Notes under the pieces: generated by a model
Databases searched by the model: none
What the model saw: only the letters and a program-made list of their open reading frames with translations
Told to the model about the DNA's origin: nothing
Shown here: one piece after another, positions 1 through 64,000 of the stretch
Layout: each line of letters begins with the position of its first letter
Numbering within the stretch: the first letter of the stretch is position 1
Position numbers and translations under genes: made by a program
NCBI GenBank assembly: GCA_964035545.1
Contig: OZ037765.1
Location: 33,822,504 to 33,886,503, forward strand
Source: Bugula neritina
Lineage: Eukaryota; Bryozoa; Gymnolaemata; Cheilostomatida; Bugulidae
Direction: 5' to 3'
DNA: 64,000 nt

Positions 1-179
1 GTAGAAGTCATCAGCATCTAGGTGAGTGAATCTATCAAAGTGAATATTTGGAGACGCATGTTGACCTGCAGGAGACTCAATCCCAGCTGTTGCTGAAGAT
101 GAGGGTAACGGGTCGGTAGTTGGTGGTGAGATGGTGGCTGAACTTTGTGACTGTACAGCATTCCCAGGATCCACAGCAG
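1..179 (-). CDS. Gene 1 caspase linker exon (partial)
   Basis: The acceptor follows a TTTTAG just right of 179, and the exon enters in phase 1, matching the phase-1 exit of exon 484-706. It encodes a Ser/Thr/Pro-rich linker that ends with HLDADDFY at the window edge. This aligns in position with the YDDLLVVKS segment of gene 2, the expected start of the caspase p10 subunit. The Asp-rich stretch would be a natural self-cleavage region, which is inference. The exon continues outside the window. Confidence 0.65.
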
Positions 180-3100
180 CTAAAATTCAAAGGAGCAAAT
201 TTTTGCCAGATTTCCCTGTTACACTATTTACAAGGAGTTCCTGGACATATACCGATTTAGAGAAAGAGCAGACATGTTTTTGTATAATTCCTAGTGGCTG
301 CTGCAAAGTGATGCAGGTAAGTATAAGTTGATATTCTCATTTAGTAGTCATATTGCATGTGGTAATAAGAATCAATGACTACAAAGGTTTCACCAATAGC
401 ATGATATAAAACTGTTATTGTCAAGGCTAACTATGGATGGGATATATACATTGTGATAAAACTGTCAAAGCTAAGTCACTCACTGCCAGAACAAGCCTGA
501 AGAATGATGAGTTTGGGTTTTCCTCTCATGGCAGGGAATTTACTAGCAGAGAGTAAATCTTTGACGACTGACAAGTTGACAGGTTTAAGGTATTTGTCAT
601 GGAAGATGTTTCCAGAAGTTCCGTGTGACATGATGACTAGAATGAACATGTCCAGATGCTGGTGGTCTCTGTGGGTGGTCTCTTTCCTCACTTCTGATAA
701 TATTTCCTGTATAAATTATCTCAGGAATATTTTTATCAATCATTGATTTATGTTGCCTATTTTACACATGTCTTCCTTTGAAATGTGAAAAGAGTTATGA
801 TTTTAGGTTGACCTATATCAACGAATATATATAGTTAGTTCATATACAAAAATAATGAAATACTCACTTCTCTGGTCAAATCAAACCACGGCCTCTCTCC
901 TCCGGCAATAACAAACCCCATATCTTTGAACAAGGTACTAATGTTCTCGTAGTCAATACCAGAACCATGTCGGGTCATCCCAGTTATTTCACCTCCACTA
1001 TCTCGATAGAATCGTCCGTTGTTTATGATCATGGCGCGTCCTCTAACAGGGTCACTCATTTTGTACACCTGTAATCACAAATTTATTGCCATCTTTTAAG
1101 TATCACACAAAACTTTTTCAATAATGTTTAATAGCAATTCTTATGGAAGGATAACTAAATATGAATGACTATGTAAGTAATAAAAATAGTTAACAATAGT
1201 AGAAGTGTCTCACCTTTCTCTGCTCATTGAAAAGCTGCGTAATTTCCTTATTAGTTGTGGGCTTCAGTTTCATACCATTCATGTGAGCAATCAGAGGTTG
1301 AAGGTCACTTTGAGTAAAGTCAGCATATCCTTCCTCTTCCACATCAGAACATTCACTGATGTCATCATCTTCACATGAGGTTGAGACAGGCTGAGCAAAG
1401 CGCATCTTTTTTGCTGGTACTTCTAGTTCTAGAAAACAATACTCTCTGATGATAACATCTTGGAAGTAAAATGGTTCTGTAAATCGTGTAAGTGTTTGAA
1501 ACACAAAATAATTTTCGATGATATATTATCTCAGTATTGAATAATTAAATAATATCCTGTGACAGCTTATGCCAACTAAAACCATATATTATTGAGCTAG
1601 CACAGATTTATTGAATTGATCAGAACAGAAATTATGCAACTCCAGGGGGAACACTATTTAGGACTTATAGCAGTTAAAAATCTACTTGTGTTTATTGTAT
1701 AGTAATTGATGAGAAACCTTCAATGAGTGTGATATTGTTATCACAGTTCTCAAGTAAGGTAAAACTTGTTGGTTTATTACATTGCATTATGAATTAATAC
1801 GTGATTTACACAGCTAAAATATTTATAATGATTATATTGGAATAAAATATATTATACATATATATTACAGTTAATAAATAAGGATTACACTGTCTTCTAA
1901 TTATTATAATTTACATACCAGGAACACAGGATGCAATAAAAATCTCACCAGTTTTCAAAAGTTCAGCAACAAACTTCTTCAAATTTTCAGCTTCTTCCTT
2001 AGCCAATGACTCACCTATTGACACCAGATTAAATCAATGTGTATGAGACATTTAGAGAGGAGTAGATTATTGGAAAAACATTATAATAAACTCAGACGGA
2101 AACATAGACTCACATGGGTAGAGTAGAGCACTTGGGATCTCCTCACCATCACACAGAGTTGTTGAAGATCCACTACACAGTCTGGGACTTGGTCTGGGAT
2201 GTTTCAAGGTACGAAGACACCACGGAGGATTCAGCACTTTCTTAGGGCAAGGAAGTCCTAGCAGAAGGCAGTGAGCACAGTAGCATGTAGTGACTGGTCT
2301 AGTTGCTGTCCAAGTTTCTAGAATATGTTTAAGGATGTTGTTGTTGGTGGTGACGAGTCTCTCCCACATTCTGCTAATGTTGGCAGCATTAGATGACACG
2401 TAGAGTAACACCTTTCTAGATTTGTAGTCGTGTACCAGCTGTGTGTAGATTCCATCTTGATAGACATTGGCTCCGTTTTTCTTCACTTTCATCACAGCAA
2501 ACTCATCCGGAAACAGCTCTAGCAAGCCAACCGTCATTTGCTGGTAGACGTAGTGTGGCAGAGCGAGGCCATTGAACTGTGTTTCAACTTGAAGGAGCAG
2601 GTTTTGTGAGTGAGAGTAGGAAGTGCTGTAAGAACTTTTGGCAAACTGTGGGACAACAAAACATGGCTTTCCAGAGTTGACATGTACAGGACCATACAAC
2701 AACCGGAATGTCTGGAGCAAGCAGATAGCAACTTCAACATTCTCAGAACTGTGAAATATTGTTTTATTTTGAATCAAATAGACAAGAAGAGATTGCATCA
2801 TCAAGCCAGTGTCTGTGAAATGAGTAACAGATTCCTCAATGTCCTGCTTCTGAACAGGCATCCCATCCTCTGAATAGCACGGCCTAAACTTGTCATTTCT
2901 ACTCTGCCATACGTTAGGATCATGATGATACAAGACACAGAGAAGTTTGGTAACTTCTGAAATCTTGTGGAATATGTATGGCCGGAGAGAGCTGATCTCT
3001 TTATACCACAAGACTTTGCCGCAGTCATGCATGTATGTGAGGATTATGTCCAGCTGACGTGACTCAATTTGTTGAAGTTCGGTTCGCACGTATTTCAGTA

Positions 3101-6100
3101 TCTCATCAAAGGTACTGTACACAGAGGGGATAGATAGCACCTTTTCATTCACTTCTTCCCAAACCAAAGGTAAAGATTTCACAAAATGTTGACTGCTTTG
3201 AAGAAGGGACTCCTTGATCAGGTCAAACACTTCATACTTATCATCTTTCCCCACCTCATAAATGTCCTCACCAAGAAAGACTCTTCCAGTTGACTCACTG
3301 AAATGTTTGATTTGAGCAAAATCTCCACCCAATGCTTTCTCTTCCCTAATCATCTCCTCACACAGCTGATTGGAAGTTTCTAGAAAGTTCTTTTGGAGTT
3401 TCTGAAATTCCGCATTTTGAAACTTATCTTTATGTGTGAAGATAAGTTTTAGAGCACCCAGAGTTGGGTTAGCCAGATAGAGGTGAGACATGTAATCAAA
3501 GGCTAATCTTCTAACAGCTTCTCTGTGTGTTGATTTACTTGAAATCTCATCATACTGTTCCATGTTGACTACTATGACTGGAATGCAGTTCTGTCTCAGT
3601 GTCAGTTGATAAGTAATATGGTAGACCTCCTGGCCTCCCATATCAATGACACAGAGTACTGTACCATCCACCTCCACTTCTTCAACATTAAACACCTTTG
3701 TTGTCTCATCTCTCACAGCATCTGGCCCTCTGTTGGTCAGAACTCTCTTTCTGTCAGCATTCTGTAATGTTCTGATTAGACTGGTTTTTCCAGCCATCGT
3801 ATTACCCAGCACAGCTATAGTAGCAAATGGTAGACTTCTACCAGCACCTTTAGCCAAATCTGTGTAGTATTGTCTCACAGCACCTACTCCTCTCTCACAT
3901 ACTTCTGGTGGAGGAGATGTGAGAGCATTACAATAATCTACATTCAGTGTACGAAGTCGAGTTAGCTGTAGTATCTCAGGATCTAAGGATGTCATGGAGG
4001 AATTGAAGGATATATCCAGTTCCTGCAGTCTACTCAGTGTGTACACAGGAGATGGTAAACTGGTGAACTTATTTGATGATATGCCCAGTTTCTCTAACTT
4101 CTGTAGACTCTGCATGCTGTTAAATAACATACATAATAGGATATATAATAAGGAATATGACACATATAACATACACACTGTAGAAGAGAGTGCACATAGA
4201 TAATCAAATGATATAGTATTATACATGCTTTTCTTATTTGACATCAGCTTTTCTGACAAATACTTCAGTGCATGCAGGAAGTACTTCAAGTTACTTGGTT
4301 GACTGTCAGGTCAAGGTGGACAATTACTGCTAATTCCTTCTATTTAAACATTTTTCTATATTATCTAAAAGATTTTCATCTCATGGAGAAAAAACTATTG
4401 AAGACAGCTTTCACAGCCTAGTTGGCAACCTCAGAAATCATTACTAGGTTCCATGCAATTATTTTTGAACAGAACTTATAGCAGCTAGTATAATTGGATA
4501 TCAATTTCTGCAGATGTATACTTTATGCAGTAATTAGCTCATTTTCCTTGTTGAGGGATAATTCTTAATGGGGTGAACTTGCTAATAGGTCCATCATATT
4601 AATAGATAACAAAAGCCTAACCCCTTGTTCACACATTGCCGCATCGTAAACCGTAACAGCACAAACAAAATGGCGCCACTGTTACATTTTGTCAACGGGT
4701 GTTCACACATTGACGCAAAGTACAACGCTTGACGCTGAATTGTGACCAATCATAATGAGGTTAATTTTTGTCTGCAGTGACTTGGATATTATTTACAAAT
4801 TATTCGAAACATTCTTATCAAAAGATGTTATATAAATGATATTGACTAGATAAAAGGAAGTACACATGAAAAGAATCTCTCTTTTAAACATATTTGTTTT
4901 TAAAATAATTGTGCAAACTAATTCAAATAACGAATATTTAAGCTGTCCAAATCATTTCTAAGTGTTTGGTTTACGTGATTTTGTGATTAGAGAAAGCTAT
5001 ATTTTTAAGCTGATTTTAATTCAAACAAGCCGGATAAAAATTTTTTAATCTTTTAAAACTTTTGAATTAGTTGAATTAAATCAAAAATAAGCTATTAAAA
5101 TAAACTAGCGAAAACGTCCTTTAAATTTTAGTACCGTATCAACTCTACCCAATGGGAGCCCGCTGTGATTTTTCGAATAGAGCACTGCTTGATCAACGCA
5201 GCAGCGTATACTAGGGTACAATTCAGCCCGGATGTTAACAAAGATGGCGGATATTTGCTGTTACGGCGTACGGTGCGGCAATGTGTGAACAGGGGGTTAC
5301 TCCCCTGATGACACATTGTAATACAGTGGCCTATTGAATTGAATAGATAACAGGAGCCTTAAAGTGATGATGTAACTAAGGGTAGTGTGTGTGACATTTG
5401 CATGAACTGTTCTGGTAAATATCACACATAATAGAAAGTTGAATAAATATTTAAAAAGATGGCAGGAAACAAAATATCAGTATATCTATTCCGCTACAGG
5501 ACTTCATATAAAATATATAGTATATTGTCATCTGGCGAAAGTTATATGACTTCACTGTATCTTCTGTGATCATAATATAACATGCATGTCTTAGCAATCA
5601 CTGCCTTTTATCTTAACTGTGCATACTGTAGATAGTCAATGTATATCTATGCTAGCCTGCAGCTGACACAATCCAGCTATACATACTAACATAAGTTAGC
5701 TGAATGTACCACCTAAATAATAGCAGCACGTGGTACATGCAAGACAGCTCAGTCAATCAACACTCAACAACAACCAGTAGAGTTGAGTCACCACACAATA
5801 CAAAGTTACACCTTCTACTGATAGCTGGTCTAAGATCAGATAGCTGTGAGATAATAGACTTATATCCTTAGAGTAAACAGGTATTAGTACTGTACACACA
5901 GTAAGCTACAAACTCTGTAGCTGTCAACCAATAGAAATATCATCTCCTTAACCAATGAAAATGCAAAAAACAACTGAACAAACTGAACTGAGCAGCCTGC
6001 TGTTATAATCTAGTAAATCGACACTAAATACTAGCTAGTAGTATGAATAGTCACTAAATACTAGCTAACAGTATGAATAGTCACTAAATACTAGCTAGCA

Positions 6101-9100
6101 GTATGAATAGTCACTAAATACTAGCTAGCAGTATGAATAGTCACTAAATACTAGCTAGCAGTATGAATAGTCACTAAATACTAGCTAGCAGTATGAATAG
6201 TCACTAAATACTAGCTAGCAGTATGAATAGTCACTAAATACTAGCTAGCAGTATGAATAGTCACTAAATACTAGCTAGCAGTATGAATAGTCACTAAATA
6301 CTAGCTAGCAGTATGAATAGGTGGGAGTACTCTGTGTAGTGTGTATTCCTCTCACTTGCTTACCATGAGATATTATATTTATTACAGTATTATTCTACAC
6401 TATTATATAATACACACCTGTTTGGTAAAGTTGGCAGTTTACAGTCATTCATGTTCAACACTCTCAATGATTGTAAGGATGTGAATATATTGTCAAGTAG
6501 ACCTTTAGATAGCTTATTCTCTGATATATCCAATACCTCAAGATTCTCCAGTGAAGGTATGCTGTAACATAACATACAGGTATAAATACATTCTGTGAAG
6601 TTATAGAGTACAACTTACACGAGGATTAGTGTTATACGATTGTGTGCCAGTGTGGCTAGAGGAAAGAGAAGACAACACTATTGATAATAGTGAAGACTAT
6701 TTATATATTAGTACTCAATTTTACAGGTCAATACTTTATACCAGCTAAACATGGGATAATCATAGACTGAGTGAGCATTGATTAAGTTGGAAGTGATAAG
6801 TGAAGGTGTTGAATAAGTTGCAACTTCAACAGACTATCCCCAACTTGAGTGTTAACTGTAGAATCCTTTGCTATGTATGCAGACAGTTGCTGAGTTACTG
6901 ATGAGATATTATATATATTACAGTATTATTCTACACTATAATATAATACACACCTGTTTGGCAGAGTTGACAGTTTACAGCGTCTCATGTTCAACTCTCT
7001 CAATGATAGTAAGGATGTGAATATATTGTCAGGTAGATCTTCAGATAGGATATTCCCTGACATATTCAATACCTCAAGATTCTTCAGTGAAGATATGCTG
7101 TAACATAACATACAGGTATAGAAACACTCTGTAGCTCATACATACAAAGTGTGATAACAGAGTTTTAGAATATTATTATGACTCTGTATTTCTACCATCT
7201 AACCTCTAGACAACCTTGGGCATAGCAGTTGTATTATGAGTAACTATGAGGGGATAACTACTATGATGAAGAAGTAGAAAGCTCACGTTATATATAACCT
7301 AGGAACTAGTAAATCATAGACTGAGAATAAACGTAGTCAGGTAGCAGTGACTGAAAGAGTAATTAGTAAAAGTTTGAATGAGTTTTGTTTGAGCTGCAGA
7401 GTTCCTATGGCAGAGGCGGACAGAGGGCTCCATAGGGCCACTTGTGACCCTTTGCCCATTTTTCAGTGGCCCTTTTAATGCTTAAGATAAGTAAAAACTG
7501 CCATTGTTATTTTGATTAGCAGAGCAGATGTTTGGTGACAAATTACTTTATTATAATAAAGTTTATTATGTGTACAATCATGTGGCCCTTCATTTTGGCT
7601 GACCTCTGAACTTGGCCCTCGAGCAAAATAAGTTGCCCACTGCTTATGATAGGACAGTAGTATGAGAGACAGTTTAGGTTAGATTAGAGAAAAGATAACT
7701 CTAATAAACATAGAAAGTAGTTTACTATATTATATCCTAAATAGAGGGGTTTCAAACATCCCTCTAGAGGAATTTGTATTTTAAAGTTGTCTCCCCCTAA
7801 AGGTATTGGGGGCAGTCTTCATAATATATAGAAGGCCCATAAAATAAGTAGAAATGTAAGGTTTGAGTGAAGACTACTACTAGTATAAGCTTCATTTTTT
7901 CTGAGATTAATATTTTGGCATAAGTACACATATGAGCAGTTTCAAAAAATTTTTAAAATTTTTTGTTAATGATAAATGGCACAAAAACAAAACTTCAAAT
8001 CATATTTGTGGTTTTGGTTATTGAGCAAATCTGAAGCTGGCAGCTGTCGCATTATTATTTGCTTTGTTGACTGTAACCAGTCTGTTTAGAGCTGCTAACC
8101 TTTCAACTCTTAGAACAATAATAACACGCTCGTACACTATATAGCTGCACTAGTGGGCTCTGTCTTACTGAACTCCAAATGCTCCAAATTATGGGTTGGA
8201 ACACATGCCTGTACGTTTATGAAGGCACTGGCTCATTTGTATTAACATGTTCACGTATACTTACACACCTATACTATGAAAATAACTAAGCCACCCTACT
8301 ATCTAATATTTCTATATATCAAAAAAATTATTATAAATATAAAGATATGTATTAAAATAGATAGATTAAATTTGTAATTTCAAACAACATCTTATCTAAA
8401 AATGCTAAACACTGTATAACTATATATATGTTTTAAAAGCATTTGTTTTCATGGCATGCCTGCAAGTCAATGAAAATATTTAGAGAACAGTAAAAAGAAG
8501 CATATAAATTTCCGAATAGTTTCTTTTTTTCTGAGATAAATATTTTGGAAATGTCCCACAATCCAACGTTTAAATTGAGTCTGTAAAAGAAATTTCACAG
8601 TGTATTTTCAATAAATAATTATTCTTGCAAGCTGTTAGTATACCAACATTACTAATACAGAAATGTTTTTGGAGCTGCAGAGTCCCTATATGGCAGGGGT
8701 GGGCAACTGGGCCCCCTAGGGCCACTTGTGGCCCTTTGCCAATTTTTCAGTGACCCTTTTAATGCTTAAGAGAAGCAACAACTGTCATTTTTATTCTGAT
8801 TAGCAGAGCATAGGTTTGGTGACAAATTACTTTATTATAATAAAGTTTATTATGTGTACAATCTTGTGGCCCTTTTTCTGGCTGACTTCTGATTTTGGCC
8901 CTTGTGCAAAAAGAGTTGCCCACTCCTGCCCAATGACATGACTGTAGTATGAGAGACAGTGCAGGTTAGATTATAGGAAATATAACTCTAATAAACATAG
9001 AAAGTAGTTTAATATATTATATCCTAAATACTAGCAAACTGTAGCCTGAGCACTGAATGAGTTGAAAGGCCAGTTAGCTCGTGTTTTAATGTCATTTTGA

Positions 9101-10670
9101 ATATTCTTGACTCTAGAGCAATAGCGGACAATGATCTTCAACCTGAGTGTAAAAATGTAGCGAGTACATTATAATACAACAACTACTTATTGGTAAAACT
9201 CTGAATAAGTTCAAGTCTCAACAGACCATCCTCACTTGAGTGTTAACTGTAGAAACCTTTGCTATGTATGCAGACAGTTGCTGATGAGATATTATATATA
9301 TATTACAGTATCATTCTACACTATAATATAATACACACCTGTTTGGTAGAGTTTGGAGTCTACAGTACCCCATCTTCAACTCTCTCAATGACAGTAAGGA
9401 TGTGAATATATTCTCAGGTAGACCTTCAGATAGGTTATTATGTGGTATATCCAATACCTCAAGATTCTTCAGTGAAGATATGCTGTAACCGCTGTAACAT
9501 AACACACAGGTATAGAAACACTCTGTAGCTCATACATACAAAGTATGAAAGCAGAGTTTTAAAATATTTTTATAACTCTGTATTTCTACCATCTAACCTA
9601 TAGACAACCTGCTGTTATAATATAATAGTCACTAAATACTAGCTAACAGTATGAATAGTCACTATATATTAGCTAGCAGTATGAATAGTCACTAAATACT
9701 AGTTAGCAGTATGAATAGTCACTAAATACTAGCTAGTAGTATGAATAGTCACTAAATACTAGCTAGTAGTATGAATAGTCACTAAATACTAGCTAGCAGT
9801 ATGAATAGTTATTAAATACTAACTAGCAGTATGAATAGTCACTAAATACTAGCTAGCAGTATGAATAGTTACTAAATACTAGCTAACAGTATGAATAGTC
9901 ACTAAATACTAGTTAGCAGTATGAATAGTCACTAAATACTAGCTAGTAGTATGAATAGTCACTAAATACTAGCTAGTAGTATGAATAGTCACTAAATACT
10001 AGCTAGCAGTATGAATAGTTATTAAATACTAACTAGCAGTATGAATAGTCACTAAATACTAGCTAGCAGTATGAATAGTTACTAAATACTAGCTAGCAGT
10101 ATGAATAGTCACTAAATACTAGCTAGTAGTATGAATAGTCACTAAATACTAGCTAGTAGTATGAATAGTCACTAAATACTAGCTAGTAGTATGAATAGTC
10201 ACTAAATACTAGCTAGCAGTATGAATAGTTATTAAATACTAACTAGCAGTATGAATAGTCACTAAATACTAGCTAGCAGTATGAATAGTTACTAAATACT
10301 AGCTAGCAGTATGAATAGTCACTAAATACTAGCTAGCAGTATGAATATAGTCACTAAATACTAGCTAGCAGTATGAACAGTCACTAAATACTAGCCGGTA
10401 GCATGAATAGGTGAGAGCACTCTGTGTAGTACATATTCCTCTCACTTGTTTATAATATTTTATTGGCAGCATATTTACATATTATATTTATTACAGTATC
10501 ATTCTATACTATAATATAATACACACCTGTTTGGTAGAGTTGACAGTTTACAGTTCCACATGTACAACTCTCTCAATGATAGTAAGGATGTGAATATATT
10601 GTCAGGTAGACCTTCAGATAGGATATTCCCTGATATACTCAATACCTCAAGATTCTTCAGTGAAGATATG
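1..10670 (-). CDS. Gene 1: LRR-Roc-COR-caspase fusion, partial at both ends
   Basis: Spliced minus-strand gene. In transcript order the exons I can place are LRR exons 10527-10670, 9339-9482, 6954-7097 and 6418-6561; the Roc-COR exon 2114-4116; linkers 1919-2014 and 1214-1428; caspase p20 exons 868-1068 and 484-706; and the start of the p20/p10 linker exon, <1-179. All borders are GT/AG and phases agree from exon to exon. The likely role is an intracellular receptor in which LRRs sense a ligand, the Roc GTPase switches state, and the fused caspase is the output; that role is inferred from the domains. The p10 subunit lies beyond the left edge. No exon like the N-terminal ones of gene 2 exists between 10670 and the end of gene 2 at 27409, so the 5' end seems lost or replaced. 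It is more diverged from genes 2 and 3 than they are from each other. Confidence 0.78.
484..706 (-). CDS. Gene 1 caspase p20 catalytic exon (His and Cys)
   Basis: A 223-bp exon, the same length as the matching exons of genes 2 and 3. The acceptor is ATACAG at 707-712 (minus strand) and the donor is GTGAGT just left of 484. It carries both catalytic residues of a caspase: the His in MSHGTSG and the Cys in QACSG. Canonical caspases have SHG and QACRG, so the dyad is intact and close to consensus. The exon enters in phase 0 and leaves in phase 1. Confidence 0.85.
868..1068 (-). CDS. Gene 1 caspase p20 N-terminal exon
   Basis: A 201-bp exon, phase 0 to phase 0, with a strong GTGAGT donor at its 3' end. 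It encodes the first strand of the caspase fold (GRAMIINNGRF, the family's RG.ALIINN.F signature) and a run ending in FDLTRE. The Arg of the RG motif is the expected substrate-pocket residue of caspases. The matching exons of genes 2 and 3 are 171 bp, so gene 1 carries a 10-residue longer loop. Confidence 0.82.
1214..1428 (-). CDS. Gene 1 acidic linker exon
   Basis: A 215-bp exon, phase 1 in and phase 0 out, with donor GTGAGA. The encoded peptide has an acidic stretch (CEDDDISECSDVEEE) followed by KPTTNKEITQLFNEQRK, which matches in position and style the DLSDLSDEDEN...SNSKIKQLFSN peptide of genes 2 and 3. It joins the Roc-COR half to the caspase half. The acidic run may hold caspase cleavage sites; that is inference. 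Confidence 0.75.
1919..2014 (-). CDS. Gene 1 helical linker exon
   Basis: A 96-bp exon entering in phase 1 (it completes the codon begun by the T that ends the Roc-COR exon) and leaving in phase 1. It encodes a short charged, helix-prone peptide (SLAKEEAENLKKFVAELL). Genes 2 and 3 have a 93-bp equivalent. No domain is recognised; the conserved position and phase are the evidence. Confidence 0.7.
2114..4116 (-). CDS. Gene 1 LRR-Roc-COR exon
   Basis: One 2003-bp exon, entered in phase 2 after TTTAACAG and left in phase 1 at a GTGAGT donor. Numbering from the first full codon, residues 1-70 hold the last LRRs (SLPSPVYTLSRLQELDIS). Residues 98-235 are a Roc (Ras-of-complex) GTPase with P-loop GNTMAGKT (104-111), G3 DMGGQE (158-163) and G4-like THKD (227-230). 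A COR domain follows (LPLVWEEVNEKVL near 315, then LTYMHDCGKVLWY). Near the end is a Cys-rich patch (TCYCAHC). Roc-COR modules are GTP-regulated dimerisation devices in ROCO proteins such as LRRK2, MFHAS1 and DAPK1. The reading frame stays open far upstream of the exon, but the true 5' border is the splice site. Confidence 0.9.
4618..5299. mobile_element. MITE with ~40-bp terminal inverted repeats
   Basis: The left end reads TAACCCCTTGTTCACACATT and the right end is its reverse complement with one extra base (GTGTGAACAGGGGGTTA). Similarity continues inward through a GCCGCA...CCGTAAC motif. It lies in the gene 1 intron between the Roc-COR exon and the innermost LRR exon and has no coding capacity. 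No convincing target duplication is visible (TAA against TTA), so the superfamily is uncertain, although PIF/Harbinger-like is possible. Confidence 0.7.
6020..6320. repeat. 30-bp minisatellite array A
   Basis: About ten units of AGTCACTAAATACTAGCTAG + CAGTATGAAT (30 bp), very homogeneous, ending in a GGTGGGAGTACTC flank seen after most arrays. It lies in the intron of gene 1, right after LRR exon 6418 in transcript direction. Confidence 0.95.
6418..6561 (-). CDS. Gene 1 LRR exon (innermost)
   Basis: A 144-bp phase 2-2 exon encoding two 24-residue LRRs, starting SIPSLENLEVLDISENKLS and ending NMNDCKLPTLPN. It is the most divergent of the nine LRR exons (P, E, K and Q substitutions against the SISSLKN...LSEG consensus). 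The donor is GTGTGTA and the acceptor TACAG, as in all copies. A 30-bp minisatellite array lies about 100 bp downstream in the transcript. Confidence 0.8.
6954..7097 (-). CDS. Gene 1 LRR exon
   Basis: A 144-bp phase 2-2 exon with two LRRs. The variable β-strand positions read NMSGN in the first repeat and NMRRC in the second. Splice borders are identical to its paralogues. No minisatellite lies between this exon and the next one downstream (6418). Confidence 0.8.
7411..7643. mobile_element. hAT-like nonautonomous element, copy 1 (decayed ends)
   Basis: About 235 bp, homologous to 8694-8928 and 38223-38458. Ends are degenerate (CAGAGGCGGAC and TTGCCCACTGCT). It shares flanks with the other copies (GAGCTGCAGAG on the left), so it spread with the LRR cassette and not by independent transposition. 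Confidence 0.65.
8694..8928. mobile_element. hAT-like nonautonomous element, copy 2
   Basis: Terminal inverted repeats CAGGGGTGGGCAACT and AGTTGCCCACTCCTG, the classic CAGGGGTGGGCAA end of hAT elements. The interior is AT-rich and noncoding. It is in the intron between LRR exons 9339 and 6954 of gene 1. Confidence 0.75.
9339..9482 (-). CDS. Gene 1 LRR exon with duplicated acceptor
   Basis: A 144-bp phase 2-2 exon with variable positions DIPHN and KMGYC. Its 3' splice site is duplicated: two successive TACAG acceptors lie 9 bp apart. Use of the upstream one would add three residues in frame. The other LRR exons have a single acceptor. Confidence 0.8.
9627..10410. repeat. 30-bp minisatellite array B
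   Basis: About 26 units of the same 30-bp repeat as array A, with several variant units (TAGT for CAGT, TTACTAAATACT, AACTAGCAG). Variants recur in a fixed order over about 10 units, which indicates higher-order duplication. It sits between LRR exons 10527 and 9339. Confidence 0.95.
10527..10670 (-). CDS. Gene 1 LRR exon (outermost found)
   Basis: A 144-bp phase 2-2 exon with variable positions SISGN and YMWNC. The second repeat matches that of the gene 2 exon at 38871. It is the most 5' coding exon of gene 1 that I can find; upstream DNA runs into transposons. A 26-unit minisatellite array follows it in the intron. Confidence 0.8.
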
Positions 10671-12607
10671 CTGTAACATAACATACAGGTATAGAAACAC
10701 TCTGTAGCTCATACATACAAAGTGTGATAACATAGTTTTATAATAATAATTATTATGACTCTGTATTTCTGCTGTCTAACCTCAAGACAACCTTGGGCAT
10801 AGCATTTTATGTTGTGTTAGTTGCAGTTATTATATCTATGCTGTAGAGGCTACACTCAGTTGAGGGCTAAAAACTACATCTTATATATATATACAGTATA
10901 TGACATCATACAGTTGCCATACATCATATGATTCATGCAGTAATAACCAACAACTCTATTGCCTTATGTAAACATTCAAAACATTACATAGCAGTTGCAT
11001 AATGAGAAACAATGAGGGGATAACTACTATGATGAAGAATTAGAAAACTCACTTGTGCCATTACTACCTGTGCCATTTTTACTGCGGTGCGATTTTTACC
11101 AGACACCGTATGCACTTTATTAACATACTCATACAGTTTCATTTTCTTGCTGAATATCGCTATGGGGGTGTTAAAGACCACACCATTATTTAGTCATGTT
11201 ACAGAAAGAACTTGGACTACTATAAGGGTCATTCCGTGTCAAATCAACCAAATTTCAGAAAGTCCCACGCCTTTGCGTCTCAGATTTTGTTCATATTTAC
11301 ACCAAATGGACCTACACATGTCTTGAGTGCTATTCTCAAATATTTCTGGCCTGGCACAAAAACTTTTTGAGAAATGAATATTTCCACGAACAAAGGTTGG
11401 GAAAAATTTTGAGGAAAATTTGCGATTTTTACTTTTAGACCAATTTGTAAACGCCCATATCTCCATTATTTTTCTAGACTGAGCCTTAAAATTTGGTGTG
11501 TGATTTGATTACACCTATCAATTTGCACTAGTAGTAACACATACTGCAGAATACTTTGTGTGCATATATGCTATGCTATTGAATATTGGCAATTTTTTAT
11601 GAATTTTGAAAAATTTCGAATATTTGCCACATCACAAAAGGCATTAATTTTTATTTTACTTCCATAAATTTTTATTCATAAATAGCTGATTATGGTTACT
11701 TTATACTCTTTAATTTGTGTAATTTTGAAAATAATATTTTCCGAGATATAGACACCCAAAGTGAAGAAAATGTGAAAATTCGCCCAACTTCACAAGGATG
11801 TAACCCGATGTTTGAATACAGTAAAATCTTTCAAACAAGTATTTTCTGTAACGTCATTTAGTGTATTTTGTAGATTCATAAATTTGGACGTCCTTATATT
11901 GTCCAAACTTGAAGCAAATCGCACGGAAAAATGGTATGCGTACGAAAATCGGCAAAATGCAATTTTTCAATGTAATATGTTGGGATCATACATTTTTATT
12001 ATTCATATTGTTCAAAATATCAAGTAGATACATATATGTTTCCTATATATGTCAAATCTACTGAAGATTACGATAAAATCTGATTTGTGTGTAATATCGT
12101 AAGAAAATTCTGCCGATCGGCATTATATGATATTCTCATTAGGTTTCAGAAAGCAATTGTTATCTGTGAGTGAATGGTATGAAACAGCTGAAATCTTGCT
12201 GTAATCAAGTACATTAAGTAGCTGAGGCAAGAGTAGCTTCAAAAAACATACCAAAATATAAAACCATGGCCCTGAACACAATAGATCTAATTTATTGCGG
12301 CTTTTGAAACAGATGTGCCTAAATATAGCAGATTGGTCCGCATCCTAATCAAGTTAGTAATTTGCCCAGGCTAAGAATAATTCATCATCCTGAAAAAAAT
12401 CTACAACTTTTTTTTTAAATGTGGAGAGAATGGTCTTCCAACTTTACCATCTGGTTCAAACAGAATTCCCTTTGCAGTTTTCTGGCTTGCTGGGCCAGGT
12501 AATTGTTTGCTCCAGATTCTATGGCTGTTCTATCGGTGGTCCAGCTTTTCGTGCTAATGTCAATAACTGGACCCTCTCTAGTCACAAGAAAACTTTCGCA
12601 TCCTTAT

Positions 12608-12832
12608 TCAAGGATCAAGGATCATCAATTTGTTCAAATCTTTATGATTACTACGCTTCATACAGACATTTGTTACTTCTGGGTGGAGTTCTTCTTCATC
12701 TATGACAAAGACTGTTTCTACCTTTTCAGTAATGACCTCCTGCACTTTCTTTCGTTTTCTTTTCCTATAGCTCACTTTACTGGATGGGCTAATTTTTGCA
12801 ACTTTCAAGGAAGAAGCTCCCAATTCTGTCAT
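12608..12832 (-). pseudogene. Transposon-encoded ORF remnant, left arm
   Basis: A minus-strand fragment of 74 codons with a basic KRKRKK run followed by EELHPEVTNVCMKRSNHKDLN. The same peptide, with substitutions, is on the plus strand of the opposite arm at 13026-13304. It is probably a remnant of the element's protein and not a host gene. Confidence 0.4.
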
Positions 12833-13025
12833 TCCAGTGTTTAGTGTTTGTGCCTCCTTCTCAACTTTAAGAAATGCATCACTTTTAGTTTCCTGAGAGT
12901 ATTCTGAGAGCTCATCTTTTTTTAAAGCAATTAATATTGCACAGTTTCTCTCAGTTTCTACAGTTCAAAGGAATAGAATTATACTAGGAGAGCCCTAAAA
13001 TTTAGCCCTTCCAGTAAAGTGAACT

Positions 13026-13304
13026 ATGGAAAAAAAACAAAATCAAGTGAAGGAGGTCATTGCTAAGAAGGTTTCCAAAGTTGCAAGTATAGAGGGAGAA
13101 GAGCTCCACCCAGAATCAACAAATGCCTGTATAAAGCCTAATAATCATAAAGATTTGAACATATTATTATGTTCCTTGAATAAGGTGAAAGTTTCTTTGG
13201 GACAAAAGAAGGTCCAGTTATTGACATTGGCACCAGAAAGGTGGACCATTGATAAGACCTCTATAAAATTTGGAGTAAACAATTATCGTTGTGTTTTAAG
13301 TTAG
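13026..13304 (+). pseudogene. Transposon-encoded ORF remnant, right arm
   Basis: 92 codons containing VKEVIAKKV, EGEELHPESTNACIKPNNHK and then LAPERWTIDKTSIKFGV. The sequence downstream (13540-13640) still looks like a continuation in other frames, so the gene is broken by frameshifts. It mirrors the left-arm remnant. Confidence 0.45.
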
Positions 13305-14935
13305 AGAAATAAATATTTATTATAGTAGCAGACTGAAAAAATAGCAACGTAAAAAAAGGTTATCTTTAGAGTTACCAGTTGCCAGTACAAGTGTGAAATG
13401 CAAGTCTGGATAAGAGAAAAACTGCTGGGTCTTTATAGTCGCTTAGTTAGCTTTTGTGTACTAGCTATAATGAAAATGGAAAAGCATAACAAGCTGAGAT
13501 GACATGTATTAGGAAAAAGCTTCCCCAGCTTATGTAAAAATCCAACAATTACCTTGCACAGCAAACCAGAAGACTGCAAAAGGAGTTCTGTCTGAACCAG
13601 ATATTAAAGTTGGAAGACCATTGCTTCCAGTTTTGAAAAAGAGAGTTGTAAATTTTTTCAGGATGATGAACATTGGACATGGCATGACGCCAATTACTTG
13701 ATTTTTTAACCAGTACTGACCAAATTAGGGCGAGGTTAGGGCCATTTTGCTATATTTAGGCACATCTGTTTCAAAAGCCACAATTATTTCCGGCATGTAT
13801 TAAACACCACTGTCATCGAATAAATTAGACCTATTGTGTTCAGGGCCATGGTTTTATATTTGGGTATGTTTTTTGAAGCTACTCTTGCCTCAGCTACTTA
13901 ATGTACTTGATTACAGCAAGATTTCAGCTGTTTCATACCATTCACTCACAGAAATAACAATTGCTATCTGAAACCTAATGGGAATATCATATAATGCCGA
14001 TCTGCAGAATTTTTCTTACGATATTACACACAAATCAGATTTTATCGTAATCTTCAGTAGATTTGACATATATAGGAAACATATATGTATCTACTTGATA
14101 TTTTGAACAATATGAATAATAAAAATGTATGATCCCAATATATTATATTGAAAAATTGCATTTTGCCGATTTTCGTACGCATACCATTTTTCCGTGCGAT
14201 TTACTTCAAGTTTGGACAATATAAGGACGTCCAAATTTATGAATCTACAAAATACACTAAATGACGTTACAGAAAATACTTGTTTGAAAGATTTTACTGT
14301 ATTCAAACATCGGGTTACATCCTTGTGAAGTTGGGCGAATTTTCACATTTTCTTCACTTTGGGTGTCTATATCTCGGAAAATATTATTTTCAAAATTACA
14401 CAAATTAAGGAGTATAAAGTAACCATAATCAACTATTTATGAATAAAAATTTATGGAAGTAAAATAAAAATTAATGCCTTTTGTGATGTGGCAAATATTC
14501 GAAATTTTTCAAAATTCATAAAAAATTGCCAATATTCAATGGCATAGCATATATGCACACAGAGTATTCTGCAGTATGTGTTACTACTAGTGCAAATTGA
14601 TAGGTGTTATCAAATCACACACCAAATTTTAAGGCTCAGTCTAGAAAAATAATGGAGATATGGGCGTTTACAAATTGGTCTAAAAGTAAAAATCGCAAAT
14701 TTTCCTCAAAATTTTTCCCAACCTTTGTTCGTGAAAATATTCATTTCTCAAAAAGTTTTTGTGCCAGGCCAGAAATATTTAAAAATAGCACTCAAGACAT
14801 GTGTAGGTCCATTTGGTGTAAATATGAACAAAATCTGAGACGCAAAGGCGTGGGCCATTGGTTGAGTTGACACGGAATGACCCATAAATAACTAGAAACA
14901 AGCTACTCTGTCTACCAGAAGAAGAGATATATAAT

Positions 14936-16007
14936 AGACCATGTAAAACTCAGCCAATCAGCAAAGTGTACCAGGTCAATGTTCTACCATTATAACTGAT
15001 ATAAAATTCTGCAAGTTCAATTGCAAAATGCATGCTTCTAAAAGCTAGTTGTGCAACTTTTTTTTCATGCATTATTTAATTTCATATCTTAAGTTGATGA
15101 CTCTTGAAACTATTTTTTAAAATGTCTAAATTAAGTGTTTATAAAATGCAATTAAAAATTGCATGTCTAAAAAATGACCTGGTACACTTTTGCAACTTAA
15201 GGCCAATTATTACATAACTGCCAGCTTAGTAGTTATTTGTTGTTGCAGCTTGAATGGGTTATTGTTTAGCATTGAAAGCTTGTAGCAAACATCTGTGAAT
15301 TTGGTACATGACTTTGATTGGCTGGTTTTTGAATGGCCCTTTAATATATGCATCTGGATGGCTGGGTAGTGTAGACTCCGCCTACATCTAGCTAATGTAC
15401 AGTAGCCAATCCACAGTAGTATTACAAAATTTCTGTTTAACAAATGAAATATTCTGGTCATTTGTTTTGTACTTTACAATAGTAAATATTCTATTCAACT
15501 GGAATTTTGTTGTATGTAAGCCATGGGAACTGCTAAGAGGTTAAATCAACCACCCATGCTGGTAATATTGTAGCTCGCAGTAATAGCAAGTCCACACCAT
15601 ATAAATATACACATCAGCTATTATGTGCAGCTTATGAATGCTGAAATGACCCCATTTTTTACCTTCAATTTGAAAAAATTGTATTACATATTCTGCCACT
15701 TCTGCACCAAGAATGTGTTTTCCTTTAAAATTTTGAAAATAGTAGTCAGTTTCTGCAGCAGTCAACTGCATCCACAATAAACAGCGTAAGCTTTCAAATA
15801 AACTATAAATATATGAAATATTAGTGTGGAAACAATGTAATTTATTTATTGCTATGATGAAAAATTACAAGAACATTATATAAAAGCTAGATATAGATTT
15901 CTATTAAAATGGCACAGGTAAAAATAACACATTTTTACTTCAAATTATAAATTTCATCAGTCACCAATGGTGGCTGTAGATTGCAGAGAGCACAGCAGAC
16001 TATCATA
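14936..16007 (+). repeat. Left terminal inverted repeat of the Harbinger-like element
   Basis: About 1072 bp. The reverse complement is found at 25454-26529 with scattered substitutions and small indels. The inner end is marked by GCAGACTATCATA. Confidence 0.85.
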
Positions 16008-17805
16008 ATCATAATCATTTGGGTTACCAACGCACTAAAGCATATAATGTAAGACGCACAAAAAACATTGGTTTTAATGAAACATGTAAAAGAAACGAAC
16101 AGAAAATGTTTTCAACAGAGTCAGCTGATATAGAGCAACAGAACTCATCTGACACCCATCCTCATAGTCAGACTTCATCAGAAGTAACTGAGTTACCAGA
16201 AACATCAACTACTCAGAAAAAAAGATCTGCACATTCTATTGATAGACGGAAATCAAAAGTTGGAAGAAAAAAGCAACTAATAAAAAAGTAAAAGTTTTTA
16301 AAACTTTCACTACTACAGATGAGCGAACTAAATTTCATACTGAAATACCTACACATTTTTTATACTTTTCTTTAGCAAGGTAAAAATTATTATTTTCTCA
16401 TTGCAAAGATATACTATGGTTTATTACAAATAAACAATGCAAGTCTCACTATGCTGAAATATGTACATTATTGATTAAGTTTGATGTGTATTAAAACTGT
16501 CATTTTAATTAAATTTGTTGCAGTGTGAGTGCATCATTCATACATTTTTTATTAAAAATTTTGTTTTATGTAAGAGATTCACAAATACCACAGTGGTCAT
16601 CTGTATGCTTTGACTTATTTAGTTCAGGGTTTTAATTAAACAAGCAGCAATCTTCTATTTGTGGACAAATTGACTCATTTTCTCCAGGAAAAGTAAATTG
16701 TTTTGACCTAAATTTTCCTTGGCTATTTTAAAGCTTATCAAAAATGGCCTCCTAATCTAATTATTAGCCGAAACTAACTTGGTGTTTAAAACTAAAATGG
16801 TTTACACTTGTTACTAGTTTCACTTACTCCCAAAATTATTAAATGCTATTCTAAAAATAATATGGGTTTGAATTAGTTATAGTATAATTATAAAATGAAG
16901 TAATTATTGTTTGTACACAGTATTTGTTTAAACTCATGACTTCATTCAAAGCATGTATTCATACAACTAGCTTATTATGTACTGTTACAGTATTACGTAA
17001 CACATGTTGACACACATTACATTCTGTTTGGATGGTGATATATTGGGTCAAGCCTTCAGCTAGCAGTTCTTGAACTTCATAGTTGTTGCAAAATATAACT
17101 GAAGCTACTTACCAGAGGGTAAAAACTGCTGAATGAATACAAACTAAGCACAAAATTTATTTAGCACATACATTATAATTTGAATCATAATTTAATTTTC
17201 TTTCTTTATTTACTATATTTAGATTTATATGTCCGAAGATGAAAGTTCTTACTCTCCGAAAAAAGTTAACAAGACAAGGTGAACTTTTATTGGCTTTGAT
17301 GAAGCTGCGTCAAGGTTTACAGTTTCAAATACTTGCTGACTTTTTTATATCTCTAGATTGCTAGCAAGCCAAACCTTCAAAGACACATTAGATATTTTAG
17401 CAAGAGAACTGAACAATCTAATATATTTTCCACCAAGAGAGAAGCTGAACATCCCTCTGAGCTTTCAAAGCCAATATGCTTACATTAGGTGCATTATAGA
17501 CTGCACAGAAATATATTCATTTGCAAGCCTCAATCAAAGCTGGCTCAATATTTAACATGGGGTGAGTATAAAAAGACCAACACCATCAAGTATTTGGTTG
17601 CAATTACACCCAGGGGCACTACCTGCTTTATTTCGCATGGAATGGGAGGTAGAGCCTCAGACAAGTGTGTAGTGAATGACTCTGGGTTCTTAGACTTCAT
17701 AAACCCAGGTGATGTGGTCATGGCAAATAGAGGCTTTCCTATTGAAGAAGAACTTATAGGCGCTGGAGCCAAGTTGGCCATACCACCTGGGAAAAGAGGC
17801 TATGG

Positions 17806-18110
17806 TGTGGTGGTTCGTGGAACTACCAGCAGCACAACATGTAGGGTCGCGTAATTGACCCGGAACAATGGATAGCCAATTAGCGTAGTTGATAGTTAGC
17901 AGCAATTGTAGTTTCCCGCTGCTAAGTCAGTCGAAGCTAGAGTGTGAAATAGATTAGATGTGTAACTTGTTTGGAAATAATGTATCGTTTTTGTAATGTA
18001 TAATTGTGTGTAAAATATACTCGTTCACTCGACTTATCCTGGTGCAGTTCTATAGTAAATAAATAGACTCTCTGGATAGCACATCAACCCTAAATCGGGA
18101 AATCATAACA
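17806..18110 (+). repeat. 5' LTR of gypsy element
   Basis: 305 bp, TG...CA ends (TGTGGTGG...TCATAACA), containing an AATAAA-type signal near 18056-18062. The region just after it, GTGGTGGCAGCGGTGGG, is the presumed tRNA primer-binding site; the same motif follows the LTR-like end at 53319. Confidence 0.92.
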
Positions 18111-18141
18111 GTGGTGGCAGCGGTGGGATAGTGCATCCAAG

Positions 18142-19095
18142 ATGGAGACTGAAAATGCTGGAACTCAACCACCGGCAATCGAAGGTGAGCGTAGAGACAA
18201 TGCTGTAGAGACAATGCCTGTTAACCATGTAGTAGAAGAGCGAAGGGTTCCGCGAGAACTAGCTGAAGACCGCTACAGGTTAAAGGCGCCCACCTTCACG
18301 GGTGAAGAGGGGGTGGAACAATTTATCCAAGAGTTTAGCGACGTAATGGACGTCGCTCAGTGGCCCCCTAGGGTGGCCTTGCTGAAGCTTAGAATGGCAT
18401 TGATGGACAAAGCCAAGCCCTACGGGCTGGGTGTAGACATTGATAATATCTTTGCTTCTCTGCGGGCCCGCTTTGGCCTCTCTGCTACAGATGCCAGGGC
18501 CCGATTGCAGAGGTTGCGGCGTGATCCCCGCACCCCGCTGCGGGAGCATGCCGCCGCGGTCATGAAGCTGGCACAGATCGCGTACGGCGACTTGCCCCCA
18601 GTCAACCGCGAGAGGTACACCCTCGACGCTTTCATAGCATCTGTCGACGATCTGGGTCTCCACCACCAGTTTCTAGCTAGGGGAGTCACCACCGTTAAAG
18701 ATGCTCTGACTGAGGGGGAAGCTTACCTCCTAGCTAATCAAATGCATAAAAGTCGCGGAAGCTCCCGCCAAGTGGAGATAGACCGCGCAGACACGGCCGC
18801 GGGACAAGGGGAGGAAACCCCCGCCGCGGCTGCCGTGTCCCAGTTGGCGACGGCATCAAAAGTCACTCAACTGACGGACATGCTAGCCAAGCTGATAGCA
18901 ACACTGACACCACAAAACCCAGTGAGTACCGCCCCTGAGCCCATGCGGCCATCGGCGCCGCCACAGGGAGAAACAGTCAGTTTTTGCTGGGAGTGCGGAA
19001 ATCAAGGACATTTCCGCCGATATTGTCCCTTCCTAAATCAGGGGTTAAACTACCGCGGCCCGCAGATGTTCCCACCTTCCGCGGGCCGACGATGA
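18142..19095 (+). CDS. gag: Gypsy gag polyprotein
   Basis: 317 codons. The N-terminal half contains a capsid-like region (APTFTGEEGVEQFIQEF, then LRARFGLSATDARARLQRL). A single CCHC zinc knuckle is at C283, C286, H291 and C296 (CWECGNQGHFRRYC), which binds the element's RNA in the particle. The ATG lies 31 bases after the LTR. The stop overlaps the pol frame, which is -1 relative to gag. A homologous but decayed gag segment is at 53350-53665. Confidence 0.9.
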   Translation: METENAGTQPPAIEGERRDNAVETMPVNHVVEERRVPRELAEDRYRLKAPTFTGEEGVEQFIQEFSDVMDVAQWPPRVALLKLRMALMDKAKPYGLGVDIDNIFASLRARFGLSATDARARLQRLRRDPRTPLREHAAAVMKLAQIAYGDLPPVNRERYTLDAFIASVDDLGLHHQFLARGVTTVKDALTEGEAYLLANQMHKSRGSSRQVEIDRADTAAGQGEETPAAAAVSQLATASKVTQLTDMLAKLIATLTPQNPVSTAPEPMRPSAPPQGETVSFCWECGNQGHFRRYCPFLNQGLNYRGPQMFPPSAGRR

Positions 19096-22000
19096 AACCT
19101 CCAGGGAAGAAGAAACGCAGGTCACCCAGACGGGTACCGCGTACTGGCAACCAACAGTGGCAACAGCCACGACGAACCAGCAAGGGGCTTCGCCCCGCAG
19201 CTGCCTTTTCTATGCCCCTTCACAACAGATTCACAGGGCTACAAGTCCAAGAATCTGGATGGGAGCCCACAAAGGTAGCTGAGAATCTAGCCTCGGCACC
19301 CCCGAGGCCTACCTACCACCGCCCTAAGAGACCTCCTTCGCGACCCAAAGCGAGGGAGGTACTCCCTGCGAGAGTAAGGCCTGAAGGGAGAGTTCAGGTG
19401 CAGCCCCATGGGAACAGCTATTTCTTGCCCGGTAAACTGGAAGGCAAAGCTGTTACTTTCCTCATTGATTCGGGCTGTACCACAAACCTCTTAAGCCGCC
19501 AACTCTTCGACACCCTCAGTACTAGGGTCAGGGGCGAGATGGAAGCATACGAAGGGGAATACGGCACCCTCGCTGACGGGTCGTGCCTTCCCTTCTATGG
19601 TATAATTGAGCTGACGGGACGAGTCCGTGATCAAACGATCCAAGAGACGTTCATCGTCAGTCAGCTCAAGGAGGATGCTATCCTCGGGATGCCATTCCTT
19701 AAACGGCACGGATGTCACATAGATTTTAGCAGATCTGCAATGATGATGTCCGGGCGGGAACTCGCCTGCGTCGACAAGTTCGGCCGCCCTTTAGTGGGAG
19801 GTGTGCAAGTGGTACGCAACCGTATCATACCAGGCCGCTCCCGGGCTACCATTCACTGCAGGGTGAATAGTAGCCGGATCTCTGGACTCGGGGTGGTTGA
19901 AGGCGCGCACGAAAAGATCCAACTTGCCAGCAGTCTGAATCAGCTGACTGAACAAGGGGAGATCTTAGTGCAGTGTGTCAACCCCTTTACCGAGCCTATC
20001 AAGCTCCCGGCTGGGTCGATGCTGGGCCGTTTTCACTCTGTTCAGGAGGGAGACGTAGGCCCGTCGCTGGGTGATGCGACGGAGGCACCCCCTCAGTGCC
20101 CTATTCAGGGACGGGGGGCCGTCCCAACACATCTCCGGGAGTTATACGAAACAGCCAGTGGCGGCGGCGCGAGTAACAAAGAAAGCCAAGCTATGGCTAA
20201 GTTACTACGCGACTACGGTGATGTGTTCAGCAGCGGAGAGCAAGACGTGGGACTGACTGGAATTGTCAGACACGAAATACCGCTGACTGCAGGGACAGTC
20301 CCTGTCCGGCAGCCCACACGCAGGCTGGGGCCGGAGAAAGAGAAGGAGGTTAGCCGACAAGTACGGGATCTTCTGGACCGGGGACTGATAGAGCCCGCCC
20401 ATAGTGCGTGTAGCTCGCCAGTCGTACTGGTTCGGAAGAAAGACGGCAGTTGGCGGTTCTGTGTGGACTACCGCAAACTCAATAGCGTAACCATACAGGA
20501 CGCCTACCCTCTACCTCGTATTGACGAGTCATTGGACGCCCTAGCCGGCAGCAAGTACTTCAGTACGTTAGACTTGCTAAGCGGCTATTGGCAGGTTCCT
20601 CTGAGTCCCGACGCCCAAGAGAAAGCGGCGTTTATCACACGGGACGGTTTGTGGAAGTGGAAGGTGCTGCCCTTCGGGTTAACCTCCGCCCCAGCCACCT
20701 TCCAGAGGCTGATGAAACAAGTCCTTAGCGGACTCCATTGGAAGACACTGCTGGTCTACCTCGATGATGTCATCGTAATCTCTCCAGACTTCGAGACACA
20801 TGTCAGTCGTCTGCAGGAGGTTTTCGAGAGACTCCGAGGTGCCGGTCTTAAGCTCAAACCTTCCAAGTGCGCTCTGTTGCAGCCGGAGGTCAAGTACCTG
20901 GGGCACGTTGTCGGTCGAAACGGCGTGGCAACGGATCCCGAAAAGGTACGGGCAGTAGAAGACTGGGTCACCCCCCAAGACTTGACCGGACTCCGGGCTT
21001 TCTTGGGGCTAGTAGGGTATTACAGGCAATACATACCAGACTTTGCGGGCATAGCCCAGCCGTTAAACCGGCTCACCGCAAAGGGAGTGACGTGGCAGTG
21101 GACTCCAGTCGAACAAGAAGCGTTCGACCGCCTCAAGGTCTGCCTCCTAACGGCGCCCATCTTGGCCTACCCAGACCCCACTCTGGAGTACATCCTAGAC
21201 ACGGACGCCAGTGACCAGAATGTTGGCGCTGTGCTGTCACAAGTGCAGGAAGGCCGAGAGGCAGTAGTAGCCTACTACAGCAAGTCTCTCTCTCCCGCTG
21301 AACGAAATTACTGCACTACCCGCAAGGAGCTGCTGGCAGTAATCAAGTCAGTGAAGCACTTCAGACCATACCTATATGGCAGGAAGTTCCGGCTGCGTAC
21401 AGATCATGCCTCGCTGATCTGGTTGTGCAGGAGAGCAGAGCCCTCTAGTCAGGTCGCCCGGTGGCTCGAAATCCTAGCTGAATTCTCATACCGGATCGAA
21501 CATCGACCGGGCAAGAGACACAGCAATGCGGATGGGTTGAGTCGCCGACCTGACGGAGGTTGCAAACAGTGTCTCAACATCGAGAGGAGGGATGCAGGTC
21601 CCCCACGATACGAGTTGGAGACGCTGGCTCAGCACGGAGCACCGTTTGACTGGGATCAAGGTCAACTCAGGCAAAGAGTTGATGAGTCCCCGGAGGATGT
21701 ACAAAACCTCCGCGCCAACCCTGTACTGGCCGGTAATGTTCGAGAGCTGAAGAAGCTCCAAGAAGAGCTGCCTGGAGTCGTGGCAGACATATACCGGGCC
21801 AAAAGGGAAGGGCGACGACCCAGCGAGGAACGCATACGACAGGGATGCGCCGAGTTCCGGCTATACTGTCAGCGTTGGGACTCGCTGCGGATCGGGCAGG
21901 ATGGGTTGCTAACCATCTCTCTAGCTGCCAGCGGCAGACACCCGGAAAGGAAGAGGGTAGTCTGCCCCACAGCCATCCGCCGTGAGTTGATTTGGGATAC

Positions 22001-23615
22001 ACACAAGCAGGCCCACGCAGGGGTCAAGCGAGTGATATCCAAATTACGACTCCGGTGGTATTGGCCACAGATGGAGCGTGACGTCCGGCTCAGAGTCAAA
22101 CAGTGTGAGATCTGCCAGGCCAGTAAGCATAGCCGCCCCCCTGGTGAAGCAGGACGGCGGAGGCTATATGCTGGTAGGCCCTGGCAAGTAGTCGCTGTAG
22201 ACCTGGTCGGACCCATGCCCCTGACCCCCAGAGGAAATAATTGGATCCTAGTACTAACCGACCACTTTACTAGGTGGGCGGATGCTCTGGCTATTCCAGA
22301 TGCATCAGCCCCAACAGTGGCCAGGGCGCTAGACCAACATGTATTCTGTTATTTTGGGCTTCCCGAACAGATACACTCTGATCAAGGCGCTCAATTCCAG
22401 TCTCAACTGATGAGCGACCTTTGCCGCCTCTGGGGAGTAAATCAGAGCAGGACCACCCCCTACCACCCTCAAGGTAACGGGGTGGTGGAGCGCAACAACC
22501 GGATGCTAGGTGATGCACTCCGGAGTCTCCTCCTTGGACGAGGTCAAGAGGAATGGGATACGGTGTTGCCGCAAGTCATGCGTGCATACCGTAGCACCCC
22601 ACACACCAGTACTGGTGAGACCTCAAACCTCTTGATGCTCGGGAGAGAGACTCGTGTCCCTGACCATCTCACCTATCACGTTCCAGAGCAAGATAACTCA
22701 GTACACGAGTATGCCAGTGAACTAGTGGAACGGATGAAGGCCGCACACGATATACTGCGCCAACAGCAGTGGAAGGTGCGGCACGAAGATTCCGATGAAC
22801 CCCCTCTCTATCAAACGGGAGATAAGGTGTGGATGGTCAATTACCGTAGGCGCCGCGGACAGGCTGATAAGCTGAAGCCTAGGTTCGTAGGCCCCTACGT
22901 GGTCGTCGAGGCTATGCCCAATCATACGTACAAGATTGAGCGCTCAGGACAGGTGTCTATCCAGAATGAGTCTCGCTTGAAACCGTATTGGGCTAGCCCC
23001 GGCGGAGTGGGAGAAGCCCCCCCGTTGTTAGAGCCCAGGAGGCAAACAACAACGCGCGGGCGACGGCGGCATGGACCTGAATACGAAGTGGTCATACCGC
23101 GGGAAGAAAACTTGGTGAGGGAGGAGCGGCAGCTTTTGTCAACAGAAGCGTGTCCGCCACCGCCAAGTCTAATTCCATCACTTCCAGAAACCGAGCCGGT
23201 TCCGGAAGTGCAAACCCCCACGGAGGGAGGGGCTCCATCCGGAGAACAAGAAGAGGTGACCGCTAACGGTGAAGTAGAGACGCCATTAGAGGCCCCTACT
23301 AACGAACCGGCAAGCGTGTCACCCCCCCTAGAAAGGGGACAGCGTACGAGGCAACCCCCCGCATACTTGAAGGACTTCGTATGTGACTGCGTTAAAAGCG
23401 GCACACATGAAAGTCTAGGGGAAAATCGTACGAGAAAAGAATCGAGCAAATGTGGGAGTTGTCAACACCACGGAAATATCAACTTTTGTATCGGCGGAAA
23501 TAGAAACAAAATTCATCCGCCGGGTGCACAAAGTCTTAATCACGCACCCCAACCACGTTGCTCGATCTTTTCATACGCTGATGCAGTCAGGAGTAGACGT
23601 GTTTCTAAGCAGTAG
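18984..23615 (+). CDS. pol: Gypsy pol polyprotein (PR-RT-RH-IN)
   Basis: An open frame of 1543 codons. The real product should start at the frameshift near 19050, not at the first ATG. Domains in order by residue: aspartic protease FLIDSGCTTNLL near 161; reverse transcriptase with the YLDD catalytic box near 592; RNase H DTDASDQNVG near 738. Integrase follows with the HHCC zinc site (HAGVKR near 1010, CEICQASK near 1040) and catalytic D-D-E at AVDLVG (~1072), HSDQGAQF (~1131) and NGVVERN (~1168). A proline-rich tail follows. No stops or frameshifts interrupt it, so the enzymes look intact. Confidence 0.93.
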   Translation: MLGVRKSRTFPPILSLPKSGVKLPRPADVPTFRGPTMKPPGKKKRRSPRRVPRTGNQQWQQPRRTSKGLRPAAAFSMPLHNRFTGLQVQESGWEPTKVAENLASAPPRPTYHRPKRPPSRPKAREVLPARVRPEGRVQVQPHGNSYFLPGKLEGKAVTFLIDSGCTTNLLSRQLFDTLSTRVRGEMEAYEGEYGTLADGSCLPFYGIIELTGRVRDQTIQETFIVSQLKEDAILGMPFLKRHGCHIDFSRSAMMMSGRELACVDKFGRPLVGGVQVVRNRIIPGRSRATIHCRVNSSRISGLGVVEGAHEKIQLASSLNQLTEQGEILVQCVNPFTEPIKLPAGSMLGRFHSVQEGDVGPSLGDATEAPPQCPIQGRGAVPTHLRELYETASGGGASNKESQAMAKLLRDYGDVFSSGEQDVGLTGIVRHEIPLTAGTVPVRQPTRRLGPEKEKEVSRQVRDLLDRGLIEPAHSACSSPVVLVRKKDGSWRFCVDYRKLNSVTIQDAYPLPRIDESLDALAGSKYFSTLDLLSGYWQVPLSPDAQEKAAFITRDGLWKWKVLPFGLTSAPATFQRLMKQVLSGLHWKTLLVYLDDVIVISPDFETHVSRLQEVFERLRGAGLKLKPSKCALLQPEVKYLGHVVGRNGVATDPEKVRAVEDWVTPQDLTGLRAFLGLVGYYRQYIPDFAGIAQPLNRLTAKGVTWQWTPVEQEAFDRLKVCLLTAPILAYPDPTLEYILDTDASDQNVGAVLSQVQEGREAVVAYYSKSLSPAERNYCTTRKELLAVIKSVKHFRPYLYGRKFRLRTDHASLIWLCRRAEPSSQVARWLEILAEFSYRIEHRPGKRHSNADGLSRRPDGGCKQCLNIERRDAGPPRYELETLAQHGAPFDWDQGQLRQRVDESPEDVQNLRANPVLAGNVRELKKLQEELPGVVADIYRAKREGRRPSEERIRQGCAEFRLYCQRWDSLRIGQDGLLTISLAASGRHPERKRVVCPTAIRRELIWDTHKQAHAGVKRVISKLRLRWYWPQMERDVRLRVKQCEICQASKHSRPPGEAGRRRLYAGRPWQVVAVDLVGPMPLTPRGNNWILVLTDHFTRWADALAIPDASAPTVARALDQHVFCYFGLPEQIHSDQGAQFQSQLMSDLCRLWGVNQSRTTPYHPQGNGVVERNNRMLGDALRSLLLGRGQEEWDTVLPQVMRAYRSTPHTSTGETSNLLMLGRETRVPDHLTYHVPEQDNSVHEYASELVERMKAAHDILRQQQWKVRHEDSDEPPLYQTGDKVWMVNYRRRRGQADKLKPRFVGPYVVVEAMPNHTYKIERSGQVSIQNESRLKPYWASPGGVGEAPPLLEPRRQTTTRGRRRHGPEYEVVIPREENLVREERQLLSTEACPPPPSLIPSLPETEPVPEVQTPTEGGAPSGEQEEVTANGEVETPLEAPTNEPASVSPPLERGQRTRQPPAYLKDFVCDCVKSGTHESLGENRTRKESSKCGSCQHHGNINFCIGGNRNKIHPPGAQSLNHAPQPRCSIFSYADAVRSRRVSKQ
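19044..19088 (+). promoter_or_regulatory. Programmed -1 frameshift signal (gag-pol)
   Basis: The heptamer GTTAAAC at 19044-19050 lies exactly in the gag frame as G|TTA|AAC, the X|XXY|YYZ slippery form. Five bases later there is an 8-bp GC-rich stem: CGGCCCGC (19056-19063) pairs with GCGGGCCG (19081-19088) across a 17-base loop. The pol frame is the -1 frame and is open across the site. Confidence 0.8.
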
Positions 23616-23886
23616 TTCAAACCATTTCACACATTCAGTATGTCTTACGACAACAGATCGTGGGGTGAGTTAACTATATCTTAATACGAAACTAGATCGC
23701 ATCGCTCAGCTCTGACTCACTGAGTCAATCGAGCTGGAGATAGGTTAGTGAAATACCGTAGTAAGAACTCTAGAGATTTTTATAATCTCATTGCAATACG
23801 TGTTCTATCTGACTATTCACTACCATTAATCTCTACGAGGTAACTGAATTAGGAGTTGCCAAGCTGCTCAAGCTGACAACACAGCA

Positions 23887-24708
23887 GTGTACTGTATTAA
23901 CACTGTTGAAACTTTTTCAGATTACACTCGACCCGCTACAACCAGGGTACGGGATAGAACACTTCCCGCTCCGTATCCGGAGGAGTATGCTAGTGGGGAC
24001 AGGCCTGAGCCACTACGCCGCCGTTGGCGGTGGGTGTCTCCACAAACAGAGGAAGAAATAGAAACGGCCTGGGGGTCCAGAGGACGGACGAGATGCCAGA
24101 TCTGTGGTGAAGATTGCGCCTCTCACCGCTCCCTTAAACTACACGTCAATGCTCATCTCCTACTAACATTCTGCCCCTGCGGGTACAATGATGTGTATCC
24201 CTACCCCGTCACCAGACACCGAGCGGCGGGCTGTTTCCCTGGAGAAAACTATGTGGTCGACGCTAAGCTGTACCCGGAGTTCCTCACACTTATACGACCT
24301 CTGGTGAAGAAGGCCATGCTATTAGCCGTTCTGTCCTCGGGGTTCCAACGTGTGTTAGACAACGCCCGCCAACAATCCCCGTTGGTGTCTGACCGCCCGC
24401 AAATTACATACACCCCCGAGGAAACTACATATCCAGAAGAAGGAGAGATCTCCCCTACCCCGGCGAAGAGACGAACCAGGTCCCCCAGTCCACCCTTACG
24501 CCGCAGACGGACACCGTCCCCAGACCCAGTACGACTAGCCACAGTAGAAGAACGCCTCCTACGACTACAAGAAGAGTTCACCCAGCTGGCACCAGATCTA
24601 CTTAACACTACAACAGGACTCTTCCAGCTAAAAGGATCCGTATGCCGTATGAAACGGAAACTGCGTACATGCCAAGCCAAGCACCGACGTGCCCAACAAG
24701 GACTCTAG
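23887..24708 (+). CDS. Gypsy third ORF with C2H2 zinc finger (no env)
   Basis: 273 codons in the place where env would sit. There is no signal peptide or membrane segment, so it is not an envelope. It has a classic C2H2 finger (C70, C73, H86, H90: CQICGEDCASHRSLKLHVNAH region), a second Cys/His cluster just after (FCPCGYND...H), an RS/Pro-rich basic stretch (RRTRSPSPPLRRRR) that looks like a nuclear-localisation or RNA-binding tract, and a C-terminal helical, possibly coiled-coil region (VEERLLRLQEEF). A strong 3' splice site, CTTTTTCAG, ends at 23920 inside its first codons. Function unknown. Confidence 0.75.
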   Translation: MYCINTVETFSDYTRPATTRVRDRTLPAPYPEEYASGDRPEPLRRRWRWVSPQTEEEIETAWGSRGRTRCQICGEDCASHRSLKLHVNAHLLLTFCPCGYNDVYPYPVTRHRAAGCFPGENYVVDAKLYPEFLTLIRPLVKKAMLLAVLSSGFQRVLDNARQQSPLVSDRPQITYTPEETTYPEEGEISPTPAKRRTRSPSPPLRRRRTPSPDPVRLATVEERLLRLQEEFTQLAPDLLNTTTGLFQLKGSVCRMKRKLRTCQAKHRRAQQGL

Positions 24709-24993
24709 TTAGACTACCCGGAGTACTCCAACTCCGCCTCTTGGGAGAGGCCAAGATGTCATGTAAATGTTTGACTGCTTAGCAGGTTATCCCCTGCCTA
24801 ACACCACAGCTAGCTAGTATTCCTCGTCTATCTACAGCTGGCCAATTGTATGCAACGGATCGTTATAATGACTCTGCCTATTATTATGTCTCTTCCTGTA
24901 TATTATGTATTATTTTGTCCACTGATGTATGCAATTACTATTGAATGTTTTTTTTTATATATCAGAAAGATGGCTTTCTGCTGGTGGGGGCGG

Positions 24994-25298
24994 TGTGGTG
25001 GTTCGTGGAACTACCAGCAGCACAACATGTAGGGTCGCGTAATTGACCCGGAACAATGGATAGCCAATTAGCGTAGTTGATAGTTAGCAGCAATTGTAGT
25101 TTCCCGCTGCTAAGTCAGTCGAAGCTAGAGTGTGAAATAGATTAGATGTGTAACTTGTTTGGAAATAATGTATCGTTTTTGTAATGTATAATTGTGTGTA
25201 AAATATACTCGTTCACTCGACTTATCCTGGTGCAGTTCTATAGTAAATAAATAGACTCTCTGGATAGCACATCAACCCTAAATCGGGAAATCATAACA
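24994..25298 (+). repeat. 3' LTR of gypsy element
   Basis: Same 305 bp as the 5' LTR with no difference that I can find by reading. It is immediately preceded by a short purine-rich GGTGGGGGCGG (24983-24993) that serves as the likely polypurine tract. Confidence 0.92.
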
Positions 25299-25453
25299 AT
25301 ATTTGCAAATGACTAAAATGCAGTTACTGCAAACAAAGTTGATTTCTAACCTTCGAATCCATGTCGAAAGAGCAATCAAAAGGATAAAGGAGTTCAATAT
25401 TTTAAATGGTCCCGAAGTGTGAACTTGGTGTTGGCACCTCTATTAGACAAGAC

Positions 25454-26529
25454 TATGATAGTCTGCTGTGCTCTCTGTAATCTGCAGCCATCATTGGTGA
25501 CTGATGAAATTTAGAATTTGAAGTAAAAAATAATGTGTTATTTTTACCTGTGCCATTTTACTAGAAATCTATATCTAGCTTTTATATAATATTCTTGTAA
25601 TTTTCATCATAGCAATAAATAAATTACATTGTTTCCACACTAATATTTCATATATTTATAGTTTATTTGAAAGCTTACGTTGTTTATTGTGGATGTTGAC
25701 TGCTGCAGAAACTGACTACTATTTTCAAAATTTAAAAGGAAAACACATTCTTGGTGCAGAAGTGGCAGAATATGTAATACAATTTTTTTCAAATTGAAGG
25801 TAAGAAATGGGATCATTTTAGCATTCATAAGCTGCACATAATAGCTTATGTGTATATTTATATGGTGTGGACTTGCTATTACTGCTAGCTACAATATTAC
25901 CAGCATGGGTGGTTGATTTAACCTCTTAGTAGTTCCCATGTCTTACATACAATAAAATTCCAGTTGAATAGAATATATACTATTGTAAAGTACAAAACAA
26001 ATGACCAGAATATTTCATATGTTAAACAGAAATTTTGTAATACTACTGTGGATTGGCTACTGTACATTAGCTAGATGTAGGCGGAGCCTACACTATACTC
26101 AGCCATCCAGATGCATATACTAAAGGGCCATTCAAAAACCAGCCAATCAAAGTCATGTACCAAATTCACAGCCGTTTACTACAAGCTTTCAATGCTAAAC
26201 AATAACCCATTCAAGCTGCAACAAAAAATAACTACTAAGCTGGCAGTTATGCAATAATTGGCCTTAAATTGCAAAAGTGTACCAGGTCATTTTTTTGGAC
26301 ATGGAATTTTTAATTGCATTTTATAAACACTTAATTTAGACATTTTAAAAAATCGTTTCAAGAGTCATCAATTTAAGATATGAAATTAAATAATGCATGA
26401 AAAAAAAGTTGCACAACTAGCTTTTAGAAGCATGCATTTTGCAATTGAACTTGCAGAATTTTATATCTGTTACAATGGTAGAACATTGACCTGGTACACT
26501 TTGCTGATTGGCTGAGTTTTACATGGTCT
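25454..26529 (-). repeat. Right terminal inverted repeat of the Harbinger-like element
   Basis: Inverted copy of 14936-16007 with a few percent divergence by eye. Its outer end lies about ten bases from the point (near 26537) where similarity between the 3' flanks of genes 2 and 3 begins. Confidence 0.85.
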
Positions 26530-26537
26530 ATTGTGAA

Positions 26538-27408
26538 ACCTGGTTAAATAGCTTTACATAAGCAGACCCCCACATTATAGTAAATTGTGGAAATTCACTA
26601 CAATATATGCGTAGACTCCATCGCAGAAGTGACCTCCAACACTCAATAAGTTATCAGCCAGAGTAAAACTCAGTATGTGCTTGTACTGTCCTCCCTGGTA
26701 GACAATGTTTTATGTTAAACTTTCACTAGCTCTGCTCTAACAGTATTTTTATTTGATTTTTAACATCTTCACATATAGTCTGTTATTTTATTAATTAAAT
26801 AGATAAATAATATAATGCTTCAATGTTATGTCAAGTTGAGCCAAGTTTTCTTAAAATATACATAATATCATCTCTTGACTAAGGAGACAAATAATCGAGG
26901 TGTATTACTTATAATATATTTTTTGAGATATTGAACACACAGGATAATATATTATATATAATATATTATAAAGATAGATACACAACTAAAGTACAACAGA
27001 GACAGATAAACCTGAGGCTGTGTTCAGGAAAGAATTGTTTGCCCCCAACCATAATACAAGTTCACAGTCTACACACAATGCAGGCAGTCCAGGTGCAGAA
27101 ATATTCTCAGTAAAGTGTTAGGGCTTTGTTAAAAATGTCACTAGCTTGGATTTATAAGCACTGCATTCAAATCCTAGGAATAAAAGTTAACATAAGATAT
27201 TGTTTATCATTCACAAGTAAGTGGGTGGAGCTTAAAAAGTCAAACCACCTGTCTCATAGTGTCACCTGTAGTGACATGTCATAGTGTCTATATCTAAATT
27301 ACTAGTTAGTCATATACAATAAGTGTGTATATAAGTGTAACCATGTGATTACAGTATGGAGTAGCTGTAGCAGGCTGTTTCACATAAAACTTTGTTTAAT
27401 GTAATGAG
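26538..27408. other. 3' flank of gene 2, duplicated at gene 3
   Basis: Noncoding. It is homologous to about 58055-58925 base for base with few changes, beginning at CCTGGTTAAATAG. It contains AATAAA-like words on the minus strand but no distinct terminator. The small open frame near 26931-27113 is shared by both copies and has no recognisable protein signature. Confidence 0.7.
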
Positions 27409-28391
27409 TTAGTCATCGCTCCTGTAGCCATTGAACCCAGGAAACAGGTAAAGTTTTCTCATATGAGTGAGAGTATCCCAGACTACAACCAACTGCCCTC
27501 CACTCTCAAAATCCCGATCTACACACAGTTTTCTCACTTTAGTCTGCACCTGAGTAACAATTGAAAATGTTTATAAATAAAGATGCAGTCATCAGTTTTA
27601 TAAATTTATAGACTTTTCAATATAGCAAAGTCATGTATGTATTGGTATCTTTTCAAATGACTAACTGGAAGCAACAGCTGTCAGAATGAATATGAAAGGC
27701 AAATTAATTCCTTAATCATTTAGATCATTTATATTACACATACAACAATTGTTCCAGTAATATTTGAGAGATTTGTTTCAGTCTCGAAGAGTAGATTAGG
27801 TTTGGCTGGGAATTTGAAACTGTATGACTTCTAACTCAATGATATCTAATCACCTCAAGACTCTCATTATGTTATACTTAACTCACTCTCTCATACAGTT
27901 AGTAGACATGCATATCCTAGTGTGGTGTAACTTAGTGCATTAAACCTTCAACATGTCTAACTGTACAATACTACATCTATACTGTATAGTGGGTCACACC
28001 TATACCTGTTTGAATATAGTGTAGAGGTCATGGTGACAGGCATGTTTATACATGGAAGATACAAGAGCTCTAATCATTAGAGATCCATACACAGGATGTC
28101 TCTTTGATATGAATGCTACAAGTAAATTGTATTGTAAGAAGATGCAACTTAGAAATAAGACTCTTTACTAACATAAACCAACATCATATATACAGTGTAA
28201 GACGGTGTGTTACTTACACTCCATGCTAGATTTCACTACTAGCAGGTCATCATAGTTCAGTCTATTCATAGCCTCAGCTTTTTCTAATCTAGGAACTTTA
28301 GCAAGTGGAGGTGAGATACTTTCCATCCCCTCCTTTTGTGATTTTCCTATATCAAATCTGTCTATACCTCTATCACCAAAATCACTCCTCT
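27409..28391 (-). CDS. Gene 2 caspase linker and p10 exons
   Basis: Exons 28218-28391, 28006-28115 and 27409-27549. The first encodes a Pro-containing linker and LNYDDLLVVKSSMEC. The second encodes KRHPVYGSLMIRALVSSMY, the caspase p10 signature where GSW/GSL precedes the large helix. The last ends with LYLFPGFNGYRSDD and TAA at 27409-27411; a FPG motif near the end is typical of p10. Together with p20 this gives a full caspase domain. The donor after the first exon is GTAAGT. Confidence 0.82.
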
Positions 28392-31300
28392 CTGTAAAAG
28401 AGATAACACAACTTATAATTTGATAAAATGATAAATACATTAACTCCAACGCATAGTTTTGTGATTAAATTATAATTTTAGAACAGCTCAAACTTTGGAA
28501 ATACACTGATAGGGTGGTGATACTTTTATTAGAATTGATTAATCTTTTGATATCTTTATCACATATATTATTCAACATTATACATGCCGTTATATTCTAC
28601 TATTAGGAATATCCGCATCAATACTATATTAACGATTTTCAGTATACGACTGTAACTCCTAGAACACTTTTAAGAATGTCCACGCTTCCTGTACTTAATG
28701 CTGCCTGATTTGTCTCCTATTGAACAGGGAGGCGTCCGTGTCAGAGGTCTAGTGAGGCGTCATAAATCATATAGAACAGCGGACTTTGAAAACTTCAGCT
28801 CGGGCACATTGAAAATGGCTGACATTTTACATCACAGCCCACCTTACAGCAAACTGTGTTTAGAGTGTAAAGGGGTACTCGGACCAGTTCAATATTAACT
28901 AAAACTCGGAACATTTTTCATTAAAGGTAAAAGCGAAACTTTATTGAATAAATATCTGGATAATATGTTATGCAAAACGAAACTGTGGAAACAAGAATAG
29001 CATTACCTTTTTGTTGCAATTTTATTAGTTTATTACCTCCACTGCATGTTTCCAGTATAACAACTTTTGGTTTGCCAGCCATTCCTGTGAAATTCAAAGG
29101 GGTCAGAAGGTCATACACATCTGTTAGTTTGACTCGTTTCAGGTCTGTGCCATAGATGTGATTGTTCAGCCCTCCATGAGTCATGATAACCAACACATGA
29201 CATCCCAGATCTGTGTGTTCTTCTTTTTCCACCTCAGATTTTATGGTAGACGGTATTTCCTACATTTGTTTGACATGATGTGACGCAATTTTTATTAGAG
29301 CAGTTTTTGACAATTAATTAAAGCTGTCAAAAATTATTTTTAGATTAAATATGATCATTTTCATCTATTCAACAAAACTGAAGTATCAAACATAAAAAGT
29401 AAAAGACCGATGAAGTTAATTTTGTTTTCAATATTTTTAAAATAAAATACCTCAGCCTTCAAGTCTGTGTGTGTCACAATATCAAACTTGAGAGATTTCA
29501 ACATGGCAGACATATTCTCAACATCTACATCTGAACCTTTTCTACACAAATCTGGTCTCTTATCAAAGTTCATGTTGTTTATTATCAAAGCTCTTCCTCT
29601 TTTTCTGGTCATAGTAAACACCTGAACAGAATATATAACTAGCTACATGTTATATTGACATAGAGGTCATGCAATGCATCTAAACTTGTTGAGTAACAAT
29701 CTGATATTCTAATAACTAGAAACAATGTTTTGAAGTAATTTATTTTACCGTTATTAAACACATGTAATGATTACCCATAGTACATTATAGTACAATTTCT
29801 TCTTCCTGTATACTATCCAACACATTTTATACATGAAATGAAGAATAATATCTACAACTTTGTCAAATGGGAGAATTATTAAATATTAGCATTAGATATG
29901 TAATCACCTTGTCAGTGTTTGAGAACAGCTGCTTTATCTTTGAGTTACTGGTGGGATTCAGTCTGAGTCTTATAAACTTCATCTTTTCAACTTCCTTTCT
30001 ATCAGGGTAGAGATTCTCATCCTCATCAGAGAGATCACTGAGATCTTCATTGGCTATTGCAGAAGTTGTTCCATGATCTGATTGGCTACTGTTTGCAACT
30101 GCAAAGTATAAACATACTGCATTACAAAGGAAAACAAAAGAAACAAGAAATAGCAGACACAGTTTTCTTCTATTGAGGAATAAATATAATTGAAACAGAA
30201 ACTCAATATATTTTAGTTACCAGGTAGAGCTGAGATTTTCTGAGCCCTTCTAACTTTCAGATCTTTTACAAATTCTGTTAACATACAGATTTCTCTGTCC
30301 GACAATGTCTGACCTATACATAACATATTTTTAAATACTTGTAAGTCTCATATTATTGTGGTTCCTTCAAATGATCAAGGGAACACAAAAGTGTGTTACA
30401 TTCGGTGACAATTTGCCCAACACTCATGCAAGAAGAATATAAAATTTTCAAGCCACCAGACATTGATGTAAGTAAACATACATGGGTATAAAAGTGCACT
30501 TGGAATCTCCTCATTGTTGCACAACGTCATTGAAGATCCGCTACACAGTCTGGTACCTGGTGTGAGATGTTTCATGGAACGAAGACACCACGGAGGATTC
30601 AGCACTTTCTTAGGACAAGGAAGTCCTAGCAGAAGGCAGTGAGCGCAGTAGCATGTAGTGACTGGTCTACTTGCTTTCCAAGTTTCTAGAACATGTCTAA
30701 GGATGTTGTTGTTGGTGGTGATGAGTCTCCCCCACATTCTGCTGATGTTGACAGCATTAGATGACACGTAGAGTGACACTTTTCTAGATTTGTAGTCGTG
30801 TACCAGCTGTGTGTAGATACCATCTTGATAGACATTGGCGCCATTTTTCTTCACTTTAACCACAGCAAATTCATCAGGAAAAGACTCCAACAAACCAACT
30901 GTCATTTGGTGGTAGACATAGTGTGGCAGGGCTAGACCATTGAATTTAGTTTCAACTCGAAGAAGCATATTCTTTGGCGAGGAGTAAGAGGTATCGAAGA
31001 GGTCATTAGCAAACTGAGGAACAATAAAACAGGGCTCCTTGGAATCAGCAGGTAAAGGACCATATAACAAACGGAAGGTTTGAAGCAAGCACACAGCAAC
31101 TTCTACGTCTTCCAAACTGGTAAATGATGTTTCTTGTTTAACCAGATGAATGAGAAGGCATTGCATCATCAAACCAGTGTCGGTGAAATGATTAACGAAT
31201 CTCTCAAAGTCCTCTTTTTCAACAGGCATCCCATTCTTTGAAAAATATGGCTGGAACTTGTCAATTCTACTCTGCCAGATATTAGGATCATGATGATACA

Positions 31301-34300
31301 AGACACAGAGAAGTTTGGTAATTTCTGAAATTTTTTGGAATATGTATGGCCTGAGAGAGCTGATATCTTTATACCACAAGACTTTGCCGCAGTCATGCAT
31401 GTATGTGAGGATTACGTCCAGTTGATTTGACTCAATGTGTCGAAGTTCTGTTTGTAAATGTTTCAGTATCTCATCGAAGGTGCTGTAAACAGAGGGAATA
31501 GACAGCACTTTTTCATTTACTTCTTCCCAAACCAGAGGTAAAGGTTTTACAAAATTTTGACTGCTTTGAAGAAGAGACTCTTTGATCAGGTCAAACACTT
31601 CATACTGATCATCTTTCCCCACCTCATAAATGTCCTCACCAGAAAAAACTCCTTCAGTTGATTCACTGAAATGTTTGATTTGAGCAAACTCTCCACCCAA
31701 TGCTTTCTCTTCCCTGATCATCTCTTCACACAGTTGATTGGAAGTTTTAAGAAAAACTCTTTGAAGCTTTTGGAACTCTGTACTTTGAAACTTATCTTTA
31801 TGTGTGAAGATAAGTTTTGGAGCACCAAGAGTTGGGTTAGCCAGATAGAGGTGAGACATGTAATCAAAGGCTAATCTTCTAACAGCTTCTCTGTGTGTTG
31901 ATTCTCTTGAAATCTCATCATACTGCTCCATGTTGACTACTATGACTGGAATACAGTTCTGTCTCAGTGTCAGTTGATAGGTGATATGGTAGACCTCCTG
32001 GCCTCCCATATCAATGACACGGAGTACTGTACCATCCACCTCCACCTCTTCAACATTAAACACCTTTGTTGTCTCATCTCTCACAGCATCTGGCCTTCTG
32101 TTGGTCAGAACTCTCTTTCTGTCAGCATTCTGTAATGTTCTGATCAGACTGGTCTTCCCAGCCATCGTATTACCCAGCACAGCTATAGTAGCAAATGGAA
32201 GACTTCTACCAGCACCTCTAGCCAAGTCTGTGTAGTATTGTGTCACAGCATCTACTCCTCTCTCACATACTTCTAGTGGAGGAGATGTGAGAGCATTACA
32301 ATTTTTAACATCCAGTGTACAAAGTTGAGTTAGTTGTAATATCTCAGGATCTAAGGATGTCAGGGAGTAGTTGGAGGATATATCCAGTTTCTGCAGACTA
32401 CTCAGTGTGTACACAGGAGATGGTAAACTGGTAAAGTTATTTGATGATATGTGCAGCTCCTCTAATTTCTGCAGACTCTGCATGCTGAGAGAAATACAAA
32501 TACTGTTTTGGTATGAAAATAAATAATATAATTCTATAATATACTCTCTAATATATACCATTATAATGAATATATAAAATGCTCTCGATTACCATTATAA
32601 TGAATATTTAGGATTCTGCTATTATATTTATAGCTTTTTGTATAGATTTTATAGCTGTTAGGAGTTATACTCCCAGGTATTTGATGTAAGTTGGAGCAAG
32701 TAAATGATACAATGCATCACACAGTAACTATGGATTGACTGCCATTATGATATATCTCAGTATATCATTATATATATAAAAATAATATATAATATATATA
32801 TATATCTATATTATAATAATATATTATATATTATATATATATATTTATATATATAAAAATATATATATATATTTATATATATATACATATATATAAATAT
32901 ATATTTATATATATATTATAATATTATATACTATTATATATTATATTATTATATTATACCTTATATTATATACTTTTATACATTATATTATATATATAAT
33001 AATACTATATACAATATATATATATATTTATATATATAAATATATTGTAATATTATATATAATATATATATATATTCATATATATATATATATGTATATA
33101 GATATATATATATATATTAATATATATATTATAATAATATATTATATACTACTGTATATTATAATATTATATATTTTATTATATTATATTATATATTATT
33201 ATATATTATTATATCATATATTATATATTATATTATTTATATATGATATATATATAATAATAATATAAATAATATATATATATTATATATATTATATATA
33301 TATATATATTATTAATGCCAAATATTTACTACAAATTTCAAAAATAACATAAATTAAGTAGTATTACTATGCCTATTTGCATCCAATTTACTAGTCTTAA
33401 ATTTATAGCAACTGTAACGTATTTCGTGTAAAATGGTTATTGCAAGCATTATTTAATTCATATTCACATTGTAATCACAGCAAAGCTTAAACTTTATAGC
33501 TTTGTATTCACATGAATGAGTGAGTTTTAATTTTTCTTTTAATTTTATGTGCATTGAAAATGTGTTTAAAAACTTCACTAATAAACAAAACTAAAAAAAA
33601 TGTACACATAAAATAGAAAAAAATAAAATAACAAAAGTGGCAAAATATTTCCTTCATAAGACTTCCTAAAGTCAACACCCCTAACGTATACCACTCTGCT
33701 TCATCACTGGTTATAACTGGTGAAGAGTAGAAGCTAACTGTTGTTGCAGCAACATCACATAACTGTAGTTGTAATGCTGCTACACTTATCCTCACTGAAC
33801 AGTGATTATTAGTTTTTAGACGCTACAATTTATTTATTTTGGTACAATGTATATTCTATATGTGCAATTTATTTGAATATTATTGAAATGTATGTATATT
33901 TAAACAAACTTGAATCAGTTGTTCCTTATTTAGCACATAAATAAATTCATTTTATCTGCATTAACTTATTAATTTTGCATTTTCCATACTTCTTGTTGTT
34001 GAAAAAATATTTTGTTAATAGCTAGTCATTAAAAATACTGCCTATTATTAACTTTTTACAGTTTTTTGACCCACACGAATCTGTGAAAAGTGGGCTAGTA
34101 TTTCAAATACTTCATATTGGCTATTATAGGAACGCCTGATGTGGCCCTCCAGCCGCCATTTGCCCATCTCTGTTCTATACTATAATATATTACACACCTG
34201 TTTGGCAGAGCTGACAGTTCACAGCTCTCCATGTTCAACTCTCTCAATGATAGTAAGGATGTGAATATATTGTCAAGTAGATCTTCAGATAGGATATTCT

Positions 34301-37300
34301 CTGATATATCCAATACCTCAAGATTCTTCAGTGAAGATATGCTGTAGCATAACATACAGGTATAGAAACACTCTGTAGCTCATAAGTACAAAGTGTGATA
34401 ACAGAGTTTTAGAATATTATTATGACTCAGTATTTCTACCATCTAATCTCTAGACAGCCTGCTGTTATAATCTATTAAATCCCACTCCACACTAAATAGT
34501 AGCTAGCAGTATGAATAGTCATTAAATACTAACTAGCAGTATGAATAGTCACTAAATATTAGCTAGCAGTATGAATAGTCACTAAATACTAGCTAACAGT
34601 ATGAATAGTCACTAAATACTAGCTAGCAGTATGAATAGTCACTAAATACTAGCTAGCAGTATGAATAGTTACTAAATACTAGCTAGCAGTATGAATAGTC
34701 ACTAAATACTAGCTAACAGTATGAATAGTCACTAAATACTAGCTAGCAGTATGAATAGTCACTAAATACTAGCTAGCAGTATGAATAGTTACTAAATACT
34801 AGCTAGCAGTATGAATAGTCACTAAATACTAGCTAACAGTATGAATAGTCACTAAATACTAGCTAGCAGTATGAATAGTCACTAAATACTAGCTAGCAGT
34901 ATGAATAGTCACTAAGTACTAGCTAGCAGTATGAATAGTCACTAAATACTAGCTAGCAGTATGAATAGTCACTAAATACTAGCTAGCAGTATGAATAGGT
35001 GGGAGTACTCTGTGTAGTGTATATTTCCCTCACTTGTTTACCATGATCAGCTATTATATATACTACAGTATCATTCTACACTATGATATAATACACACCT
35101 GTTTGGTAGAGTTGGTAGTTTACAGTCACTCATGTGCAACTCTCTCAATGATAGTAAGGATGTGAATATATTGTCAGGTAGACCTTCAGATAGGTTATTA
35201 TATGACATATGCAATACCTCAAGATTCTTCAGTGAAGATATGCTGTAACATAACATACAGGTATAGAAACACTCTGTAGCTCATAAGTACAAAGTGTGAT
35301 AACAGAGTTTTAGAATATTATTATGACTCAGTATTTCTACCATCTAATCTCTAGACAGCCTGCTGTTATAATCTATTAAATCCCACTCCACACTAAATAG
35401 TAGCTAGCAGTATGAATAGTCACTAAATACTAGCTAACAGTATGAATAGTCACTAAATACTAGCTAGCAGTATGAATAGTCACTAAATACTAGCTAGCAG
35501 TATGAATAGTTACTAAATACTAGCTAGCAGTATGAATAGTCACTAAATACTAGCTAACAGTATGAATAGTCACTAAATACTAGCTAGCAGTATGAATAGT
35601 CACTAAATACTAGCTAGCAGTATGAATAGTCACTAAATACTAGCTAACAGTATGAATCGTCACTAAATACTAGTTAACAGTATGAATAGTCACTAAATAC
35701 TAGCTAGCAGTATGAATAGTTACTAAATACTAGCTAGCAGTATGAATAGTCACTAAATACTAGCTAACAGTATGAATAGTCACTAAATACTAGCTAACAG
35801 TATGAATAGTCACTAAATACTAGCTAACAGTATGAATAGTCACTAAATACTAGCTAGCAGTATGAATAGTCACTAACTACTAGCTAACAGTATGAATCGT
35901 CACTAAATACTAGCTAACAGTATGAATAGTCGCTAAATACTAGCTAGCAGTATGAATAGTTACTAAATACTAGCTAGCAGTATGAATAGTCACTAAATAC
36001 TAGCTAGCAGTATGAATAGTCACTAAATACTAGCTAGCAGTATGAATAGTCACTAAATACTAGCTAACAGTATGAATAGTCACTAAATACTAGCTAACAG
36101 TATGAATAGTCACTAAATACTAGCTAGCAGTATGAATAGTCACTAAGTACTAGCTAGCAGTATGAATAGTCACTAAGTACTAGCTAGCAGTATGAATAAT
36201 CACTAAATACTAGCTAGCAGTATGAATAGTCACTAAATACTAGCTAACAGTATGAATAGGTGGGAGTACTCTGTGTAGTGTATATTCCCCTCACTTGTTT
36301 ACCATGAGATATTATATATATTGCAGTATCATTCTACACTATGATATAATACACACCTGTTTGGTAGAGTTGACAGTTCACAGTAACTCATGTTCAACTC
36401 TCTCAATGATGGTAAGGATGTGAATATATTGTCAGGTAGACCTTCAGATAGGTTATTCCCTGATATATTCAATACCTCAAGATTCTTCAGTGAAGATATG
36501 CTGTAACATAACATACAGATATAGAAACACTCTGTAGTTCATACATACAAAGTGTGATAACAGAGTTTTAGAATATTATTATGACTCTGTATTTCTATCA
36601 TCTAACCTCTAGACAACCTTGGGCATAGCAGTTGTATTATGATGAGTGACAATTAAGGAAAAGCTATTATAATGAAAGAGTAGAAAAATCTTTTAAACCC
36701 AAACCCCAAACCTCAAACCCCTACCTCAATAACCCTTATTTATTGAAAATATAGGCAATTTGTTACTTACTTTACCATTTGTGTCATTATTACCGGTGCC
36801 ATTATTACCGGTGCCATTATTACCGGTGCCATTATTACCGGTGCCATTTTTACCAGGCACTGTATACACTATATTACCATACTCATACAGTTTAATTTCC
36901 TTGCTGAATATCGCTATGGGGGTGTTAAAAAGACCACACTTTTATTTAGCCATGTTACAGAGAGAACTTTGACTACTATAAATAACTCTAAATAAGTCAC
37001 TCTGTCTACCAGAAGAAGAAGTATATAATTCCATCACAGTATTAACTTATATCAGTTACAGAACAGTATATCTACACCAGATGTTGCAGGTTTGGAGAAA
37101 TAACCTCCAGATATTGTGAGCTGCCAAACTCTTACTACTTCCTTCAAGATTGCAAATAATATTATAAAAACTGAGTGCCCATATAGCAAATTATTATTTC
37201 ACAATTTGTACCCTCAGCATACAAAGCTGGAGTAGTGACTGTATTTTAGAAAGTTAACATGACTCTGTATTTCTGGCATCTAACCTTTAGACAACCTTGA

Positions 37301-40300
37301 GTATAACAGTAGTATAGGTAATTGTGGTATGACAGTGTGGGTTAGATTAGAGAGAAGATAATTCTAATATACAAAAGTAGTAGTTTCTTATATAGCCTAA
37401 ATACTAGCAAGTCATAGACTGAGAACTAAACAGACAAGAATATCAGTCAGTAAGAATGACTGAGTTACCAATAAGGTAGTATATATATATGATGCTATGA
37501 TAAATTGATTATGGGATATTATATATATTACAGTATCATTCTACACTATAATATATTACACACCTGTTTGGTAGAGTTGACAGTTTACAGCCCCACATGT
37601 ACAACTTTCTCAATGATAGTAAGGATGTGAATATATTGTCAGGTAGACCTTCAGATAGGTTATTATCTGATATATTCAATACCTCAAGATTCTTCAGTGA
37701 AGATATGCTGTAACATAACATACAGGTATAGAAACACTCTGTAGCTCATACATACAAAGTGTGATAACAGAGTTTTAGAATAATAAATATTATGAGTCTG
37801 CATTTCTGCTGTCTAACCTCAAGACGACCTTGGTCATAGCATTTTATGTTGTGTTAGTTGCAGTTATTATATCTATGCTGTAGAGACTACACTCAGTTGA
37901 GGGCTACAAACTACATCTTATATATATACAGAATATGACATCATACAGTTGCCATACATCATATGATTCATGCAGTAATAACAAACAACTCTATTGCACG
38001 CAGTAAACATTCAAAACATTACATGGCAGTTGTATAATGAGTAACAATGAGGAGATAACTACTATGATGAAGAAGTAAAAAGCACACTTTATATATAACC
38101 TAGGAACTAGTAAATCATAGACTGAGAATAAACACAGTCAGGTAGCAGTGACTGAAAGAGTAATTAGTAAATGTTGGAATAAGTTTTGTTACAGTTTGGT
38201 TTGAGCTGCAGAGTCCCTATGGCAGGGGTGGACAACAGGGGCTCCCTAGGGCCACTTGTGGCTCTTTGCCCACTTTTAGTGGCCCTTTTAATGCTCAAGA
38301 TAAGTAATAACTGTCATTTTTATTCTGATTAGCACAGCATAGGTTTGGTGACAAATTACTTTATTATAATAAAGTTTATTATGTGTACAATCATGTGGCC
38401 CTTCGCTTTGGCTGACGTCTGAACTTGGCCCTCGAGCAAAATAAGTTGCCCACCCTTGTCCTATGACATGACAGTAGTATGAGAGACAGTGTAGGTTAGA
38501 TTAGAGAAAATATAACTTTAATAAACATAGAAAGTAGTTTACTATATTATATCCTAAATACTAGCAAACTGTAGCCTGAGCACTGAATAAGTTGAAAGGC
38601 TATAGTTGTGTTTTAATATAATTTTGAATAGTCTTGACTCTAGAGCAATGAAAGACCATGATATTCAACTTGAGAGTAAAAATGTAGCGAGTACATTATA
38701 ATACAACAACTACTTATTGGTAAAACTCTGAATAAGTTCAAGTCTCAACAGACCATCCTCACTAGAGTGTAACTGTAGAAACCTTTGCTATGTATGCAGA
38801 CAGTTACTGAGTTACTGTTGAGATATTATATATATGACAGTATCATTCTACACTATAATATAATACACACCTGTTTGGTAGAGTTGACAGTTTACAGTTC
38901 CACATGTACAACTTTCTCAATGATAGTAAGGATGTGAATATATTGTCAGGTAGACCTTCAGATAGGATATTATATGATATATCCAATATCTCAAGATTCT
39001 TCAGTGAAGATATGCTGTAACATAACATACAGGTATACAAACACTCTGTAGCTCATACATACAAAGTGTAATAACAGAGTTTTATAATATTGTTATGACT
39101 CTGTATTTCTACCACCTAACCTGTAGACAACCCGCTGTTATAATATATTAAATCTCACTCTACAATAAATACTAGCTAACAGTATGAATAGTCACTAAAT
39201 ACTAGCTAACAGTATGAATAGTCACTAAATACTAGCTAGCAGTATGAATAGTCACTAAATACTAGCTAGCAGTATGAATAGTCACTAAATACTAGCTAGC
39301 AGTATGAATAGTCACTAAATACTAGCTAGCAGTATGAATAATCACTAAATACTAGCTAGCAGTATGAATAGTCACTAAATACTAGCTAGCAGTATGAATA
39401 GTCACTAAATACTAGCTAGCAGTATGAATAATCACTAAATACTAGCTAGCAGTATGAATAGTCACTAAATACTAGCTAGCAGTATATATGAATAGTCACT
39501 AAATACTAGCTAGCAGTATGAATAGTCATTAAATACTAGCTAGCAGTATGAATAGTCACTAAATACTAGCTAGCAGTATGAATAGTCACTAAATACTAGC
39601 TAGCAGTATGAATAGTCACTGAATACTAGCTAGCAGTATGAATATAGTCACTAAATACTAGCTAGCAGTATGAATAGTCACTAAATACTAGCTAGCAGTA
39701 TAAATAGTCACTAAATACTTATAGCTAGCAGTATGAATATAGTCACTAAATACTAGCTAGCAGTATGCTACATGGATGTGTTAAATCAGAACCTGTGATA
39801 CTTAATAATATGACCATAATGTAATACTACCATAACAATATAGTACCTGGTCCAGTCAGCATTACTGTCTACTTTAGATACCCTCAGATGTGTGAGATGA
39901 GGAAACAGTTTGTTGATATTTGGAGGAATGTTATTCTCCAGTCTAACATGAGTCACTGTATGATGTCTATTTATATCATTGATCTCTTCTATAGTGTAGG
40001 ATGTAGTATCATTCTTCATCCACTCATCACCAGCTCCATCTATACTGGATGTGTTGAACCACACTTCGTACTTCTCTACAAAATATGCACCACTTTATAA
40101 ATAATAACTTTGATATCAAATGATAGAGTGTCTCAACACTATATAAACAGTATTGAATTAAACATGGAGAGTTCACAACTCCAAACTACATACTAACTTC
40201 AGTTGTTATATCAAAGGAGCAGACTGATAATATAATACATATGACTCAGTATAGTCTTCAAACACCTTCTAATATTCTCTATAATATATAATAGTAACTG

Positions 40301-41005
40301 GAAGTCACTTGTATCTCTAGACTCAGCACCAGCAAAGTATGTACAGAACACCTTGATTCTAGTATCTGTAATACTAGTTATATTCTCTTCTATATATAAA
40401 AGTAGTAAAAATCTAGTAATATCTGTAATACTAGTTATATTCCCTTCTATAGAAATAGAGAAAGTTATATCAAGAACAACAAGAAAAATCTAGTAGTAAC
40501 TTGATGCATATAACAGCATCATCTGTTTGGCTGAAAACACCAACCAATGGGGACTGACTAAACAAATACTCACATCATAGGCCCCTACAAGTGGTTTGAC
40601 ATGAGGCCATACAAAGTAGCTGTGTTATACAAAATGTAATAATGGTCACAGAATATCTATTCATGTAATTTACTATAACTTCTCCCAGACTCACCTGGTG
40701 ACTGAGTTAGAGGTGGAGTCACAAATTGAGTTGGAGGCGGAGTTACAGGCTGACATACATTAAGATTAATATATCCCGTGAGAAATGCTCTGAAGATCTG
40801 TATTTGATATTTGCTTACCTTCCACAGTTGAAGTTGAGGATGGAGCTCGAGGCGGAGTCACAGACTGAGCTGGAGGCGGAGTCACAGACTGAGCTGGAGG
40901 CGGAGTCACAGACTGAGATGGAGGCGGAGTCACAGACTGAGATGGAGGCGGAGTCACAGACTGAGCTGGAGGCGGAGTCACAGACTGAGCCTCTGAATCA
41001 CTCAT
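27409..41005 (-). CDS. Gene 2: LRR-Roc-COR-caspase fusion, complete model
   Basis: Full exon chain in transcript order: start exon 40819-41005; LRR-cap exon 39847-40075; LRR exons 38871-39014, 37564-37707, 36357-36500, 35099-35242 and 34198-34341; Roc-COR 30482-32484; linkers 30221-30313 and 29908-30098; caspase p20 29451-29621 and 29037-29259; linker/p10 28218-28391 and 28006-28115; last exon 27409-27549 ending in TAA. Every junction is GT/AG and every phase matches, which argues strongly that this is one gene. No signal peptide or membrane segment is visible, so the product should be cytosolic. Expected action: ligand sensing by LRRs, GTP-controlled Roc-COR dimerisation, and activation of the fused caspase without an adaptor. 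The parts are known families; the combined pathway is inference. An optional small exon, 40695-40749, is discussed separately. Confidence 0.82.
29037..29621 (-). CDS. Gene 2 caspase p20 exons
   Basis: Exons 29451-29621 (171 bp) and 29037-29259 (223 bp). The first encodes RKRGRALIINNMNF, the N-terminal strand of caspases with the pocket Arg. The second carries the catalytic His in MTHGG and the catalytic Cys in ETCSGG. Compared with the consensus SHG and QACRG, the dyad is present but the flanking residues differ (T for S, E for Q, T for A, S for R), so substrate preference or activity may be changed. Gene 1 has the closer-to-consensus SHG and QACSG. Confidence 0.85.
29908..30313 (-). CDS. Gene 2 linker exons between COR and caspase
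   Basis: Two exons: 30221-30313 (93 bp, phase 1 to 1) and 29908-30098 (191 bp, phase 1 to 0). The first encodes a charged helical peptide (EFVKDLKVRRAQKIS). The second encodes a Ser-rich then acidic stretch (DLSDLSDEDENLYPD) and then KIKQLFSNTDK. The acidic Asp-rich segment just before the caspase fold resembles a prodomain cleavage region (inference). No known fold is recognised. Confidence 0.75.
30482..32484 (-). CDS. Gene 2 LRR-Roc-COR exon
   Basis: 2003 bp, the same length as gene 1's exon. It enters after TTTCTCAG in phase 2 and leaves in phase 1 at GTATGT. It encodes terminal LRRs (LPSPVYTLSSLQKLDIS), then Roc with P-loop GNTMAGKT, G3 DMGGQE and G4 THKD, then COR (LPLVWEEVNEKVL and LTYMHDCGKVLWYKDISSL), and the Cys-rich CYCAHC...PCP patch. 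All nucleotide-binding motifs are intact. The frame is open for about 80 bases past the acceptor, which could tempt one to place a start there, but the splice junction and phase match to the LRR exons favour an internal exon. Confidence 0.9.
32740..33320. repeat. AT-only low-complexity tract
   Basis: About 580 bp almost entirely A and T, rich in (TA)n and self-complementary runs, in the gene 2 intron between the last LRR exon and the Roc-COR exon. Likely unstable and cruciform-prone. Confidence 0.9.
33321..34197. other. Intron sequence without recognised features
   Basis: AT-rich intron of gene 2. The minus-strand open frame at 33508-33795 has no family signature and is interrupted by low complexity; I do not support it as a gene. 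Confidence 0.6.
34198..34341 (-). CDS. Gene 2 LRR exon 5
   Basis: A 144-bp phase 2-2 exon with variable positions DISEN and NMESC. It splices (phase 2) onto the Roc-COR exon at 32484 across an intron containing a long (TA)n tract. Confidence 0.82.
34490..34998. repeat. 30-bp minisatellite array C
   Basis: About 17 units of the 30-bp repeat. A run of four units (CAGT/CAGT/TTACT/AACAGT variants) repeats three times, a higher-order pattern. It is flanked by gene 2 LRR exons 35099 and 34198. Confidence 0.95.
35099..35242 (-). CDS. Gene 2 LRR exon 4
   Basis: A 144-bp phase 2-2 exon with variable positions HMSYN and HMSDC. The intron stretch just upstream of it (35262-35410) is essentially identical to the one upstream of LRR exon 5 (34361-34510), so this exon-plus-intron cassette duplicated recently. 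Confidence 0.82.
35390..36259. repeat. 30-bp minisatellite array D (longest)
   Basis: About 29 units between gene 2 LRR exons 36357 and 35099, with the same variant types as array C plus GAATCGTCAC variants at two places. The right end has the usual GGTGGGAGTACTC flank. Confidence 0.95.
36357..36500 (-). CDS. Gene 2 LRR exon 3
   Basis: A 144-bp phase 2-2 exon with variable positions NISGN and NMSYC, and a unique LPSLRELN. It is followed in the transcript, about 100 bp on, by the longest 30-bp minisatellite array. Confidence 0.82.
36780..36858. repeat. Short 15-bp repeat run related to the 55.6-kb array
   Basis: Four to five units of ATTACCGGTGCCATT. Followed by GTGCCATTTTTACCAGGCAC, which also occurs, with small changes, near 11075 and beside the large array at 55.6 kb (opposite strand). 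Confidence 0.8.
37564..37707 (-). CDS. Gene 2 LRR exon 2
   Basis: A 144-bp phase 2-2 exon with variable positions NISDN and YMWGC. The following intron has no 30-bp array but holds a short run of 15-bp repeats near 36785. Confidence 0.82.
38223..38458. mobile_element. hAT-like nonautonomous element, copy 3
   Basis: About 236 bp with CAGGGGTGGACAAC and GTTGCCCACCCTTG ends. It has the same left flank (GAGCTGCAGAGTCCCTATGG) and right flank (CCTATGACATGACAGTAG) as the copies in gene 1, which shows the flanking TCCTATGA-like 8-mer duplication of a single ancestral insertion. Confidence 0.72.
38871..39014 (-). CDS. Gene 2 LRR exon 1
   Basis: A 144-bp phase 2-2 exon with two 24-residue LRRs. Variable positions are LDISYN and YMWNC. 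The first repeat has LEIL where the others have LEVL. Donor GTGTGTA, acceptor TACAG. Confidence 0.82.
39163..39768. repeat. 30-bp minisatellite array E
   Basis: About 20 units between the LRR-cap exon 39847 and LRR exon 38871 of gene 2. Contains a few 32-bp units with an inserted AT (GAATATAGTCAC), which are also present near the end of array B. Confidence 0.95.
39847..40075 (-). CDS. Gene 2 LRR N-terminal cap exon
   Basis: A 229-bp exon, phase 1 in and phase 2 out, so it joins any of the LRR exons. It encodes KYEVWFNTSSIDGAGDEW and then two degenerate LRR-like strands (VTHVRLENNIPPNI and LTHLRVSKV). It is the only cap-type exon in the window; gene 1 has none. A minisatellite array begins about 80 bp downstream in the intron. 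Confidence 0.72.
40695..40749 (-). CDS. Possible alternative Pro-rich mini-exon
   Basis: A 55-bp segment with acceptor GTCAG and donor GTGAGT. Read in phase 0 it continues the same motif (VTPPPTQFVTPPLTQSP) and exits in phase 1, fitting exon 39847. The preceding exon however ends in phase 1, so including this exon would shift the frame, while skipping it keeps the frame. It may be an alternative first-exon partner or a relic. Confidence 0.35.
40819..41005 (-). CDS. Gene 2 start exon, Pro-rich octapeptide repeats
   Basis: The ATG at 41003-41005 has A at -3. The exon encodes MSDSEAQSVTPPP, then repeats of an 8-residue unit (AQSVTPPP or SQSVTPPP, six in all) from a 24-bp tandem DNA repeat, then a Ser/Thr tail. 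The donor is GTAAGC after GTGGAAG, leaving phase 1, which matches the entry phase of the LRR-cap exon at 39847. The region is probably disordered. Copy number of the 24-bp unit is likely polymorphic. I chose this ATG because the upstream frame has no further recognisable coding sequence. Confidence 0.65.
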
Positions 41006-41383
41006 TCTGTAGTCAATATTTGCAGCTGTAGATAGTAGTGTTTATTCCTATATGTAGCAGCCATAGAAACCTGTAAAATATTTCAACAGAATATATGATA
41101 AAAGCATGCCATCATCACACTGTTTAGATTTATTATAGATACTAAAATATGCAAACACATCAGCAGTCTACACAGAGAGAAATATTAGTGTTAGAGTGAA
41201 CATAAGCTGACAACTAAAACCTCTCGTTTTTTGGATCCCTAAATTGACCAGCAGTGAATAAAAATTAGTGTCAGGTACTGTTCACAGTGAATAGTATGTT
41301 AGATCAATGTTGATATAAAGAGTTGTGAAGTTGATTCTTTGTATTTATCACAATGAGCCAAGTTATGTTCAATAGTGATCTTA

Positions 41384-41625
41384 TATATGTTCAATGGTGA
41401 GCTTATATATTTTCAATGGTGATCTTATGTATGCTCAATAGTGATATTATATATGTTTAATAGTGATATTATTTATGTTCAATAGTGATATTATATATAT
41501 TCAATAGTGATCTTATTTATGCTCAATAGTGATATTATATATGTTTAATGATGATCTTATTTCTGTTCAATGATGATCTTAGATATGCTCAATGCTGGAC
41601 TAAGTTATATTCAAAGCTGAACTTA
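41384..41625. repeat. 22-bp degenerate tandem repeat
   Basis: About ten copies of a unit close to TGTTCAATAGTGATCTTATATA, upstream of the gene 2 start exon. Units vary at several positions (TGTTTAATAG, TGCTCAATAG). Confidence 0.8.
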
Positions 41626-41929
41626 TAAATGTTCCATGCTGCTCTAATTTTTGTTGGAAATAAGCTTCTGCAAAAATTATTACTGATCACTTTGAACTAA
41701 CTTGTCATAACTTCTAACCAGTATGAGAGTATAGTAATGTGGATTTTATTGTATATGATAGTTGAATATAAGAAATGCAACAAAAAATAACTTCCAAAGA
41801 TTAAAATAAGAAAAAAAAAACATGAAAATAAACATTTGCAGAATTTTTCTACGACTGTAAATTCAGTTAACTTTTCTCAATGTTTGCAGAACTGGCTAAG
41901 ACCATAGTGTGTGTCGTTACATTCTTGCT

Positions 41930-42260
41930 CTGTAGTGTAGCGATAACCAAGCAGTTGTGGTGTGTAATGGCTAGCACACCTGTGTGCAAGTCCGAGGTCC
42001 GTGGTAGTAACCCAAGTACGGGAGGGGGGAGGGGGGAGGGGGAAGTTTTATAACTAATTCCAGCAGTTAGTAAAGTGTGGTAGTACTCCAAGAGGAGTTG
42101 AGTGGCCAGGGAAGCCTGAAGAAGTAGTATAAAAAGGGCAGCTGGGTTCTTGAGAAGTGGGTGAGGTGTAGTGTTGAGAGCACCCAGTGACGCTTGTAAT
42201 GTAGTGGTGAGTGCGCCTGCTTGCAGGCTGAAGGTCTCAGCATGATTCAAAGTTTTGTAG
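41930..42260. repeat. tRNA-derived SINE-like segment
   Basis: Two tRNA-like stretches: one near 41955-42010 (TGGCTAGCACACCTGTGTGC followed by AAGTCCGAGGTCC) and one near 42195-42250 (GTAGTGGTGAGTGCGCCTGC followed by GATTCAAAG). They resemble pol III A and B boxes. No cloverleaf folds cleanly, so this is a SINE-like relic at best. Confidence 0.35.
42020..42042 (+). other. G-quadruplex motif
   Basis: Four G runs of 3-6 separated by single A (GGGAGGGGGGAGGGGGG then AGGGGG). This fits the strict G4 pattern with one-base loops. Confidence 0.8.
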
Positions 42261-42637
42261 CGGTCAAATTCTTTTTTGTGCTCCTATTCAGCATCTTTGA
42301 GTGCATGTTCTTAAAAAATGTTATGGGATCTACAACAAAAGATAAAAGTTGGGTGATATTTAAACTGTATTAGTATAAACAGTAAACATTTGGTTGAGAT
42401 ATACAATCACAAGCAGTGTAAATAAATTAAGTTCAACTTTGAAGAAGCTGAAGTCTAAGGCCAAAACTAATAGTATCAATGATGTTAGCTACGAATCTTT
42501 CAGCATATTCTCAGCACCATCGTACCAATCGTTTGATTCTGAATAACCATACAGGCTTTGGCAAACTTATGATCATTATGTTGCGTAGTGTTTGGGTTAG
42601 TTTGAGCTTATCAAAACTTACTAACAATTTTTGCTAT

Positions 42638-45600
42638 CCTTTGTCTTGTCTTGTCTTGTCTTGATTTAGTTCCAAGACCCCAAATAGGGGAAAGGTGGAA
42701 CTATCGGATGTTCAGGTCTTTTTTTATTAGTCTGCTAGTGTTTCTCCCGTGCGTAGTTCACGGGCTGTTCTAATGAGGAAGCTATGCAGGAAATTATTAG
42801 TATTACAGGATATTGAATTAAAAGAGTTACTGTCCCCAATATTGGTATTACGGAGAGATTTCATGGAGTTAAGAGTGTTAATTAGGTTAGGGAAGAATGC
42901 TTCATGCTGCAACACTTTGAGGAATAGCGTGAACCTGTGTTCTTGTCTAGATTTATTTAAAGCCTTTAAGTTTAACCCCGCCTTGGATTCGGTCACTGAG
43001 ACATCCCAGCCTTTTAAGTTTTTTACAAAACGTACTGCCTTGTTTTGAACTTTCTCTAGATTGTTGCTTAGCATGAGATGTGCAGGATCCCAAATTTCGC
43101 AGGCATACTCTAGAAGCGGTCTACACAAGGTAGTGTATGCTATGAGCTTAACTTTAACTGGAGCATCATAGAGTACATTTTTGATTAATCCTAAAATACG
43201 CATTGCTTTATTGACTACTGAGTTTATGTGATAATCCCACTTTAGATCATGTACCAAATAGATTCCTAGGTATTTTACACAGCTACTTTGTACTAATTGT
43301 TCGTTGCACAAATAATAAGTGTGCGTTATAGGTTTAGGGCTTTTATCAAACACAATGATGTTGCTTTTTGTTGCATTGAATTTCATGGAGTTTTTAATAC
43401 TCCAGTTGTGTAGAGCGTTAAGGTCATTTTGCAAATTTTCCTTGTCTTCGTCTTTAGATATATGCGTATATAGTATAGTGTCATCCGCGAAGAGCCTTAC
43501 AGTGCAGTATTTTACACATTTAGTGATGTCATTAATGAAAAGTGTGAAAAGTGCAGGCCCTAAAACGCTACCTTGAGGGACACCTGAAGTAACAGCTACA
43601 GCATCAGATTTGTGGCCTTTAATCACCACTCTCTGAAAACGACTGGTTAGAAACGAGGATATCCATTTTACTAAAAGAGGATTTACTTTGTACTCAATAA
43701 GTTTCTGAATCAACAGATGATGGGGAACTAAATCAAAGGCCTTAGAGAAATCTAGCACTGCCGCATGTGTAGCCATTCCATTGTCCATATTACTCAATAT
43801 GTCATGTGTTAGGCAGGCCAATTGAGTTGTGCAAGACAGGTGACTTCTAAAACCATGCTGGTTTATGGACAGGATCTCATTCAATTTGTTTTGCATAAGG
43901 TGAAGTATAATGTGCTCCATCATTTTACAGACTATTGATGTTAAGGATATTGGTCTATAGTTAGAGGGCAACTCACGATTTCCTTGTTTGAATATTGGTG
44001 TGACATGAGCCAGCTTCCACTCTGATGGAAGTGTACCTGTTGTTAATGTATAGTTGTAGATGGAAGCTAATAGGGAAGAAATAATTTCAGGGGAGAGCAG
44101 TAGCTTTTGTTTGCTAATAGAGTCTGGCCCTGAAGCTTTACCATTTTTGAGAGACTTAATCAATTTTAACACACCTTCAGAAGTTACTAATATGTTATCT
44201 GCATCAGTTGGAGCCGGAGCTTCTGGGAGCACACATGCTGGTGTAAAAACACTGTGAAAATACAAGTTCAAAGTATTTGCAATGTCAGATAAATCATTAG
44301 AGCTGGTCTTTTCACTAATTTGAATGCTTTGAATACTGTTATTGTTGCCTTTAATTTCTTTAACATATCTGTAAAAAGGTTTCGAGTCTCCATTTGCCAA
44401 TGGGTAGTATAACTTTTCACACATGAAGTCTTTTTTGAGTATTTTAAATAGTTTTTTGTTTTCACGCCTTAGTTTTTTGTATTTGTCAAATAAAACAGAA
44501 TCACCTGTGAGCTTGTATCGTGAGTAAAGTTTTCTTTGCTTGTTGTAAGCTCTTTGAGCATCTTTATTAAACCAAACAGGTTGAAAATGTTTTCTAGGTT
44601 TAAATTGCTTTTTAGGTACATGGTCAGTTATTGCCGAATGTAATCCATTTCTAAATGTAGACCAAACAGTATCAATGGGCTGTATATCGTTTATTAGAGA
44701 GTTCACTTCTGAGAGCAAGGCTGCCATTGAGGAATCAAAACCGTTTCTATTTATTTTGTGATACACAAAAGTATAACTATCTTCTACACTTTCTTTAAAC
44801 TTTTGGGGTGCTTTTATTGAGCATTCAATCATAAAGTGATCACTGACGCCTGGTTGGATTACATTTAAGTCGCAAATTAAATGTTTAGAATTAGTGCAAA
44901 GAAGGTCAAGTATATTGCCAGCTATATGAGTTGGCTCATTAACAATTTGATCCATGTCTAATTCCGATAACAAATCTATGAAGTCATTGTAAAAAGATCT
45001 CCAACTGTTAGAGAAAGTGAAGTCATTCCAATTGATGCCAGGTAAATTAAAATCGCCAGTTAGAACTATTGTTGACCCTGGAAAAAGTTTTTTGATTTTT
45101 GACATGTAATCTACAAGTGGTTTAATGTTGTATGTTGAAGGCGGTCTGTAGTATGTTACCAAAATATAAGGAGCTACGTTAGATTCAAAATTAAACTTGA
45201 TTGCTGTTATTTCTGCTTCAGATGGTATATCTATTGGAGAATGTGAGATTTGCGAATTAACAGCTATTAGTACACCCCCTCCATATTCATTCCTATCTTT
45301 TCTGTAAACCAGTTTGTTATTTGGATGGAAGATTTGAGCATTAGCATAGGATGGGTTTAAATGAGTTTCAGTGATAGACATCACATCGTAGTCAGAGGCT
45401 ATAGCTTGTAATTCAGCAATTTTACCTTTGATTGATCTTGCATTGATGCTAATTAATCTGTAGATATTTTGGTTTTTCTGTATTTTGTATGTGCTTAGAG
45501 GATCCTGTTTTCTTACGTCTCTTAACTGTTGCCTCAACTGAAAATCCTTGTTTTGCTCTTCTTTAGTTAAGTCTAGGCGTGCAAAAGTACCTGGTACTTT

Positions 45601-46830
45601 GAGATTGTTGATACGTTTTAAAAGTTCCCACTTGTCAAACTCTGAGTCAAGTGAGAGTCTAACAGGTCGAGGTTTATCTACTTTTTTAGCCCCTAGTCTA
45701 ATAGTATTAGATTTTGTGGCATTAAACATAAAACTACACTCAGAAATCATAGAATTTACCAGTTCGACTGTGTCAGCAGGGGATGATTCACCCTCATTAA
45801 TGCCAAATATGATGACATTCCTCGCTCTGTTTTCAGTTGATAAATCATTTCTAAGATTTTTTATTTGTTTTTCTTGGTCTTTTATACATTTCTCTTGGTC
45901 ATTTAGATGCCTGCTTAAAACACCTTCAGATTTTTCAATTTTGGAAACTACACTAGCATATGTTTCATCACTCTTGGACTCTTGTGTGTCAATAAAAGTT
46001 TCAAGCTTTGTTTCTAATGCTTTAAACCTAGAGTCAATCGATTTGAGAACATGATCACACTTATCACAAAACCAGTGGATTCCCCTCTTTTCAATTGTGT
46101 TCATGTCACTCGCATCTAAGTCCACGCATCTAATATGAAACCAGTTAAAGCAGGACTCACACTCGATCGTTAAGTCACTCAGGGTTTTATTGCACTTTTC
46201 ACATTTTGATTTTTCAGTATTTTTCCTGCTACTAGCAGTATCACCAGAGGCAACACTGTCCACACGACCTCTTCTTGTTTGCGTTTTGGGGGGCATATTA
46301 AAATAAAAGAGATAGAATGAGAAATATAAGTATTAACATAAATAATATTATACACTTAACAGTATGAGTACTATAGTATAACTAGTAGTGATAAACTTAT
46401 AAAGAGAAAGGAGGGTATGGAAAGGAAAAGAAACAATAATAAGTTGGTTAAAGTTATAATAATAATGTTAGTAGTATAGTATAGTTAATTGTTAAGTATA
46501 GTATTAGTATAAGTTTAGTATTGAAGACAAGGAAAGAGTTCACCACACTTCCTCCGCAATAGTCCAGCCAGATTCAACCACTGCTAAGGTTCAACTGGGC
46601 GCAGACAGAGCTAGCAAGCCAACTCTTGGTGCCTGTTTCTCACGATAGCACACCCAACCCTACCGGTGTCCAAATCAAATCTCTGTAGGCAACAGCTCCT
46701 TGAAGGCATATACTGGTAATAGCAGGTTTTGATGCAAGGAAATTTGGAAACTTTCGGGAGAGCACTCAGAAAACACGTCCGGACGCCATGACAGTATTCA
46801 ATGACATTTTACTTCTTTCTTAATTAAAAA
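42638..46830 (-). mobile_element. Non-LTR retrotransposon (CR1/L2-like LINE)
   Basis: Minus-strand element with one long intact ORF and a 3' end made of (CAAGA)n short tandem repeats (plus-strand TTGTCTTGTCTTG at 42638-42662), the tail style of CR1/L2-type LINEs rather than poly(A). The 5' boundary is uncertain; I place it loosely near 46830 because the GC-richer 5' UTR-like DNA ends there. No target duplication could be identified. Confidence 0.8.
42727..46296 (-). CDS. LINE polyprotein: PHD, RRM-like, APE endonuclease, reverse transcriptase
   Basis: 1189 codons, uninterrupted. Residues 32-80 form a PHD-type zinc finger (CEKC...CESC...H.RC...CDKC). A charged coiled coil follows (~90-155), then an RRM-like ORF1 fold (NVIIFGINEGE near 160). 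From about 280 comes an apurinic-type endonuclease with SINARSI, TETHLN, GGGVLIAV, LTGDFNL and GVSDHF. The reverse transcriptase has LDFSKAFDLVPHHLL, GVPQGSVLGP and FADDTILY (~938). In related LINEs the PHD/RRM part is usually a separate ORF1; here both are one frame. All catalytic motifs are present, so the copy may be recent. Confidence 0.9.
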   Translation of the reverse strand: MPPKTQTRRGRVDSVASGDTASSRKNTEKSKCEKCNKTLSDLTIECESCFNWFHIRCVDLDASDMNTIEKRGIHWFCDKCDHVLKSIDSRFKALETKLETFIDTQESKSDETYASVVSKIEKSEGVLSRHLNDQEKCIKDQEKQIKNLRNDLSTENRARNVIIFGINEGESSPADTVELVNSMISECSFMFNATKSNTIRLGAKKVDKPRPVRLSLDSEFDKWELLKRINNLKVPGTFARLDLTKEEQNKDFQLRQQLRDVRKQDPLSTYKIQKNQNIYRLISINARSIKGKIAELQAIASDYDVMSITETHLNPSYANAQIFHPNNKLVYRKDRNEYGGGVLIAVNSQISHSPIDIPSEAEITAIKFNFESNVAPYILVTYYRPPSTYNIKPLVDYMSKIKKLFPGSTIVLTGDFNLPGINWNDFTFSNSWRSFYNDFIDLLSELDMDQIVNEPTHIAGNILDLLCTNSKHLICDLNVIQPGVSDHFMIECSIKAPQKFKESVEDSYTFVYHKINRNGFDSSMAALLSEVNSLINDIQPIDTVWSTFRNGLHSAITDHVPKKQFKPRKHFQPVWFNKDAQRAYNKQRKLYSRYKLTGDSVLFDKYKKLRRENKKLFKILKKDFMCEKLYYPLANGDSKPFYRYVKEIKGNNNSIQSIQISEKTSSNDLSDIANTLNLYFHSVFTPACVLPEAPAPTDADNILVTSEGVLKLIKSLKNGKASGPDSISKQKLLLSPEIISSLLASIYNYTLTTGTLPSEWKLAHVTPIFKQGNRELPSNYRPISLTSIVCKMMEHIILHLMQNKLNEILSINQHGFRSHLSCTTQLACLTHDILSNMDNGMATHAAVLDFSKAFDLVPHHLLIQKLIEYKVNPLLVKWISSFLTSRFQRVVIKGHKSDAVAVTSGVPQGSVLGPALFTLFINDITKCVKYCTVRLFADDTILYTHISKDEDKENLQNDLNALHNWSIKNSMKFNATKSNIIVFDKSPKPITHTYYLCNEQLVQSSCVKYLGIYLVHDLKWDYHINSVVNKAMRILGLIKNVLYDAPVKVKLIAYTTLCRPLLEYACEIWDPAHLMLSNNLEKVQNKAVRFVKNLKGWDVSVTESKAGLNLKALNKSRQEHRFTLFLKVLQHEAFFPNLINTLNSMKSLRNTNIGDSNSFNSISCNTNNFLHSFLIRTARELRTGETLAD

Positions 46831-49180
46831 TGCAAGAGCTGTTGGGCATAATTAGTTTAGTTAATAGAAGCTTCTCTGAATTAAAATTATCTCAAAATGT
46901 CAGTGAACCACAATTTAAGCTAGAGTCAGCATTTTATATGGACCCCTCATATCGAGATAACAGATATTGATAATTTTCAGTATGTCTATAAATTGAAAAA
47001 CAAATGAAGTACTACCAAGAAAAATATTGCTACTTAAACATGTTTTTATATTTAATTGTGCTGTGCAAAGATAAATAAAAGAATAAACTGGTGACACGGA
47101 AGTTAATGAAAAATTTTGCCAACTTTGCCAACTCACCACTAATATTGGCATTTTGGTACTTAGCTATAAAACAAGAAGCTAGCTTGGCGGCTGATTAAGG
47201 CTAATAACTACTTGTAGGCTGCTAAACTGCATTATTAACAATACTTTTACAATGGGGGAGGGAATTCAAATTAATGAATTTAGCACAAATTGCTAGAAGG
47301 TGAAGTGGAAATAAAATGCTAAATTTTTTGAAAATAGATTGTTACAGGAAAACTCATATCAAATTGCTATAGGAATAGACTAGTTTGAGAATTATTAGTC
47401 AATTGGTCTCTTAAAAGTTATGGTTGCACAAATTTAATTATCTGTCTACAGCAATAGTCATACTGTCATTGTAATATCAAATGACACCGTTAAGCAAATG
47501 ATTGGGCTTACCTTTTGCTGCAATGACAACTTCAGTTCTTAACTCTGAAAGAAAGTGATCATCTTCTATCTCTGAGAGGTAGCTGCAATCTTTACCCATG
47601 TGATGAAATGATTCAATGTTTTTCATGTTGTGGGGCTGTTTGGAAGCACAAATTCACTGAATCTCAAAGCACAACCTCTTAGTCTGAGCCTCTGGTGTTC
47701 ACTATGCCGGCAAAATATTTCTTCTGTCAATAGCAGTGAATGAAAACTATGTGCTGTTATGTAATAACCTTTGCTTTGCTCTGTCACTGCTTGGTAAGCC
47801 AGTTTCTTGCCTTTGAATTACAATTTAAATATTTCCTTACTATAGCTCTGTTATGCAACATCTTCTTTTGTTCCACTAGGTAGTTTACACAAGTTTACAC
47901 AAAGCTTTTGAAGTGGTTCACCTGATCCACAATTGACTATTCAGTAGCTTGTTTCATTGTTAATTTTAAGCTTCTTGTTTGAAACACATTTGCTGATAAC
48001 TGAGTACATTGGAGTTTAATGGTGCATCTCCCTGGTGTCTCTTTCACACACATTTTAAATTAGTTGGCTTTCCTTTCCATGAATGAAATTGACTAGTAAA
48101 GCCTAAACTACCCATGCAAGAGATATGTGCGGTTGAAATTTTTTGTTGATAAATTCAACTTAAGTCTTTGATAAACGGAGTGGGGCAATGTTTAATAGTA
48201 GTCTGGCAACAAGCTATTTGAAAATGTCTTGGCTTCAAAAAAATTTCGAAATCATAAACAGCTAGTAGGTTGAAGGAGTTTCATTCCACTTATATGCTCC
48301 CCAGTTAGGTTGTATTTTTTGTTTTGGTACTAAGTATTATATGCCTATATACCCTTATATAACTTTCATATCAATTGCTAAACATAAAATAACCAACAAT
48401 ATGATAACTTTGCAATAATATTTAAATTTTTCCAAATTTGTGTTGAAAAAAAGCATTAAATGCATTAATAATAACATTTTTTCAAAAAACAAAAAATATA
48501 GAAAATGCAAACTTAATAGGTTTATGCAGAGCAAAGAAATTTATTTGTGTGCCTATTATAAAAAGCAATTGACTCAAATTTATTTAAATACACATATATT
48601 TCAATAGTATTCAAATAAATTGCACGTAAAATGTATAAATAGCATCTAACTGGGAAATGACCCAAATGTAGGGTTCAACTCTATCCTAGCTTCCTATAAA
48701 GGTTTGTGATCATCATTAGTGCACATGTGAACGAATAATGTTGTTAGGTGAACAACTGGCAATTGTTCCATAATTCTTATGTAAATAAAATTTTGCTTGA
48801 ACATATGTAGTTGTAGCATTGATCTCACTTTCTGCTCCTATCAACTACTGTTTAGCTTCATTCAGACCTAGGGATGATGATTACGTAATACTTGTGAAAA
48901 GTAGCATTGACTTAACAACTAAGTGGTTTCAGAGCTACTACAAAATATTTTTCAGCTTACACTAACCGGATTAATTTTCAATTTCATCAAAATAAGTGCG
49001 GGTCTAACAACTATTAGAGGTGTGATGCAGGCTATACCGACAATAAAAGGCTCTTTGAACAACTTTAGTGCAAGCACTGCACTAATATTTCTCTCTGTGT
49101 ACGCTGTACCTAAATTATATACACTATAACTAGAGTTATTTACTTGTAGGTAATGCATAAAGTATACTGCAGTCACCTGT
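46831..49180. other. Intergenic DNA without recognised features
   Basis: AT-rich. Short open frames are present (for example 46915-47151 minus and 48923-49129 plus) but show no family signature and no splice context. Nothing supportable. Confidence 0.6.
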
Positions 49181-49446
49181 TGTTATGTCACATAGAGTTC
49201 ACATCTTATTAGCTATAATTAGTAGATATATGACTTCTATGTGAATCATGCATTTCCTTATTATTGTCATAGTCAGCATCTATATATAATGCTTGTGTAG
49301 GTATTGCTAAAGAGTTAGTTAGTTGCTAGATTCCAAAGTGTTATTATCATTTTATATTCATAGTAGTTGTACCAAATAAATCAGCATGTAAAACATTACA
49401 AGTCAGCACCACCCTGTCACTCACCATCGAGCATACCATTATAACA
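49181..49446 (+). repeat. 5' LTR
   Basis: 266 bp, TGTTATGTC...CATTATAACA, with AATAAA near 49375-49380. Followed by TGGTGTCAGGATAT, the presumed primer-binding site. Confidence 0.93.
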
Positions 49447-49518
49447 TGGTGTCAGGATATTAGAACTGCCTGCCAGGGGTAATTGGATATGTCTGTGACA
49501 GTAAGTAATAGATAAACT

Positions 49519-51546
49519 ATGGCGGAAGGAGGTGCTCTAAGGCCTCCATCAAACTTTCTATTAGCAAATTCGTCACAGAATCCGAGTGACGCAAGTCGGA
49601 ACTGGCTGGCATGGCTAGAACAGTTTGACTTTTATATGCTTGCTACCGAGAAGAACTCTAAGCTAGAAGAGGTTCAGGTAGCAACTCTGTTGACTATTCT
49701 GGGAGCTCAGGGACAAGAGCTGTTCAGAACGTTCGATTTGTCGGAGGAAAACAAAAAGAAGATTGCTGAAGTCAAAGGCGCTTTCAGTAGATACTTTGCT
49801 CCGAAAATCAAAGAAGAATTTGAGAGGTACAAATTCTATAGTCGAGTACAACAGACAGGTGAGCCATTCGACAAGTTTCTATCATCGCTGCGAAATTTAG
49901 TCGCAACTTGTAACTTTCATGCAGAGGAGAGAGACAAAGCTCTGCGTGATAGAATAGTCTTCGGTATTCATTCTGAGGCAATACGCGAAGAGCTATTTAA
50001 TGTCGCAGAAGATTTAACACTAGAGAGGTGTATAGCTATTTGCCAACGTTATGAAGCAACAAGGCAGTATCTTAACGATTTCAATGCATCAAGTGTTGAT
50101 GCTGGATTCAAAGCTCACGCAATCAATGACCAAGTCAAAGCCAAGTATAACCATCAGTCATCACGCCCAACTCAACATCCAAAAAGTACAGTACAGCCTA
50201 CATCCAAGCCTATAACAAACTGCAAATATTGTGCAGGCACACATCAACCACGCAAGTGCCCTGCATATGATAAACAATGCAATAACTGTGGTCGTAAAGG
50301 ACATTATGCAAAGGTATGTCTTTCAGAGAAGGAGAGCACGGCTACAAACAAACCGAAAGTACATGAAGTAACTGCAGAAGATCCGGATGTAGTATACACA
50401 TTACATAATGCTGCTACAAATCAGAAGGAGTGGTATGTAGATGTAAAATGTGACAGTAACAGTTTGCAACTCAAAGTAGACACAGGTGCTTCCTGTAATG
50501 TTATGCCAAACTCTGTTTTTAAACGCTTGAAACTTAAAAATGTAGAAATCAAAAGCTGTAACCAAAAACTTTCTTCTTTTGGTGGTCATCAACTTAAGGT
50601 ATTAGGTAGAATATCTTTATTGTTAGAATGTAAACAAAATTTTTCAGTGCATGATTTTGTTCTAGTAGAAAAAGGCGAGACAACTCTTTTGGGTCTCCCA
50701 AGTAGCATTGCCATGGGTTTAGTAGAAACTGCATGTGCAATTTCAAACAATGCTGTTGTGTCAGAGTTTTCTGACGTTTTTCAGGGGTTAGGTAATTTAC
50801 CTTGTAAGCATGCACTAAGACTTAAGGAAGGCAGTAAGCCGGTAGTGCAAAGTGCTAGACGTTTACCTTTTAGGCTAAGAGATAAGCTAAAATGTACTCT
50901 TGACAATATGGAATCTAGTGGTACAATTACCAAAGTCAGACAGCCAACTGATTGGGTACATCCAATAGTTAATGTGCTAAAACCTGATGGGTCATTACGT
51001 GTCTGTCTAGACCCCACTGAACTGGGCAAGGGTATTATGAGGGAACACGTTTCATTACCAAACAAAGCTTTTAGGGAAGTTTTTGTCAAATCAGTCTTAG
51101 AAGACTCTTGCATGAATATTCTCAAGTCATATATAGCCAATGGCTGGCCTAGAACAAAGCGCATGTGTTTAGAGCCACTCAAGTCTTATTGGAATGTTAG
51201 GCATGATTTGAGTACACACGATGAAATCATTCTAAAAGGCAGCAATCAAATTTTAGTTCCTGCATCTCTGAGAAAGAGAATCATAAATGACATACACAAA
51301 GGTCACTTAGGGGTCACAAAATGCATAGAAAAGGCCAAAAATGCTGTTTACTGGCCGGGTTATACAAACCAAATAACGGATGCTGTTGATTCATGCGAAG
51401 TATGCCATGAAAATGCTAGAGCTAATGCTAAAACAATATTAGAGCAATATGAAATTCCTGAGTATGCTATGCAATCCATCAGTATTGATATTTTTCAGCT
51501 TGAAGGTGTTGAATACCTAGTCACTGTAGATAGATACTCTAAATGA
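49519..51546 (+). CDS. Gag-protease-(deleted RT)-integrase N-terminal fusion
   Basis: 675 codons. Gag is at the N-terminus, with two zinc-knuckle-like motifs at about residues 234-270 (CKYCAGTHQPRKC and CNNCGRKGHYAKVC). An aspartic protease follows (VDTGASCNVMP near 320). The N-terminal end of RT is present (VLKPDGSLRVCLDP near 490), and right after REHVSLP (~520) the sequence jumps to the region between RNase H and integrase (YWNVRHDLSTHDEIILKG). The catalytic YLDD box and all of RNase H are absent, yet the frame is kept. Integrase HHCC is present (HKGHLGVTK, CEVCHENA). The frame ends in TGA at 51544-51546 within integrase, just after DRYSK; that stop is probably a mutation. Confidence 0.88.
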   Translation: MAEGGALRPPSNFLLANSSQNPSDASRNWLAWLEQFDFYMLATEKNSKLEEVQVATLLTILGAQGQELFRTFDLSEENKKKIAEVKGAFSRYFAPKIKEEFERYKFYSRVQQTGEPFDKFLSSLRNLVATCNFHAEERDKALRDRIVFGIHSEAIREELFNVAEDLTLERCIAICQRYEATRQYLNDFNASSVDAGFKAHAINDQVKAKYNHQSSRPTQHPKSTVQPTSKPITNCKYCAGTHQPRKCPAYDKQCNNCGRKGHYAKVCLSEKESTATNKPKVHEVTAEDPDVVYTLHNAATNQKEWYVDVKCDSNSLQLKVDTGASCNVMPNSVFKRLKLKNVEIKSCNQKLSSFGGHQLKVLGRISLLLECKQNFSVHDFVLVEKGETTLLGLPSSIAMGLVETACAISNNAVVSEFSDVFQGLGNLPCKHALRLKEGSKPVVQSARRLPFRLRDKLKCTLDNMESSGTITKVRQPTDWVHPIVNVLKPDGSLRVCLDPTELGKGIMREHVSLPNKAFREVFVKSVLEDSCMNILKSYIANGWPRTKRMCLEPLKSYWNVRHDLSTHDEIILKGSNQILVPASLRKRIINDIHKGHLGVTKCIEKAKNAVYWPGYTNQITDAVDSCEVCHENARANAKTILEQYEIPEYAMQSISIDIFQLEGVEYLVTVDRYSK

Positions 51547-51607
51547 CCTGCTTGTTACAAATTAAACAGTTCTACATCTAAAGAGATAGTAGATATTCTG
51601 AGGAGAC

Positions 51608-52417
51608 ATGCAGTTTTTAGATTTTGGGCAACCTGAAACATTAGTGTCAGACAATGCTTCTTACTTTACCTCACTTGAGTTTAAATACTTTTTGGAGTCA
51701 CTAGATGTGAAGCACATAACTGTAAGCCCTTATTTCTCTAGGTCAAACGGACTAGTAGAAAGAATGAATCAAACTATCAAGTCTAGCTTAGCTAAAGCCA
51801 AACAGTCAAATCAGTCATTGTATGATGTTATTAGCAACCTAAGGTCAACACCAGTAGGAGATGGTTTACCCTCACCATCAGTATTGCTACAATCAAGAAA
51901 TTTCAGATCCACATTATTTTGCATGCCAGAGCAGTTAAAGCATCAATGTGTTGACAATGACAAAGTAATAGAGGTTTTGAGAAAAAGACAGTTAAATACA
52001 CAGTCAAGTAAGGCAACTGCTATTCCTCAAAATTTTGTGAAAGGAATGGAGGTTTGGGTGAAAATGAGCCATAGGAATTGGCTGCGAGGAACAGTCATGG
52101 AACACGCTGAAACACCCAGAAGTTTCATAGTTAGGCTCCATGATGGTAGGATTTTTAGACGCAATCAGTCTTGCTTGAAAATTAGAAAAACTCCATTACA
52201 GCTAGGTTCTGGGGTAAGGGGAATTACACCACCCACCAACCTAACTCGCGTTGCTAGAGTAAATGACCCTGTTCCCAATAATACACCCAATTCGAGTTCA
52301 GTTCAGGGAACAGACAGACCCGGTGCTCCTAATGGGCATAGCACAGTGACTCGGGTAGGTAGGGTTTCAAAACCTCCAATCAGGTTTGGTCAAAATGTTT
52401 ACGATGCTAAAACTTAG
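51608..52417 (+). pseudogene. Integrase C-terminal part, out of frame
   Basis: 269 codons in the +1 frame relative to the preceding ORF. It continues integrase with the second catalytic Asp (VSDNASYF) and the Glu (SNGLVERMNQ), then a C-terminal tail. The first Asp (SIDIFQ) is in the preceding ORF. Between them lie a stop at 51544 and a one-base shift close to 51610, so the integrase of this copy is broken twice. Confidence 0.85.
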
Positions 52418-52574
52418 CTGACTGAAGTAAATGTACCATTAGAGAAATGCTTAGTAGTACACATATATATTATATACATCTTTGCTTTTATATATATCTT
52501 GCTTTTGTGAATTTTTATAGAATTCAATATTGTTATACTGAGTTTTTATGTCTTTGTTTTGAAAGCAGACAGGA

Positions 52575-52840
52575 TGTTATGTCACATAGAGTTCACATCT
52601 TATTAGCTATAATTAGTAGATATATGACTTCTATGTGAATCATGCATTTCCTTATTATTGTCATAGTCAGCATCTATATATAATGCTTGTGTAGGTATTG
52701 CTAAAGAGTTAGTTAATTGCTAGATTCCAAAGTGTTATTATCATTTTATATTCATAGTAGTTGTACCAAATAAATCAGCATGTAAAACATTACAAGTCAG
52801 CACCACCCTGTCACTCACCATCGAGCATACCATTATAACA
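52575..52840 (+). repeat. 3' LTR
   Basis: 266 bp, the same as the 5' LTR except AGTTAATTGC for AGTTAGTTGC. Immediately followed by CCTGT, the target duplication. Confidence 0.93.
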
Positions 52841-53009
52841 CCTGTCTAATGAAAATCAGGCTTTCACATGCTGACACTTTCAGACCTGGAGGCCAAGTGA
52901 CACATCCCTAGTAATGCCCTAACCTTAACAATATAGACTCTCAACTATACGCCTGGACAATCTCTATTGGCTGGTTAACTCAATGTGGCTCTCTTATTGC
53001 AACAGACAA

Positions 53010-53665
53010 TGTGCTAATAGAAGGTGCTGCCCAAATGTATGAAATAGATTCCGCTACGGCACTTTGTTGTTGGATCGTGGCTCTAACTTAGTTAAAACTA
53101 GTTTTTAGTAGTTAGCTTTTTACTCATGTATATATTCTTTGTCTAATATAACTTTTAATTTGATAGTTTCTTAATAACAGAAAACATCGGATTACATGCT
53201 CAAGTGGATTATAATCTTTTAACCTTCTCTAACTCTTTCATGCATAAAGAGTACATGTTCAAGCATTAGATCTCTTTAACTCCCATGGTGTGATTTACCA
53301 GCAGCATGAATTCTCAACAGTGGTGGCAGCAGTGAGATAAATGCTCTTTATGAGAGAGGGTAAGAGACCCGAGCATCATCAGAAGGAGATGTAGCCGCAG
53401 CTAAACAGCCCAGCACTACCTATGGACAGGTACAGCTTAAGAGCTCCCCTTTTATATGATGATAAAGATGTGGAGCAAGTCATTATTGTATTCATGATCA
53501 GCAATGTGGCAGCCATCTGCAGATGGCCCACTCACATGGCTCTGTTACAGCTACGGTAGAGTCTAATGAAGAGGGCCAAACCCAAAAGGATTGGCCCGAA
53601 CGTAGACAGCATCTTCGAGCAGTTGAGAGCCGGTTTAGGGCTTACCGCTAGAGATGCTTCCTGTA
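53010..53665 (+). mobile_element. Decayed gypsy fragment (LTR-like end, PBS and gag)
   Basis: CTCAACA at 53313-53319 followed by GTGGTGGCAGCAGTGAG matches the LTR end and primer-binding site of the element at 17806. The following 300 bases encode, with stops, a gag segment (NVDSIFEQLRAGLGLTARDA against NIFASLRARFGLSATDAR of the intact gag). It ends abruptly near 53665; no pol follows. The start of the LTR-like part is a guess. Confidence 0.7.
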
Positions 53666-54035
53666 CAATTTCAAATGTGTAGAACCATGTATGCTATAGT
53701 ACACCAAAGTTGTCAAAACTTTTCTGAGGTTAAATTGAATTCTTGCTATTCAACGTTGTGTAGAGCTAGACTTACAAGTTGGCGTTGAGAATATCTTTCA
53801 GTAAACTAGTTTTGTGAAACAGCTTTATGGTAGAGAAAGTGGATCTCCCATGACTCTATATTGTATAGGTCTACTATATTATATGTGGCATGGTCTGATG
53901 AGAATAAATAATGCAGTGCAATGCAAAGCCATACAATTACACACATTGTACTTTATTGACAAACCCAGGTATGCATTTTAATCAACAGCAACACTCTATA
54001 TGTTTAATGTGTTGACCCTCTGTTGTATTAAGTAA

Positions 54036-54378
54036 GCCTAGGGCCACACGGTGCGTATTTTCGCATGCGAAAATTGAAATCACAAGTAGCAAAGGTGTCC
54101 ACTGTGCGCGTTGAGAAAACATTCGCACTTGTTGCTCTGCATTTTCAACGCAAGTGCGAATCGTCTCTGTCGTCGTCACCTAATTGGCTGGTAGTTATTC
54201 AGCGAGCCCAATTTCTTTATTTAGTGCTATATTCCAGCAAATTGCGTTTTATTGAAAGCGAGTGCGATTTAAAAATGAAAGCTTTATTTATCACGCATCA
54301 CTGACGCTACAGTGGACACCTTTGCTACTTGTGATTTTAATTTTCGCATGCGAAAATACGCACAGTGTGGCCCTAGGC
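54036..54378. mobile_element. PIF/Harbinger-type MITE, copy 1
   Basis: 343 bp with long inverted repeats starting GCCTAGGGCCACACGGTGCG; TAA on both sides (54033-54035, 54379-54381). Its TWA target fits PIF/Harbinger. A stem-rich interior contains CGCATGCG palindromes. Confidence 0.88.
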
Positions 54379-54381
54379 TAA

Positions 54382-55610
54382 CTATATTTCTCATCTCCAA
54401 TTATAAATGATATATATACACCCATACACTGCTTACTGCACCAGCTGAATCTTCATCTACAAGTTTGGCATTAGTAAACTATCTGCACTATACTATTTCT
54501 AACAAATAACAGGTAGCAGATATTATCTAGTAGGTATCTAGATACTTATTTACCATAAAAACATAGAATTCTCCAACCATAAAAAATTGATAAACTAAAA
54601 TATGCACATATTCAACTTACTATTCAAAGACATAAGACATTCAATGTTATGATATGATGTTAAATATACTGTGTTGTTGCTGATTTTGGTTTAGAAGAAG
54701 CTGCTACACTGAGTTAGATATAAATATACTGTAAACAATGTTAATGAAAATCAATGCTTTTAAATATATTGAATACTCTTGCAGCTTTTTAATTCAACTC
54801 ACGGTTGTAAAAGAAAGTAAAAGTTTAGACACACCTCTTACTAAAGCAAATAATATATTCAGCTTCAGTGTGATGTACAACAACTAGCTTTTATGTAACT
54901 TATATTTATATAGTCAATAAGCTTTAAATATACTCAAATGTTTAATATCTATTTATCATAACTTATGTATTTGTTGCAGATCAAATTGATTTATAGATTA
55001 ATTAGCTTTTACACTGGTTATGAACTTGACCAAATTATTAAATATTCAGCTTTAGTATAAAATACATTATTTAATAAGCTCTCATATTAGTTATATTACC
55101 AATAATCATACAATCTGCAAATATATTTAAAAGTGTAATACCTGTTTATAATGAACTATTCATTAAATAAGAATAACTAACTTACTCTCTGGTCACATCT
55201 CAGTATACTAACTCAGTATCACATCTCAGTATACTAACTCACATGTTGTATAGTCATCTATGTTACTGAGTAGATATAATTCCTGTAGCTCACTGCCTCC
55301 TGGCTGTTCAAGAAGAACACCCTAGCTGTACTGAGCTATATTGCTCAGAGTTAACTAATAAGAACAATGGTTGCTGACATCCTACTATACATACAGACAA
55401 TGAAATATTATATCAACAGAAACTACTATTCAGCTCATTGTATAAGTTGTTTGAATATTTCACATTCATATTCAGTGTAATTTTACACTGAATATGAATA
55501 TGAATTGTAGACTGGCTTATTTAACATGTGTACTAGTCCTGAAGTGTGTACACACTTATGCTTGCATTCAAATTGTGCAAACTGAGTGTCCGGTAAAAAT
55601 GGCACCTGCA
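54382..55610. other. Intergenic AT-rich DNA
   Basis: No gene seen. A short direct repeat CACATCTCAGTATACTAACTCA occurs twice near 55195-55245. Confidence 0.6.
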
Positions 55611-55616
55611 AAAATA

Positions 55617-56308
55617 CTGGCACAAGTAATACCGGCACAAGTAATACCGGCACAAGTAATACCGGCACAAGTAATACCGGCACAAGTAATACCGGCACAA
55701 GTAATACCGGCACAAGTAATACCGGCACAAGTAATACCGGCACAAGTAATACCGGCACAAGTAATACCGGCACAGGTAATACCGGCACAGGTAATACCGG
55801 CACAGGTAATACCGGCACAGGTAATACCGGCACAGGTAATACCGGCACAGGTAATACCGGCACAGGTAATACCGGCACAGGTAATACCGGCACAGGTAAT
55901 ACCGGCACAGGTAATACCGGCACAGGTAATACCGGCACAGGTAATACCGGCACAGGTAATACCGGCACAGGTAATACCGGCACAGGTAATACCGGCACAG
56001 GTAATACCGGCACAGGTAATACCGGCACAGGTAATACCGGCACAGGTAATACCGGCACAAGTAATACCGGCACAGGTAATACCGGCACAGGTAATACCGG
56101 CACAGGTAATACCGGCACAGGTAATACCGGCACAGGTAATACCGGCACAGGTAATACCGGCACAGGTAATACCGGCACAGGTAATACCGGCACAGGTAAT
56201 ACCGGCACAGGTAATACCGGCACAGGTAATACCGGCACAGGTAATACCGGCACAGGTAATACCGGCACAGGTAATACCGGCACAGGTAATACCGGCACAG
56301 GTAATACA
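55617..56308. repeat. 15-bp minisatellite, ~46 units
   Basis: Units GGCACAAGTAATACC (first ~11) then GGCACAGGTAATACC with one reversion near 56060. Because 15 is divisible by three and no unit frame has a stop, long spurious repetitive reading frames arise on both strands. No start, splice or domain evidence supports a protein. Confidence 0.95.
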
Positions 56309-56831
56309 GAGTATATTATATAATATACCATGTATTTACCACGACTAGATCTTTGACGTACATGTAATGCATACTTTTTCACATAATACAAGTTATATGA
56401 TGTGGTATTCTTTCCATTATATACAATATGAATTGTATTATTTTATAAGATTCTGCATTTTATTATATGGTATTTTATTATGTAATACGCTATAATGTTG
56501 CATTGTGTAGAGCTTAGAAGGTTAAACATAATACTAAGTTTTGTTTTCTTATGTCATGCAATATATTATATTTTTTCATGATATATAACATCTATTCTTT
56601 TATATTACGCAAGCTCAGCTTCAGTATTAATACAATTTGCAAATATATTTTTCCATTATCTTTAATCTATGATTGAGAATAACAAGTGTGATATATACTA
56701 CAGAATACACAGTAATATATTATTCTAATAAAACGTCATTAAACAGAATCACAGCTTCATTATGATATAAAATGCTGTTGGACTAAAGATTATTATACAG
56801 TCAGATGCTTTATAATTCAAATCTTAGGTTA

Positions 56832-57175
56832 GCCTAGGGCCACACGGTGCGTATTTTCGCATGCGAAAATTGAAATCACTAGTAGCAAAGGTGTCCACTG
56901 TGCGCGTTGAGAAAATATTCGCACTTGTCGCTCAGCATTTTCAACGCAAGTGCGAATCGTCTCTGTCATCGTCACCTAATTGGCTGGTAGTTATTCAGCG
57001 AGCCCAATTTCTTTATTTTAGTGCTACATTCCAGTAAATTGCGTTTTATTGAAAGCGAGTGCGATTTAAAAATGAAAGCTTTATTTATCACGCATCACTG
57101 ACGCTACAGTGGACACCTTTGCTACTCCTGATTTCAATTTCCGCATGCGAAAATATGCACCGTGTGGCCCTAGGC
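56832..57175. mobile_element. PIF/Harbinger-type MITE, copy 2
   Basis: 344 bp, more than 90 percent similar by eye to copy 1, flanked by TTA (56829-56831 and 57176-57178). A different target triplet from copy 1 shows an independent insertion. Confidence 0.88.
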
Positions 57176-57217
57176 TTACTGACTGTGTGAACCAGAGTCT
57201 GCATTTGAATAAAAGAA

Positions 57218-57325
57218 TAGGTAGTAGGTAACAGGTAGTAAGTAACAGGTAGTAGGTAACATGTAGTAAGTAACACGTTGTAGGTAACAGGTAATAGGTA
57301 GTAGGTAACAGGTAACAGATAGATG
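57218..57325. repeat. Short imperfect tandem repeat (GTAGTAGGTAACAG)
   Basis: Runs of GGTAGTAGGTAACAGGTAGT variants over about 110 bp. A second low-complexity stretch of TATACTGTATACTTACCTACAC-type repeats follows at 57590-57700. Confidence 0.75.
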
Positions 57326-57779
57326 GCAGCAGACGGAATCATTCAAGAGAAACTAAGTATAGGGAAAATTAACTAACTTTATTTTAACCATTAATTTGAA
57401 TATTTTTATTATTGGCTACTTATTGAATAGGAATTTATTTGTTACAGGTGCTTTGATTGGTTGAGTAAAGGGTTACAACCACTGAACGGACACTATAGGG
57501 GTCATAGTTCAATGGTGGCAACTAGGATAGAAATCTTGTCTTATCAGTATCATGTGCCAACAATTGCTTTATATGATTGTATACTTACCTATATACTGTA
57601 TATACTGTATACTTACCTACACTCTGTATATACTGTGTACTTATAACCTATACACTCTGTGTATACTGTATACTTACCTTTACTCTGTATATACTGTAGG
57701 CTACTGTGTACTTAACTCTACTCTATGTACATATTGTAGTGGATTTTAGTAGTGTGATTAATTACCCTTATATATATAT

Positions 57780-58925
57780 ATCGAAAGGGCCGGCTCTATG
57801 TTCTGCTATTGTGGAGGCCAACAGCATCTTACCTAGCCGACATGGCACCACCAGTGTTAGCCAATCAGGAGTGACTACTCATAAGTACTAGGCGGAGCTA
57901 TCTACGCCTACTGGAAGCACGCTAGGCAGCTAGCGGGCAGAGCAACTTGGGACTTGTAATTGAATAGTATAGTGTGTTTATTGCTCTGTATTATGTAATC
58001 GTTTTATCTTTGTGTAGTAATTTTACTTGTGTATAACTCGTAGTCAATAAACTCCTGGTTAAATAGCTTTACATAAGCAGACCCCCACATTATAGTAAAT
58101 TGTGGAAATTCACTACAATATATGCGTAGACTCCATCGCAGAAGTGACCTCCAGCACTCAATAAGTTCTCAGCCAGAGTAAAACTCAGTATGTGCTTGTA
58201 CTGTCCTCCCTGGTAGACAATGTTTTATGTTAAACTTTCACTAGCTCTGCTCTAACAGTATTTTTATTTGATTGTTAACATCTTCACATATAGTCTGTTA
58301 TTTTATTAATTAAATAGATAAATAATATAATGCTTCAATGTTATGTCAAGTTGAGCCAAGTTTTCTTAAAATATACATAATATCATCTCTTGACTAAGGA
58401 GACAAATAACCAAGGTGTATTACTTATAATATATTTTTTAAGATATTGAACACACAGGATAATATATTATATATAATATATTATAAAGATAGATACACAA
58501 ATAAAGTACAACAGAGACAGATAGACCTGAGGTTGTGTTCAGGAAGGATTTGTTTGCCCCCAACCATAATACAAGTTCACACTCTACACACAATGCAGGC
58601 AGTCCAGGTGCAGAAATATTCTCAGTAAAATGTTTAGAGCTTTGTTAAAAATGTCACTAGCTTGGATTTATAAGCACTGCATTCAAATCATAGGCATAAA
58701 AGTTAACATAAAATATTGTTTATCATTCACAAGAAAGTGGGTGGAGCTTAAAAAATTCAAACCACCTGTCTCATAGTGTCACCTGTAATGACATGTCATA
58801 GTGTCTATATCTAAATTACTAGTTAGTCATATACAATAAGTGTGTATATAAGTGTAACCATGTGGTTACAGTATGGAGTAGCTGTAGTAGGGTGTTTCGC
58901 AGAAATATTTGTTTAATGTAATGAG
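57780..58925. other. 3' flank of gene 3
   Basis: From about 58055 it matches the gene 2 flank at 26538-27408. The stretch 57785-58054 is GC-richer, ends AATAAACTCC, and is absent beside gene 2; it could be a solo LTR, but I cannot define its ends. Confidence 0.5.
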
Positions 58926-61135
58926 TTAGGAGTCGCCTTCTCTCCTGTAGCCATTAAACCCAGGAAACAGGTAAAGTTTTCTCATATGAGTGAGAGTATC
59001 CCAGACTACAACCAACTGTCCTCCACTCTCAAAATCCCGATCTACACACAGTTTTCTCACTTTAGTCTGCACCTGAGTAACAGTTGAAAATGTATATATA
59101 TAAAGATGCAGTCATCAGTTTTATAAATTCACAGGCTTTTCAATATAGCAAAGTCATGTATGTATTGGTATCTTTTCAAATGACTAACTCGAAGCAACAG
59201 CTGTTAGAATGAATATGAAAGGCAAATAAATTCCTTAATCATTTAGATCATTTATATTACACATACAATTGTTCCAGTAATATTTGAGAGATTTGTTTCA
59301 GTCTAGAAGAGTATAGATTAGGTTTGAATGGGAATTTGAAGCTGTATGACTTCTAACTCAATGATATCTAATCACCTCAAGACTCTCATTATGATATACT
59401 TAACTCACTCTCTCATACAGTTAGTAGACATGCATATCTTAGTGAGGTGTAACTTACTGCATTAAACCTTCAACATGTCTAACTGCACAATACTACATCT
59501 ACTGTATAGTGGATCACACCTACCTGTTTGAATATAGTGTAGAGGTCATGGTGACAGGCATGTTTATACATGGAGGATACAAGAGCTCTAATCATTAGAG
59601 ATCCATACACAGGATGTCTCTTTGATATGAATGCTACAAGTAAATTGTATAACAGGAAGATGCAAAATAGAAATGAGACTCTTTGCCAACATAAACAAAT
59701 ATCATATATACAGTGTAAGATAGTGTGTGTTACTTACACTCCATGCTAGATTTCACTACTAGCAGGTCATCATAGTTCAGTCTAGTCATAGCCTCAGCAT
59801 TCTCTAATCTAGGAACTTTGGCAGGTGGGGGTGAGATACATTCAGACTCTTCTCTTTGCGGCTTCCCGATATCAAATCTGTCTATACCTCTATGGCCATA
59901 GTCACTTCTCTCTGTAAAAGAGATAACACAACTTTATAGTTTGATAAAATGATAAATAAACTAACTCCAACTCATAGTTTTGTGATTAAATTATAATTTT
60001 AGAACAGCTTAAACTTTGGAAATACACTGATAGGGTGGTGATACTTTTATTAGAATTGATTAATCTGTTGATATCTTTATCACATATATTATTCAACACT
60101 ATACATGCCGTTATATTCTACTATTAGGAATATCCGCATCAATACTATATTAACGATTTTCAGTACAACTGTAACTCCTAGAACACTTTTAAGAATGTCC
60201 ACGCTTCCTGTACAATGCTGCGGTACGTCAGGGTCAAGCACTGCCTGATTTGTCTCCTATTGAACAGGGAGGCGTCCGTGTCAGAGGTCTAGTGAGGCGT
60301 CATAAATCATATAGAACAGCGGACTTTAAAAACTTTAGCTCGGGCACATTGAAAATGGCTGACATTTTACATCACAGCCCACCTTACAGCAAACTGTGTT
60401 TAGAGTGTAAAGGGGTACTCAGACCAGTTCAATATTAACTAAAACTCGGAACATTTTTCATTAAAGGTAAAAGCGAAACTTTATTGAATAAATATCTGGA
60501 TAACAAGAATAGCATTACCTTTTTGTTGCAATTTTATTACAGTTTATTACCTCCACTGCATGTTTCCAGTATAACAACTTTTGGTTTGCCAGCCATTCCT
60601 GTGAAATTCAAAGGGGTCAGAAGGTCATACACATCTGTTAGTTTGACTCGTTTCAGGTCTGTGCCATAGATGTGATTGTTCAGCCCTCCATGAGTCATGA
60701 TAACCAACACATGACATCCCAGATCTGTGTGTTCTTCTTTTTCCACCTCAGATTTTATGGTAGACGGTATTTCCTACATTTGTTTGACATGATGTGACGC
60801 AATTTTTATTAGAGCAGTTTTTGACAATTAATTAAAGCTGTCAAAAATTATTTTTAGATTAAATATGATCATTTTCATCTATTCAACAAAACTGAAGTAT
60901 CAAACATAAAAAGTAAAAGACCGATGAAGTTAATTTTGTTTTCAATGTTTTTAAAATAAGATACCTCAGCCTTCAAGTCTGTGTGTGTCACAATATCAAA
61001 CTTGAGACATTTCAACATGGCAGACATATTCTCAACATCTACATCTGAACCTTTTCTACACAAATCTGGTCTCTTATCAAAGTTCATGTTGTTTATTATC
61101 AGAGCTCTTCCTCTTTTTCCGGTCATAGTAAACAC
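58926..61135 (-). CDS. Gene 3 caspase exons (p20 and p10)
   Basis: Exons 60965-61135, 60551-60773, 59738-59911, 59524-59633 and 58926-59072. They encode GKRGRALIINNMNF, catalytic His in MTHGG, catalytic Cys in ETCSGG, a linker with RGIDRFDIG, and p10 with VYGSLMIRALVSSMY and FPGFNG. The linker exon shows more replacements relative to gene 2 (for example GHRG for GDRG, PQREESE for SQKEGME) than the catalytic exons, which fits a loosely constrained cleavable linker. Confidence 0.8.
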
Positions 61136-64000
61136 CTGAACAGAATATATAACTAGCTACATGTTATATTGACATAGAGGTCATGCAATGCATCTAAACT
61201 TGTTGAGTAACAATCTGATATTCTAATAACTAGAAACAATGTTTTGAAGTAATTTATTTTACCGTTATTAAACACATGTAATGATTACCCATAGTACATT
61301 ATAGTACAATTTCTTCTTCCTGTATACTATCCAACACATTTTATACATGAAATGAAGAATAATATCTACAACTTTGTCAAATGGGAGAATTATTAAATAT
61401 TAGCATTAGATATGTAATCACCTTGTCAGTGTTTGAGAACAGCTGCTTTATCTTTGAGTTACTGGTGGGATTCAGTCTGAGTCTTATAAACTTCATCTTT
61501 TCAACTTCCTTTCTATCAGGGTAGAGATTCTCATCCTCATCAGAGAGATCACTGAGATCTTCATTGGCTATTGCAGAAGTTGTTCCATGATCTGATTGGC
61601 TACTGTTTGCAACTGCAAAGTATAAACATACTGCATTACAAAGGAAAACAAAAGAAACAAGAAATAGCAGACACAGTTTTCTTCCTGCAGATTTATTGAG
61701 GAATAAATATAATTGAAACAGAAACTCAATATATTTTAGTTACCAGGTAGAGCTGAGATTTTCTGAGCCCTTCTAACTTTCAGATCTTTTACAAATTCTG
61801 TTAACATACAGATTTCTCTGTCCGACAATGTCTGACCTATACATAACATATTTTTAAATACTTGTAAGTCTCATATTATTGTGGTTCCTTCAAATGATCA
61901 AGGGAACACAAAAGTGTGTTACATTCGGTGACAATTTGCCCAACACTCATGCAAGAAGAATATAAAATTTTCAAGCCACCAGACATTGATGTAAGTAAAC
62001 ATACATGGGTATAAAAGTGCACTGGGAATTTCCTCATTGTTGCACAACGTCATTGAAGATCCGCTACACAGTCTGGTACCTGGTGTGAGATGTTTCATGG
62101 AACGAAGACACCACGGAGGATTCAGCACTTTCTTAGGACAAGGAAGTCCTAGCAGAAGGCAGTGAGCGCAGTAGCATGTAGTGACTGGTCTACTTGCTTT
62201 CCAAGTTTCTAGAACATGTCTAAGGATGTTGTTGTTGGTGGTGATGAGTCTCCCCCACATTCTGCTGATGTTTACAGCATTAGATGACACGTAGAGTGAC
62301 ACTTTTCTAGATTTGTAGTCGTGTACCAGCTGTGTGTAGATACCATCTTGATAGACATTGGCGCCATTTTTCTTCACTTTAACCACAGCAAATTCATCAG
62401 GAAAAGACTCCAACAAACCAACTGTCATTTGGTGGTAGACATAGTGTGGCAGGGCTAGACCATTGAATTTAGTTTCAACTCGAAGAAGCATATTCTTTGG
62501 CGAGGAGTAAGAGGTATCAAAAAGGTCGCTAGCAAACTGAGGAACAATAAAACAGGGCTCCTTGGAATCAGCAGGTAAAGGACCATATAACAAACGGAAG
62601 GTTTGAAGCAAGCACACAGCAACTTCTACGTCTTCCAAACTGGTAAATGATGTTTCTTGTTTGACCAGATGAATGAGAAGGCATTGCATCATCAAACCAG
62701 TGTCGGTGAAATGATTAACGAATCTCTCAAAGTCCTCTTTTTCAACAGGCATCCCATCCTTTGAAAAATATGGCTGGAACTTGTCAATTCTACTCTGCCA
62801 GATATTAGGATCATGATGATACAAGACACAAAGAAGTTTGGTAATTTCTGAAATTTTTTGGAATATGTATGGCCTGAGAGAGCTGATATCTTTATACCAC
62901 AAGACTTTGCCGCAGTCATGCATGTATGTGAGGATTACGTCCAGTTGATTTGACTCAATGTGTCGAAGTTCTGTTTGTAAATGTTTCAGTATCTCATCGA
63001 AGGTGCTGTAAACAGAGGGAATAGACAGCACTTTTTCATTTACTTCTTCCCAAACCAGAGGTAAAGGTTTTACAAAATTTTGACTGCTTTGAAGAAGAGA
63101 CTCTTTGATCAGGTCAAACACTTCATACTTATCATCTTTCCCCACCTCATAAATGTCCTCACCAGAAAAAACTCCTTCAGTTGATTCACTGAAATGTTTG
63201 ATTTGAGCAAACTCTCCACCCAATGCTTTCTCTTCCCTGATCATCTCTTCACACAGTTGATTGGAAGTTTCAAGAAAAACTCTTTGAAGCTTTTGGAACT
63301 CTGTACTTTGAAACTTATCTTTATGTGTGAAGATAAGTTTTGGAGCACCAAGAGTTGGGTTAGCCAGATAGAGGTGAGACATGTAATCAAAGGCTAATCT
63401 TCTAACAGCTTCTCTGTGTGTTGATTCTCTTGAAATCTCATCATACTGCTCCATGTTGACTACTATGACTGGAATACAGTTCTGTCTCAGTGTCAGTTGA
63501 TAGGTGATATGGTAGACCTCCTGGCCTCCCATATCAATGACACGGAGTACTGTACCATCCACCTCCACTTCTTCAACATTAAACACCTTTGTTGTCTCAT
63601 CTCTCACAGCATCTGGCCCTCTGTTGGTCAAAACTCTCTTTCTGTCAGCATTCTGTAATGTTCTGATTAGACTGGTCTTCCCAGCCATCGTATTACCCAG
63701 CACAGCTATAGTAGCAAATGGACGACTTCTACCAGCACCTTTAGCCAAGTCTGTGTAGTATTGTGTCACAGCACCTACTCCTCTCTCACATACCTCTAGT
63801 GGAGGAGATGTGAGAGCATCACAATATTCAACATTCAGTGTACGAAGTTGAGTTAGCTGTAGTATCTCAGGATCTAAGGATGTCAGGGACTTATTTTCAG
63901 ATATATCCAGTTCCTGCAGACTACTCAGTGCGTACACAGGAGATGGTAAACTGGTGAAGTGATTTAATGATATGCCCAGTTTCTCTAACTTCTGTAGAGT
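58926..64000 (-). CDS. Gene 3: LRR-Roc-COR-caspase fusion, 5' end outside window
   Basis: Exons in transcript order: Roc-COR 62005->64000; linkers 61744-61836 and 61422-61612; p20 60965-61135 and 60551-60773; linker/p10 59738-59911 and 59524-59633; last exon 58926-59072 with TAA at 58926-58928. Exon lengths equal those of gene 2 except the last, which is 147 bp because the C-terminus is GYRREGDS instead of GYRSDD. Roc motifs, COR and the caspase dyad (MTHGG, ETCSGG) are intact. Introns are also nearly identical to gene 2, so the two are a recent segmental duplication. LRR and N-terminal exons lie to the right of the window. Confidence 0.82.
62005..64000 (-). CDS. Gene 3 LRR-Roc-COR exon (lacks a few 5' bases)
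   Basis: By alignment with gene 1 and gene 2 this exon should end about 7 bases beyond the window. It has the same Roc (GNTMAGKT, DMGGQE, THKD), COR and Cys-rich patch. The terminal LRRs (LQELDISENKSLTSLDPEIL) differ from gene 2 while the downstream two-thirds is almost identical. The donor is GTATGT at 62003-62004 and below, phase 1. Confidence 0.88.

Follow-up and report, generated by a model that had tools for sequence, protein, structure and literature searches.

Does this stretch of the Bugula neritina genome encode a receptor and a caspase in one polypeptide, or does it hold two neighbouring genes that merely look like one? The question arose in a 64,000-nucleotide stretch of contig OZ037765.1 (hereafter the window), where the initial annotation had read a continuous chain of exons running from LRRs through a Roc GTPase and COR to a caspase. 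That annotation had implied a sponge host; the genome is that of a bryozoan.

Exon structure and domain content of the central gene

The central gene of the window, copy B, lies on the minus strand (41005-27409) and comprises 15 exons (Table 1). Its spliced reading gives 1413 codons without an internal stop, coding ends at 27412 and is followed by a TAA stop (27411-27409), and all 14 introns are GT-AG with phases compatible throughout. LRRs come first in the coding order, followed by Roc and COR, and two linker exons then lead into an entire caspase. The unbroken exon chain first proposed was thus confirmed, with the addition of the two linker exons between COR and caspase, which its listing had left unnamed. 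An additional small exon behind exon 1 (40749-40695) was rejected because it broke the frame (132 stops). Exon 2 shows weak similarity to the N-termini of three of five compared proteins from the bryozoan Watersipora subatra (P0001, P0027 and P0023; E-values of 4.7e-6 to 7.6e-4 in a database of five sequences).

Table 1. Coordinates of the three gene copies and of the intronic repeats in the window
Feature	Coordinates	Strand	Comment
Copy B exon 1	40819..41005	-	start codon and 24-bp-unit repeat encoding QSVTPPP, low-complexity N-terminus; ATG choice assumed
Copy B exon 2	39847..40075	-	N-terminal cap preceding LRRs
Copy B LRR cassette 1	38871..39014	-	two LRRs in 144 bp, phase 2-2
Copy B LRR cassette 2	37564..37707	-	
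Copy B LRR cassette 3	36357..36500	-	
Copy B LRR cassette 4	35099..35242	-	
Copy B LRR cassette 5	34198..34341	-	
Copy B large exon	30482..32484	-	end of the LRR array, then Roc GTPase and COR
Copy B linker exon 1	30221..30313	-	
Copy B linker exon 2	29908..30098	-	carries the acidic motif SDLSDEDE; W. subatra P0001 has a similar one
Copy B caspase p20, first part	29451..29621	-	S1-pocket Arg
Copy B caspase p20, second part	29037..29259	-	catalytic His (MTHGG) and Cys (ETCSG)
Copy B p20-p10 interdomain linker	28218..28391	-	several Asp
Copy B caspase p10, first part	28006..28115	-	ISKRHPVYGSLMIRAL
Copy B caspase p10, last exon and stop TAA	27409..27549	-	
Copy A LRR-Roc-COR exon	2114..4116	-	87.9% nucleotide identity to copy B, 4 gap positions
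Copy A linker and p20 exons, divergent type 2 caspase	482..1387	-	about 1387-1214, 1074-907, 706-482; SHG, QACSG
Copy A LRR cassettes	6418..10670	-	10670-10527, 9482-9339, 7097-6954, 6561-6418
Copy C	58926..64000	-	window edge truncates the Roc-COR exon (from 62005)
Copy C linker and caspase exons	61836-61744, 61612-61422, 61135-60965, 60773-60551, 59911-59738, 59633-59524	-	
Copy C last exon	from 59072 to its stop	-	
30-bp minisatellite	6022..6320	.	copy A intron between last LRR cassette and Roc-COR exon
30-bp minisatellite	9624..10410	.	copy A intron between two LRR cassettes
30-bp minisatellite	34490..36259	.	introns flanking copy B LRR cassette 4 on both sides
30-bp minisatellite	39166..39767	.	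intron ahead of copy B first LRR cassette

Profile searches recovered most of the expected domains in copy B. Pfam Roc (PF08477) scored 29.8 bits against a cut-off of 27, and the G motifs GNTMAGKT, DMGGQE and THKD can be read in the sequence; Peptidase_C14 (PF00656) scored 40.1 and 38.8 bits in the two p20 exons (cut-off 21.4), and the LRRs were detected as LRR_4 (28.5 bits) and LRR_8 (27.2 bits; cut-offs 27). COR-A reached 15.7 bits, under its cut-off of 35.3, and COR was likewise sub-cut-off in the scanned W. subatra fusions. The Pfam check that the initial annotation had proposed therefore bore out Roc and Peptidase_C14 and failed for COR; an assignment of COR from Pfam alone was dropped and a fold match used instead. 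The LRR-Roc-COR exon as modelled by AlphaFold (pLDDT 84.8) matches LRRK1 (8e05, E-value 2.7e-21) and the crystal structure of the C. tepidum Roco LRR-Roc-COR (6hlu, 7.3e-21) over almost its full length, with further matches covering COR in 3dpu, 3dpt and LRRK2. The model supports a predicted COR directly after Roc, and with its G motifs and this domain order copy B falls within the ROCO family by sequence and fold.

The spliced caspase of copy B matches 192 PDB sequences (E-value ≤ 0.01; best 3.3e-24), and the best 60 of the 192 are all caspases, CED-3 among them. Alignment of p20 and p10 with CED-3 shows that both residues which we take to be the catalytic His and Cys, and both that we take to be the S1-pocket Arg, are kept. 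This combination of p20, p10 and active-site residues places the tail among the C14 caspases, with putative Asp specificity. No CARD, DED or other death-fold prodomain exceeded the cut-off in the copy B frames scanned outside linker exon 1 and the p10 exons, nor did any death-fold domain in the 9 of 12 W. subatra proteins scanned whole; a sub-threshold Death_EDAR match of 17 residues lies within the LRRs of P0001 (17.4 bits, cut-off 27). NACHT and NB-ARC were absent from the same scans, and the predicted switch is Roc.

A multigene family in two bryozoans

Two further copies, A and C, are each truncated by a window edge. Copy C retains the exon phases of copy B down to its stop. The caspase of copy A is of a different, divergent type, and its p10 was not found within the window. 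A 2363-aa open frame at the Roc-COR exon of copy C was discarded as an artefact because the upstream DNA reads N.

Genome-wide, 66 Roc-COR exons were found in B. neritina, 64 of them free of stops, which together with copies A and C upholds the earlier argument against a one-off artefact. A caspase follows within 6 kb downstream in 51 of the 66, always on the same strand (51/51) and never upstream. A shift control gave a mean of 1.2 and a maximum of 6 such pairs in 1000 draws; the two modules are adjacent more often than by chance. Five more loci (L027, L028, L043, L054 and L055) carry a caspase in the fetched downstream DNA, so that at least 56 of 66 Roc-COR exons are followed by one. Among distinct genes with a readable p20 exon, tallied by eye, the catalytic His is present in 16 of 16 and the Cys in 14 of 16, being replaced by Ser in L019 and Tyr in L055. 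Protein searches returned no near-identical match to a Bugula gene, so Bugula annotation gives no support. The initial annotation had not noted how large the family is, that its caspase tails reassort, how selection falls on the LRRs, or the intronic minisatellite.

Further members are annotated in W. subatra. A search with the linker-caspase part of P0001 gave 11 matches including itself, all from this species, and all 11 proteins align to the window Roc-COR exon at 29-37% identity. The alignment of P0001 with copy B spans 1296 columns at 34% identity; it starts in the LRRs and continues across linker and caspase. The catalytic His and Cys are present in 12 of 12 W. subatra proteins; the S1-pocket position in p10 is Lys in P0001 and, by eye, in P0024. 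A single model of P0022 matches both LRRK1/CtRoco and caspase-3, -6, -8 and -9, with a mean pLDDT of only 69.5 and a pTM of 0.54. Pfam Roc was under cut-off or absent in seven of the eight fusions scanned and over it only in P0027. NCBI names several members MFHAS1-like.

No ROCO-caspase fusion was found outside Bryozoa in the protein searches, no bacterial fusion with Peptidase_C14 was among their results, and no animal LRR-Roc-COR-caspase is described in the literature searched. The accessible text of PMC8195603, however, reports at least 24 C-terminal effector domains on bacterial LRR-AP-GTPase-COR proteins, caspase included, with several paralogues bearing different effectors per genome and a predicted counter-invader role. 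The suggestion that no ROCO-caspase was known therefore stands for animals and falls for bacteria, and a build without precedent was rejected: the layout has apparently been reported earlier in bacteria and not in animals.

Constraint, variation and caspase tails

Median dN/dS was 0.21 for Roc-COR (34 genes), 0.18 and 0.24 for the type 1 p20 exons (19 and 12 genes) and 0.17 for one type 2 p20 exon (14 genes). For linker exon 2 it was 0.44 and 0.37 behind the two tail types (15 and 8 genes). Duplicate loci (L021/L051 and L035/L053) were counted once, and the medians are nearly the same with both included. These values show purifying selection on both the Roc-COR and the caspase exons.

The LRR cassettes of the window behave differently: 10 of 47 positions, the ligand-facing ones, take 60% of the amino-acid change, with pN/pS at these positions reaching 9.8 for copy B and 4.1 for copy A. 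In two more distant genes the LRR modules showed no excess (ratios of 0.72 in L021 and 0.30 in L018), and selection on the LRR face beyond the window cluster was rejected on these negatives.

Similar receptor halves are joined to two very different caspase tail types. A tree of 34 Roc-COR exons requires six changes of tail type where two would suffice, and in six of six pairs of unlike-tailed loci similarity stops at the end of the Roc-COR exon. Judged from sequence, receptor halves have been reassorted with the two tail types.

Proposed function and related systems

Animals are thought to connect sensors to caspases via adaptors and oligomers, and initiator caspases are activated by proximity. 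The domain content and family structure described above make it reasonably probable that these genes are a large family in bryozoans, that they encode immune receptors with ROCO and caspase parts on one polypeptide, and that dimerisation of Roc-COR would activate the attached caspase. In the cytosol, the LRRs would recognise a variable ligand of microbial, viral or non-self origin; its binding would shift the nucleotide state of Roc, and Roc-COR would dimerise as described for other Roco proteins (accessible part of PMC6337361). The attached initiator-type caspases would thereby be brought together and activated, would release themselves by cutting Asp sites in the p20-p10 linker, and would start cell death or another proteolytic response. 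The whole would amount to a one-chain inflammasome in which a CARD or death-domain adaptor is dispensable. Members without the catalytic Cys may act as decoys or have a regulatory role.

The fusion could be real and yet serve the colony in self/non-self recognition, or cell death in development (polypide regression), in place of antimicrobial defence, a reading we consider unlikely. Bryozoans are colonial and their polypides are regularly resorbed, and variable LRRs with reassorting effector tails would suit allorecognition as well. Against this reading, families that expand in clusters and change on the LRR face are usually pathogen receptors, but allorecognition genes share the pattern. For the bacterial proteins built in the same order, the predicted role is also one against invaders (PMC8195603, accessible text). 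Expanded gene families can serve development or self-recognition too.

A protein that signals through its GTPase and uses the caspase solely for regulation or as a scaffold is less probable still: the loss of the Cys in L019 and L055 would fit this reading, but both catalytic residues are kept in 14 of 16 Bugula genes and in every W. subatra protein compared, and constraint on the p20 exons is close to that on Roc-COR. Least probable is a ROCO receptor and a caspase always in tandem, perhaps co-regulated, with no common transcript; a stop at 30396 on reading the Roc-COR exon past its splice donor, and an AATAAA inside the intron between linker and caspase (29907-29622), which makes transcripts stopping ahead of the caspase possible, are outweighed by two linker exons whose phase and splice sites are preserved in both copy B and copy C, constraint on the second of them behind both tail types, 11 fused W. 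subatra gene models, one aligned through the linker, and invariant strand and order. The initial annotation had named transcripts ending between Roc-COR and caspase as what would refute it; W. subatra models that run through the linker and the constraint on linker exon 2 argue against such a split.

If the receptors work as single-chain sensors, the family would add a new architecture to animal innate immunity or self-recognition, one that two bryozoan species carry and that runs to dozens of copies. It would tie danger sensing directly to protein cutting and echo what is reported from bacteria. It would also be an animal example of reassortment between receptor and effector modules and offer a simple system for asking whether Roco dimerisation drives an enzyme directly. 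More tentatively, and with somewhat less than even confidence, cheilostome bryozoans may hold a fast-evolving innate repertoire of one-chain inflammasomes, an animal counterpart of the bacterial LRR-Roc-COR-effector systems. LRR cassettes would be duplicated and exchanged, possibly aided by the cluster-specific intronic minisatellite, and tails swapped by recombination at the Roc-COR exon border, so that sensors and death enzymes are mixed independently.

In NLR inflammasomes and CED-4/Apaf-1 apoptosomes, a sensor and nucleotide switch lead through oligomerisation to caspase activation, and the mode proposed here is similar. Unlike them, the bryozoan proteins have no NACHT, NB-ARC or death-fold over cut-off in the scanned parts, and are predicted to form one chain. 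DAPK1, likewise a Roc-COR protein linked to cell death, is not known to carry a caspase. It is given a kinase and a death domain, and no LRR, in the accessible part of PMC6337361.

The bacterial LRR-AP-GTPase-COR proteins share the order LRR, Roc-type GTPase, COR and effector (accessible text of PMC8195603; compared by description only). They are prokaryotic, whereas the bryozoan caspase has p20 and p10 and finds only caspases among those best 60 PDB matches, and the bryozoan tails vary inside one effector family. Sea anemone and bacterial ROCO-TIR and Lingula ROCO-CARD proteins (P0007, P0008) also join LRR-GTPase-COR to an immunity or death domain (PMC5094078, accessible part). This domain is TIR or CARD instead of a caspase, and CARD would require a separate caspase.

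MFHAS1 (MASL1) and other LRR-Roc-COR ROCO proteins agree in domain order, Roc motifs and fold; MFHAS1 is presented in the accessible part of PMC6337361 as LRR and RocCOR only, to which the bryozoan proteins add linker and caspase. Brown algal LRR-ROCO genes likewise carry LRRs in phase-2 exons that duplicate and shuffle under diversifying selection, with a proposed immune role (PMC11378527, accessible part). As described there, the algal ROCOs have no other domain whereas the bryozoan ones carry a caspase, and the algal LRR exons are 72 bp with one LRR each, against 144 bp and two in the bryozoan.

Gene structure and single-gene evidence

Copy B, the main gene, comes from a stretch close to the end of chromosome 1 in the bryozoan Bugula neritina, which replaces the sponge setting assumed in the initial annotation. 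The genome version used here comprises 295 contigs, against 320 scaffolds in the passages describing tzBugNeri2.1 (PMC11480708). Spliced translation of its 15 predicted exons yields 1413 codons with zero stops, and the introns are GT-AG throughout with compatible phases, which bears out the unbroken LRR-Roc-COR-caspase exon chain first read from the sequence. A low-complexity start with QSVTPPP repeats and a short cap are followed by five LRR cassettes (144-bp exons, phase 2-2, two LRRs each). Next comes a single 2-kb exon that encodes the final LRRs together with Roc and COR; two linker exons then lead to a complete caspase spread over five exons. A Pfam scan, proposed for Roc, COR and Peptidase_C14 in the initial annotation, placed LRR, Roc and Peptidase_C14 over the cut-off and COR-A under it. 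By its predicted fold, COR is present, because an AlphaFold model of the LRR-Roc-COR exon (pLDDT 84.8, pTM 0.83; 24 sequences) has structural matches over almost its full length in LRRK1 and in the LRR-Roc-COR structure from C. tepidum. The caspase part can be aligned to CED-3 and other caspases and retains His, Cys and both S1 Arg.

At the sequence level, the most telling evidence for one gene comes from another cheilostome bryozoan, Watersipora subatra, in which an NCBI protein (P0001) can be aligned with copy B at 34% identity over 1296 columns that begin in the LRRs, span the linker and reach almost to the final residue of the caspase. A search of long proteins with the linker-caspase part of this protein returned 11 proteins including the query, all from W. 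subatra; all 11 carry Peptidase_C14, several are named MFHAS1-like, and all align to the window's Roc-COR exon at 29-37%. The linker-caspase part of copy B recovered four proteins, again all W. subatra, and the whole Roc-COR-caspase part gave 20 matches, with Peptidase_C14 in one (P0001). No ROCO-caspase fusion outside Bryozoa was found in these searches, which reach only candidates of fitting length sharing exact words, and its absence there is therefore provisional.

The B. neritina genome itself contains 66 detected Roc-COR exons, 64 of them stop-free. Behind at least 51 of them a caspase match lies no more than 6 kb downstream, on the identical strand in 51/51 cases, with none upstream among the matches listed (150 of 176). 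When the exons were moved by up to 1 Mb (1000 draws), a mean of 1.2 and a maximum of 6 adjoined a caspase. Of the remaining 15, the DNA behind five was read, and caspase exons were present behind all five (L027, L028, L043, L034/L054, L044/L055). Linker-exon phases are the same in copy B and in copy C, a further copy cut by the window edge. Linker exon 2 is, by its substitution rates, under constraint (median dN/dS 0.44 in 15 genes with the type 1 caspase tail of copy B and 0.37 in eight with the divergent type 2 tail of copy A; pairs not independent). An AATAAA in the copy B intron preceding the caspase leaves room for products shorter than the full fusion.

W. subatra P0028 (1869 aa) continues after LRR-Roc-COR-caspase with six fibronectin III matches and, by eye, a hydrophobic C-terminus; this could reflect either a merged gene model or a membrane-bound form. 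The N-termini of P0023 (MGAKS) and P0024 (MGCSL), both W. subatra, resemble myristoylation signals by eye, which may place part of the family at membranes. P0008 from Lingula anatina combines LRR-Roc-COR and a CARD in an unusual domain order and may be a merged model. P0009, an LRR protein without a name, carries the CHAT peptidase domain PF12770. The two are possible parallels that use an adaptor or another protease.

Caspase tails behind similar receptor halves

Roc-COR exons with a type 2 tail are mostly 84-90% identical to copy B in protein (L046 81%, L052 70%); type 2 p20 exons are just 32-46% identical to the copy B p20. A third tail type occurs in one gene, L055. When 34 Roc-COR exons are placed on a tree, explaining the three kinds of tail takes 6 changes against a minimum of 2; if the outgroup is given a label of its own, the figures are 7 and 3. 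The starred branches alone require at least four changes for type 1 and at least three for type 2. Between unlike-tailed loci, DNA similarity (87-94%) stops about ten bases or less from the Roc-COR exon end in 6/6 pairs. Between like-tailed loci it recurs in the tail in 3/3, continuing beyond the exon in two and resuming after a break of ~200 bases in L026-L032. These patterns indicate tail reassortment, either by caspase movement or by conversion of Roc-COR exons. A 17-row caspase tree, built without 4 of the 12 W. subatra proteins (missed by the start pattern), groups Bugula type 2 with sequences from W. subatra; the grouping has support of 92/88 and no star, and the tree contains long branches. 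Both tails may therefore predate the Bugula/Watersipora split. At L054 (G000:C1:34565200-34570700), which has a type 2 tail, open frames that look retroelement-like by eye follow closely after the p20 exon and possibly break the gene.

Selection on the enzyme and on the LRR face

By eye, the catalytic His is retained in 16/16 distinct Bugula genes with a readable p20 exon and the catalytic Cys in 14/16, with Ser in L019 and Tyr in L055. Cys, His and the p20 Arg are present in each of 12 W. subatra proteins, namely the 11 above plus the shorter P0031, and the P-loop pattern is intact in 10, the exceptions being P0029 and P0031. With dN/dS of 0.21 for Roc-COR and 0.18, 0.24 and 0.17 for p20 exons, substitution rates indicate that purifying selection acts on both. 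L055 (G000:C1:32584500-32590000), whose third-type tail reads ETYKGG and whose Roc-COR exon is stop-free, likely encodes a pseudocaspase.

Comparison of the nine LRR cassettes in copies A and B gives, per pair, 12.0 nonsynonymous changes and 1.5 synonymous ones. The LRR face is taken as the ten positions that point outward on the two LxxLxLxx strands; there the corresponding values are 7.2 and 0.3, and pN/pS is 5.6 against 1.3 elsewhere. The face comprises 10/47 positions but 60% of amino-acid change, matched by 0/20,000 random position draws; its positions were fixed after the alignment was seen and agree with the standard LRR rule. By gene, face pN/pS is 9.8 in copy B and 4.1 in copy A, and L022 shows 5.3 nonsynonymous against 0 synonymous changes per pair. 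The more diverged L021 (0.72) and L018 (0.30) show no excess of amino-acid change on the face; pooling 15 cassettes, L018 left out, yields 3.3 for the face against 0.5 for the other positions.

Proposed mechanism, precedents and repeats

Initiator caspases become active when brought together. In the likeliest reading, ligand binding by the LRRs would shift Roc-COR within the same chain, and this shift would pair the attached caspases and activate them. Roco proteins are described, in passages of PMC6337361, as having a monomer/dimer cycle coupled to nucleotide.

Each component belongs to a known family, and the layout is on record in bacteria. The closest precedent is the bacterial LRR-AP-GTPase-COR-effector proteins, whose C-terminal slot holds at least 24 domain kinds, including TIR, trypsin and caspase, and for which a counter-invader role is predicted (passages of PMC8195603). 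The bryozoan family shares their layout but differs in its two-subunit caspase and animal host. Ten passages of that paper on AP-GTPases and caspase domains contain no animal caspase behind LRR-Roc-COR, and no description of an animal LRR-Roc-COR-caspase was found in the parts of the open PMC literature covered. The early impression that no ROCO-caspase had been described appears to hold for animals but not for the layout. Printed relatives include brown algal LRR-ROCOs, which share shuffling phase-2 LRR exons (PMC11378527, in part), and sea anemone ROCO-TIR genes (PMC5094078, in part); in amphioxus, new combinations of caspases with death-fold domains are described (passages of PMC3196919). 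A term search of the main text of the Flustra genome paper (PMC13326412) found none of caspase, immun- and apopto-. What appears to be new is the occurrence of this layout in an animal with a two-subunit caspase, along with its expansion and tail reassortment.

Features of the window
Feature	Position	Strand	Remarks
Copy B, 15 exons	41005 to 27412	minus	
Copy B stop codon	27411-27409	minus	TAA
30-bp minisatellite	6022-6320, 9624-10410, 34490-36259, 39166-39767		LRR-block introns
GC-rich block	18109-24705	plus (open frames)	GC 0.52-0.57 up to 24000, against ~0.34
Retroelement-like open frames	42730-46332, 49516-52414		by eye
15-bp repeat AATACCGGCACAGGT	55613-56307		46 copies, 99% matches

The minisatellite, with unit CACTAAATACTAGCTAGCAGTATGAATAGT, fills these introns in copies A and B. 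The exact unit has 169 copies genome-wide; the 165 places listed all fall within chromosome 1, 33.83-34.97 Mb, a cluster of many ROCO-caspase genes, and none lies at other such clusters, e.g. on contig C6. Its orientation flips between 33.83-34.01 Mb, where the Roc-COR exons found are on the minus strand, and 34.83-34.97 Mb, where they are on the plus strand. The minisatellite may aid unequal exchange of LRR cassettes, or may just ride along with duplications. By eye, the GC-rich block with its long open frames looks like an LTR retroelement, and of the further retroelement-like frames one has a PHD-like start and one is gag/integrase-like.
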